48,086 nucleotides of DNA from a virus. Under the pieces are notes generated by a model, which saw only the letters and a program-made list of their open reading frames with translations, searched no databases and was not told the DNA's origin. Of the stretch, positions 1 through 48,086 are shown piece after piece. The position numbers and the translations under genes are program-made. How positions within the stretch are numbered: position 1 is the stretch's first letter; each line of letters opens with the position of its first letter. The stretch is from positions 1 through 48,086 of the IMG/VR virus record IMGVR_UViG_3300009609_000030; one strand, given 5' to 3'.

Positions 1-1
1 A

Positions 2-193
2 CCCAGACCCGGAGACCTATCTATTTGTCTTTACTGTGCTACATTATCCAAGTTTGATGAGGACTTGAATTTAATTCCCCTGACACCACAGGAGTTAGAG
101 GATATAAAATCCACTGATGCCGGAGCCTATCAAGTAATGATGAAAGCTGCAATACACATTACACAACTAATAAAAAAAACTAACCATGAGTGA
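2..193 (+). CDS. C-terminal end of a hypothetical phage protein (5' end outside window)
   Basis: An open frame runs in from the left edge and stops at TGA 191-193, giving the last 63 residues of a protein whose start lies outside the window. Near the visible start it has a CLYC pair (two Cys, two residues apart), followed by a mostly helical, acidic-then-basic tail ending KKTNHE. It overlaps the next gene by 8 bases (186-193), which suggests translational coupling in the same plus-strand operon. I do not recognise the family. The single Cys pair could be half of a zinc site, but the rest is missing, so no function is assigned. Confidence 0.5.
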   Translation, partial: PRPGDLSICLYCATLSKFDEDLNLIPLTPQELEDIKSTDAGAYQVMMKAAIHITQLIKKTNHE

Positions 194-398
194 CACAATA
201 CCAAAATTCATTGTAGCAGAGGTCAGCAAAACCTGGATACCGGGAACACCTATCAGTGACTTACTAAGCCAGAAGTTTGAGAAGGTCATCAATGTGAATG
301 ATGAGAGAGGGTATAGCTTGAAGGAATGGAAGCTAAGCACCACTATTCATAATAATACACTGACTGAAACAATTATTGCCATCTTTGAAAAACAATAA
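186..398 (+). CDS. Small hypothetical phage protein, 70 aa
   Basis: This is a compact protein of mixed alpha/beta character with no signal peptide, membrane segment or motif that I recognise. The ATG lies inside the end of the preceding gene and follows an A-rich stretch with no Shine-Dalgarno, as is usual for Bacteroidota and their phages. Only 2 bases separate its TAA stop from the next ATG, so it is almost certainly co-transcribed with the genes on both sides. Small accessory genes of this type are common in the non-structural half of crAss-like genomes. The gene call rests on packing and frame continuity; the function is unknown. Confidence 0.6.
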   Translation: MSDTIPKFIVAEVSKTWIPGTPISDLLSQKFEKVINVNDERGYSLKEWKLSTTIHNNTLTETIIAIFEKQ

Positions 399-400
399 CC

Positions 401-754
401 ATGAATAAAGACTCAGTTAAACAACAGATGGATGACTATCCGGCACTTGATATTTGTGATGCCCTTTTTGAATGGGCGAATGAAAAGGATAAAATGACTA
501 TTCATAGGGGTGAGTTTTTGGAGTTGTCTAAAAAATTAGCTGGCCTTTTTGCTGCCGCCCCTGCATACAAGGGAGGGGATTGGATGGCACTGGTTGAAGC
601 TAAAAATGAATACATAAAAATCCTATCAGATGAATTGGATGATGTTTTCGGGATAGCTCATGCACATGGTTGGAGAAGTAAATTAGCCAAAGAGGGTCAA
701 GCGGCAAGAAATAAAATTGCAGAATTAGAAGCAAAGCTAACCCCCATCACTTAA
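401..754 (+). CDS. Hypothetical phage protein, 117 aa, with C-terminal helix
   Basis: The protein is soluble and largely helical, and its C-terminal third (KEGQAARNKIAELEAKL) looks like a short coiled coil. The middle has the string APAYKGGDW. The downstream neighbour carries a similar PYKGDE at a comparable position, and both begin with a short acidic/basic helix, so the two could be distant paralogues; the similarity is too weak to assert. The start follows an A-rich AATAACC leader without a Shine-Dalgarno. It lies 2 bases after the previous stop and 11 bases before the next start, consistent with an operon. I do not recognise the family. Confidence 0.65.
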   Translation: MNKDSVKQQMDDYPALDICDALFEWANEKDKMTIHRGEFLELSKKLAGLFAAAPAYKGGDWMALVEAKNEYIKILSDELDDVFGIAHAHGWRSKLAKEGQAARNKIAELEAKLTPIT

Positions 755-765
755 AAATAATAACA

Positions 766-1086
766 ATGACCAGAGATGAGATTAAAAAGCAGATAGTGGA
801 GTATATGAAAATGTATGTACCAGATGGTGAGCCTATTGGTGCTGAAAAAATAATGCAATTAATTGAATCCGAATCCACCCCATACAAGGGAGATGAAACA
901 ACAATTAATAATTTAAATAGTACCGTTATGCGGTGGATTGAAAAATATATGATTGAAGATTACGGGAGACAAAGATGGAATAAAATGACCCGTGAAGAAC
1001 AAGCTATAATATTGCAAAACTTTCTGAATGACCTCGTAAAAGCAATTGAGAAAATTCGTGAAATAAAACTTAAAACACCTATATGA
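766..1086 (+). CDS. Hypothetical phage protein, 106 aa
   Basis: This is a predominantly helical, charged protein without a signal peptide or membrane segment. It contains PYKGDE around residue 40, like the APAYKGGD of the upstream gene. The second half reads like two amphipathic helices rich in E, K, I and L, which could be an oligomerisation region. The start has the AATAACAATG context that recurs in this operon. The TGA stop overlaps the next ATG in a 4-base ATGA, implying coupled translation. No function is recognised. Confidence 0.65.
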   Translation: MTRDEIKKQIVEYMKMYVPDGEPIGAEKIMQLIESESTPYKGDETTINNLNSTVMRWIEKYMIEDYGRQRWNKMTREEQAIILQNFLNDLVKAIEKIREIKLKTPI

Positions 1087-1418
1087 CTGATCTCAATGAC
1101 ATCAACAAGGAATTCATATTCCACCTGATTGACACCACATGGAATCATGCCTATCAGGATAAATCTGTTCCTTCAACTATCTGGGCAAGTGAAATACTTC
1201 AGGAGGCTATAACAACTTATGTGCCCCAGCAACAAGAAGGAATTCAAAGATTTAAAATGCCAGTAGACAAGCAACTGCTTGATATGGCACTAATATTCAA
1301 TGATGGACACCTAGATCCTATTAAACTGGCAGATATGGTAGCCATGTGCCAGTTTATACTCTACAGGCTACATGAAAACGGAGATATAAACATTCCTTCA
1401 TCACAAGAAAAAGAATAA
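1083..1418 (+). CDS. Hypothetical phage protein, 111 aa
   Basis: The gene starts within the ATGA overlap with the previous gene. The protein is acidic and mostly helical, with no Cys cluster, signal peptide or membrane segment and no catalytic motif that I can identify. The stop lies 2 bases before the next start. It appears to be one of a run of accessory genes that crAss-like phages carry outside the virion block. The tight packing and consistent frame support it as a real gene; its role cannot be read from the sequence. Confidence 0.65.
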   Translation: MTDLNDINKEFIFHLIDTTWNHAYQDKSVPSTIWASEILQEAITTYVPQQQEGIQRFKMPVDKQLLDMALIFNDGHLDPIKLADMVAMCQFILYRLHENGDINIPSSQEKE

Positions 1419-1420
1419 CA

Positions 1421-1810
1421 ATGACACCAATGGACAAATTAAAAGAAAGCCTGAGAAAAATGAGCAATGCAGGCCCTATCAGACCTTACCCTTACCCAAA
1501 AAGAGATGATCCTTCTTCAGCACTAAGCATCATCACACAGCATACACCTGACTTTGTGGAGGGTGATGAGGATACAAGGAAGGTGGCTCACTTCAGTGAT
1601 CTTGCCAGTTTACTGAGGATTGAATGGGTAAAGAAATTCACAAAAGTCAAAAACTTTCACCAACTTTCCATTAACCTGATCTCCTCTGATCACTGCTTGC
1701 TCATAGCTGAATACAAAGGAGGCAAGGAGTGGTATGTAGTAGGCTACATTACACAGGTAGGATTGGGATTACCTATATGGAAACCATCAACAAAAATTTC
1801 AAGATCATGA
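1421..1810 (+). CDS. Hypothetical phage protein, 129 aa
   Basis: The N-terminus is basic and proline-rich (PIRPYPYPKRDDP), then the sequence becomes a mixed alpha/beta domain ending in alternating hydrophobic strands (about residues 80-120, including EWYVVGYITQVGLGLP). The start follows an A-rich AAGAATAACA leader. The TGA stop overlaps the ATG of the next gene at 1807. I do not recognise a family. It could be a small DNA- or protein-binding accessory factor, but that is a guess based only on the basic N-terminus. Confidence 0.65.
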   Translation: MTPMDKLKESLRKMSNAGPIRPYPYPKRDDPSSALSIITQHTPDFVEGDEDTRKVAHFSDLASLLRIEWVKKFTKVKNFHQLSINLISSDHCLLIAEYKGGKEWYVVGYITQVGLGLPIWKPSTKISRS

Positions 1811-2106
1811 AACTGAACATCATTAACAGGACAGCAGGAAGCTATAATGAATCTGTAGGTATCTCTGAACAGAGGGCTGATGAGTTATCTGATCAGCTTG
1901 ATGTTATCATGGCAGAGCTTACCAGCAGAAAGCAGACAGTGTATGTCTGTGACATCATGGAGCAGATTGCAAGGATAAGTAATAACATTGAGGAGGTCAT
2001 TTACTGCACCATTAATCACTGCAATTGGGCTATGGTATCCGGAGGAATTGTATATTGCCCAACAAAAAAGAAGAGACATGACACCAAAACCCCTGGTAGT
2101 AACTAA
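1807..2106 (+). CDS. Hypothetical phage protein, 99 aa (start placed at 1807)
   Basis: A longer frame opens at 1729, but the first 26 codons would lie inside the preceding gene. The ATG at 1807 forms the same ATGA overlap used repeatedly in this operon, so I place the start there. The protein has a helical N-terminal half (ISEQRADELSDQLDVIMAEL) and four Cys residues in the second half (VCDI, YCTINHC, YCPTKKK), spaced irregularly. These could bind a metal, but they do not match a known finger. The C-terminus is basic (KKKRHDTK). Function is unknown. Confidence 0.6.
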   Translation: MKLNIINRTAGSYNESVGISEQRADELSDQLDVIMAELTSRKQTVYVCDIMEQIARISNNIEEVIYCTINHCNWAMVSGGIVYCPTKKKRHDTKTPGSN

Positions 2107-2272
2107 GAAGGGGGTAGTAGTAGTGCTGGAATCCAAAGCTCTTAGATGCAGACCTACAGTAAGAGGGCCAATTTTTCTCTACACTAATATTAACTCTGAG
2201 GATACTACACTCTACTACCAGTACTCACATGAAATTGTTTTAATTGCTCACTTCAAAAAACTAAAGCAATGA
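2078..2272 (+). CDS. Small hypothetical phage protein, 64 aa (start placed at 2078)
   Basis: The frame is open from 1988, but the upstream 30 codons duplicate coding space of the previous gene. The ATG at 2078 follows AAGAAGAGAC, one of the few purine-rich, weakly Shine-Dalgarno-like leaders here, so this start is preferred. It overlaps the end of the previous gene by 29 bases. The product is basic and strand-rich (KPLVVTKKGVVVVLESKAL) and has one Cys. Its TGA stop overlaps the next start in an ATGA. I do not recognise it, and the exact start is uncertain. Confidence 0.5.
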   Translation: MTPKPLVVTKKGVVVVLESKALRCRPTVRGPIFLYTNINSEDTTLYYQYSHEIVLIAHFKKLKQ

Positions 2273-2751
2273 GTAGATTTGACAGCGAAGAATTTGACAG
2301 GATGTTTAACCTCAGTAAGAATGATGATATCTATGAGGATATACCTGACATACCCGGAGATGAAGAAGAGATGGAAGCAGAGGTAAAGGAATTTGCAGCA
2401 ATGATGGGTGAAACACCTGTAAAGGAAAAGGTCTTTGTTGCTGCTCCTGTGAACAGGAGTGGGAGATGTCCCTGCTGCAATGAGAACTGGGATGGAGGGG
2501 ATATCTTTGAGGAGCTATCAAAACTTGACATCTTTTTCATGATACCTAAAGAGGCTAAGAAGATGGCTGAGAAATATGGATGGACAGAGTGGGAGAAGAA
2601 AAGATTCTCCAATGTGATAGGGGTGGAGTTTGAAAAGCATCTTCAAAAGACCAACATGGTACAATGTCCTAAATGCCGGCATGTATTCAATGTGGTAACT
2701 GGTCAGCATTTCAGGTCACTCAATGAGGCAAGGAATAATCTATATGAGTGA
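2269..2751 (+). CDS. Zinc-ribbon-like phage protein, 160 aa
   Basis: The N-terminal 50 residues are strongly acidic (DIYEDIPDIPGDEEEMEAE). After that there are two Cys pairs, CPCC near residue 67 and CPKC near residue 134, separated by a helical stretch. This spacing fits a zinc ribbon with a long insert between the knuckles; the second knuckle is followed by RHVFNVVTG, typical of a ribbon strand. Such proteins often bind nucleic acid or a polymerase, but no specific role is visible. The gene starts in an ATGA overlap and is the last of the plus-strand operon, followed by the terminator at 2792-2833. Confidence 0.65.
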   Translation: MSRFDSEEFDRMFNLSKNDDIYEDIPDIPGDEEEMEAEVKEFAAMMGETPVKEKVFVAAPVNRSGRCPCCNENWDGGDIFEELSKLDIFFMIPKEAKKMAEKYGWTEWEKKRFSNVIGVEFEKHLQKTNMVQCPKCRHVFNVVTGQHFRSLNEARNNLYE

Positions 2752-2791
2752 AAATGGGTATCTTTATAGGCACTGGATGTGTGGCAAATAA

Positions 2792-2833
2792 GGGTCAGCG
2801 AGTAGCAATACTTCTGGCCCATTTTCTTTTTTT
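2792..2833 (+). terminator. Intrinsic terminator of the plus-strand operon
   Basis: A GGGTCAG arm at 2792-2798 pairs with CTGGCCC at 2814-2820 (one G-U pair in RNA). Inside it AGTA (2801-2804) pairs with TACT (2809-2812) around a GCAA tetraloop. The hairpin is followed by a T-rich run to 2833 (ATTTTCTTTTTTT). It lies 41 bases after the last plus-strand gene and ends 10 bases before the stop of the opposing gene, so it separates the convergent operons. A further outer repeat, AAAATGGG at 2751-2758 and CCCATTTT at 2818-2825, overlaps it and could form an alternative structure. Confidence 0.75.
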
Positions 2834-2842
2834 GATTACCAG

Positions 2843-5800
2843 TTATTTCTCCTTTGGTCTGTTTTTCTTTCTAAGCTGTGAAGGTGTTGGTAGTTCCTTA
2901 TCCAGAATCTTCCTGATTTCTGCTTCTCCCAAACCTTCTTCCTGAAGTTCAGCTCTTCTCTCTGACCTCTCTGCCTTTGATTGCTCAGTGGCCTTCTTAG
3001 AAGCTGATTGAAACCATTCATCAAATGGAGATTTCTTAAACTGTCTTTCAGATAGTGTCTCAAGTCCAAGTGAAGTGGGGTCTTTAAAAATCCCAGGCAG
3101 GAACATCTTCTTACTCTCCTTCCTGAATTTAGCTTCATCATTACCTATAGTCTCTATCCATTTCTTAGTCTCTTCAAGATACCTGATGACTCCATTGGAA
3201 CCAATGATGGAGTTGTAAAGATCAGGTGCATTTATATACTGTCCAGCACCTTGAGATAACTGCATTAGCTTATTGGCAGCTATATTATGCTTGGCTCTTT
3301 CATCAGCCAGCTCCTTCTTAAAATCCTTCTTCTGCTGCTCAGTCATTTTCTTCATCAGCTCTTTTTGCTTCTCTTTATCATCATCCCACCATAGAGCCTT
3401 AACTATTAACAATCCTGCCATCCATGCTAACTGAAGAGATAGATCAGCCATGTTAGCTCTCATGTTAGCTGCATCCTGCTTGTCAAAGTTCTTCTTACCT
3501 ACCCATTTTTCAAAGGACTTATCTGAACCAATAAGTTGCTTACCAGCTAATAGATTAATTGGCATACCAACTGCCTTCTTAAATAGCTGTATGTTAGTAT
3601 ATATGACTTCCTTGATGACATCAACTATGCTAAAAGACTGTCCTTTATTAACACCAAAAAGTCCTCCTGCAATAGCACCACCTAAGCCCCATATTACACC
3701 TGCTATAGGGCCAGAAGCTATAGTAGCTACTACACCAATATGTGTGAATGCACCTCCTGCTCCATAACTCCAATATTTTCCTTTATATCCTATACTACCA
3801 GTTTGAATATCATCTTGCTCAATAGCAAAGCGGGAATAAAGCTGCATAGGTAGCCATGTTTTAAACATAGCAAGTGCCTTGCCAGCAGTCTTGGATTTCA
3901 TCATCATACCTCTTAGCTCATCATAGTTACCATGTGCCTTTACAATTGCCTTGTTTAAACTCTGCTTAAAGACAAGATAATCTTCTCCTTTAAGTTTCTC
4001 CCAATTGTTAATATTCTTCTCTGTTCTGAACTTACCTGTAAGAAGACCAGTCTTATCATCCATAGCATCCCATACACTACTCTTATTTCCATTCTCATCT
4101 TCTATCTTGATAGTTCTTAGCATAGCAATCATAAGGGGACTCTGGTTAAGGAACTCTACTCTCTGGTTAATTTCATGAGGCCCAGCCCAAGAGAGCTTAG
4201 AGGCAAAAGACTTATGAGAAGACTTCTGTAATTCATTTCTGGAATCCATTATCACACTGTACCTGTCCATCAGCTTCCTGTTTTTCCTTGAAGCCCCTGC
4301 CTCTATGAGGCCAAAGCTGACATTCTTCAGGATGGAAACCTTGACTATATTATAAGCCGGGAATATCTCTTTGGGGTCAAAGTGTTCTCCCATTGAAGCC
4401 AGTATCATATTGGAGGATACACCTTCAATAAGGTTGGTAGAGGCTGAGCTTACATTATAACCAAGCCCCAGTGTTCTTATCCATGCTATGAGATTATCAA
4501 ACAAGGCTGTGGCAGTCCTTGCCCTTCCCATCCTGCTCTTTATCTTAATGAGTTCAGCTATCTTTTCAGGATCAGTTTCATCCTTAAGAAGGTCTTCAAT
4601 ATCCTTTAACTGCTTCTTCTCTTCTGAGGAGTATATATCAGAACCAAAGGATGGAATGGCCCTTTTAAGTGTCAATTTCTCTCTCTCCGCTATGAGACTT
4701 TTTAAGTCACTGGTATTAGGATTGGCAGCTAACTTTTCCTCAATTTCTTTTAGTCTCTTATCAATTTTCTGTATTCTCTCACTGGTGACTGCTTCCTGTC
4801 CATGTACACCACCATGCTTCAGACCATAGTTATCCAGTACTACTCTTTCAAACCAATCATCCATTTGTTTAATAGCATTAGTCCTGAGTCCATACTGCAT
4901 GATCTTCTGATCAGGAGTCTTCTTATCCACTCCTATATTGGTAGTGGTAGGCTCTAAGATACTCTGGTAGTGCTTCTTCATGATCTGAAGAATAGGAAGA
5001 GCTTCCTGTCTTGCAGCATAGGCCATAGTCATATTGGAATAATACTTACATATTTTCCCCAGGTCAAAGCTCTGTGACTGCACTACAGAGTGTCTGGAAT
5101 AGTCACCAATAAATCTACCTATCTGCACTGAATCACCTGTCCTCTCCTTTATCTTATCAAGTTTGCCGGCATTGATCTCAGCCAGTGAAATATTGACATG
5201 CAGGTATTCAGCCAGTGATAGCAGGGAGGAAGTACTCATGGAGGATAAAGGAATACTGGTAAATCTATTGATGCTGCTTATTTGCTGGCTCTTGGGTAAA
5301 CCCTTGTTATATTGCTTCAGGAACTTACCTTTCTCAATAGTCATTCTGGCATCAATAGCTCCTTTGTTACCCTGAAGAAACTGGTCATTGACTTTGTAGT
5401 TAGGTCTTTTAGTAATAGGATCAAGGACAGCATAGGATACATCACCCTCCTTCATTACTCCAAAACTCATCCTTGCCTTCTCTATCATGTGTTTGAAGGG
5501 AAGCCACAGGGCACTCATCCAGCCTATATTCTTATCTGCCAGTATCTCAGCAGAGTTCTTCATCATAGCTGGTAGTGTATTAGCAGCCATACCCTGTTGT
5601 ACACTGTAAGGCATATTTTCCCTGATGGTCTCACATACTTCAGCTACCACATCGTAGAACTCAGCTAAGTCAGTGTCACCTTCTATCTCTGCATAGGCTT
5701 TACTATAATATCCTGTAGAGGTAGTGGTATCAGTAAATGTATATTTATTGGTAGCCTTGTCTATCCCAATATTAACAGTATTCTTACGGGGAACAAGTAT

Positions 5801-7426
5801 ATTATAATTCATGAAGTTATTGGCCTTCTCTGAATTCTCACCCTCACCAAAGAAGACACCAGTAACACTATGATAGTCTTCAACTCCTAAAGTAGGATTA
5901 TTGCTATTATCCCACCTGACAATGCGAAGTTTACCTTCAGCAGAAATATCAGCCTTGTCAGATACTCCTTCAATTTCCATTACTGTCTCAATAAAATAAT
6001 CTCTTTGTGACTCAAAGCGGGCTAATGCATTCTTTTGCTTGGTGACATGCTGATCATAACCTTTTTCCCCCAGCACATCCACTAACTCTTTCCTGTGTGC
6101 TATAGCTTCAGCACTGGCAGCTCCTGATATTTCAGGAATAAGAGCAGGATTCATCATGATGGTATTCTGCCTCCTCCATCTCTTATGATCCTCAAAGGCT
6201 TTATTAACAGCTCTTGTTTTCTGTTTATAATCAAGATAGGTCAGGGCATCCTTGAACTTATCATCAAATTTATTAGCTACTGTATCACTGGCATCAAAGA
6301 ACTCTTTGACAAATCTTCTGACCAAGCCTCCTGTTTCATTACCATCCTTAGTGATCTCTTTGTATAACTGAAAAGATGCTCCTTTAAGACCTATGATTCC
6401 AGATCCCCGCAGAGAGTGTCCTTTCTTAATAAGAGCCTTCTGTACTCTTGGACTCATATCATCAATAGTAGTAGCTACACCTCTTGACCATGACAGCTTC
6501 TCTTCAAATGAATTGGCAAGATAAGTGAACATGGCCTGTGGGAGTAAACCATTAGTGGAGAAGATACCCTGAGTGATATCCATAGTCCACATATCAATGA
6601 AGTGTGTATCCTTCAAGCCTGATTGATTATAGACCAGTTCTTCAAAGCTGAACTTCTTATTACCATAAGTCCTCTTTACAGAGTAATCATTATTAACAGC
6701 ATTCTCCGTTATCTCCTGTTCTCTTTTATTAACAACACTCTGAAGGTCTTCAGCTTCCAGTCTCCATGCTTTGAATTTATTCATTAACTCAGCAGACTGT
6801 ACATAGACAGTAGTAAGTTTACCATCTGCATCTTTCACAAACATCTCTTCTTCAGTGAAGAAAGGATTATCCTTACCCAGTTCAAATGTACCAGCCTTTG
6901 TATAGAAGTCAATTAATCTCTGTGCCTCATGTATATCATCAATATTGGATGAATAGGCCAATGCTGTCAGTCTCTCCAAATCTCTTTCTACATAAAATCC
7001 TATAGCATCAATATCCCTTAGTTCCTCAAGGTCTTCAATCTCATCCATTATTCCTTTCTTGTCCAGTTCATAGCTACCCTTTATCTGAAGCTCAAGTACT
7101 CTCTCCTGTTTATTCAATGCAGTTATCTGTTCCTTGGTAAGGTCTTGCTTTTTCTTATCACGCTTAACCACATCAAGCCTTCTGCGGTATTCCAGTAATT
7201 GAGTCCTCTTGAATTCCACAAAATTGGCAAATGCTCCCTGTTCAGGAGGAACACTATTAGAGACAGGAAAGAAGCTGAGATTACTATTATGCAGTGTTCC
7301 TGTATTGTTCATGATATGCTCCTGCTCTATCCTGTTGGCAGCAAAGGGTCTGGTGAAATCAGGATGCTTCAGGAGTTCCTCTTCTGTATATTGTCTTCCC
7401 TTGTAGTTATATGAACATGCAGCCAT
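2843..7426 (-). CDS. Large virion cargo protein, 1527 aa (crAss-like, polymerase-associated block)
   Basis: This is the most downstream gene of the late operon. Its ATG follows the TAA of the giant polymerase gene with no gap (TAAATG), so translation is probably coupled. The N-terminus contains YKGRQYTEEEL, a short pattern I associate with very large phage ejected or cargo proteins. Long charged helical stretches follow (about 75-130 and 860-920). Near the C-terminus there is a Gly/Ala-rich hydrophobic stretch at about 1222-1257 and a second at about 1327-1345, followed by a highly charged tail. In crAss-like phages several very large proteins beside the RNA polymerase gene are packed inside the virion and delivered with DNA, and position and size match that class. 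Catalytic residues are not recognised. The hydrophobic segments could help membrane passage, but this is inference. Confidence 0.65.
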   Translation of the reverse strand: MAACSYNYKGRQYTEEELLKHPDFTRPFAANRIEQEHIMNNTGTLHNSNLSFFPVSNSVPPEQGAFANFVEFKRTQLLEYRRRLDVVKRDKKKQDLTKEQITALNKQERVLELQIKGSYELDKKGIMDEIEDLEELRDIDAIGFYVERDLERLTALAYSSNIDDIHEAQRLIDFYTKAGTFELGKDNPFFTEEEMFVKDADGKLTTVYVQSAELMNKFKAWRLEAEDLQSVVNKREQEITENAVNNDYSVKRTYGNKKFSFEELVYNQSGLKDTHFIDMWTMDITQGIFSTNGLLPQAMFTYLANSFEEKLSWSRGVATTIDDMSPRVQKALIKKGHSLRGSGIIGLKGASFQLYKEITKDGNETGGLVRRFVKEFFDASDTVANKFDDKFKDALTYLDYKQKTRAVNKAFEDHKRWRRQNTIMMNPALIPEISGAASAEAIAHRKELVDVLGEKGYDQHVTKQKNALARFESQRDYFIETVMEIEGVSDKADISAEGKLRIVRWDNSNNPTLGVEDYHSVTGVFFGEGENSEKANNFMNYNILVPRKNTVNIGIDKATNKYTFTDTTTSTGYYSKAYAEIEGDTDLAEFYDVVAEVCETIRENMPYSVQQGMAANTLPAMMKNSAEILADKNIGWMSALWLPFKHMIEKARMSFGVMKEGDVSYAVLDPITKRPNYKVNDQFLQGNKGAIDARMTIEKGKFLKQYNKGLPKSQQISSINRFTSIPLSSMSTSSLLSLAEYLHVNISLAEINAGKLDKIKERTGDSVQIGRFIGDYSRHSVVQSQSFDLGKICKYYSNMTMAYAARQEALPILQIMKKHYQSILEPTTTNIGVDKKTPDQKIMQYGLRTNAIKQMDDWFERVVLDNYGLKHGGVHGQEAVTSERIQKIDKRLKEIEEKLAANPNTSDLKSLIAEREKLTLKRAIPSFGSDIYSSEEKKQLKDIEDLLKDETDPEKIAELIKIKSRMGRARTATALFDNLIAWIRTLGLGYNVSSASTNLIEGVSSNMILASMGEHFDPKEIFPAYNIVKVSILKNVSFGLIEAGASRKNRKLMDRYSVIMDSRNELQKSSHKSFASKLSWAGPHEINQRVEFLNQSPLMIAMLRTIKIEDENGNKSSVWDAMDDKTGLLTGKFRTEKNINNWEKLKGEDYLVFKQSLNKAIVKAHGNYDELRGMMMKSKTAGKALAMFKTWLPMQLYSRFAIEQDDIQTGSIGYKGKYWSYGAGGAFTHIGVVATIASGPIAGVIWGLGGAIAGGLFGVNKGQSFSIVDVIKEVIYTNIQLFKKAVGMPINLLAGKQLIGSDKSFEKWVGKKNFDKQDAANMRANMADLSLQLAWMAGLLIVKALWWDDDKEKQKELMKKMTEQQKKDFKKELADERAKHNIAANKLMQLSQGAGQYINAPDLYNSIIGSNGVIRYLEETKKWIETIGNDEAKFRKESKKMFLPGIFKDPTSLGLETLSERQFKKSPFDEWFQSASKKATEQSKAERSERRAELQEEGLGEAEIRKILDKELPTPSQLRKKNRPKEK

Positions 7427-10400
7427 TTAACAAATTTTTTCTTGGTTACTTAATGAAGCTATGTAAGCACTGACTGATTCACTGGCACTGGGACTGAGAT
7501 TATCACCTGTAGGCCACAGGTCATTTTCATTAAAATACCCACCTTCAGTGGTATCATTCATATCACCATACTGTGCCTGATAAGGATCAAAGCCATCCCT
7601 GATATTCTCAGCCTCAATCAATTCAAATATATTATTAAAAGCTGCCTCTGCTACACTCCCAGGTTTTATATCCACACCCATAGCAGTCAGTATTGCATTA
7701 ATGATCTGTTTGAACTTGCTTAATGCACTTTGGTTTTCTCCTCCCATAGGAATATTAGAAAGATGAGCCTGAAACTTCTTATTGGTCATAGCCATAGTAA
7801 TAAACTCCTTCAGGTTGATCATGCCATAGAACTGATCTATTTCTGCCTGAGTTATTTTCTGCTTATTAGCCATAGCAGCAGCTATCCTCTCCACCTCACC
7901 TTTTGGCATGCTATTCTTTACCCTGTTATACAACATGATAAGATTAGAGACATAAGCAGGAGCATCACTGGTCTTCACCTGTGGATTAGCAGTATCCAGA
8001 CCATCAATATAAGGCATAAGCTGCCTGACAGTAACACCATGCACTACTTCATGCATAAAGGTATCTGCCAGCTTATCAGCATTGCTGAGTATTGACTCTT
8101 TTATATAAATGGTATTACCAGTGGCTTCATAAACACCAAGGGCTGTAGCATGTGACTCTTCCCCTATCATGATACTATCCATAGTGACCACCTTGATACC
8201 ATCAACAAAAGGAATTAATTCTTTAGCCAGTAAAGCAAAAGGAGTTGTACTCTTACTGATATTAGTGACCATCTTTGTAACATCACCACCAGTCTTGATA
8301 TCAAAGTTATTGGTCACTGTATCAGGATTCTCCTCTTCTATTATTGGTGCTGGTTTAGGTCTGAAGGCCATCCTTGTATTGATAGAAGATACTCCCATAT
8401 CTACAGCAGGTTGGTATTCATCCATACCAAAAGCTCCCAGTATAGGAATCCTGACATACCTTCCAGTTGTTCCATCAAGCCAGTATAACTTGAACTTCTT
8501 ATCCCCCTTCATTACAGTAGTGTCATAGACTGATACAAAGGTTGGCTTCCTGCCATCTATGAAAGTAAAAGTTCCATCAGGATGCATAAGAGCAGCAGCA
8601 GCCAGTTTCTTAGCATCATACTTGGCTTGTACTCTCTCAGGGTAGTGCTGGATATACTGCATGGTGAACCTGCTTACAAAATGCTTATCAGTACCATCAT
8701 CCTTCTTCATTTTAAGACCCAACAGGGTGGAGTCATAATGAAACCTGTCATTATTTTTCCTCATGGCAAGGGAATAGCCCATTGCATTGAGGTAAGCTAC
8801 AGGGACATACTTGGTATATTGTATGGCTTCCTGTACTGCATTACCAAGATAAGCTGCCAGTATCATGTCCTGTGCCAGTTCATCAAGAGTATACTCCTTG
8901 CCGTTAAAGGAAGGTAACTGTATCTTGCTTCCATCAGGATTTCTCTCTGTCAGCATCATTGACATAGAATCATAAAGGTACTGCTCATCAAACTCCTCTC
9001 CATCTGCATTGTTATACTTAACAAGTGAAGGCATACCATTCTTTTGGATACCATCAAACTCAAACCTGTTAAGTAACTTGTTGGTCTTGATATATTCATC
9101 TATGGTCTTGTCACCTATTGTATTCTTTAGTCCCTTGATATAAGTAGCCAGTGACCTGTTTGTATCAGTATCAATATATAATCTTGCCCTCTCTGCATTG
9201 ACCTCATCATTAGTCAGGCCATTGCCTTGTTCAGCAGCTAAAAACTTCTTGACATTCTGGAAGATGTGCTGTTTCTTTTCCACATTGCTTAATTCCAATC
9301 CTTTTTCTGTAGTAGTGACACCTAATATTTCCTTGAAGACCTCTTCCATATTCTTGGTATCATAAGGAAAGAACCTGCTCCACAGGTTATAAGCCAGTGT
9401 GACTCCATTGATGCTGAAGCCTCCTGATAATGTTTCAGGTAGTACCATATACTGACCTATATCCATGTAACCCAGTTTTTGTAACTCCTGTAGCCTGCTG
9501 GCAGGTAAGCCTGCTTTGCGGATATAGTCCCCTATCAGGGCTGAAGCTCCCTGAATAGTGTCAGTATCCACTCCAAGTTTATTCAGCTTCTCCCTCTTAT
9601 CAATGACATCAAAGAAGGACTTGCCCAATCCCTTGGAGTCTGTATTGATACTGGTCTGTATTCCCCTGACAGCTATACCATACTTTCTCATATCCAAGAA
9701 CCTGTTAAGCACAGCTCTCTGTATAAGAGCATCAGGCTTCAATGCTCTGATACCTGTCCTGAAGTTATCATTATTCATCAGGTCAGAGGTCACCTCTTCA
9801 TATTTAAGAGGATCAACATTCTCCCATGTCTTCTCAGGATCATACTTAGCAATCAGTTTATCTATTACAGCCTGTTCCTTATCTTCTGAAAACTCTGCCA
9901 TGATAGAATTAATGTTCTTCATTTCCAGTACAAAGTCTCGTATAATAGGTTGAGATAAGAATAGAAATGGAATGGAGTCACCATCTGCTCCTTTATCAAT
10001 ACCTGTAAGCATGAACATCTTGAATACATCAAGGGTCATATCATTAAGGCCAACCCTGCCCATTACTTGCAGCTTTTCATTGTCCACTGCTATCTGCTGG
10101 GCTTCAGTTACTACCTCTGCTATATCCCTGCCCTTATCTCTTGTAGCAAAGCCACCCAGTTCAGGGTCAGAAGTAACTGTACCAAACCTCCATGTCTTGG
10201 GGATTTTTTTCTTTGCTCCTTCTTTTTCTGATGTAGGGTCATCTATCACTTCTATTAATGTGATAGGCTTACCAGATATTCTTGCCTGTTGAGCCATAGA
10301 ATGGAATACCACATCCAAAGAGAAAGCACCAGTAGCTATTTTACCTGAAGCTCCTGATATCAGTTTGGCCTTCTGGTATTCATCACTTAAAGGAGTCCAG

Positions 10401-13400
10401 TAAGTACTATCCCTGTCAAGGTTAGTAAGCTCCTCAATCTTCATGGCTTGCTTCTCAGCAAACTTAGTATTCAGTACCCTTGCAATCTTAGCCTGTAATT
10501 TAGGATCAGGATTATTGAATACAGCATGGTTGATCTTAATAAGCTCATTCTGCATCAGCTTCTCATTGATCTTGGAGTTAAGCCTGCGGAGATACTTATT
10601 CTCTTCAAAGTCCTGTTCATCATAAGCTGCTGCTTCAAACAGGGTATTAAGAAGATGAGTTTCCCGTATCTTAGTCCTGACTTTATCCATTACATGCTTC
10701 TTGGCATTTGGGCCTTCAGCTTCCTCATACTCCTTTCTTAATTCAGCCAGGTCAGCCTTCTTCATTTCCCTGTCAGCATCAAAGAGTAATTCCCTTCTGT
10801 GCTTTTCCTGAAGCATTTCCAGCTTGCCTTCTTTAGTAGTATGTGTCCAGAACTGGTAGGAGTTCTCCTTATCCACATCAAAGTCCAAACCTTTTTGCTT
10901 AGTAAAGTTCTTGGGGACTATCATGAGGTCAGCACTCTGAGCAGGCAGGAAACCAGCTATCTCAATCTGTGAAGCTGATTGGTGACCTGATGTTGGAATT
11001 CTGAAGGACAGCATAGATAAGAGTTCCTTATCAAACATATCCTGCTTCAAGGTAAAACCCCCTCCTGCCTTTTGTTCAATGTAAATATACTTACCATCTA
11101 CCTTCTTGAACAGGTCTATCAGATTACCATCAGCTCCTTTGAATTTAGAGGCCATGAATACCTGTGCCTTCTTCATGGTGCCACCTTCATCTACAGTAGA
11201 GGTCAGATGAGTACCATTCCATGCAGAGGTATAGATAATCTGTGATGTGTCAACTCCCTGTATGTTACTGGGGTATTCTTCATTTAAAATTTCTGCTAAA
11301 GCTCTTGCTTGAGAGACTTTACTGGAAGCAAACTTATCAGTAAGAGTTTTGTCTTTTGCTTTCTGAGCAAGGTCTTTTAATAATTCAGGATTTTCATTAA
11401 GATAAGTTTTCCATAGTTGTTTGTATTCTTCCCATTGCTGCTGTTCAGTTATATCTCTTAGAGGTTTTTTACCTTTACCTAATCTCCAGTTATCACCCTG
11501 AGTTCTATAACCTTTTACATCAAGTTGATAAGCTTCTTCAATAGTTCTGCCATCATTTAATTTTGCATATAAAGCACTAAATCTTTTATCACCAGCAGAA
11601 GATACTTCATAACTATTATCCTGATATCTTGCCCAAGTGTAATTACCAGTCATCTCCAGTTTCTTTCTGATAAATCCTTCTTCACTACCTACTACAGAAG
11701 ACACTCCTGGGAATTTCATCTTGATTATCCTGTTAGTAATGATAGCATTGAGCATGCTTTCATACCTGTTGGAATTAGAGGATGCCCACAGGGGAAGATT
11801 GAACTCTCCATCAATAAGAGTTAAGCCTTCAATATCCTGCAAGGGATAGCCTCTCTTGATAGCCTCATTCTTTAACAAGTCCTGAAGTTTAGCCATTGAC
11901 CTGTTTGCATTCTTGGGAATGCCAAACTCATCAAGGCCAAGCTCATCAAATAGCTGAGCTTTCTTTTCCTTGACCAGATTAAGAAACAGGTCATTGTACT
12001 CCTTATGTAATGAAGTTCCTGTTCTGGGTTCTCCATTGTAGCTGAAACCATTGAAGTTCATGATCTCATCCCCAAAGAGCAGCTTCATTAATTGAGTTCC
12101 CAGTGAGATAGTATCTTCTCCCTGCTTACCACTCTTGAAAGGTACATCCTGCTGTATCCTGAAGTTCTTTCTGTCAAGAATTAATACAGGAGAACTTTCC
12201 ATACCAGCAGGTATATCTGCATGATCATTTAAATGTTCAGTGATAGTACCATCTTCATTCCATAAAGCAAGTGGAGTAGTTAAAGCACCAACCTTATTAG
12301 CTGATTGATATGAAGCTCTGACATTCATCTTGTTAGATTTTTGTATCTGCTCCATTTTAATTCTCAACTTATCAATCTCCATTCCCTTGGTGAGCTGAGG
12401 AATAAGAGGGAAAGATGAACACTTAATATATACCACTCTCATCATGTCCTGCTTCTCATCATGCATCCTTCCTGTATAAACAGGCTTCATAGGCTGCATG
12501 ATCTTGGTGATAAGCTGTTGTTGTGTGGGAGTAATAGGTTCACCCTTCTCAAATATCTCAGCAGCCTCATTCAGTTGCTCTTGGGTAATATCCATTAAGC
12601 CATCACCATTTTTACCCAAGCGGGATAAGATATCAAGATGCTCCTTCCATGTAGTATATTCCTGACCATCAGCAGCCTCAATGTCCCTGTAAGCTGCTGC
12701 TCCTTCTTTACCTAATATCTTCTCAAGATATTCAATGTTCTCAGCTACCACACCTTTCCTGTCAGCAAGCATAAGCTGCAGGTATTGTTCCTTTGCTGAG
12801 TTAGCCAGTCCAGTTCCGGGAGCTATCTGGTTAGCCAGCCTCTTACCTACATTGGTGAAGACATCTTTGGCTACCTGTACATCATATTCAAGATCAGTCT
12901 TAAACTTAGCTCTTGTAGTAGTATCATCCACTTTATACATCTGTGCAGGGTCTCCAATGATTGCCATGAAAGAATTGGAATTAGCTACCAAACTATTGAT
13001 AACATAGTCCATAGCTGCCATAGTAGCTCTTTGCCTATTATCTCCCCTGAATTTATCCATGTACTTCTTATCAAAGAATTGCAAGGACACTTTACCATCA
13101 GCATCAGTCTTGGTTATACCATCTGTTTCCCATACTTTAAGCTTCTCTTTTACCAAACTCTCTACATAGCTCCTGATCTCATTATTAAAACCTTTCTTAA
13201 CTTCTTCATTCTGCTCTAAGAATTGGAGGTTAAAGTCAGCAGGCTGATTGTATATCAGGTCAACTAACCTATCTCCATTCAACCTGATTTTATCATTGAG
13301 TGCTGGCATATTCAGAAACATCTTAGCTCCTGCATCATAGGACTTGACATTAGTTTTATGATTTAATTCAGCATGTTTTATCATTCTTTTAAGCTCTGGC

Positions 13401-16400
13401 TTGACCACCTGTTCATAGATAACCTTAACAACTTCATCTGTTATACCACCATCCCCGTTATTGAGATCAGCATTCTGAAAATGAAGAACAGCAGTGGTTA
13501 TCAGTGTCATCACTTCCTTATCTGACATGGTGGGAGAGAACATGGTAGCCATCCTCATGGCTATATCAGTGCCGGGATATTTATTCAGGACTGCTTTACT
13601 ATCATCAGCCTGAAGCTCTACTTCTCCCTGTGTCATATCACAGAAGAATCCCAGTTTGTCAAGCTCATGGTCAGTGTCAGCCAGCTTGGTGATCCCAGTA
13701 TCCTTATACAGCTTCTTCCCCTGCTGTTTAAAGGCAGTGAGACCTATATGAGAGACTTTGAACAGTGTCCTGAACTTAGGGCTGCTCTTCAGGCATTGCA
13801 GCCACAGGGAGGGACTTGAATAAGATGTGCTCATCAGGTTCTTAAGCAGGGCATGGTTATCAGGGTCTTTCAGCTCCATTACTGTATCAGTGATAGATTT
13901 ACGGGCTGTAAGGGCAAAGATAGATTTACCAGCATCCCTGAAGGCAAAGGGAGAGATAGAAGTGTTATACTTGGCATCAACAACAGCCAGTGATCCTATT
14001 ACAGAATCATCCAGCAGGTTATCACCTTCCTCTGTAAAATCATGAACTCCTTCCTTCTCTACCAGTAATTTTAACTTTAGATGCAGTATATGGAATAGTC
14101 CATTGCCACTGGTGAACAGGTCTGCTGTACTCCTCTTTCCATAGTTATGATACATACCACTGGTCAATATCTCTGATAGTGTATCAGGATGAAGTTCTAT
14201 CCCCAATTCTCTCAACCACTTATCTACACTCTCATTGCTCTTTATATCCTGCTTGTCAATACTGGCTATCTTAAATTCATTGTCACTTACTCTTGTCACC
14301 TGAAAATCCTGCCCCTTCATAGAGAACTGCACCCTTGTGGTTTGACCAGTCAGGTTTTGATTAAGCCATGCTAACAACTCACCTATAGGCTTTATGTTCA
14401 TGGTCTTGGCAGGTCTTCCAGCAGCTTTATCTGTAGCAGCTACAGCAGGCTTAACCTGATCCACAGTTGGCCTGTAGCCTGACATATCAAGTGGAATCTT
14501 GGTAAGGCCAATACCCAACCATGATTCATATTGCTTTATCAGGTACTTTGCCCTCTCCTTATTGAAAACATAGTGACCAGTAACATCATCAACCATTACT
14601 ATATCCTTTCCATTTTCAGTTAGATTACCCCTCCATTCTTTCTCTATTGCATCAGCTACTCCACTTAAGTTAGTATCATATACTTTAGTAGTCCATGTTC
14701 CAGTCATCTTATTCTCAGTGATCATGACAAACTTCATCCTGAGACTGGAGTTATCCATTGCTGTTACAAACTGGCTCTTCTTCTGGTTTGTTGTGCTTTC
14801 AAGTCTCCTGATAACTTCAGCCATCCAAGGTACAGTCTTAACATGAGTCTTCAACTTGGCTATCATGGTATCAAAGTCAGCAGGTGTATCAGCCAAAGCT
14901 GTCATTAATCTTCTCACTACTTCATCTGAACCAACATAAGTATCCAATCCCAGGAACCCTTTCATTATCTTACCATCCTTGTCATACTCATTTATCTGCC
15001 CAAAGAATCTTCTCATAGAGTATGTCAGCTTCTGTTCAGGAGATTCTGTCAGTACATTAGTGGAGAAATCACCACCAAATAAAACCTCTTCTTCTGTTGA
15101 ATTGGTTTCAGGGTTCTCTTCACTGGATTGCTGATCATTCTCTTTCTCATTGGTAACCTTGTCCTCTGTTATTCCAGTGTACTTGGCTACCCTGTTATAA
15201 GCCTCTTCCTGTAATACATCAAAGCTCTCCCTGACAGCTTCTATCTGGGCAAGTCTCTTCTCATAAGTAGCTATGTTTGATGTCATCTTTGAATTAGCAA
15301 ACTGGGGAAACTTGGCTATCAGTTCTTTGGCAATTCTAACTTCTTCTTTGTGATGTGTTTCAATAGGAGCTATAGTCTTATCAAAAGCTGCCTTCACCTC
15401 TCCATCCACCATAGTCCTGCTTACTGCCACACTATCCAAGTCCACCATTGCAACAATCTGGTTATATATGAAGTCCACTATATCAAATTGCTGGTCAGGA
15501 GTAAGACCTGCTATTCTTAATAGTGACTCTTTTACATATTCTATCTGTGCCTCTGTCATTGGAGTAGGTGCATAACTGGCTTGTGGAGCAAGATCAGGTA
15601 ACTTCTCTCCCTCATTAAATTCCTTACCCAATCCTTTCTCAGCTCTGGCTAACCATTCTGCCATAGCCTTCTCAGCCATCTCTTCAGCACTTGGCCCTTC
15701 AAGTTTAGGTTCACCGGGAGGAGTTACTTCCTCTTCTTCTTCTACCACTGTCCCTTTTTTAGGTGTCTCCACTTCTCTTTCCTCCTCCATCTTCTTAGCC
15801 ATCTCATCATTAGTAGGAGCATGTCTTTGCTTATCCAGATTTGATACCAGATCAAAAGTGATCACAGGCTGTATATTGGTTACATAATTTGGCTCAGCAG
15901 CAGTACCAATATTATGAGACCTCACATTAGTCTTGATCCTGTCAAGCAGGTAATCCTTATAGCTGGGAGAAGTTTTATTAGTGGTATATTCAGCACCTAT
16001 AGTGATGATGGGCTTATTAGCATTAAGATTGGGAAGATCAACATTCTGTTCAAAGTAATCAAGGATACCTGACTTTGCAAAATCTTCCACTACCTTGTCA
16101 ATGATTTTAGGATCAGTGACATTAGGATTGATATACTGGGAACCCACTCCCTTACCTTTAGCATTGGTAAAGGAATTCTGTCCTGTTCTCCCAAATATAA
16201 TATGTCCACCCTGCAAAGCAACAAAGGGAGTTCCCGGAGCAAGATTAGCTCTTGCTGCTCCTTCAACTACCTCTCCATAGGTCTGATTAACTCCAGCCTT
16301 TGTCTTTGAATTGAATATCAGCATGAAGTGATTGAGATAAGCTTCAATACCTGCTGGGCTATAGATATCAATACCCATCTCTGTCCTGATAGTATCTACT

Positions 16401-19400
16401 ACAGCCTGATGCTTGTCAGACTTCTTAGGATTACTTCTATGGGCATATATATAAATAGCCCTCAGTACAGAAGCTCTTGCATCCTTATCCAGTTTATCCC
16501 TGAAGGTTGGGAATCCCATATAGGTCTTCTTGCCATCACTGTTGGTTCCATATCTTCTTACATCTATAATTGCCCCCTTCCTGAAGTGCTCAATGTTCAT
16601 AAGTACATCAGTATCATTAGGGAACCTGACACCTAATTCTCCTCTTGCAGTATTAAGACTGGTTGCTGTCATAGCTATGGTCAGCTCAGTGTCAGGATTA
16701 GCTTCACGAAGAGTGATATTATTATATTCAGTACCCTTGTTGGTCTTTAGTCCTTCAAAGGTGGTTTGACGTTTTTCAGTGATCTCAATAGGAGTTGCTG
16801 CTCTCCTGTCAGCCAGCACAGCTTCCCTGATCTGTCTTGTATGAGCAATGGCATTAGCCATAGCCTGAGAAGAATCCTGATCAAACCTTTCAGGATGATA
16901 CCAGCCAACATCATGTACAAAGGCAAGACCCTTCTGGCCTGAGAGACTTTTACCCTTATCATAAATGATCATAGGAATCTTGTCAAGGTACTCAGGTGAA
17001 TCAGGAGTAATGTGAGGATTCTGTGCCAAGTACTGCCCAAAGGTGATAGCAGTTCCTTTAGTGCCATCTGGATTAAACATAGGAACTTTAATCTCAAGGT
17101 GATTAGCAGGAATCATGATCTCCATTGCAGTACCTGCCACATACCTGTCAGGGTCTAGCAATTGCAGGCTGTCAACATACTCTCCTACATTCAATTCATC
17201 AGCAGTATATTCAAAGGAAATCTCTATTCCCTCATCAGTCTGTGTCCTGACAACAGTGGCAAACTTTGTAAGGAAAGCAAACTTGGGTGAAGACTCATTA
17301 GTAACATAAACTCTCTTACCCACTTTATCTTTATAGAAATACTTGGGTTGACTATTAGGATCAAATTGAGTTTGCCCATTAGCTTTAGCCTCCACTGGTG
17401 CAATAGTGACATCAGTAGCATCACTTAATTTCTTGTTGGTATTAATCATTCCCCTTCCACTCTCCACAAAGTCATTCATAGGATCACCAAATATCTTGGT
17501 ATAGATAGAAGCATAATCCTGTGGGGGCATATTGTTCTTCTCCCAACCATAGACAGCAGCATTAAAAAGTTCATCAGCCACACCAATCCCCTGAACCTTT
17601 GCAATGTGTCTTATCAAATCTTCAAAGTTAGGCTCACCACCAAGTCTTGCTATCAGTCCTGCAACACTGGTAACTACTTTATCCTTTGTCTCCTGTGGTG
17701 AACCTTCAATATCAAGAGGCTCAGGGGCAAAGCTGGTAGAAGCTTCAGGAGACATGGAACCTAAATCCAGTTTAGTCCCTCCTGTATCTTCAGGATCACC
17801 AGTAGTCTTCTTACCCTTCATGCCATTGATGTAGTCATTGTCTGCACTGAACATATCAAAGTTACTTGATACAGAAGAAGCATTCTGTTGTGCTACAACA
17901 GCCTGAGCAGCTTCAGCAGCAGCTATCTCACTCTCCTTCTTATTAGCAGCTTCCGTCTCCTCTGCTGTAGCACCCCCAGGTTTATTAGCTGCCGCATCCT
18001 TGGTATTCTGTACCTGTGCTCTTGTCCTAGCCTTATTAATTGATTCTTTATTTCTTTGATCAAGGTATTTGGGATTATTCCACAAAGCAATATTTTTCCT
18101 CTGAAGTGCTATGGCATTCTCAAGATGAACGTTATCCTTATTTAATCTCTGGTAAGCAGGACTTGTAAGTGCTGACCTGATAATGTCACTGTCTTTCTCT
18201 TTTTCTTCAGCAGCATAAGTATCATCGGTTGCAATTTCCTGTAGCCTGTCATTGATTTTAGTAAGTTTAAGTTCATTACTCTTGATCAGGGCATTTATAT
18301 TATCTCTCTCCATCTGGTTCTCTGTAGCCCTGTGCTGTTCTGTGAGTCTTGCTCTTTCAAGATGAAGACTGAGTAAATCATACTCAGCTTCATATTGCTC
18401 CCTTCCATAACTTGATAACAGGTCATATTGTGTGAGTTTGGTTTTTGCTCCTGCCAGTTTAAGGTCATGCTGTGATTTCTCCTGTAATAATTTATTAAGC
18501 TGGAAGTGATCTGAAGTGACTTCAGGAACAAAGTTCTTATTGTATTTATCTTTAACTGAATCATAGATGGCTTTTAGTTCATGAGCATCATCAATACTAT
18601 CCTGAAAGTTCTTCTTCACATATTCAATCTGCTCTGGTGTAGGACTTTCAAAACCTACATCCTGCAAGGCTTCAGCTTTTCCATTGGTCACATCATCCAG
18701 AGTTCCCTGCAGGTATGCTATGTGAGCATTAAAGGCAGTATCCTTATCTGTCATAGCATCATAGTGAATACCTCCCAGTGCTTTCTTATTCCTGAATTGC
18801 CTGCGAACTATATCAGCTTCCTTATGCTTGCCTTGTTGCTGCAATAGCATTATCTCCATTCCTATTGCACTATCCATCTTGCCTACATTCTTTACATAGT
18901 CATTATGAAGTTCATTAAGCATCCTTGTTCTGCCTCCATCAATGGCCTTGTTAGTCAGCTTCATAAATCCTCCAATGATAGGAGAACCAATTACACCACC
19001 AGCAAAGTTGTTCCAGAATTCATCCTCTCCTACTGCTCCTCCCACTCTGCCAAGGAAAGTGGTAGCATCATCCATACCCCCCAGTACTCTTGCATAGTGC
19101 TTACCTTCACTGGAGGCTATATATTGCAGTCCCTCTTCAGTACCTTCTGTTAAACCTGTTACACCAAACTGGGTTGCTCCTCTTAAATATTTATTACCAA
19201 TCTTAGCCAGTCCTCTTTCAATCAACCCTGTACTTGAACCACTGATAGGATTAAATACCATTGTCCTGTAGCCAAGGATATCCAAGGGAAGAAGAGCCAT
19301 GTTACCCATGTAAGTCCTGTCAGCACCAGCATTGGCATATTCTTCTACCTCCTGTGCAGTGTACTTGGCACTACCATCAGGATTCTTCATAGCTGTCATC

Positions 19401-20137
19401 TCATCAGTGATCTCCTTGTGAGACATCATAGCTTCCATCCTTGATTCATTGGTTCTGCTGAGAACACCATAAGTAGTGGCAGCACTCCTTAAATCCTTGA
19501 CCCTGCTTGCCATCTTTGCTGCTGCTGCTACACCTTCAGTATCCCTGACCCTTTTAAACAGGCTTGCCAGCTTTCCTAAAGCTGCTCCTGTTCCCAGTCC
19601 CATTGTAGCTCCTTCTATAGCTGCTGTCTGAAGTAAAGCAAATGCACCCATACCCAAGCCTGTACCTGCTGAAGCTGTCTGCTCCATAAGCCAAGCAAAG
19701 GAACCGGGTTCAAATTCTCCGGGATTAACTCTCTTGATTTCATTATTGCGGGCTACACCCATAGCCCATTCATGCATATCCTCAGTGGATATTCCAAACA
19801 GTTTACTCTGGTAGTTATCATTACCCCATGAAGCTACATCAACCATGTTAGCTACACCCTGACCAAAACCTGAAGCAAAGTTTGCTCCAAGTTGTGTAAG
19901 ACCCCTGCCTAACTGTTCCATCTTACCCTGTTGCTGGGCATCCATTGTCCTTAGTGTCTTTGGATCATCATACACAGAAGGATTAACAAGATTGGGATAG
20001 TCTTCAGGATCAAACCTGCCCAGATTTCTTGAAGTCTCCTTTGCAGTGACATTTCCAAAAGTATTAGGAACACTGTCAGCACCACCTAAAAAATCTTTTG
20101 CCTGTAAAGGCTCCTTGCCATAGGTTTTTGTTGTCAT
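7427..20137 (-). CDS. Giant virion RNA polymerase polyprotein with C-terminal zincin motif, 4236 aa
   Basis: The key evidence is DFDVD at residues 3085-3089 in the context KGLDFDVDKENSYQF, preceded by the strand-rich segment IEIAGFLPAQSADLMIVP. This matches the DFDID-type metal-binding loop of the phi14:2 gp66 / crAss virion RNA polymerases, which belong to the double-psi beta-barrel polymerases related to eukaryotic RNA-dependent enzymes. A second conserved-looking region, QQDVPFKSGKQGEDTISLGTQL with Lys at 2668, would fit the other barrel. The N-terminal 400 residues have Gly/Ala-rich hydrophobic stretches (about 85-105 and 150-200) like those of ejected virion proteins. Residues 640-740 are charged and helical, and acidic low-complexity linkers follow, around 1450-1500 and 1680. 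Near the C-terminus HEVVH at 4029-4033, with Glu4111 downstream, looks like a zinc metallopeptidase site. It starts in an ATGA overlap with the previous gene. From the family, it should be packaged and transcribe early genes. Fusion of these parts makes it much longer than the roughly 2200-residue phi14:2 enzyme as I recall it. Confidence 0.85.
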   Translation of the reverse strand: MTTKTYGKEPLQAKDFLGGADSVPNTFGNVTAKETSRNLGRFDPEDYPNLVNPSVYDDPKTLRTMDAQQQGKMEQLGRGLTQLGANFASGFGQGVANMVDVASWGNDNYQSKLFGISTEDMHEWAMGVARNNEIKRVNPGEFEPGSFAWLMEQTASAGTGLGMGAFALLQTAAIEGATMGLGTGAALGKLASLFKRVRDTEGVAAAAKMASRVKDLRSAATTYGVLSRTNESRMEAMMSHKEITDEMTAMKNPDGSAKYTAQEVEEYANAGADRTYMGNMALLPLDILGYRTMVFNPISGSSTGLIERGLAKIGNKYLRGATQFGVTGLTEGTEEGLQYIASSEGKHYARVLGGMDDATTFLGRVGGAVGEDEFWNNFAGGVIGSPIIGGFMKLTNKAIDGGRTRMLNELHNDYVKNVGKMDSAIGMEIMLLQQQGKHKEADIVRRQFRNKKALGGIHYDAMTDKDTAFNAHIAYLQGTLDDVTNGKAEALQDVGFESPTPEQIEYVKKNFQDSIDDAHELKAIYDSVKDKYNKNFVPEVTSDHFQLNKLLQEKSQHDLKLAGAKTKLTQYDLLSSYGREQYEAEYDLLSLHLERARLTEQHRATENQMERDNINALIKSNELKLTKINDRLQEIATDDTYAAEEKEKDSDIIRSALTSPAYQRLNKDNVHLENAIALQRKNIALWNNPKYLDQRNKESINKARTRAQVQNTKDAAANKPGGATAEETEAANKKESEIAAAEAAQAVVAQQNASSVSSNFDMFSADNDYINGMKGKKTTGDPEDTGGTKLDLGSMSPEASTSFAPEPLDIEGSPQETKDKVVTSVAGLIARLGGEPNFEDLIRHIAKVQGIGVADELFNAAVYGWEKNNMPPQDYASIYTKIFGDPMNDFVESGRGMINTNKKLSDATDVTIAPVEAKANGQTQFDPNSQPKYFYKDKVGKRVYVTNESSPKFAFLTKFATVVRTQTDEGIEISFEYTADELNVGEYVDSLQLLDPDRYVAGTAMEIMIPANHLEIKVPMFNPDGTKGTAITFGQYLAQNPHITPDSPEYLDKIPMIIYDKGKSLSGQKGLAFVHDVGWYHPERFDQDSSQAMANAIAHTRQIREAVLADRRAATPIEITEKRQTTFEGLKTNKGTEYNNITLREANPDTELTIAMTATSLNTARGELGVRFPNDTDVLMNIEHFRKGAIIDVRRYGTNSDGKKTYMGFPTFRDKLDKDARASVLRAIYIYAHRSNPKKSDKHQAVVDTIRTEMGIDIYSPAGIEAYLNHFMLIFNSKTKAGVNQTYGEVVEGAARANLAPGTPFVALQGGHIIFGRTGQNSFTNAKGKGVGSQYINPNVTDPKIIDKVVEDFAKSGILDYFEQNVDLPNLNANKPIITIGAEYTTNKTSPSYKDYLLDRIKTNVRSHNIGTAAEPNYVTNIQPVITFDLVSNLDKQRHAPTNDEMAKKMEEEREVETPKKGTVVEEEEEVTPPGEPKLEGPSAEEMAEKAMAEWLARAEKGLGKEFNEGEKLPDLAPQASYAPTPMTEAQIEYVKESLLRIAGLTPDQQFDIVDFIYNQIVAMVDLDSVAVSRTMVDGEVKAAFDKTIAPIETHHKEEVRIAKELIAKFPQFANSKMTSNIATYEKRLAQIEAVRESFDVLQEEAYNRVAKYTGITEDKVTNEKENDQQSSEENPETNSTEEEVLFGGDFSTNVLTESPEQKLTYSMRRFFGQINEYDKDGKIMKGFLGLDTYVGSDEVVRRLMTALADTPADFDTMIAKLKTHVKTVPWMAEVIRRLESTTNQKKSQFVTAMDNSSLRMKFVMITENKMTGTWTTKVYDTNLSGVADAIEKEWRGNLTENGKDIVMVDDVTGHYVFNKERAKYLIKQYESWLGIGLTKIPLDMSGYRPTVDQVKPAVAATDKAAGRPAKTMNIKPIGELLAWLNQNLTGQTTRVQFSMKGQDFQVTRVSDNEFKIASIDKQDIKSNESVDKWLRELGIELHPDTLSEILTSGMYHNYGKRSTADLFTSGNGLFHILHLKLKLLVEKEGVHDFTEEGDNLLDDSVIGSLAVVDAKYNTSISPFAFRDAGKSIFALTARKSITDTVMELKDPDNHALLKNLMSTSYSSPSLWLQCLKSSPKFRTLFKVSHIGLTAFKQQGKKLYKDTGITKLADTDHELDKLGFFCDMTQGEVELQADDSKAVLNKYPGTDIAMRMATMFSPTMSDKEVMTLITTAVLHFQNADLNNGDGGITDEVVKVIYEQVVKPELKRMIKHAELNHKTNVKSYDAGAKMFLNMPALNDKIRLNGDRLVDLIYNQPADFNLQFLEQNEEVKKGFNNEIRSYVESLVKEKLKVWETDGITKTDADGKVSLQFFDKKYMDKFRGDNRQRATMAAMDYVINSLVANSNSFMAIIGDPAQMYKVDDTTTRAKFKTDLEYDVQVAKDVFTNVGKRLANQIAPGTGLANSAKEQYLQLMLADRKGVVAENIEYLEKILGKEGAAAYRDIEAADGQEYTTWKEHLDILSRLGKNGDGLMDITQEQLNEAAEIFEKGEPITPTQQQLITKIMQPMKPVYTGRMHDEKQDMMRVVYIKCSSFPLIPQLTKGMEIDKLRIKMEQIQKSNKMNVRASYQSANKVGALTTPLALWNEDGTITEHLNDHADIPAGMESSPVLILDRKNFRIQQDVPFKSGKQGEDTISLGTQLMKLLFGDEIMNFNGFSYNGEPRTGTSLHKEYNDLFLNLVKEKKAQLFDELGLDEFGIPKNANRSMAKLQDLLKNEAIKRGYPLQDIEGLTLIDGEFNLPLWASSNSNRYESMLNAIITNRIIKMKFPGVSSVVGSEEGFIRKKLEMTGNYTWARYQDNSYEVSSAGDKRFSALYAKLNDGRTIEEAYQLDVKGYRTQGDNWRLGKGKKPLRDITEQQQWEEYKQLWKTYLNENPELLKDLAQKAKDKTLTDKFASSKVSQARALAEILNEEYPSNIQGVDTSQIIYTSAWNGTHLTSTVDEGGTMKKAQVFMASKFKGADGNLIDLFKKVDGKYIYIEQKAGGGFTLKQDMFDKELLSMLSFRIPTSGHQSASQIEIAGFLPAQSADLMIVPKNFTKQKGLDFDVDKENSYQFWTHTTKEGKLEMLQEKHRRELLFDADREMKKADLAELRKEYEEAEGPNAKKHVMDKVRTKIRETHLLNTLFEAAAYDEQDFEENKYLRRLNSKINEKLMQNELIKINHAVFNNPDPKLQAKIARVLNTKFAEKQAMKIEELTNLDRDSTYWTPLSDEYQKAKLISGASGKIATGAFSLDVVFHSMAQQARISGKPITLIEVIDDPTSEKEGAKKKIPKTWRFGTVTSDPELGGFATRDKGRDIAEVVTEAQQIAVDNEKLQVMGRVGLNDMTLDVFKMFMLTGIDKGADGDSIPFLFLSQPIIRDFVLEMKNINSIMAEFSEDKEQAVIDKLIAKYDPEKTWENVDPLKYEEVTSDLMNNDNFRTGIRALKPDALIQRAVLNRFLDMRKYGIAVRGIQTSINTDSKGLGKSFFDVIDKREKLNKLGVDTDTIQGASALIGDYIRKAGLPASRLQELQKLGYMDIGQYMVLPETLSGGFSINGVTLAYNLWSRFFPYDTKNMEEVFKEILGVTTTEKGLELSNVEKKQHIFQNVKKFLAAEQGNGLTNDEVNAERARLYIDTDTNRSLATYIKGLKNTIGDKTIDEYIKTNKLLNRFEFDGIQKNGMPSLVKYNNADGEEFDEQYLYDSMSMMLTERNPDGSKIQLPSFNGKEYTLDELAQDMILAAYLGNAVQEAIQYTKYVPVAYLNAMGYSLAMRKNNDRFHYDSTLLGLKMKKDDGTDKHFVSRFTMQYIQHYPERVQAKYDAKKLAAAALMHPDGTFTFIDGRKPTFVSVYDTTVMKGDKKFKLYWLDGTTGRYVRIPILGAFGMDEYQPAVDMGVSSINTRMAFRPKPAPIIEEENPDTVTNNFDIKTGGDVTKMVTNISKSTTPFALLAKELIPFVDGIKVVTMDSIMIGEESHATALGVYEATGNTIYIKESILSNADKLADTFMHEVVHGVTVRQLMPYIDGLDTANPQVKTSDAPAYVSNLIMLYNRVKNSMPKGEVERIAAAMANKQKITQAEIDQFYGMINLKEFITMAMTNKKFQAHLSNIPMGGENQSALSKFKQIINAILTAMGVDIKPGSVAEAAFNNIFELIEAENIRDGFDPYQAQYGDMNDTTEGGYFNENDLWPTGDNLSPSASESVSAYIASLSNQEKIC

Positions 20138-22821
20138 CTCATTCTGGCTCTTTGTTGTTTTAAATACTCAATAAGGTCTTCCTTACCATTGAACACTCCC
20201 GGAATACCTGACTTAGGCATTGCATCTCTGTCTCTAAGCTGTCCTTTAGCAGGATCACCCAATGCAATTAACTCTCCTCCCAATGTTCTTCTTGCAATGA
20301 TATGTTCCTGTCCATCTTCACCCCTGTAACTTGTTATGGTAAGTGGTATATTCCTATCCCCATTCTTAATAGATATACCATACGTGTTAGAGTCCTTGGT
20401 TCCTGTAGTTTCCAATGTCTTCTGCATACTTGGTATCATCAACTGTCTTCTTATGTCATTACTTTCATCATCCATTAATGAACCAGCTATCTCTCTTACA
20501 TCAGGAGATTTATCCATCATCATCCTTTGTCCCACTATCTTTTGAACTTCAGGAGTAAGCTCAATATAATAAGGACTGGTATTTAATTTTCCATTAGGGT
20601 CTTTGAAGGTAACCTTCACCATTGCACCACCAGTACCAATGTTAGTAGTATTACCCACCATTTCAAACTTTGTTTCAACATTTTCATCTACTATATATTG
20701 TTGCAGGTTCTTACCACCTACATTATCCAGTGTTACATTGTAAGTACCATTCTTACCCTTAAGCTCTGCTCCCCCAGGATTTATTCCCCTGTTGGTAAAC
20801 AGTTTCATTCCCTGAGTATTAGCAAATACAATAGAACCTATGGCCTTGCTGTCCTCCTTACTAAGTAGAATAGACGGAGTATCTATGACCTGATATTTCA
20901 TATCATTCATTACATTATCTCTTCTTTTATCCACCTTGTTCTTCACTGCCATATACTCTGTAAGCTCATCTTTCTTCTTTCTGTGTTCAGGTGTACCTAT
21001 TTTCTGCCAGTCAGCAAACCATTTGGTCATCTTATTAGCATAAGCACCACCACTGGCAAATGGAGAATCCTGTGCTGTACCTGCAAGACTTTCAGAAAGA
21101 GCTATGGCATCCCTGTCATTCTCATACTTCTTATAAATATCTATCTCTCTCTGTGTTAAAGGCTTATCACCAGTTACCATTGTCTTCTCATTATTTGCCA
21201 ATACAGCTTCAGTAGTTCTACCATACCATTGCCTTGTCCTGTCAAGATCAGATTGTATAGTGGGTAACTGTTGTTGCAGATCCTGCTTCCTGAGTTTCAG
21301 GTTATTATAAGTGTTCCTTTCATTTACATTAAGATCAGCTTCTCTCCTGTTACCCAATAGCATAGCTTCCTGTGCCTGAATATCCTTCAACTCTTTATTG
21401 ATACCAGCTATCTGGTCTTTCTTATTCATGATATCAGAAGACAGACCAGCATTAGAGAATGCATCAACCTGTAGACCTGTCTTTCTATCTGTAGTTTTCT
21501 TTTCTGCAAAAGAACCTGTAGCCAGCCTGCTTACAGATGATTGATCAGGTAATGCAACTTCGGGTCTTGTTCCACCTAATCTTACTTCTCTTGACCAGTT
21601 CAGTTCAAGATTATCATTGTGTATCTTCTCCCTTGCTGCTATATTAAGTTTGGCAATATCCATAGCATTCTGCAAGCCAGCACCAAATCTCTTATTCCTG
21701 CCATACTCCAAATACTTAGTTGAGCCAGCAGCATTGTTCCTTAATTCCTGAAGGTCTTCAGTTTCACTCCAGCTATACTGTCCAAGAAGACTCTGTACCA
21801 TAGGTGCAAGAGAACTCTTCTCATTCCAGTTTACCTTAGTCCTTTCCTTCAGGTCAGCCTCATACTGGTCTAGTTTAGTTTGAAGCTCTGCTTTGATAGC
21901 CGGCTTCTTTTCTTTGGCTATCATTCCCTTCAGATTATCAATATTCTTCTTCTCTGTTGGTGATACATCCACAGCCCCATAACTATAAGGAGCAATATAA
22001 TTACCCTGTTCATCAAATACTCCCTGCATAAGACCTACAGTTTGTCTTTCCCTCATGTAGTTTTGATACAGTGGATCAGTTAGTCTTCCAGCAGCTATAG
22101 CCAGTAACCTCTCAGGAGTGACTCCCTTCCATTTCTCTGTTTTATCATCAAAATAAAACTCCTCACCTGTTACTGCACTCCTTTTATACTTCTTACTATC
22201 AGCCTTGATCTTTTCCAGTTCCTTACTTATCTCCCCCCTGATATCAATCTTGGCCATAGGAGTAAATAAAGCACCAGCAGTACCAGTGTATTCTCCTGTG
22301 GCAGGATCATAACCAGTACCTACCCTGCCTCTTGCTGCTGCCTTCTCCCTGTACTTGTCCCTCATATATCCTTTATAAGCTCTTGCCTCATTGGGGTCAA
22401 GACCTTTACCTGTCTTTGCATATTCCTTTACCTGTTCATCAATGGCATCATTCACTGCCTTGAATTCACCATGAGTCTGTATTATCTTTGAAATCTCACC
22501 TGTCTTGTAATCAGTTTGTATATCCCTTGATAATGCCCTGATAGGTTCTTGCTGCTTTCTCCAGTTGGCAGGATCAACTAACATGGCCTTAACAATATCA
22601 TCAGCCTTCGTGGAATACTGATCAGCTATTCTTTTGGCATCCTGCTCATCATCTATATCATGAGCAAATGTAGTTCCCAGTACCCTTTGCTGTTCAGTAG
22701 TAGCAAGCCTTTGATTAACAAATGTATCATTAGCCTTGATCACTCTTTCCATAAGAGGGACATTCAGCTTGTACATATAATCCAGGGGAGTTGCACTAGC
22801 TGTCTTGTAAAATCTAGCCAT
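20134..22821 (-). CDS. Virion cargo protein, 895 aa
   Basis: This soluble, charged, mostly helical protein lies between the 943-residue cargo gene and the giant polymerase gene, whose start it overlaps by 4 bases. Coiled-coil-like stretches occur around residues 290-325 and 455-520 (rich in K, E, Q and L). The last 250 residues are more strand-like (NGTYNVTLDNVGGKNLQQYI). There is no signal peptide or clear membrane segment. In crAss-like phages the gene immediately upstream of the polymerase usually encodes an internal virion protein, and that is the basis of the call. No enzyme motif was found. Confidence 0.6.
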   Translation of the reverse strand: MARFYKTASATPLDYMYKLNVPLMERVIKANDTFVNQRLATTEQQRVLGTTFAHDIDDEQDAKRIADQYSTKADDIVKAMLVDPANWRKQQEPIRALSRDIQTDYKTGEISKIIQTHGEFKAVNDAIDEQVKEYAKTGKGLDPNEARAYKGYMRDKYREKAAARGRVGTGYDPATGEYTGTAGALFTPMAKIDIRGEISKELEKIKADSKKYKRSAVTGEEFYFDDKTEKWKGVTPERLLAIAAGRLTDPLYQNYMRERQTVGLMQGVFDEQGNYIAPYSYGAVDVSPTEKKNIDNLKGMIAKEKKPAIKAELQTKLDQYEADLKERTKVNWNEKSSLAPMVQSLLGQYSWSETEDLQELRNNAAGSTKYLEYGRNKRFGAGLQNAMDIAKLNIAAREKIHNDNLELNWSREVRLGGTRPEVALPDQSSVSRLATGSFAEKKTTDRKTGLQVDAFSNAGLSSDIMNKKDQIAGINKELKDIQAQEAMLLGNRREADLNVNERNTYNNLKLRKQDLQQQLPTIQSDLDRTRQWYGRTTEAVLANNEKTMVTGDKPLTQREIDIYKKYENDRDAIALSESLAGTAQDSPFASGGAYANKMTKWFADWQKIGTPEHRKKKDELTEYMAVKNKVDKRRDNVMNDMKYQVIDTPSILLSKEDSKAIGSIVFANTQGMKLFTNRGINPGGAELKGKNGTYNVTLDNVGGKNLQQYIVDENVETKFEMVGNTTNIGTGGAMVKVTFKDPNGKLNTSPYYIELTPEVQKIVGQRMMMDKSPDVREIAGSLMDDESNDIRRQLMIPSMQKTLETTGTKDSNTYGISIKNGDRNIPLTITSYRGEDGQEHIIARRTLGGELIALGDPAKGQLRDRDAMPKSGIPGVFNGKEDLIEYLKQQRARMR

Positions 22822-22837
22822 AATATGTTAAAGGGAT

Positions 22838-25669
22838 TTATGTTCTGTTTCTCTTGTTGATCACCCTGCCTTCATTGTCATATTCAAAGTATTCAGATAA
22901 TTGTCCCAGTAGAGTTGCATCAACCATATTGCTTCTTGAGATATTCAGGTTCCTTCCCATTGCCTGTCCAGTAGTGCTGATATCAGCAAGGTTTCTTGCC
23001 ATGTTGCTATAGTAATTATCCCTGTCACCTTTATCTTCCAAGTCTCTTTTATCTTCACCCATCATCACTCTTGTATCCTGAACATTCTCCAACTGGGCCT
23101 TTTGTCCAAGCAGGTTCATCATCTGTGTAGTGAAAGCATTAGTAGCTGCTCCCCTTGCTTTGCCTGCCCCTGACTCTGTGAGAGTATCCATAGCCCTGAT
23201 AGTATTTACTGACTGTGCAGAGTTCCTTGCCCTATTCCTTGAAGCCTGTGCAGCAGTATCAATATCAGTTAAGGCTGATGTCCTTAACCCTGAAGCCACA
23301 TCCTGCGCCTTCTCATTGGCTTCAATAGCTTCTCTTCCAAAGCCCTGCCATCTATTAACATTTGGCCTGTTACCTCTTGCATTAGCTCTGGTGTTCATAA
23401 TTCCTGATATAGCACCAAAGGCACTACTGCCCATGCCTACATAATCTCCAAGAGTAAGGTCTCCGGGTCTTGAAGGTTCTTTAGCGGGAGCTGTATATCT
23501 TATAGATGGAGTCCCGGCTCTCCCACTTATAGTAGGAGTGCCAACAGTGAAATCTTTTGTTGATGCTGGTACTCTTGTAGGTACACCTTGTGTTGCTATC
23601 TTATCCAATCTTCTTGGAATTCCAGTCCTGTTAAGCCAGTTACTTGCATAACCTGCATAGTCACTATTGACAGGAGGAGTAACAACAGGAGCTATTGTTG
23701 GTGAGCCAGTCATATTAGGAACACCAAAATTATATGGAGCATTGGTAGTTGATGGCAAGCCTAACCTATTACTCATGTATGCAGCATAAGGATCATTGGG
23801 ATCAACATACCCTCCAGTCTGATATTGTGGTCTTACTCTTCCACCATAAGCAAAGCCCTGTCCCATATCTTCTGCTTCTACCTCTTCAGCAGGAGGAGCA
23901 ACATTTGCAGAAGCAATTTTCTGGATAGCCATATCCTTTTCCTCTTCCATCTTGGCTACCTCAGTTGTCCTCTGTATTGTTCCCTGTAGTAATTTATCAA
24001 AAGGATTAGCCTTGGCCAGCTTACCCAGTTTATTCATCTGTCTTTCTCTTGACAGCTTCCTCTGAGCCATTGTCTTATTATCAATCTTTATCCTGTCAGA
24101 ATAAATCTTTGTTCCATCTGGTACATCAAGGTCAACACCACCCTGAGCATGAGATGGGCCTGATACCTCTCTTGCATTTCCTCCCGGAGGCTGTACCACT
24201 TCTTCACCTTCCACTTCAATTCCTGAAGTTGCCCTGCCTCCATAAGCTAACTTAGGACTACCTGCTGCTATCCATTTATCATATCCACCACGTCCATATT
24301 TTTCAAAGAGCTTTATCCTTTCATTATTTGTCATGTTGATAATACCTGTTCTCTTGGCTTCATTGGCATCAGCAACTTTCTTACCTGCTATCTTCTCTGT
24401 AAGATAGTCCACTGAATTACTGACAGCTTTACCAGCAAAGGGTTGTAGCATACCTACTGCTCCCCTACTTAGTTGTTCTTTATTTCCCCTATAAGCTCCC
24501 TGTGCCATATCCTTAGCATCCAAGTATTGTTCATATATAGGGAGGAACTGAGAAGCTGTACCCATGAAAGTCCTACCATTTGTTTTCTTTACAGGTGGCT
24601 CAACTTCAGTCTCACCACCATAAGCATGTTTCCACTTAGAAGCATTCCTTGCAAAGTTGGCTCTCTTCTTAAGAGTGCCTGAAGCATTGGGATCAGCCAA
24701 TACCTTCCTTGCATAGGCTTGCACACCCATGCCTGCTCTTTTAGCAGCAGCAGTGAACTTACCCCTGTTCTCCTTCTTGATATGTATGCCTCCATATTTA
24801 AATAAACTTGCTACTGGCCCTTCTTCTTCAGGTTCCTCTTCCATGTCCATTTGCTGTGCAGCCTGCTCATCACTCATTTCATCTTCTGCATATTGATCCT
24901 GCATAGCTGCTTCATCTGTACCCATATCTCCCATGTCTTCTGACTCTCCTTGTTCCTGTAGCATCTGGACAAGCTCTTCCACACTGATACCATTCTCATC
25001 TGCCATAGCCTGAAGCTGTGCCATTTGCTCTTCATCCATGCCTGACATATCCATGCCCCCCACTTCACCACCCATAGCATAAGGGCTTACCATGCCTCTC
25101 ATAGCTGCTGCATTGACTAAAGGCTCTTTGCCATATTTAGTTCCACCACCTTCAAATGCACCAATGAGAGCATCCAGTATTCCGGGAGCTTGTTGAGCTA
25201 AACCCAGTGTTGTTTGTTGACCTGCACTTAGCTCACCACCAAGTGCAAAAGCTCTGGGTACTCCAATGGGATTTACAGCAGCAGTGGCATTAGGATTAGT
25301 CCTGAACCTTGGTGTCCTCAGAACAGAAGGATCAACATCCACAGGATCACCTGTAGTTGGGTCAGTGTACCAGAAGAGTCCCTGATCACTTTCAAGTTCA
25401 ACTCCCTTTGGCACTTTGGTAGTCAGGGTCTTAGTGGGCAATGGCACATAAGGAGTACCATCAGGATTTACATACTGAACTCTTGGGTCACCTACCCTTC
25501 TGGCTGCTATTGTATCATCACCAGTAAGAAGTCCCTGCTTCTTGGCTATCCTTCTTGCCTCTGCATTAGCTGCTTCTACTTCAGCCTGAGTCTTATATGT
25601 ACCACCTCCACCACCTGTAATTGGCTCTTTACCACCAAAGGCATATTTCTTTCTGGGTGCTTTTTTCAT
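22838..25669 (-). CDS. Virion cargo protein with repeated aromatic-x-x-GG motifs, 943 aa
   Basis: The sequence contains eight short copies of an aromatic-x-x-G-G type motif: YAFGG at 9, FALGG at 141, YAMGG at 197, FKYGG at 290, HAYGG at 348, LAYGG at 474 (Leu first), FAYGG at 606 and YQTGG at 616. Between 210 and 285 there is an acidic Met/Gln/Glu-rich low-complexity region. Residues 290-347 form a basic domain (IHIKKENRGKFTAAAKRAG, later KKRANFARNASKWKH) that recurs, as I recall, in crAss-like and other large phages and looks nucleic-acid binding. Next comes GPSHAQGGVDLDVPDGTKIY at about 502-521, another block I associate with crAss virion proteins. The C-terminal 200 residues are helical and Asn/Arg-rich. 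YGKEPL at 179-184 is also found at residues 6-11 of the giant polymerase protein. Likely internal cargo, probably C1/C2-like, but the exact equivalent is unsure. Confidence 0.65.
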   Translation of the reverse strand: MKKAPRKKYAFGGKEPITGGGGGTYKTQAEVEAANAEARRIAKKQGLLTGDDTIAARRVGDPRVQYVNPDGTPYVPLPTKTLTTKVPKGVELESDQGLFWYTDPTTGDPVDVDPSVLRTPRFRTNPNATAAVNPIGVPRAFALGGELSAGQQTTLGLAQQAPGILDALIGAFEGGGTKYGKEPLVNAAAMRGMVSPYAMGGEVGGMDMSGMDEEQMAQLQAMADENGISVEELVQMLQEQGESEDMGDMGTDEAAMQDQYAEDEMSDEQAAQQMDMEEEPEEEGPVASLFKYGGIHIKKENRGKFTAAAKRAGMGVQAYARKVLADPNASGTLKKRANFARNASKWKHAYGGETEVEPPVKKTNGRTFMGTASQFLPIYEQYLDAKDMAQGAYRGNKEQLSRGAVGMLQPFAGKAVSNSVDYLTEKIAGKKVADANEAKRTGIINMTNNERIKLFEKYGRGGYDKWIAAGSPKLAYGGRATSGIEVEGEEVVQPPGGNAREVSGPSHAQGGVDLDVPDGTKIYSDRIKIDNKTMAQRKLSRERQMNKLGKLAKANPFDKLLQGTIQRTTEVAKMEEEKDMAIQKIASANVAPPAEEVEAEDMGQGFAYGGRVRPQYQTGGYVDPNDPYAAYMSNRLGLPSTTNAPYNFGVPNMTGSPTIAPVVTPPVNSDYAGYASNWLNRTGIPRRLDKIATQGVPTRVPASTKDFTVGTPTISGRAGTPSIRYTAPAKEPSRPGDLTLGDYVGMGSSAFGAISGIMNTRANARGNRPNVNRWQGFGREAIEANEKAQDVASGLRTSALTDIDTAAQASRNRARNSAQSVNTIRAMDTLTESGAGKARGAATNAFTTQMMNLLGQKAQLENVQDTRVMMGEDKRDLEDKGDRDNYYSNMARNLADISTTGQAMGRNLNISRSNMVDATLLGQLSEYFEYDNEGRVINKRNRT

Positions 25670-25689
25670 GTGGGAATAAGTTGAGTTAA

Positions 25690-28600
25690 TTATCTGGATG
25701 AATTCTGTTCAGTTTCAAGTGAATAATTCATAATCAAATTAACATAATCGAAGCTATCAAATTTTAATCTGATTACAACATATTTGTCCCTAAAGTTTTG
25801 TAAGTCCTGCCAAGGTTTTGCCAGACTGATAGAAGCAGGGTTTACTACTTTGTCAATAGGATAGGTAGATTTAATAGCATTCCATGAGGAATCAAACAGT
25901 GGTTTATCATAGTCTATCACATAGTCTCTCAGGTCATTAATATTCCAGTTCTTCTCTTTTTTAGTGATGAGAACAGTTCCCGGATTATTAATGATCTGTT
26001 GCTGTAGCCAGTTATAATTATCAGGCTGTGTGTCTTTGACAACCATGACCTGCTCTCCTGAACTCTGCCTTCCATTCCATGCCAGTATCTTATTGAAGGT
26101 AATATAGTCCTGCTCTACAAATTCATTCTTAGCTGCATCCCATGTGTAAGCTCTTGTCTGAAGAGTAAGGTCTTCAGTAATGGAAGTGCTTAAGGGATTA
26201 TTATTATTGACATACTCAACAATAAAGGGGAAGTAATAAGTGTAGAAGGTCTGGAAATGATTCTCCCTGTTATGCTTCCAGATACCATCAGATGAAAAAA
26301 TAAAGGAATACAGGTTACTCTTGCCATGCACATAGTAGTTAGGCAGGTAAGGATGCCAGCCTCTCCATTTATTCCTGTGGAATGAATAACTCATTGTCCA
26401 TGATCTGTTCTCAAAGTAGTCCTGATTATCCAAGTGAATAACAGTACTGCCCTGATAGAATAATCCATCAGTGGAGTTATAGGCGAATACATTAGTGGAG
26501 GGTATGGCTTCAAGCAAAACCAGGGTAGCCAGTTTGTCTGGGACAACAAGGTAATCCTTCTTGGTCAGCAGTATTCTTTCATACCTTGAATCAAAGGCTG
26601 AAAGATATCCAGTGCCATCCCTGTTAGCAGGATTGTTCCTGTTAGCAAAATCAACACCCAGTTTCACATAGAGTTGATTGGAGAGAAAGGACTTCAGGTT
26701 ATTCTTGAACCAGTTCTTATTGCCTTTGGTAAGGTCATTGAGTTTATCACTATGCAGGTAAATCTTACCCTCAATCTCGTCAATGAAGAATACTCCATAC
26801 TTAGTCTTCACTGTTCCCCACTTATGCTGAGTACCACCTGAACCATTATCATCATCCACTACTTTTCTTGGAGGCACACTAAAGAATTCACCAGTGCCTA
26901 CAAAGGAGATGATCTCCCCTGTCACTCTCTCCTGATTGTTTTGAGGCAGATGCCACAGGGCTTCCTTGGTGTGAATGAAGAGATTGTTACCCAACCTGTA
27001 TGCTTCAGTGATCTCACCATGTTCCCCTTCAATGTCCCTGTAGTTGTTAGGGAGGAAGACCCTGTAGTTATCCACCCTCTCTTCCTGAAAGGATTGTTGA
27101 GAATACCAGACTCGCATAGGGAATGTCTCAATGTTATCAGAGCAGCAATCATATTCAAGGGGGAGATGTATAAAGAGCTTTTCCTTATTGAACCTCATGT
27201 AGTCAAGGTTCATATCATAAAGCTCTGCTGTGGCATACCCTTTATACATTCTGCCAGACCCCTGATCTCTATCTATGGTAGTTAGTTTTTCAATGAGGTA
27301 AGTCCTGTAGCCAGCTTCATCATAGGCCACAGGAGCATCTATGAAGTCAGGAACTCCACAAGTTAGTCCTGACCTTAATCCCACTGGTACAGCAGATTCA
27401 ATGAACAGGTTAGATACCCTGTCAGCAAACCACCTGATAGTATCATCTTCTCTTTGGATAGTGTCTCTTATGGTTTCCCATACTCCACCATCCACTACTG
27501 TTTCTTTAAGACCCTTCTCATAATCCACATCAATCATGGATTTCATCTGCTCAAACTTAATACCTGATACCGCCAGTGATACTCCATAGGAGATAGCAAG
27601 GGTAGCAAGTGCAGTAGTGACTAAGGCTATAGCAGCAGGAGTACCAGTCCCTACTGTAGCAACTGTTACTACCACAGCAGCTACTATCAGAACAGCTCCT
27701 ACTATGATCTTCCATAGTTGTGACTTCTTGGCTCTTTCACCTACTACCATATCATAGAAGACAGTACTGACAAAGTTAAAGCCTGAGATACTGGCATCTC
27801 CATTGAATATCCTTACACCATTAAGGACTGTATGAGTTCCAAAGTAAATAGGGTTGTTATGCTCTTTGTAATATGGCCTTGTCATGAAGTTACTATAAGA
27901 GGTATCATTCTCTCTTATTAAAGAACCATACTTCAGACTGTTATTGAATCCATCAATGAATACACTTATATCAAAGTCAGCACCCATGACATACATACCT
28001 ATCTTATTATCCACTGATACATTATAATAAGTATTCTCACCATAGTTCTGGTAAGAGGCTGCACTCAGGTATATCACCCTGTCCTTTGCAGGAAAGTCTA
28101 TATCAGGAGGATTATAACCAACATTGGTATTCCTGTATCCTATGACTAAATCAAATCCATCATCATCTTTATCCTTTCCTTTATGCACTTCAGGGTTATA
28201 GCTTGTACCAGCTTGTACATCCTGAACATAAACTCCCCTGCTTCCCTGATCTCCGGGTTTGCTTCCCGGAGGGCCACCATTACAAGTACTCCCATCTGTA
28301 TTGGAGATAGTAGGCATATCAACAGAAGTCTGATCATAGCTGGCCTCAATATGTACAGAGGAGAACTCTGTTTTCTTATTGAAGAACTGGAACTCAGGAT
28401 TCCAGAACCACATACTTCTGTTAGTATATTGTAATGTCTTGGAGACAGCAGCAGGTCTTCCACAGTTATCTACAGCATAGTACTGCTTGGGAGTGATTAA
28501 ACCAAATGACCTGTATTGCTCAAACTGTGTCATTGGCCCAAAGATGGCATTGTCAATAATGAGCCTGTCATCTTCAGTTCTTTCATTTCTCATAATGTAG

Positions 28601-30522
28601 ATGCCAATACAATCAGGGTGAGGCTTCTCAATATTAGAGAATTCAATTCCCAGTATGTCAGATGTATAATTATTGATAGAACTTGAAGCCGGATAAGTCT
28701 CATAGGTATATGCAATCAAAAATCTTTCATTGCCGGGAAGTTGATATAGTGTTGCCAGTTCACAGGCAGGGTCTAGCTCTGCATGTTCTCCGGGATTTAT
28801 TTCATCTAAAGGTTCAAAGGAATCATAGAGAATAATATCAGAGCCTATCTCTGTATCAACTAAGTTGCCACTGATAGAATCCAGATTAGGAGAACCAGTA
28901 ATCTGATAGTTAAATGTGAATGATATTACTGCTGGCTCTCCTCCCACTTCAGGATACTCATCAGGAGGAGTGGGGCCTGTCCATGCTGGATTCAGGGTAA
29001 TGTTGATCTTCAACCTGAACTTATTAATGGTGGTTACATCATCAGATTTCTCATAGAGGGGTATGCCCAATTCAGTTCTGAAAGGGAATCTGTGATGTCT
29101 TACACGCTTACCAACTAAGCTGTTTCCATCTACATCAAGACCCCAATAGTTAGATGTACTGCAATTATGTGTATCAATGTAACGTGTATTTAACTCATGC
29201 AACTTCATGTCAGAAACTATGTTAGTGCTGCTCTTTCCCGGAATATGAAAACCAGGGGAGATCAGGTTTCCCGGAAAAACATAGTGAACACTAAATGAAT
29301 ACACTTCTCCGGGCATATATCCTCCATACATGAATGTTGACTTGGCATTCTTAATGTTAGGCTCAGAGATAACATTGTTAAGGACTACCTCTTTCAGTGC
29401 TACTTTGCTACCAATCTTGGAGGCAAACTTCTGGAATTCACACCAGTTGTATTCTGAACCCTTAGTATTATATAGCTGAAGCCTGTTCTCAAGTTGTGTG
29501 ATATGCTGTGGAGCAAAGATCACTTCATTGTCTACAAGAATATCTGCCAGAGTACCTTCAGCCAAAGCAGAGTCATTACCTGAATAAATAAACCTGCTGT
29601 CAGTAGTAGTGTTGATATCTGATATCAGCACCTTATCAGGTGTGCCAATATTACCAGCAGCCCTAATGATAGCTATCCTGTAATAAGGGAATGAGGTATC
29701 AAGATTGGTGAGGGTTAAGATGATTGACTTATTAGCTCTTGGAAATGATTGAGAGCTGGTATTCACATTCCTGCTACCTCTTATAGTATGGAATGGAGAG
29801 GTGAGCTGGTCATTGAATATCCTGACAATATTGGAAGTAGTTATCCACTCTGTAGGATTAAGGTCTTCATCCACTAACTGTATGGCAAAATTATAAGAGC
29901 CGGGAAGTATAGCACCTGTCTCAGATATTTCCACATTGCTGAAGAAGGGAATGGAATCAGGGACTTTGATAAGATCAAAGGAAGAACCATCATATTTATC
30001 CAATGGGTAAGTGGCAGGATTACCACCTGACTTTAAATACTCCTGAAAGGCAACAGTATAGAAGTTATGTGGCCTGTCAAGATTATAGGTCTTGGCTACA
30101 TTATGAGCATCCACCCAGTAGATGACCCTCTCCCTGCCTCTTCTTAACCTGTATTCAATTTCACATTGATGCCTGATATCAAAGCCTATGACTTGGGTGG
30201 AGACTAAGGTAGTGTACCTGTGGTCTTTGGTGATAATACCAATCTCATCATAGCCAGTAACAGGATTGACTGAGAGGATAACACTCAGATCATCTTCTAT
30301 GTACCTGTCTCCTATTGGCTTGTAGCCACTGGTAATATTGCCTACAAGATAATTAGACCTTTCATTGGAGATACTGCCTTGCTTACCTGTAATAGATTCA
30401 TCCACTCCACAGAAGGTATATCTTGAAGTCCCCCTTGGTTGATTCAATGGATCATTATCAGTATGAATACCATCAGATATATCCTGTGGGATAACTTTAT
30501 AATCAGGTTCTCTTGTAGGCAT
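25690..30522 (-). CDS. Muzzle / tail-tip protein, P22 gp10-like, 1610 aa
   Basis: The N-terminus (DNDPLNQPRGTSRYTFCGVDE, then SISNERSNYLV, GYKPIGDRYIEDDLSVILSV and YDEIGIITKD) matches the pattern of the crAss tail-tube or muzzle protein, which is related to P22 gp10 and T7 gp12 tail nozzles. The rest is strand-rich, consistent with beta-propeller and Ig-like domains. A strongly hydrophobic Ala/Val/Gly/Thr-rich stretch covers about residues 936-988 (KIIVGAVLIVAAVVV onward), unusual for a nozzle; it may be a plug or membrane-interacting segment. The gene sits between the ring/neck proteins and the cargo genes, where the muzzle is expected. It would close the tail tip and gate DNA and cargo exit. 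The name muzzle follows published crAss001 structural work as I remember it. Confidence 0.75.
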   Translation of the reverse strand: MPTREPDYKVIPQDISDGIHTDNDPLNQPRGTSRYTFCGVDESITGKQGSISNERSNYLVGNITSGYKPIGDRYIEDDLSVILSVNPVTGYDEIGIITKDHRYTTLVSTQVIGFDIRHQCEIEYRLRRGRERVIYWVDAHNVAKTYNLDRPHNFYTVAFQEYLKSGGNPATYPLDKYDGSSFDLIKVPDSIPFFSNVEISETGAILPGSYNFAIQLVDEDLNPTEWITTSNIVRIFNDQLTSPFHTIRGSRNVNTSSQSFPRANKSIILTLTNLDTSFPYYRIAIIRAAGNIGTPDKVLISDINTTTDSRFIYSGNDSALAEGTLADILVDNEVIFAPQHITQLENRLQLYNTKGSEYNWCEFQKFASKIGSKVALKEVVLNNVISEPNIKNAKSTFMYGGYMPGEVYSFSVHYVFPGNLISPGFHIPGKSSTNIVSDMKLHELNTRYIDTHNCSTSNYWGLDVDGNSLVGKRVRHHRFPFRTELGIPLYEKSDDVTTINKFRLKINITLNPAWTGPTPPDEYPEVGGEPAVISFTFNYQITGSPNLDSISGNLVDTEIGSDIILYDSFEPLDEINPGEHAELDPACELATLYQLPGNERFLIAYTYETYPASSSINNYTSDILGIEFSNIEKPHPDCIGIYIMRNERTEDDRLIIDNAIFGPMTQFEQYRSFGLITPKQYYAVDNCGRPAAVSKTLQYTNRSMWFWNPEFQFFNKKTEFSSVHIEASYDQTSVDMPTISNTDGSTCNGGPPGSKPGDQGSRGVYVQDVQAGTSYNPEVHKGKDKDDDGFDLVIGYRNTNVGYNPPDIDFPAKDRVIYLSAASYQNYGENTYYNVSVDNKIGMYVMGADFDISVFIDGFNNSLKYGSLIRENDTSYSNFMTRPYYKEHNNPIYFGTHTVLNGVRIFNGDASISGFNFVSTVFYDMVVGERAKKSQLWKIIVGAVLIVAAVVVTVATVGTGTPAAIALVTTALATLAISYGVSLAVSGIKFEQMKSMIDVDYEKGLKETVVDGGVWETIRDTIQREDDTIRWFADRVSNLFIESAVPVGLRSGLTCGVPDFIDAPVAYDEAGYRTYLIEKLTTIDRDQGSGRMYKGYATAELYDMNLDYMRFNKEKLFIHLPLEYDCCSDNIETFPMRVWYSQQSFQEERVDNYRVFLPNNYRDIEGEHGEITEAYRLGNNLFIHTKEALWHLPQNNQERVTGEIISFVGTGEFFSVPPRKVVDDDNGSGGTQHKWGTVKTKYGVFFIDEIEGKIYLHSDKLNDLTKGNKNWFKNNLKSFLSNQLYVKLGVDFANRNNPANRDGTGYLSAFDSRYERILLTKKDYLVVPDKLATLVLLEAIPSTNVFAYNSTDGLFYQGSTVIHLDNQDYFENRSWTMSYSFHRNKWRGWHPYLPNYYVHGKSNLYSFIFSSDGIWKHNRENHFQTFYTYYFPFIVEYVNNNNPLSTSITEDLTLQTRAYTWDAAKNEFVEQDYITFNKILAWNGRQSSGEQVMVVKDTQPDNYNWLQQQIINNPGTVLITKKEKNWNINDLRDYVIDYDKPLFDSSWNAIKSTYPIDKVVNPASISLAKPWQDLQNFRDKYVVIRLKFDSFDYVNLIMNYSLETEQNSSR

Positions 30523-30527
30523 AGGTC

Positions 30528-31535
30528 TTAATTTCCAACAAAGTATCTTGCTTTATTATTTCTTGAATCAGGATCATTGAAAGCTCTTAATTCAGCCTTG
30601 TTCATATTGCCAAAGAAGCTATAGTAATGATTGAGAGGCAGCATATACCTGCGTTGTCTCAGGTAGTTCTCATGCTCATCCACACCATTAAGCATCAGGG
30701 CCTTATTGCCAGCCTGCTTACAATACCAATGCCAGTCAATGGCAGCTTTATCAGCCTTGCCACAAGCTCCTTCCCTGCCACTGAAGCACTGCTTATCCAG
30801 TATCTTCATCTTGATGTATCTGGTAATAGCTTCAGTATAGCTGATGTCTTCAGGTATCATAGGATATCCTGTATCAAGGTCAACTATTTGACGGTTATAA
30901 GCAATAGCAATAGAACCTGTTTCAAAGCTGAACCTTAAAATCTTTTTCAGGATAACTGAGTATTCATCTGTGTTTGATTGATACAGAGGAGAACCTGTCT
31001 CAGGAGTTTTGCACACAAGGGAATTAAAGAAGCTATGGGTAGCAAGGCTCACTGTGCTGTAGCTGTTCCTGTACATCTTGGAATTTCTCCAGTTGAAATA
31101 CTCTGACTGCAAATCAAAGTAAGGTCTGTAATAAGCCACATCATAATCATTGAGGGGCATGCCATTACAGTCAAGGATAATATAGTCCAGCTTTTGATCT
31201 GAGGGGCAATCAGCACAATCAGAGGGACTGGTACTGTCACTATCAACAGTACAGAGTTCTTTGGCTACAGCAGCAGGACAGAACTTATCATCAGCAGGCC
31301 CACCCCAATCCCTGTTCCTTGCTATTTGAATGATATTATGCAAGCCATTGGGAACAGCACACTGGTGATTCTTCACCTCAATAAAGGCTACAGCTTCTTC
31401 AGAGGCTTTAATAGCTCCCACAGCTTCAAGAGCTTCACCACACCATTCTATCACATCACCCTCATTGAAGTCACCAGTGACATCCCTGACCAGCTTGCTG
31501 AATATCCTGTCTACGGAAACATAACTAAAGTCCAT
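30528..31535 (-). CDS. Ring/neck structural protein, conserved in crAss-like phages, 335 aa
   Basis: The N-terminal stretch (FSKLVRDVTGDFNEGDVIEW, then KNHQCAVPNGLHNIIQIARN) resembles a conserved crAss virion protein located just before the muzzle gene. It has a Cys-rich segment at about residues 80-125 (CPAAV, ELC, SDCADCPSD, LDCNG) that could hold a metal or disulfides. The C-terminal half is helical with an Arg-rich end (EHENYLRQRRYML). Only 5 bases separate its stop from the muzzle ATG. In crAss001 several ring proteins stack between portal and muzzle, and this is a candidate for one of them. The exact ring number cannot be read from the sequence. Confidence 0.65.
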   Translation of the reverse strand: MDFSYVSVDRIFSKLVRDVTGDFNEGDVIEWCGEALEAVGAIKASEEAVAFIEVKNHQCAVPNGLHNIIQIARNRDWGGPADDKFCPAAVAKELCTVDSDSTSPSDCADCPSDQKLDYIILDCNGMPLNDYDVAYYRPYFDLQSEYFNWRNSKMYRNSYSTVSLATHSFFNSLVCKTPETGSPLYQSNTDEYSVILKKILRFSFETGSIAIAYNRQIVDLDTGYPMIPEDISYTEAITRYIKMKILDKQCFSGREGACGKADKAAIDWHWYCKQAGNKALMLNGVDEHENYLRQRRYMLPLNHYYSFFGNMNKAELRAFNDPDSRNNKARYFVGN

Positions 31536-31550
31536 AGTAGTAATTGTTTA

Positions 31551-31853
31551 TTAGTCCTCACCTTCAAACTCATCTGCCAGAGCCTCATCATTTAACTTGA
31601 TGGTGAGGGGATCTGTTTTTGAATACCACTTCTTGCTATAGTAAGCCCATTCCTTCTCACCCTTATACTCATAGCTGATATCAAAGTTCTTACTTATCAG
31701 CCATCCATTCTCTATCTCTTCTGTCTCAGTTCTCACAGTCTTGCTTATGATCTTGGCACCAGCAGGAGGCTCTCTCTTCTCTTTTACCTTATCAGTCACA
31801 GTGGTAGAAGTGCTTCTTAGCTTGGATGCCTCTTTGAGTTTTGATGTTGCCAT
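31551..31853 (-). CDS. Small conserved virion-block protein, 100 aa
   Basis: A Lys/Ser/Thr-rich N-terminal 30 residues is followed by a compact strand-rich domain (AKIISKTVRTETEEIENGWL, KNFDISYEYK, EWAYYSKKWYSKTDPL) and an acidic C-terminal tail (EALADEFEGED). It lies between the IHF-like gene and a ring-protein gene, with short spacers of 11 and 15 bases, in the core of the conserved crAss structural cluster. That context suggests a virion or assembly role. I recall small proteins of this kind in this position but cannot name one, so no function is assigned. Confidence 0.6.
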   Translation of the reverse strand: MATSKLKEASKLRSTSTTVTDKVKEKREPPAGAKIISKTVRTETEEIENGWLISKNFDISYEYKGEKEWAYYSKKWYSKTDPLTIKLNDEALADEFEGED

Positions 31854-31864
31854 GATAGTAGAAT

Positions 31865-32371
31865 TTATTTATACTGTGATTTATCTCTTTTAACTGATAT
31901 AGCATACTCCTTACCCTGATTGATAAGCCTGTTCAAGGCTCTCTTATTAGCTCTGCTTAGTTTGAAATGATAATACTGTTTGTTATATAATCTTGACTTA
32001 CCAGTGTACCATTTAACTGAATAAATATTACCATCACTGTGTTCATTAAAGCAATAAACCAACTGCCTGTTGGCTTTAGCTACAGGATCACTATCCCATA
32101 GCTTCTTGGTCTTTGACCATGATGGGGGTACTCCTTTTATCTCTCCATGCTCATTAATATAAGCCTTTGACTTATACCCCCTGACTCTTAAAGTTCCCAG
32201 ACTCTCACCAACTCCCAGCTCTACATCATAACCCTGAAGCAGTTTGTTTACCTGAAACTTCATAAAACCTTGTGTGATCTTCAGGTAGAGATTGATATCA
32301 ATAGTGGTTTTGGGAGCAATCTCCGTCTTATAATATTTATAGCCTTGCCTTAAGTTCTTTACTTCAATCAT
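31865..32371 (-). CDS. IHF/HU-like protein of crAss virion block, 168 aa
   Basis: Residues about 30-70 read like the body of an IHF/HU subunit: a helix (YLKITQGFMKFQVNKLLQG), then YDVELGVGESLGTLRVRGYK, which parallels the bacterial pattern in which a Gly-plus-Val turn precedes a GxF/GTL-type strand. The remainder is basic and aromatic (PPSWSKTKKLWDSDPVAKAN, SDGNIYSVKWYTGKSRLY) and ends with a helix (SRANKRALNRLINQGKEYAI). crAss genomes have IHF-like genes inside the structural cluster, and this protein fits one of them. It could bend or package DNA near the neck or be an assembly factor. The C-terminal 100 residues exceed a normal IHF subunit, so this is a derived form. Confidence 0.6.
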   Translation of the reverse strand: MIEVKNLRQGYKYYKTEIAPKTTIDINLYLKITQGFMKFQVNKLLQGYDVELGVGESLGTLRVRGYKSKAYINEHGEIKGVPPSWSKTKKLWDSDPVAKANRQLVYCFNEHSDGNIYSVKWYTGKSRLYNKQYYHFKLSRANKRALNRLINQGKEYAISVKRDKSQYK

Positions 32372-32373
32372 AA

Positions 32374-33099
32374 TTATCTCCTTGCAGGATTAGGCTGATG
32401 AACCATGCCTGTAGGCATATCATCATCCTGTGAATTGGATAGTCTGTCTTCAGTTAATTGTTTCATGATAATGATCAGTTCCTCATTGGCAAGCTGGATA
32501 AGAGGTCTTATAGAATCACCTTCAAGGGGAAACTCCATATCCAGTATATCTTCACAGCAATCAGGGCATTCATTGACACAGATAGAGGGAAATAGCTTAG
32601 CTGCTACAAAGTCATCATATAATCCCTTAATAGCTACAGCCTTTAACTGTTTTACTATAGTGATATACACCCTCTCATTGTGAGGAAACCATTTAGGAAT
32701 CTTGGAAGTGAACTTATTGCCTTTGCTGTACTTCTCATCCTCATAAGTGGTCTCATCAAATGTGATTGAACCATCAATGGTCATCACTGTCTTTATCATG
32801 TGTGAATCAAGATTAGTGATAGGCTTGGGTATCTTATGCTTGGTTCTTAATATTATACAGCCAGGAACAGGTACACAGGGACATTCATGCAAGGGAGCTT
32901 TCTCCAACTCTGCACAGGGTAATGTCTGGTAACTCCAATCACTGATGATCTGGCCCTTATCAGCCTTCTGTCTTAGCAGTACATTCCTTGCTGTAGTCAC
33001 AGCAGAGTAGATATGCCTGTTGACAAGCCTTGTATCATCAGACTGTACTCCCTTGGAGTATAATGATTGAACACGCTGTAAAATATCACCAAGCAACAT
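32374..33099 (-). CDS. Ring/neck structural protein, conserved in crAss-like phages, 241 aa
   Basis: The opening (LLGDILQRVQSLYSKGVQSD, then DTRLVNRHIYSAVTTARNVL) and the following SDWSYQTLPCAELEKAPLHE match a conserved crAss structural protein. There are two Cys clusters: CAEL, CPC and PGC at about 61-83, and CVNECPDCCED near 172-183. The first half is a helix followed by strand-rich domains, and the C-terminus is acidic and helical. It overlaps the RecB-like nuclease gene by 14 bases and sits 2 bases from the IHF-like gene, so the three are likely co-translated. The most probable role is a head-tail connector ring subunit; the P22 gp4-like tail stabilisation protein is a possible alternative. 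Confidence 0.7.
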   Translation of the reverse strand: MLLGDILQRVQSLYSKGVQSDDTRLVNRHIYSAVTTARNVLLRQKADKGQIISDWSYQTLPCAELEKAPLHECPCVPVPGCIILRTKHKIPKPITNLDSHMIKTVMTIDGSITFDETTYEDEKYSKGNKFTSKIPKWFPHNERVYITIVKQLKAVAIKGLYDDFVAAKLFPSICVNECPDCCEDILDMEFPLEGDSIRPLIQLANEELIIIMKQLTEDRLSNSQDDDMPTGMVHQPNPARR

Positions 33100-33820
33100 A
33101 ATCAGGTATTAATTTACTTCTTTCAATAAGATGTGCTTTAAGCTGATCAACAAAAGAATAACATTCATATATTTTATATGTAGCATCTGCTTTCAGATAC
33201 GCTAATAATCTTTTGGTGATGGATAATCCAATTTCTTCCAGCATAATTTGATAGTAAGAGAACTGTAGCTGATAGTGATTATAAGGATGATTCTCCAAGT
33301 AATTGAAAGGGAAGAGCAGCATGGCCCATCTCTTAAACAGGTCAGCATTGGTCTTGTAATCAGCCAGTGCCAGCTCCCCTGTCTTTCTATGCCTGAGCAG
33401 TAAATCTGCTGTGCCAGCATAGCCAAACTCCCTTGAATACATTCTTATTTCCCTTGCCACTATCTCATACTCCTTCAGGATAAAGGTCAGGAACTTAATG
33501 CCAGCCTGCTCCTGTGGGGTCATGGGAGTCTGAAGTCCAGAGTATCTTTCCATGAAAGCATGGGTCTCATGTCCCAGATCACAGGCTAATTGATTAATGG
33601 TCTGCCATCTATGCTCCAGTTCATGTTCAGATATATTCTCCTTCTTTGCACATATAGGTAACCATTTGGTTTTATCAAAAGGAGGGACATGTTCTTCCAC
33701 CAAGGCACTTACTGACCTCGGAACTCTGGCTCCCTCCCAACAGTAAATATGCCTTTTCTCCTCAAAAGTGAGAGAGGAGAACTGCTTGGTTATATAGTTG
33801 TGAGTTTGTACTGCTGTCAT
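33086..33820 (-). CDS. PD-(D/E)XK nuclease, RecB/Cas4-like, 244 aa
   Basis: The expected motif order of a RecB-type nuclease is visible. GHETHAF at residues 83-89 matches the early His motif. Asp139 lies in GYAGTADLLL. ALADYKTN gives Asp154 and Lys156, the D-x-K catalytic core. A Gln/Tyr helix (QLQFSYYQIML, about 184-195) completes the site. The family uses a divalent metal to cut DNA, often from an end. crAss genomes carry a PD-(D/E)XK nuclease in the structural cluster; it may act in genome maturation, recombination or packaging, but the role is unproven. The gene overlaps its neighbours by 4 and 14 bases. Confident for the fold, less so for the role. Confidence 0.85.
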   Translation of the reverse strand: MTAVQTHNYITKQFSSLTFEEKRHIYCWEGARVPRSVSALVEEHVPPFDKTKWLPICAKKENISEHELEHRWQTINQLACDLGHETHAFMERYSGLQTPMTPQEQAGIKFLTFILKEYEIVAREIRMYSREFGYAGTADLLLRHRKTGELALADYKTNADLFKRWAMLLFPFNYLENHPYNHYQLQFSYYQIMLEEIGLSITKRLLAYLKADATYKIYECYSFVDQLKAHLIERSKLIPDYVAW

Positions 33821-34296
33821 GATTTAGGTTTATCATTGTGATTACCATTGGTATTGAACAACTCACAGAAATCAACTATGTTCTGGCTCATAAAAAGCCA
33901 CTTGGTAGGCTTCACATATTCACCCAATTTATCAAACATCGCATCTTCAAGCTTTATTACTCCATCATAGTCTGATACCTTTAATGAGATATCTTTTTCT
34001 TCAGGTATCTCAGAATCATCATAGATCATATCAGGTTCAGCTTCAGCTAAAGCTTTTGCCTCTTGCTGTGCCTTAATTAACCTGTTTCTCTTTTCCTTTC
34101 TCTTAACTGCCTCATAGTCTTCAAGCACCTTACTTATCTTCAGCCTGTTCATCATGTCTGTCACCTCAAATCCACCAGCAGGTGTATTCTTGATGGCAGT
34201 CTTAATGAGCAGAGCAGTGGTGAGTCTGAAGGGCATCTCTCTTCCAGTCTCATCAATGTATAGCTCATCAGTTGTCTTAATGGTAATACTTTTCAT
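33817..34296 (-). CDS. Hypothetical protein coupled to the RecB-like nuclease, 159 aa
   Basis: This is a soluble, charged protein with an N-terminal strand pair (MKSITIKTTDELYIDETGRE), a central basic helix (EAVKRKEKRNRLIKAQQEAK) and acidic C-terminal parts. Its TGA overlaps the nuclease ATG by 4 bases, so the two are translated together and may interact. A 61-base spacer, one of the longer gaps in this operon, separates it from the fibre-like gene upstream. I see no hairpin in that spacer. The gene is probably structural or assembly-related, judging only from position. I do not recognise it. Confidence 0.55.
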   Translation of the reverse strand: MKSITIKTTDELYIDETGREMPFRLTTALLIKTAIKNTPAGGFEVTDMMNRLKISKVLEDYEAVKRKEKRNRLIKAQQEAKALAEAEPDMIYDDSEIPEEKDISLKVSDYDGVIKLEDAMFDKLGEYVKPTKWLFMSQNIVDFCELFNTNGNHNDKPKS

Positions 34297-34357
34297 AAAT
34301 GTGTGTATTTTAAGTGATTACCTAAAGTTAAGCATAGGGCACGAATAATGAAAATAT

Positions 34358-36460
34358 TTAAGGGTGTACAGGTTTGGTTATTGTAACACCATTGCTAAGT
34401 CTAACCAATGCTGTAACTGATGTCACAGTTACATCTGAAGTTGGTGCTTTAACTACTATGTACATCTCATCACTTGCAGATGCTCCACTATTATCAGTTA
34501 CAGTTAGCCTTACTACTGTAGTACCTTCTGTCAGGTCTTGAACCATTGTAAGATATGAGTTAGGATTAGTGATGCTACCACTACCAGAAACTATGCTCCA
34601 TAGTGGGGTAATAATACCATCTGAACCTGTGGCTGCACCAGCTATGATAACTCTGCTAATAGGTAATGTGATTTCCCTGTCTGAACCTGCATTAGCAACA
34701 GGGGGTTCACCCTCTGCCTCTTCTGCCACTGTAATATTCACTGTATCCAATGCAGTAGCTCCACGATTATCTGTGACCTTAAGTTGAAAGGTATGTAGTC
34801 CCGGAACTAACCCTGTAACAGTAGTAATTGCTGTATCAGGAGAAGTGATAGTAGCAGCCAGTGTAGTTATCTTAGTCCATTGATATGATGTGATAGTTCC
34901 ATCTCCATCTGTACCTGCACCTGTCAGTGTCACAGTATCTTCCTCAGTATCCTGATTAGGCCCTGCATTGGCAGTTGGAGGCTGATTAGGAACTGTATCT
35001 GTGATATTGATAGTACCTATGATATAGCTGCCATCAGATTGCCTGTCCTCATTGTACAGTGGCATTGGTTGCCTGTATCCTGTAGGATCAGTGATAACAA
35101 CAGCCAGTTTATATGCTCCCTGTGGCAGGCTGAAGGCTAAGCTGTCAGTAACAGCAACAGGAGTGGTAGTAGGAAGGAAGAACTTTACTTCATGGCTGGA
35201 TTTCTTGGCATATTCAACCTGACCACTTTCAGAGTATAGTCTTAATTCTACATCCCAGTTCATATACACAGGGCATACACCACCATTTTTCCAGTTCAGG
35301 GTAACAGAGGCAGAGGTATTGGTGAAGCTGAAGCTACCACCAGATATCTGTATCTTGCTTCCAAGCAGGGCAAATCCTGCCCTGATGTTCTCCCTTGATT
35401 CAAGAGCTGAAGGATAACCACCATAGTTACCATTACCAATACTTGTTCCATGATATAGCTCCACCTGTCTTACTAAGTCATAGAAATTACCAGTATTCCA
35501 GCCCGGAGGCTCACCAGTGATAGGCCCTGTCTTGTATTTATTTCTTGCTAGTTCCCCAAAGGTGGGAGAACCATCAAAGGTATAAGGATTGTTTTCAAGC
35601 ACTGAAGAGAGATACTGATCATCAGCACTCCACTGATCTTTCCTGAAGCCTACCTGACCCCATGCATTCCTTGCATAGTGGGCATAGTGTCCCACTTCAG
35701 GATAAGGATGGAAGGCATCAATGAATGAAGCTCCACTGTCATAAGCTGCCACCATGATGACCAGAGGCCATTTATCAAACACTTCAGTGTGAGTATCAAT
35801 GATGGCTTTCAGAGCATTGATAGTAGGCTGTCTGCCAGCAGGGAAAGTACTCCATGTACATACACCTGACACATGCCACTCACCCCAGCTACCAAAACCC
35901 CTGATGTCAATGAACTGTATGGCATCTGCAAACAGTACTTCCTTGCCTGCATTTGGCCCATCATTAGGAGTATAGCTTGTCTCTAAAAGGTGATCTCTCA
36001 TTTCCTGATGCAATGCCCTCAGACCTTCAATGTAGTTCTCACTATTCCAGTTTGGCATCCAGATACCATTTTTCTGCCAGTCCTTGTTGTTATCACTTTC
36101 ATTCTGCATCTGCCTGTGCAGCCACAGTGGGTAATTGGCAGAGCTTCCATCAGGATACTCATTCTCTCCCCTGTCAGCATTATAGGTCATGATACCAAAT
36201 GAAAGCCTTTGGCCATTGTCAATAGCACTCCTGACAAGGCCATCAAAGTAACCCCAGTCATAATTGGGTTCATTTGCTCCATCATCTATTTGTGTCCATG
36301 CAAACCTGTAATAGACATCAAGGGAATTTTCCTGGTTGACTGGTTGTGCTTCATTGGGGTAGCCAATTCTCTCAGTACTGTTATGCCATTGTTCAGGGCC
36401 AGATTCAGGTCTGATTATAGCAGTAGAGAATAATAGTGGTTTAAGAGATGATGTTGCCAT
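34358..36460 (-). CDS. Glycoside-hydrolase-like fibre protein (DUF4874/DUF4832-like) with two PKD domains, 700 aa
   Basis: Residues about 1-330 read like a TIM-barrel of the DUF4874 type: SLDVYYRFAWTQID, then IQFIDIRGFGSWGEWH with Glu194 in the expected acid/base position of a glycosidase. Residues about 360-480 (GFALLGSKIQISGGSFSFTN, NWKNGGVCPVYMNWDVELRL) match the DUF4832 beta-sandwich that follows it. Two PKD-like domains come next, starting near 491 (PPTANAGPNQD) and about 585 (PPVANAGSDRE), each ending in a VTDN-type strand. No signal peptide is present. Placed among fibre genes, it is likely a virion appendage that binds or trims host surface glycans. Catalysis is inferred, since many phage copies of such folds only bind sugar. 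Confidence 0.7.
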   Translation of the reverse strand: MATSSLKPLLFSTAIIRPESGPEQWHNSTERIGYPNEAQPVNQENSLDVYYRFAWTQIDDGANEPNYDWGYFDGLVRSAIDNGQRLSFGIMTYNADRGENEYPDGSSANYPLWLHRQMQNESDNNKDWQKNGIWMPNWNSENYIEGLRALHQEMRDHLLETSYTPNDGPNAGKEVLFADAIQFIDIRGFGSWGEWHVSGVCTWSTFPAGRQPTINALKAIIDTHTEVFDKWPLVIMVAAYDSGASFIDAFHPYPEVGHYAHYARNAWGQVGFRKDQWSADDQYLSSVLENNPYTFDGSPTFGELARNKYKTGPITGEPPGWNTGNFYDLVRQVELYHGTSIGNGNYGGYPSALESRENIRAGFALLGSKIQISGGSFSFTNTSASVTLNWKNGGVCPVYMNWDVELRLYSESGQVEYAKKSSHEVKFFLPTTTPVAVTDSLAFSLPQGAYKLAVVITDPTGYRQPMPLYNEDRQSDGSYIIGTINITDTVPNQPPTANAGPNQDTEEDTVTLTGAGTDGDGTITSYQWTKITTLAATITSPDTAITTVTGLVPGLHTFQLKVTDNRGATALDTVNITVAEEAEGEPPVANAGSDREITLPISRVIIAGAATGSDGIITPLWSIVSGSGSITNPNSYLTMVQDLTEGTTVVRLTVTDNSGASASDEMYIVVKAPTSDVTVTSVTALVRLSNGVTITKPVHP

Positions 36461-36488
36461 AAATATTTGTTTTACTGGTTTATAATTA

Positions 36489-37454
36489 CTAAGGTCTTGA
36501 AGTTGTAAGTCTTTGCCATGATTTTATGTAATCTATATACATGCCTCTTAAAGTTGTTCCCACTGATTTTATTATCTGGAAGCATGGTTGAGCAACATTA
36601 TTAAATACTACCAATGCTACTGAGCCTGCCAGTACATTATTGATATAATAATCTGCCTGTGTTGCTAATTCATTTACAAATATCTCAAATAGATGAGAAC
36701 CCGGTGCTACTGGAATAGTAGTAACAAATGAAGTCCTCACACCATTCTTTGCTGTCTTTAATTGCCAATTAGGTGAAATTAACCTGTCATACTCAAAATA
36801 AACTCCATTGTCTGTATCAACAGGGGCAGATGCACCCATTAGTCCAAACCTAAGAGTAAATTCTTCCAATGCTGTTGAGATATTATCAAATCTTGGTGCA
36901 AACATCTTAAAATATACTGCTCCTGTTTGAAAAATAAATCCTGATCCTGCATTATTTAATGAACCCTGATACAGGATAACTCTACCTGTTGCACTGACTC
37001 CTGTATTTGCATGTAGTACTGTACCTGATATTGGAGCAACATATGATGGTGTAGCAACTCCACCTGTTACACCATAGTAGAATTCCCATACAAAACCAGC
37101 AGCACCTATCCTATGAAAATCATCAAAGACCATGATAAACTGCTCCCTGTCTGGTGGGATCATATTCCACCTGCCATTTAAGTAATAGTACTTAGCAGCA
37201 GGTGCATCTCTTGCATCATCAGTCTGAAAGAACTCATCTCCATTAACAGGAGTAGCATTCACCTTATCAGCATAAGTTCCTGTAACACCTCCTGATAACT
37301 GTCTTGATAACTGCTCTGCATTAACAGTTCTTATCAGCTTATTCTCTATTACCATATAGCCTTCAGGGATAGCTTTAGCTGGTGGAGGATTTTCAATAGC
37401 ATCCACCCTCCTGTCAAGCTGATTAAGTTTAGAAAGTTCTTGAGGTAATATCAT
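36489..37454 (-). CDS. Tail/head fibre protein with paralogous C-terminal domain, 321 aa
   Basis: The first 60 residues are a short coiled-coil-like helix with the string DAIENPPPAKAIPEGYMVIE, which matches the start of the next gene upstream (TEIENPPPSNIGPESLMVMS). From about residue 64 to the end, it matches the C-terminal part of the 456-residue protein (ATPVNGDEFFQTDDARDAPA versus ATPVPGMEFIQTDDVRDAPA; DYIKSWQRLT versus DYIKAWQRLT). It is therefore a mosaic of a fibre-anchor module and a strand-rich receptor-binding-type domain. It overlaps the 209-residue gene by 4 bases. Its stop is TAG immediately followed in frame by TAA. A role in host attachment is inferred. Confidence 0.65.
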   Translation of the reverse strand: MILPQELSKLNQLDRRVDAIENPPPAKAIPEGYMVIENKLIRTVNAEQLSRQLSGGVTGTYADKVNATPVNGDEFFQTDDARDAPAAKYYYLNGRWNMIPPDREQFIMVFDDFHRIGAAGFVWEFYYGVTGGVATPSYVAPISGTVLHANTGVSATGRVILYQGSLNNAGSGFIFQTGAVYFKMFAPRFDNISTALEEFTLRFGLMGASAPVDTDNGVYFEYDRLISPNWQLKTAKNGVRTSFVTTIPVAPGSHLFEIFVNELATQADYYINNVLAGSVALVVFNNVAQPCFQIIKSVGTTLRGMYIDYIKSWQRLTTSRP

Positions 37455-38080
37455 AAGCTTGGCTTATTTACTTTAGGTTTTTGTATCTGAACCTGACCAC
37501 CCTGACCCTGAATTATTTCATCTTTAAGTGTTTTTAATAACTCCACTAATGACTGAGAATACACTCTCACTTCAACAAAGGTATTACTTAAGTGATCATT
37601 AGCTGGAAGACCTGTGACAAGATCAGTAGTAACTATCTCTATGGTACTGGTATCAAGCCAAACTCCTGTAACCTTAGTGCTGGTCATGTTATCTATAGGA
37701 ATGATAGCAGTTCTTCCTACTGGAAATACACTAACAGCAGTCAGGATATACCTGCCAACAGCTTCATAGACCCATGTTGGATTTTTCTTTAATGAGTTGT
37801 CCAATAGCACAGCTACAGGAGCAGTAGTTCCTGTCTGGGAAAGTAAGGCTGCATAAGCATTATAAGAAAGACCAGCATTAGGATTACCGGGAATAGTATC
37901 AGGTCTGCCACCACTGTTAAGTACTTCCAGAGCCTTTGCCATAGGTACAGCAGATAGTTTCATATTTGACATTACCATAAGACTTTCAGGGCCTATGTTG
38001 GAAGGTGGAGGATTCTCTATCTCTGTAATCCTTCTCTCAAGATTATTAAGTCGTGATATTAAGTTACCTATATTGCTCAT
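37451..38080 (-). CDS. Fibre protein with coiled-coil anchor, 209 aa
   Basis: The N-terminus (LISRLNNLERRITEIENPPP) is a short coiled coil ending in a Pro-rich hinge, shared with the downstream 321-residue fibre. Residues about 60-185 (NAYAALLSQTGTTAPVAVLL and later strands) have the character of a small beta-rich domain that I have seen in fibre proteins of Bacteroidota phages. The C-terminal 20 residues are Gln/Lys-rich. Its ATG is 19 bases from the end of the 456-residue gene, and its stop overlaps the next start by 4 bases. It probably forms a trimeric adaptor or short fibre. Function is inferred from shared modules and location. Confidence 0.65.
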   Translation of the reverse strand: MSNIGNLISRLNNLERRITEIENPPPSNIGPESLMVMSNMKLSAVPMAKALEVLNSGGRPDTIPGNPNAGLSYNAYAALLSQTGTTAPVAVLLDNSLKKNPTWVYEAVGRYILTAVSVFPVGRTAIIPIDNMTSTKVTGVWLDTSTIEIVTTDLVTGLPANDHLSNTFVEVRVYSQSLVELLKTLKDEIIQGQGGQVQIQKPKVNKPSL

Positions 38081-38099
38081 AAGGATAATAATTTAATGA

Positions 38100-39470
38100 T
38101 TAAGGTCTTATTACTGTTAATCTCTGCCATGCTTTTATATAATCCAAAGTTATAGTTCTGGGAGTAGTTCCTGCTGATTTCATTAACTGGAATATTGGAG
38201 AGCCAAATACAACAAAAGGAAAAGCTAAAGGTGTAACACTACCAACTAATACATCATTAATATAGTAATCAGCTTGTGTAGCTGCTGCATTCACAAATAT
38301 CTCAAATAAGATAGTACCTGTAGCAACAGGTACAAGACTGTCAAGAGTTGTCCTGACTGCATTCTTTGCTGTTCTTAATAACCAGTTAGCAGAGGTGAGC
38401 CTGTTATATTCAAAATAAACTCCTCCATCCAGATCAGCACTTAAACCTCCTGCACCAAAAAAGCCAAGACCCACCCTGATAGTAAATTCTTCTCCTACTG
38501 TTGAAAGGATAGGAAAGTCTATAGTACTGCACTTAAAGTAACATGCACCACCTGTGAAGTATAAACCTCCTGAAGAGTTGTTAAGAGAACCTGCATATAA
38601 TGTTACCCTGCCTGTATTGATAGCAGCAGTACTGAATACCACTGCTCCTGGCCTGTTTGCATATAAGCCAGTAGGAGTGGCTGAACCTGTTATGGCATAA
38701 AAGAACCTGTTAGTGCTGACACCATTGCCACCTACTAAGAGAAAGTCCTCAAATGCATAGACTAATTGCTCTGGATTGAGGAGAAGATAATTCCACCTGC
38801 CATTAGCATAGTAATACTTGCCAGCAGGTGCATCCCTGACATCATCAGTCTGTATAAACTCCATTCCGGGAACAGGAGTAGCAATAGCTACCCTGTTAGC
38901 AGCAGTTCCTATATTGCTGACTTCAACCAAAGCACAGGAGAGAAATAGCTGTGTGGCAGTGTTAAGTGGAGCCAATGCAGGATTATTGGAAGGTGCACCT
39001 GCAAGCACTACTGTCAAGCCTAAGTTATTAAGTACAAAGCTGTCAAGCCTGTTATAGAGTGGACTGGGTGCAGTAAGTACAAAGTCAAAGCCAGCAGGAT
39101 TAGTGATGGTCTGATCAAATTTGACCTTATTGATATAATAGATAGCAGGAGAGACATGATAACCATAACCACCAGTCCATGTAACCTCACCTCCACTGAC
39201 AACTCCATATTTCACCAAGCCTGAAGTGTATAAGCCATCTGGAAGCACTGCAATATCATTATCAGGTTGAGGGGATATAAGTGCAACAGCTTTCAGGGGA
39301 GTGGCTGACTTGCCAGTTCCCTGAAGGTCTATACTTGCTGTATCCTCTACTTTGATTTCAGCATCAGTAAGAGCTTCAGCCATAGCAATATCTATAAGAG
39401 ATTTGATATAACAATCAAGGCTCTTGATGTCACTGAAGTTTGAAGATAGTATTTGATGTGTCTTACTCAT
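38100..39470 (-). CDS. Fibre protein with adaptor N-terminus and paralogous C-terminus, 456 aa
   Basis: The N-terminus is a short helix (NFSDIKSLDCYIKSLIDIAM), followed by a strand segment (VEDTASIDLQGTGKSATPLK) that resembles adaptor regions of Bacteroidota phage fibres. Residues about 193-456 are paralogous to residues 64-321 of the 321-residue fibre, with matching blocks GKYYYANGRWN, VYFEYNRLTSANWLLRTAKN, ADYYINDVLVGSV and DYIKAWQRLT. The shared part looks like a concanavalin-type jelly roll. It is 9 bases from the beta-propeller gene and 19 bases from the 209-residue fibre gene. The most likely role is host receptor binding, with the paralogous tips giving more than one specificity. Confidence 0.65.
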   Translation of the reverse strand: MSKTHQILSSNFSDIKSLDCYIKSLIDIAMAEALTDAEIKVEDTASIDLQGTGKSATPLKAVALISPQPDNDIAVLPDGLYTSGLVKYGVVSGGEVTWTGGYGYHVSPAIYYINKVKFDQTITNPAGFDFVLTAPSPLYNRLDSFVLNNLGLTVVLAGAPSNNPALAPLNTATQLFLSCALVEVSNIGTAANRVAIATPVPGMEFIQTDDVRDAPAGKYYYANGRWNYLLLNPEQLVYAFEDFLLVGGNGVSTNRFFYAITGSATPTGLYANRPGAVVFSTAAINTGRVTLYAGSLNNSSGGLYFTGGACYFKCSTIDFPILSTVGEEFTIRVGLGFFGAGGLSADLDGGVYFEYNRLTSANWLLRTAKNAVRTTLDSLVPVATGTILFEIFVNAAATQADYYINDVLVGSVTPLAFPFVVFGSPIFQLMKSAGTTPRTITLDYIKAWQRLTVIRP

Positions 39471-39479
39471 TGATTATAA

Positions 39480-41624
39480 TTACAAGGTACAAGTATTGAG
39501 AATAGCATCAGCAGCCCCCAAGAACCTTACCTGAATGGTGTAATTCACTCCACCAAGACCACCAAAGCTGCCTGCATAATAAAATAATGTTGGATCATTT
39601 ATTGTCACTGGACTACCTTCCACTGATGCAGTGCCAATGTTATAGGCATATATCTGCATCTTCAATACAGCAGGATTATTAATAACTGAAGCTGCCACAG
39701 CAACTTCATAGTTGAGAGTTGCTCCTGAGAATGTAGTTACCACATCAGTGGGACAAGCTGTATTCAGTGTCAGTGGACAGGTAACAAGATCAGTGGAATC
39801 AGGTATATAGTTAGGGTTAGGATTGCCATCACCGTCAAGCACAGTATTATTTGCAGTTTCTCCTGTTGGAGCATTGCCATCATTAGCATCCACTTCCTGT
39901 AATGTCACTACAATCTTCTTTCCTGTATTCTGACTACCAGTAGTAGTGCTGACAAGAGTAATAACACCATCAGTTGCAGATGCAGGCATACCACTCCATG
40001 CACCCAAGCCAGGAGATGTGCCAACCACATTAGTAGTTCCCGGAATACCAGCACCATTGATGTAATATTGGTTCTCAAACATATTGCTGAAGACAAAACC
40101 AGTCCTGTTCATCAGGTACATTCTCTTAATGGGGCTTGCATCAACACTATTATTTATCCCTGTATAGCCTATATACAAGTCACCATTGACAGGGTTAATC
40201 ATGCCATTGTAGCCTGCATTAGCCTTACCCTGCCTGTTCACTGCATCTATTGTTTGTACCACAGTATGAGTGACTACATCTATGATGAACAGCTTGCTTG
40301 AGCCTATATCTGTGATAAACATCCTCTGTGAAACAGGATCATAGAAGCCACCCTGCCAGTACTTGCTTCCACCACCAGTCCATGTAGCAGCTCCCGGAAG
40401 TGTTATCACAGCAATTGATGTATCCAAAGCTGTATTATATACTCCTACTGTACCTGTTGTACCATTACTGGTTATTGCATATAGTTCATTTGTAGCTGTA
40501 GCTTCAATTAACTGGATTACTCCACCTAAGAAGTTTCCATTGAGAGGTATCCCTGCAATAGGCACTGTGCTGAGTATGGTTTGTGTCTCCCTGTTGATGA
40601 TGATAATACTGATAGCAGCATCATTACAGTATATCCTGTTACTGGTAACTGTCAGTAATGTTCTATTAAAAGCTCCATTAGTACCAAAAGCAGCAGGAGT
40701 AGTGACTGTATCAGTGATGATATTATAGACCAGCATTCCTCCTGTATTTGCACCTACAAAATAGATCTTCTTGTTTGGGCCATCTATGTAAGTATTGTAT
40801 AATGCAGGATCAATGATCTGTGTGGAGTGAGTCATGTGTGCAGGAAGGGTAGCTGTATCAGGATTGAACCAGTATACATTACCTGCTGCATCATCCTGAT
40901 CAGCAATATAGACAAGATTGGAAGCAACATCATACCATGCAGTATAAGGAGAGGAGAGACCAGATATAGTCTTCACCACACCAAATCCACCTTCTTTCTC
41001 ACACTGTACAGCAAGAGGAATCCAGATAAGGTCTTCCACTATTACTGGTGCATCAGTGGTGAGATTATAAGGCCCGCATACTGTATTGAGATAGGAGGAC
41101 TGTGAAGAGTTGACCTCTACTCCATTGATGGTAGTATAGAGGACAGTTTGCCAGTAATAAGCAGTGCTGCCTGTTAGTCCTGTGGCTGTAGCTATAGCCT
41201 GATTTGCCACACTGGTTATGATAGTAGGGCCAAAGACAATGGTATTATCACTGGCCTTGCGCAGAGTAAACCTTACTTTAGTGATAGCAGTGCCAACCAA
41301 GCTGACCACAGCCTGTGCAGTAACATCAGTATTGGAGAGAACTGGCTCAATGCAGACAAAGGCTATCTGCTCCCTTGTGCCATTATTATTGGAAACAGGG
41401 CCATTCTCTGTACATTCACTCTCCACTTTAAACTCTACTATCCTGTTGGCATCAAGGCTACATATATCAATTACATTTTGAGATGTAGGCATAGGATTGG
41501 CATCATCAAAACCTGTGTTAAGCCAAGGAACATCACCTTTATACCTCCAATAAGCTGTCTGTGTAGTATTATTGGGGTTGGCCAGAACCTCTGTGTTATC
41601 CCATGCAAGTGAAAAACATGCCAT
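39480..41624 (-). CDS. Beta-propeller receptor-binding or appendage protein, 714 aa
   Basis: A Cys-containing N-terminal domain (residues 1-90) and an Fn3/Ig-like domain (about 90-190; KVRFTLRKASDNTIVFGPTI) precede a run of propeller blades from about 210 to 530. Blade strands have the YVTN-like rhythm of a short hydrophobic strand plus D/N turn: NLVYIADQDD, KIYFVGANTGG, RIYCNDAA, NELYAITSNG, QRMFITDIGSSKLFIID and GDLYIGYTG. Residues 530-714 form another strand-rich region. Propellers in phage virions often bind ligands or form tube collars. Its position in the fibre gene group favours an appendage. No catalytic motif is visible. It is 14 bases from the upstream Cys-rich gene. Confidence 0.65.
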   Translation of the reverse strand: MACFSLAWDNTEVLANPNNTTQTAYWRYKGDVPWLNTGFDDANPMPTSQNVIDICSLDANRIVEFKVESECTENGPVSNNNGTREQIAFVCIEPVLSNTDVTAQAVVSLVGTAITKVRFTLRKASDNTIVFGPTIITSVANQAIATATGLTGSTAYYWQTVLYTTINGVEVNSSQSSYLNTVCGPYNLTTDAPVIVEDLIWIPLAVQCEKEGGFGVVKTISGLSSPYTAWYDVASNLVYIADQDDAAGNVYWFNPDTATLPAHMTHSTQIIDPALYNTYIDGPNKKIYFVGANTGGMLVYNIITDTVTTPAAFGTNGAFNRTLLTVTSNRIYCNDAAISIIIINRETQTILSTVPIAGIPLNGNFLGGVIQLIEATATNELYAITSNGTTGTVGVYNTALDTSIAVITLPGAATWTGGGSKYWQGGFYDPVSQRMFITDIGSSKLFIIDVVTHTVVQTIDAVNRQGKANAGYNGMINPVNGDLYIGYTGINNSVDASPIKRMYLMNRTGFVFSNMFENQYYINGAGIPGTTNVVGTSPGLGAWSGMPASATDGVITLVSTTTGSQNTGKKIVVTLQEVDANDGNAPTGETANNTVLDGDGNPNPNYIPDSTDLVTCPLTLNTACPTDVVTTFSGATLNYEVAVAASVINNPAVLKMQIYAYNIGTASVEGSPVTINDPTLFYYAGSFGGLGGVNYTIQVRFLGAADAILNTCTL

Positions 41625-41638
41625 TGTTGAATAGTTTA

Positions 41639-42262
41639 TTATGGTTCAAAATAAGAGGCCACTATCATTCCCATAGGTCTTGAGCATACAACAGGAAGAA
41701 GAGCTGTCACTACTAAGCCTTCAGGCCCAAAACAAGGCTGGTAAGCAAATCCACACTGCATACCATCAGGAGTAAGATAACAGCTTATATCATCCTCACA
41801 ATCATTGGCATCCACTATAGTCACTCCTATCAGTGATGTCATGGTTTCCAATACCTGACCCTCTTTCAGTTTCAATTTTACTTCAGGGAGACCATTAGCA
41901 CCTACCAGTTCAAAATCATCACTCTCAAAAGTCCAGAGATAAGACTTGAAGGGCAATGTTCCTCCCACATAGTTCAGGACTTTAATATCAAAGATAATAT
42001 CAGCTTCAGGGTTAGCAGGTGGATTTAAAGTAGCTGATATACTGAGCAGATTAAAGTTACAAGTGAAATTAACTGCCTGATCTTTTTCACAAGGTGGGGC
42101 AGGATAACAAATATGATGATAAATGTCAGCACAGTTCAGGTATTCAAGATAGTTTTCAATGAAAATCTTAGTGTTATCACTGGGACAGGTAAAGCCATAT
42201 TGCAGCTCTGCCAAGTCTTTCAATACCACATCTACTATATTACATTTAGCAACCACAGTCAT
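41639..42262 (-). CDS. Cys-rich virion-block protein, 207 aa
   Basis: The N-terminal 75 residues contain many Cys (CNIVD, FTCPSD, LNCAD, HICYPAPPCEKD, FTCNF), and the middle is a strand-rich Ig-like region (IFDIKVLNYVGGTLPFKSYL, then WTFESDDFELVG). The last third has CEDDISCYL and three more Cys. It overlaps the upstream 307-residue Cys-rich gene by 17 bases, so the two are probably paired products. No signal peptide is visible, although the Cys density would suit a disulfide-stabilised virion protein or a metal-binding one. Its location between the abundant virion protein and the fibres supports a structural role. The family is not recognised. Confidence 0.6.
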   Translation of the reverse strand: MTVVAKCNIVDVVLKDLAELQYGFTCPSDNTKIFIENYLEYLNCADIYHHICYPAPPCEKDQAVNFTCNFNLLSISATLNPPANPEADIIFDIKVLNYVGGTLPFKSYLWTFESDDFELVGANGLPEVKLKLKEGQVLETMTSLIGVTIVDANDCEDDISCYLTPDGMQCGFAYQPCFGPEGLVVTALLPVVCSRPMGMIVASYFEP

Positions 42263-43169
42263 TAATTAAGTTAGGGTCAGCAGTATCCAATATGTTAATT
42301 AAACCTTTGAAAGCTTCACAGAGTCCATCACAATTACAGGCACAGTTTGAGCCATTGACAAGACCATAATGAAGCATAATAGCAGTGCTGCCCATCTTCT
42401 CAAGATTCACATCCTCAGTCTCCTTCAAGGCACTGTCAAGTAGTCCAGCTACCCTGCACTTGGTAGTCATATCAATGAAGGCACAGTTTTCCTCATAAAT
42501 ATAACCTTCTCCTCCCTCTTTTATCCATTTGATAGAAAACTTATATATACCATCAACAAACTCAGTAGCTCCATTAAAGAACTCAGGCTTGACATAGATG
42601 GCCTCTTCCTCTGTATTGAAGTAGTAAATATTGCTGGCAGGGAGAGTCTGGCCAAAGGGAATGGGGGTGTAGGGAAAAACTGTACCATACATGGCATCAG
42701 TAATAACATAGTTGTCAGGAATGCCCTCCACATTCATGATATTGCCACCAGTGAAAGTAATGATAACATCAGTGACAATGGACAGGTTAGTTAAGAACCA
42801 CTGATCAATAGCAGTCTTCATGGAAGAAGGATCAAAGCCAACACTCTCCAAAGTACAGTTATTGGTGCCACATGTGCCCAAGACAGGAGACAGGTCAACA
42901 TCAACAATAATAGCTTGGCGATTAACACTAAAGATGGACTGGATACCTATCTCAGATAATGTTTCCTGCTTATTTACAGCTTCAGATAAATCTGCTGACC
43001 AAGTAGCTTCCGCAGTGAGATCAAATGAAAAAGTACTGACCTGATCAGTACAATTTTCCTTACAGCAATTGATGTTGCCAGTCAGGATAAAGCTCTCTAT
43101 GGTGAAGTCTTCTAGTTCATCTGCAAAGTCAGTCAGTTTAATATAGTTATGATACTTTAATATGACCAT
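42246..43169 (-). CDS. Cys-rich virion-block protein, 307 aa
   Basis: Two Cys clusters frame the protein. CCKENC lies at about residues 34-39, near the N-terminus, and the C-terminal tail (NCACNCDGLCEAF near 275-287, ending NDCGC) has eight Cys in about 33 residues. Between them the sequence is strand-rich and acidic, with no enzyme motif. It is the first gene after the terminator at 43195-43222, so its transcription must read through that hairpin or start from an unseen promoter in the 82-base gap. It overlaps the 207-residue gene by 17 bases. A fibre-anchor or baseplate-like virion component is possible; this is inferred from position only. Confidence 0.6.
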   Translation of the reverse strand: MVILKYHNYIKLTDFADELEDFTIESFILTGNINCCKENCTDQVSTFSFDLTAEATWSADLSEAVNKQETLSEIGIQSIFSVNRQAIIVDVDLSPVLGTCGTNNCTLESVGFDPSSMKTAIDQWFLTNLSIVTDVIITFTGGNIMNVEGIPDNYVITDAMYGTVFPYTPIPFGQTLPASNIYYFNTEEEAIYVKPEFFNGATEFVDGIYKFSIKWIKEGGEGYIYEENCAFIDMTTKCRVAGLLDSALKETEDVNLEKMGSTAIMLHYGLVNGSNCACNCDGLCEAFKGLINILDTADPNLINDCGC

Positions 43170-43194
43170 GAGAATAGAAGTTTAAAAATGTCAG

Positions 43195-43222
43195 ATAAAA
43201 GTAAGGGCAGTGGAAACTGCCC
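43195..43222 (-). terminator. Hairpin after the 485-residue virion protein gene
   Basis: On the minus strand GGGCAGT pairs perfectly with ACTGCCC around a TTCC loop (plus-strand arms 43205-43211 and 43216-43222), followed by TTACTTTTAT. The T-run is interrupted, so termination may be partial. It sits 30 bases beyond the 43252 stop, in the 82-base gap before the next gene. Attenuation here would give more transcript for the upstream capsid-type genes than for the fibre and cargo genes. It could instead be an mRNA 3'-end stabiliser. Confidence 0.6.
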
Positions 43223-43251
43223 CTCTCAGATCAATTAAGATATACACATTA

Positions 43252-44709
43252 TTAAGACAAACTTTCTATTCCATCTGTAGCAGCAACCAGTGTTGTAGTA
43301 GCCACATTTGTACAACCATCATTAGCAGCAATGTCATCAGCAAATGTCCCAAATTGTGTGAAGATCAGGGCAAAGAATGCTCCTATTGAAGTTGTTGTGA
43401 CTGTATCAGCACAAGGCACAGCTATGATAGTTTCAAGATTATTCAGGTATTCAAGCCATCCTCCCACACTTGCCTGATCATAGGCAAGGATCACAGTGTT
43501 GTAATTGGCACCCGGAGTAGCATAATAAATTGTACCACCATTTCTTTCAAGACCATGCACTGCAGAAGTCCTGTAAGGGCCAGGTTGACCATTTGTGCCT
43601 CCTGACATGTATTCCAATTGGCGGATATCATAGCCACTGCCTTCACTGTTTGCAGCTTCAGTTACTACTGTAACTGTACCACTGCATTCAAAACCAACAG
43701 GCAGGGAAACAATAAAGTCAATATTGCGATTCTTTACATATTTCAGGTTGATAGAGCCATTATAGCCATTGATAGCCATTGGCACACCTGTAATCCTGAT
43801 GCCGGCACCTGCTCCCACATAAGTGGACTGGAAGGTATCAAAGGCAGCACCAGCAGCAATAGAGGTCTTGGTAGCTGCAACAATGGGAGTAATGGTCATA
43901 CCAGTTACAGGAGTGGTGTAAACCAAGGTTTCAGTTGAACCTGAAACAGAGGTCACAGGATAGATGCTGATCACACCTGCTGCATTGGTAGCCCTGTAAG
44001 GAGAACCAGTCTGTGTGTTGATCTTGGTGACAATCTTGCCAGCAGCTATTGTCACAGTATCACCAGTGGTCACTGGCACTGTGTAGGCAGTAGTACCTAT
44101 GGTAATCACTGCATCTGCTGTGGCAGTAGGGCCTGCTGCTACTGTAGCAGTTATCTTGTTGACAACATAACTGGCAGTAAGCATACCATCAGGATCAGCA
44201 TTGATCTGGTTGACAATTTGTTCTGCAATCTCATTAGGATCACCAGTACCACAATCCTCACAGGCATCTGCACAACAACCTGTTCTTGCATTGTAAGACT
44301 TGGTGAACTGGTTGAAGCCACTTTCAACATATACCTGACCATTGCGGATTTCAATTTTTACCACATAGTCCTCCTCACATCTTGCAGTGATACCCATGAT
44401 ATCCACCACTTTGGCAATGTCAGCTACAGTACCCCTGTAGGTGAGGGCTTTCACATTGCGGTTCTGGATTACCTGACCTGCTGATGTCTTGATGTCCTGT
44501 ATAGAACCTACAGCACCGGGATCAACACCTACAGCAAGGTATATGTCTCTGCAATCAGTGGCCACAGAACCATCAACTGATAATCCTGTATGAAAATTAA
44601 ATACTCCAAGCTGACCTACTGCTAGTGTATTAGGTCTTGCACCAGCAGCTAATAGTGCAGCATTACCAGAAGTAACTAATACTTGTGAAACAGGGTTTGT
44701 TGTTGCCAT
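43252..44709 (-). CDS. Major virion/auxiliary structural protein, 485 aa
   Basis: The N-terminus (SQVLVTSGNAALLAAGARPN, then LAVGQLGVFNFHTGLSVDG) resembles a conserved crAss virion protein that follows the capsid gene. A Cys cluster (GCCADACEDCGTGD, about 143-156) precedes a Thr/Ala/Val-rich insert at roughly 180-300 (DAVITIGTTAYTVPVTTGDT, then VTIAAGKIVTKIN) similar in pattern to insert domains found in phage tail-sheath and other virion proteins. The C-terminus is strand- and helix-mixed. It has its own downstream hairpin, like the major capsid gene, consistent with high expression. Auxiliary capsid, tail-collar or head-fibre base roles are all possible. Confidence 0.6.
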   Translation of the reverse strand: MATTNPVSQVLVTSGNAALLAAGARPNTLAVGQLGVFNFHTGLSVDGSVATDCRDIYLAVGVDPGAVGSIQDIKTSAGQVIQNRNVKALTYRGTVADIAKVVDIMGITARCEEDYVVKIEIRNGQVYVESGFNQFTKSYNARTGCCADACEDCGTGDPNEIAEQIVNQINADPDGMLTASYVVNKITATVAAGPTATADAVITIGTTAYTVPVTTGDTVTIAAGKIVTKINTQTGSPYRATNAAGVISIYPVTSVSGSTETLVYTTPVTGMTITPIVAATKTSIAAGAAFDTFQSTYVGAGAGIRITGVPMAINGYNGSINLKYVKNRNIDFIVSLPVGFECSGTVTVVTEAANSEGSGYDIRQLEYMSGGTNGQPGPYRTSAVHGLERNGGTIYYATPGANYNTVILAYDQASVGGWLEYLNNLETIIAVPCADTVTTTSIGAFFALIFTQFGTFADDIAANDGCTNVATTTLVAATDGIESLS

Positions 44710-44739
44710 TTTTTTGAATATTTAAGATATAAATTATTA

Positions 44740-45459
44740 TTACTGTGTCAATTCTACTCCTTCTTTCTTAGCCTGTCTGTCAGGCATATTCAGGTTTCCG
44801 GATATGATCAGTACAGCTAAGTCAACTATTTCCCTGTGTACTGGCTTTGGTAATATACAATCCTGTGTACCTGTGAGGACTACACCATCTAATGTAGTAT
44901 AAGTACCTCCTGGCCAATCAGCAGCATTGTGTATCCTTCTTGGTTCTTTGAGGTATTCAAGTATGACCTTAGTGATGCTGTAAGTACCATCAGTAAAGAC
45001 CCTGATACCTTGATCATTGAACCTCATATTTGAGACCCGCCATATAAAAGAACTTCTGTCAAATGGAGAGAGTTCATGTTCATCATCATGCTGAACCTCT
45101 CTAAGCTTGAGGACTTTATCCACACATGTTCCTTTAGTCCCCAGTGCATAAGCCTTTGCCAAGAACCAAAAATCTGCTGGCAATGTTGCCATGTAAGAAG
45201 TGCTGTCAAAGACTGTTGGAACTATTCCAGTAGCAGGTATCTGGTCTACTACTATTGTTCTTATGTCATTAATAGTTCTCTGGTTCAGTTCAAAGCCTAT
45301 CTGTTTTCCATATCTGGGTTGTGCTATGATCTTTACAAATACCTCCTGTGCCTCATTCAATTTCCAGTCTATTTCAGGTACATATAAGTTCCTGTATTTC
45401 TGACTATCAATCTTATTGAGTTTCTGCTTGAGATCATAATGCATTTCCTTTGATGTCAT
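44740..45459 (-). CDS. Conserved crAss virion structural protein, 239 aa
   Basis: The opening (MHYDLKQKLNKIDSQKYRNL, then YVPEIDWKLNEAQEVFVKII) fits a family I recall from structural loci of crAss-like and related Bacteroidota phages. An N-terminal helical hairpin is followed by a strand-rich domain (GIVPTVFDSTSYMATLPADF) and a C-terminal helix (HREIVDLAVLIISGNLNMPD). This arrangement is like head-tail connector proteins that dock beneath the portal. It lies 6 bases after the 306-residue gene and 30 bases before the 485-residue gene. A connector or ring role is plausible; the equivalent crAss001 gene is not certain. Confidence 0.6.
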   Translation of the reverse strand: MTSKEMHYDLKQKLNKIDSQKYRNLYVPEIDWKLNEAQEVFVKIIAQPRYGKQIGFELNQRTINDIRTIVVDQIPATGIVPTVFDSTSYMATLPADFWFLAKAYALGTKGTCVDKVLKLREVQHDDEHELSPFDRSSFIWRVSNMRFNDQGIRVFTDGTYSITKVILEYLKEPRRIHNAADWPGGTYTTLDGVVLTGTQDCILPKPVHREIVDLAVLIISGNLNMPDRQAKKEGVELTQ

Positions 45460-45465
45460 GCCAGC

Positions 45466-46386
45466 TTATTTATTTCCTCTTTCAAGGATAGCCACTTTCA
45501 ATTTTGCATTACTGGGACTCTTGAACCATTCCACTGCTGCCTCATAATCAATTCCTATCAGTTCTCCCATGTAATAGATACTTCCTGCCTCCTTGGTCAA
45601 TATATCTCTTTGAAGCAGGTTAAGTACTGATGCCCTTACTGCCACTTCTTCCCTGCCCATGCTCACCAGTTCTGTAAATTCAAGTATTCCGGGCTGGTTA
45701 GGTTCATTGTTCTGGATGATGGCATCAATTTCCACATCAATGAAATTACCACTTCTGCCCTTCACTGATTTCTTGGATAGTATCTGGATGATATTAGCCT
45801 TGGAATCATCACTCATTTCAAGGAGCATGGCACTTGCTTTTCTGCGAAGCTGGACTTTATTAGCCTTGGATGATACTTCTTCTTCCTCATCAAAGATCAC
45901 ATGGGTAGCATCAGGCCATTTACCTTCTTCATACTCCTTCATGGAGTTTGCCACCAGCTTGTTAGCCTTCATCAGCTTCACCTTCACATACTCAGCAGGT
46001 TTGCTTATGTCAAAGATCATTGTGTGATTCTGCAACATCACTGTTCCCGGCTTAGTGCTGTAGTAAGGATGAGGTTCACTTGGATTAAAGGTATCAGATA
46101 AATCTGCTCCTATTAATTTTCCATATTTGATGGCCTCGTCTTCAGTTAAGCCTGTGGCATATTTACCAGTTGTATGTTCATAAAGAGCTTCAACTGCTTT
46201 TGGCTGTGCAAAGGACTCTTTCCCTTTCTTGCCATGCCATGATTTCCTGTCCAGTGGTCTTACTTCAACTTTTATTGCTGCGGGATCAGGTATCTGTGCA
46301 GGCATTGTTGTTGAAATAATCTGTGATTGTCTTGGTCTCGCTTCAGCTACCTGATCAAAATCTGTGATCTCATCTGCTAGTGCCAT
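45466..46386 (-). CDS. Conserved protein downstream of the major capsid gene, 306 aa
   Basis: The sequence is soluble and charged. The N-terminal 50 residues are likely flexible (ISTTMPAQIPDPAAIKVEVR), then a region with many Lys and acidic residues leads to helical parts (KVQLRRKASAMLLEMSDDSK) and a final helix (YEAAVEWFKSPSNAKLKVAI). It is the first gene after the terminator behind the major capsid gene and is closely followed by a structural gene. In crAss genomes the gene next to MCP is a conserved virion or assembly protein of uncertain role, and this fits that slot. No motif for an enzyme was found. Confidence 0.6.
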   Translation of the reverse strand: MALADEITDFDQVAEARPRQSQIISTTMPAQIPDPAAIKVEVRPLDRKSWHGKKGKESFAQPKAVEALYEHTTGKYATGLTEDEAIKYGKLIGADLSDTFNPSEPHPYYSTKPGTVMLQNHTMIFDISKPAEYVKVKLMKANKLVANSMKEYEEGKWPDATHVIFDEEEEVSSKANKVQLRRKASAMLLEMSDDSKANIIQILSKKSVKGRSGNFIDVEIDAIIQNNEPNQPGILEFTELVSMGREEVAVRASVLNLLQRDILTKEAGSIYYMGELIGIDYEAAVEWFKSPSNAKLKVAILERGNK

Positions 46387-46431
46387 AATAATTCAGTTTT
46401 TGTCGTTAATAAATGTGTTGATCTTAGTCTT

Positions 46432-46462
46432 AAAAAGAAGGTGGAGGCTAGTCTCCTCCACC
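46432..46462 (-). terminator. Intrinsic terminator behind the major capsid gene
   Basis: On the minus strand an 8-base-pair perfect stem, GGTGGAGG with CCTCCACC (plus-strand arms 46440-46447 and 46455-46462), encloses a 7-base loop and is followed by TTCTTTTTA. It lies 38 bases beyond the capsid stop codon at 46500-46502, within the 113-base gap before the next gene. It would partly separate capsid mRNA from the downstream genes and raise the relative dose of capsid protein. Confidence 0.8.
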
Positions 46463-46499
46463 CCTCGGAGGATATATCAAAGCAATGAAAACATAAACT

Positions 46500-47957
46500 T
46501 TAGTTACGGGACAGGATGAGTTCACCACATCTTGTCACATCTTCAATGTGGACACCACACTGTTTTTGCACATGCATTTCATAATAGTCACCGCTATGTG
46601 CCATAGAACCTTTGTTCACAGGCCCATAAGGAGTATGCAAACCATGTACATAGCCAAGCTTGAAGCTATTTGCCCTGTCAACAAGCTGGACATTGGTGCC
46701 CATTTCACCCTTGCCATTGAAATCAAGGAAGGTGATTCTTTGAGATTCAACAGGATAACCTGTTACAGGATCAATCTCAAAATTGATTTCCCTGTCATCA
46801 TAAAGAGGGTTGTGAACCAGTTCCAGTTCAGCACCATTAGCCATGCGATATCTTACAAATTGGAAGCCGGCAACAAGGGCATTCTCATGGTAGGCTGATG
46901 TTGTCTTGTCAATGAGAACTTTATCAACCACTTGTATAAAGCCCCTTCTCTTTTCAGACCATGATTGTATAGCCCTGTGGAATTGGATCATTCCATACTC
47001 ACCACTGAAGCCTTTAATTTTTCTTGTAGCTCCGGGTTTTACCCTGCTGTAGAAGATATCCATCAGGTATTCTTCTATTAAGGGGGCAGACAGGTGAGAA
47101 TAAAAGTGTTGGTGGGAGTCTTCCAGTTGTTCCTGAACACCGGGGCCAGAATAGATTGGTCTGCCATTGGCACCAAGCACAGTGTCAGTGCTGCGGGAAT
47201 ACCAGTAGCCTCTTTCAATCTCCCTGTACCACTGTTCCCAGTATTCAACTTCAGCATATTTTACCCATGAATCATGCCACCTGCCTTTGCTATCCTGTAT
47301 CTTGATAGCCAGCACTTCATTGGCAGCATCACCAGTTACCCTGTATTTCTTCCTGAAACGAGACATCCTGTTTTGCAAAGCAATAGGCAGGCTGTACTGA
47401 GTAGAACCAGATTGTTCAGCAGCTTCCTCATATTGAGAGTAAAGCTTGGCCCATTGCTGATTGGGAGACAGGTACTTGATTGGTAAGGAAACTGTAGGAT
47501 CATCCCACATACCTCTTACTTCATAAATGAAGCCCTTACCATGTTTGAAGGATTGTGTTGTTACACGTACCTGCCACTTTTTATTACTTGACCCAGGATG
47601 GAGAATATCACCGGGAACATACCAGTCTTCATCAAGCTTCAGCTTGAAGGTCTGTTTAAATCTTCCGGGAGTTAAATTGGCAGATGGTTCAACATTCTCA
47701 ATCACTATCAATGGTCTGGTGTTTGCACCCTTCATTGTCCACTCCCAGACAGTAGTATTGATTGTCTTTTGTTGTTTGCCAGCCAGCATAGTTGTCAGGG
47801 GGTTATCTGAGTATCTCTCAGATGTGAACAACTGTGTCATCTTGGGTTCAAACACTGTTGGCTTAATGAGTAAAGCTGCACCAAGGTGGTTCAGCTCCGT
47901 CATATTAGCATGCCAAGGCATTTGCTTAGTGATTAATCTGTTTAATAGTCTTGCCAT
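46500..47957 (-). CDS. Major capsid protein, crAss-like HK97 fold, 485 aa
   Basis: Length and sequence match the crAss major capsid family. Around residues 382-414 the blocks ELVHNPLYDD, REINFEIDPVTGYPVES and QRITFLDFNGKGEMGTNVQL give the characteristic pattern of its late domain. Earlier parts (WEWTMKGANTRPLIVIENVE, FKLKLDEDWYVPGDIL, then GKGFIYEVRGMWDD) fit the extended arms and strands of an HK97-type fold. No cleavable scaffold domain is apparent at the N-terminus. The gene has its own terminator and precedes the virion operon. Hexamers and pentamers of it would form the head shell. It is the best anchor for the crAss-like assignment. Confidence 0.85.
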   Translation of the reverse strand: MARLLNRLITKQMPWHANMTELNHLGAALLIKPTVFEPKMTQLFTSERYSDNPLTTMLAGKQQKTINTTVWEWTMKGANTRPLIVIENVEPSANLTPGRFKQTFKLKLDEDWYVPGDILHPGSSNKKWQVRVTTQSFKHGKGFIYEVRGMWDDPTVSLPIKYLSPNQQWAKLYSQYEEAAEQSGSTQYSLPIALQNRMSRFRKKYRVTGDAANEVLAIKIQDSKGRWHDSWVKYAEVEYWEQWYREIERGYWYSRSTDTVLGANGRPIYSGPGVQEQLEDSHQHFYSHLSAPLIEEYLMDIFYSRVKPGATRKIKGFSGEYGMIQFHRAIQSWSEKRRGFIQVVDKVLIDKTTSAYHENALVAGFQFVRYRMANGAELELVHNPLYDDREINFEIDPVTGYPVESQRITFLDFNGKGEMGTNVQLVDRANSFKLGYVHGLHTPYGPVNKGSMAHSGDYYEMHVQKQCGVHIEDVTRCGELILSRN

Positions 47958-47988
47958 TGTAACAAGTTTTTGTTTTATTTTAAATTAC

Positions 47989-48086
47989 TTAACCTTCTTC
48001 AAAGTAGTCTGCCATTGATCTCTTAGTATATGATCCTGAAGAGGATGGCTTCACTCCTTTTTTAGCTTCCTGTAATTTAGACTTTG
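47989..48086 (-). CDS. C-terminal end of the gene upstream of the capsid gene (partial)
   Basis: A minus-strand frame comes in from the right edge and stops at TAA (plus positions 47989-47991), giving the last 31 residues: a basic Lys-rich stretch (KSKLQEAKKG), a Ser-rich linker and an acidic end (MADYFEEG). It ends 31 bases before the capsid ATG. Genes upstream of MCP in crAss-like phages include the portal and several small virion or scaffold-like proteins. The tail is too short to choose, so only the existence of a gene is claimed. Confidence 0.55.
   Translation of the reverse strand, partial: KSKLQEAKKGVKPSSSGSYTKRSMADYFEEG

Follow-up and report, generated by a model that had tools for sequence, protein, structure and literature searches.

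A fused entry, RNA polymerase and zincin-type cargo protein in a crAss-like phage, and terminal cysteines where such modules are encoded separately

The virion RNA polymerases (RNAPs) phi14:2 gp66 (PDB 6VR4) and crAss001 gp50 are among the closest described counterparts of the protein analyzed here. In phi14:2, the virion carries this enzyme, which transcribes the early genes (PMC7886860, PMC10136315), and phi14:2 g065–g067 are annotated as virion proteins from MS/MS. In p-crAssphage, gp45 is annotated as a "putative RNAP associated protein fused to zincin protease", again within the transcription cargo block, while the Fipvunavirus phages FpV4, Fpv1, and Fpv20 encode a giant protein annotated only as structural. 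N4 virion RNAP gp50 (Schitoviridae) is likewise a giant, Cys-free injected chain in which an HExxH domain follows the polymerase (PMC12633501, PMC3715699), though this polymerase is of the T7-type single-subunit kind. Thermus phage P23-45 gp96 is one virion chain of 5002 residues with DxDxD RNAP, membrane, and metallopeptidase domains; however, this phage is long-tailed, and its polymerase forms the N-terminus of the tape measure protein (PMC10770324). Multi-domain injected proteins with a zincin-like metallopeptidase, for which self-processing was proposed in 2017, have been described as polyvalent proteins; RNAP examples in the accessible text of that study are N4-type, and two-barrel crAss polymerases are not treated there (Iyer 2017; PMC5512222). 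How giant cargo proteins are ordered and threaded through the tail has been named as a matter for further study (PMC10172136, PMC12633501).

The window, that is, the whole 48,086-nucleotide stretch of IMG/VR record IMGVR_UViG_3300009609_000030 that was analyzed, encodes a single protein combining modules that are distributed over several genes in some of these systems. We denote the modules A (entry), R (RNAP), Z (zincin), and S (RNAP-associated). Start codons were taken throughout as the first ATG. The relevant features are as follows:

46500..47957, minus strand: major capsid protein (phmmer match to crAss001 gp32, 7QOF, E 4.7e-30)
20134..25669, minus strand: two more proteins in cargo position, of 895 and 943 aa, with zero Cys (from gene position)
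7427..20137, minus strand: 4236-aa cargo polyprotein A-R-Z (ATG-start ORF, translation)
18902..19993, minus strand: conserved start of module A, residues 49–412, homologous to crAss002 gp32 68–487 (hhalign)
8438..15250, minus strand: module R, complete crAss-type two-barrel RNAP, residues ~1630–3900 (hhalign, PDB profile, predicted fold)
11270..11656, minus strand: phrog_9995-type domain, residues ~2828–2956, inserted upstream of the catalytic loop (phrog_9995, E 4e-48)
10871..10885, minus strand: DFDVD catalytic metal-binding loop, residues 3085–3089 (aligned with DFDID of phi14:2 gp66)
7613..8302, minus strand: module Z, zincin-type domain, residues ~3946–4175 (alignment A3, hhalign, profile matches)
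8039..8053, minus strand: HEVVH, residues 4029–4033, within a predicted helix (alignment A3, model)
7805..7807, minus strand: Glu4111, presumed third zinc ligand, on a second predicted helix (invariant EF columns in A3, model)
7430..7432, minus strand: Cys4236, last residue, presumed joint Cys facing the next cargo protein (Cys rule, below)
2843..7426, minus strand: module S, 1527-aa RNAP-associated protein beginning MAAC (hhalign of the family)
7415..7417, minus strand: Cys4 of module S, presumed partner of Cys4236 (Cys rule)

The match of the capsid protein to crAss001 gp32 indicates that the phage is crAss-like, and this protein together with the cargo and transcription block modules recovered by hhalign places it in a Crassvirales-type group. 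By gene position, as in crAss phages, the 895- and 943-aa proteins are probably cargo as well. At least 20 IMG/VR contigs encode full-length relatives of the 4236-aa protein, as do the Flavobacterium phages FpV4, Fpv1, and Fpv20; two IMG/VR contigs, 73.8 and 101.3 kb long, encode an identical protein (100%). Single-sequence scans with this protein recovered near-identical contigs only. Pfam and NCBIfam searches with the whole protein and with pieces of it gave no usable match; hits to TcdA1_RBD_3, eIF_4G1, and XopD were weak, fell under the curated cut-offs, and were discarded. The residues highlighted in the preliminary description—DFDVD at 3085, HEVVH at 4029, and Glu4111, within KEF, 78 residues past His4033—were all found in the translation.

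Module R comprises the polymerase. hhalign pairs residues ~1630–3900 with phi14:2 gp66 167–2086 and with crAss001 gp50 178–2320 (probability 97.5–99.9), indicating that the whole enzyme is present, beyond the catalytic loop. Searching the PDB by phmmer with the full 4236-aa protein returned nothing; a family profile was needed, and it gave a convincing match to 6VR4 only (E 1.4e-24). By tblastn, residues 2070–2835 match phi14:2 gp66 (4e-10) and crAss002. Structure prediction, the check set in advance for the fold around the DFDVD loop, yielded an AlphaFold model of residues 2240–3420 with a mean pLDDT of 78.8, for which a Foldseek comparison with the PDB returned the two-barrel polymerase 6VR4 (E 1.5e-28, probability 1.00), far ahead of QDE-1 and other two-barrel polymerases. 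Sequence and predicted fold thus both bear out the earlier assignment to the crAss/phi14:2 type. The polymerase region, whose sequence matches 6VR4 alone, does not belong with the N4-type (T7-like single-subunit) polymerases; only the HExxH domain is common to the window protein and N4. Homology over the full length of module R, the DxDxD motif, the fold, and the gene neighborhood are shared with phi14:2 gp66 and crAss001 gp50; unlike these, the window RNAP is fused to an upstream entry module and a zincin, and carries the phrog_9995-type insert.

The D[FY]D[VI]D loop hardly varies across ~25 relatives, nor does its context (DLMIVPKNFTKQKGLDFDVDKE); DxDxD is present in all those aligned, an HExxH motif lies ~950 residues downstream of the loop, and the EF pair never changes. 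Shuffling a protein of this composition would be expected to yield HExxH 0.08 times and a plain DxDxD 1.4 times; given the conservation among the relatives, neither motif is attributable to chance. Over the polymerase region, identity to the nearest relative, L013, is 75%. In another (L050 4025–17434), the RNAP gene is split within the polymerase, 268 residues before DFDVD.

The phrog_9995-type insert (~128 residues) is missing from the FpV phages and from L013. Stand-alone ORFs of phiKZ-like phages (PHIKZ082.1) share 52–57% identity with it, and ORFs on cyanobacterial plasmids up to 61%. Related inserts occur at a similar RNAP site in L009 (69% identity) and within an unrelated giant protein in L010 (53%); a sub-threshold Pfam hint points to DUF488-N3i (2.4e-4). 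Matches to phiKZ-like Pseudomonas phages were considered as distant RNAP relatives and rejected, being confined to this inserted domain.

In 21 relatives (alignment A3), the Gly, HExxH (except the first His), Tyr, and Glu-Phe columns of the zincin-type domain are invariant or nearly so. hhalign relates the domain to phi14:2 gp65 166–354 (probability 96.5) and crAss002 gp32 1757–1916 (probability 90), and its profile matches the HExxH domain of N4 virion RNAP (E 2.5e-4 to 3.7e-4), the internal virion protein 9SFN (E 1.3e-5), and phi14:2 gp65. The predicted model (pLDDT 82) contains strands, an HExxH helix, and a Glu helix, placing HEVVH and Glu4111 on two helices; comparison of this model with PDB folds gave no significant match, the best zincin-like one having probability 0.57 and E 0.79. 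Family conservation and the profile matches to the N4, phi14:2 gp65, and crAss002 gp32 HExxH domains support the zincin-type domain proposed earlier at HEVVH, and the HExxH motif followed by a Glu on the next helix agrees with the zincin-like metallopeptidases of polyvalent proteins. Judging from these residues, the domain may be an active peptidase. The first His is replaced by Glu in L028 (EEVVH) and L049 (EELVH), where the remaining domain is kept, and the complete relatives L057 and L060 have no HExxH in any of their three cargo proteins; the domain therefore appears usually intact but dispensable. The HEAFH at the C-terminal end of crAss001 gp47 was tried as a member of the same zincin family and rejected, as the profile does not join them; it may represent a different clade.

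The position of HExxH within the chains is restricted. In RNAP-bearing chains, it lies 1282–2134 residues before DxDxD or 814–1267 after it, with none in the intervening 2100; in S chains, most HExxH motifs lie within 400 residues of the start. These spacings place the motif mainly at the A-R or R-S joints. HExxH occurs twice in some cargo chains, in certain cases once per joint (L048, ~1784 and ~4251; L051, ~653 and ~3661; the S chain of L105, ~471 and ~739).

At the start of module A, residues 49–412 share homology with gp32, a crAss002 cargo protein (probability 94 and E 1.4e-7 by hhalign). The preliminary description had read this region as an ejection-type N-terminus on account of its hydrophobic stretches. 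Gly/Ala stretches do exist, at 156–194, 280–298, and 378–396; their 19-residue Kyte-Doolittle means reach only ~1.0–1.2, and they are consequently not clear membrane spans. The claim that one chain combines delivery, transcription, and proteolysis accordingly retains the polymerase, the zincin-type domain, and the homology of the entry region, and loses hydrophobicity as a sign of ejection. Though that description seemed to imply a fusion without precedent, the RNAP–zincin fusion is conserved among relatives and is of a kind already known from polyvalent proteins, N4 virion RNAP, P23-45, and p-crAssphage gp45.

The next gene encodes module S, whose family is related by hhalign to the C-terminal part of phi14:2 gp65 (probability 96.7) and to crAss001 gp49 (probability 97.7). 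Gene boundaries shift among these modules by fusion and fission. With a bar marking a gene break, the window and the FpV phages have the architecture A-R-Z|S, phi14:2 has A|R|Z-S, and crAss002 and p-crAssphage have A-Z|R-S. The FpV proteins thus share the module order, the terminal Cys, and the S neighbor with the window protein at ~30% identity, whereas in p-crAssphage the zincin ends module A, and R is fused to S (the gp44 RNAP fusion) and not to A.

Cysteines follow these boundaries. In 92 clusters, a Cys occurs within 10 residues of the end at 226 of 234 ends that face a gene break and at 4 of 146 outer ends. Break-facing ends consist of the R end (82/84), the S start (81/84), the R start where A is separate (34/35), and the A end (29/31); the outer ends divide into 2/43, 0/27, and 2/76. 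Among 187 neighboring ORFs, a Cys lies within the first 10 residues in 13 and within the last 10 in 17 (7–9%). Interiors of the cargo modules A, R, and S are nearly free of Cys (85/468,626 residues, 0.018%) as compared with neighboring ORFs (814/92,827, 0.88%), a depletion that is weaker in gut Intestiviridae, with 6–17 Cys in RS chains. Joint Cys positions vary from residue 2 to 7 from the start and from 1 to 9 from the end. The window protein has three internal Cys; the 4287-aa chain of FpV4 has a single Cys, the penultimate residue. In phi14:2, the only Cys of gp67 is its last residue (1797), gp66 has one at residue 3 and another at 2179 of its 2180, and the single Cys of gp65 is residue 3. 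Seven further annotated genomes, in which the interiors are less strongly depleted, have Cys at 15/15 break ends and 0/13 outer ends.

Whether A is fused or separate agrees with the absence or presence of a Cys at the R start in 75/75 chains; fusion removes the Cys. The tree requires at least eight changes of architecture, five of them imposed by branches with good support, and the independent pairs are all in agreement; with five supported pairs, a sign test alone cannot reach 0.05. Individual genomes provide further natural experiments. In crAss001, A (gp47) and R (gp50) lie on opposite strands, and the rule is still obeyed. Where the RNAP itself is broken, in L050, the upstream part ends in DKKCE and the downstream part begins with MACE, so that both new ends carry a Cys. 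In L115 (5005 aa) and L123 (3998 aa), apparently all cargo modules are fused, and the chains contain zero Cys. Exceptions, which were checked singly, mostly dissolve on inspection: L051 and L081 were scored as fused, yet upstream of each lies a separate chain with one Cys; the RNAPs of L084 and L087 are truncated; the next ORF in L070 is another gene; the Cys of L058 and L102 lie 32 and 18 residues from the end, respectively; and the start of the RNAP ORF in L113 is uncertain. The S protein of L085 (1167 aa) bears a Cys near either end, at residues 4 and 1166; under the train model proposed below, that phage would be predicted to have a fourth car. The only related report found on such a Cys pattern describes a Cys-free N4-like virion RNAP (PMC3715699); the literature searched, a set lying outside the phi14:2 structure paper and Yutin 2018, makes no mention of terminal joint Cys.

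These sequence patterns make it probable that the window protein represents a three-module injected cargo in fused form, the modules of which, where separately encoded, are joined head-to-tail by Cys pairs. Somewhat less firmly, we favor the broader reading that crAss-like phages use one Cys pair per gene break to assemble a single redox-cleavable train of fixed order, in which fusion and Cys pair would be interchangeable. The cargo set would be injected before the DNA, with A as the entry segment, R as the virion RNAP for early genes, and S as an associated protein; Z would sit at a joint. In the window, where the gene for S follows that for the A-R-Z chain, the joint would run from Cys4236 to Cys4 of module S. 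Separately encoded neighbors would each contribute one Cys on the facing ends, most likely forming a head-to-tail disulfide, and fused neighbors would need none. The rest of the train would be nearly Cys-free so that unfolding and threading through the tail and the oxidizing periplasm could proceed without snagging; passage through the tail and a disulfide-forming periplasm has been given as the explanation for Cys-free N4-like virion RNAPs (PMC3715699). Reduction in the cytoplasm would free the pieces, and the zincin might also cut at the joint. Module identities, fusions and fissions, the Cys rule, and the placement of zincins at joints are seen in the sequences; we infer that the cargo would be packaged in the window phage, that the thiols would form disulfide bonds, that ejection would follow the order A-R-S, and that release would be cytoplasmic. 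Because virions assemble in the reducing cytoplasm, such a disulfide would have to form late; virion disulfides do occur in crAss001, in its tail (PMC10172136). The sequence pattern would look no different if the ends shared a mixed metal site or were linked through their thiols in another way. Linkage would not be a general need, since N4 injects with a single Cys-free chain: its ejected proteins gp50, gp51, and gp52 (L136 6524–19524) all lack Cys, the tail protein gp53 has four, and the one-chain polymerase, having no joints, has no terminal Cys. Thioredoxin-like genes lie near the cargo block in several crAss genomes, namely L138 (14396–14665), L139 (26978–28245), L140 (28304–28573), and L141 (27230–27499); they are possible reducers of the proposed disulfides, or may simply serve nucleotide reduction.

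The terminal Cys might instead reflect something other than a link between chains: a junction motif in the DNA or for translation coupling, homodimer bonds, or a tag for degradation or anchoring. Most of the terminal Cys codons are TGT (215/234), as AT-rich genomes would give, and the sequence is compatible with homodimers. We nevertheless regard this reading as quite improbable, as the outer ends lack Cys and fusion removes it, while tags or homodimers should be indifferent to the fusion of a neighbor. The opposite strands of A and R in crAss001 and the variable position of the Cys also count against it; on these grounds, and for want of an intein domain, a DNA junction motif, translation coupling, and inteins were rejected as sources of the pattern.

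For the zincin-type domain, the preliminary description had suggested that it cuts the polyprotein itself and so releases an active polymerase during maturation or injection. Retention of HExxH and the Glu in nearly all relatives and their placement mainly at joints of RNAP-bearing chains speak for this, as does the same proposal for polyvalent proteins, citing processing of phage P1 DdrB, in the accessible text of Iyer 2017 (PMC5512222). However, that text also has N4 virion RNAP, with its related domain, packaged unprocessed, and the recombinant full-length N4 chain has been solved (PMC12633501). The degraded motifs of L028 and L049, the lack of HExxH in the three cargo proteins of L057 and L060, the location of the phi14:2 domain on a different polypeptide from the polymerase, and the lack of a known cleavage site further render self-processing unlikely. 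A less doubtful possibility, though still a tentative one, is that the domain is a delivered effector cutting host proteins, an alternative listed in the accessible text of Iyer 2017 (PMC5512222), or a structural packaging domain that no longer cuts. A structural role would agree with the encapsidation requirement reported there for the N4 region containing the domain and with the two relatives that lose the motif and keep the fold; yet if purely structural, it would leave unexplained why most relatives retain the Glu and both His, and an effector role offers no reason for the strict placement at joints. Under the proposed train of Cys-linked modules, the question shifts from whether the fusion exists to what the peptidase does at each joint.

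The proposed train bears on the open question of how phages order several giant folded proteins and thread them through a narrow tail. The Cys rule predicts which proteins are neighbors in the train, their order A-R-S, and a redox switch for release, and it provides a cheap and concrete test on cultured phages (phi14:2, crAss001, crAss002, and the FpV phages). With such a train, it would also make sense that gene boundaries within the crAss transcription block shift repeatedly without loss of function.
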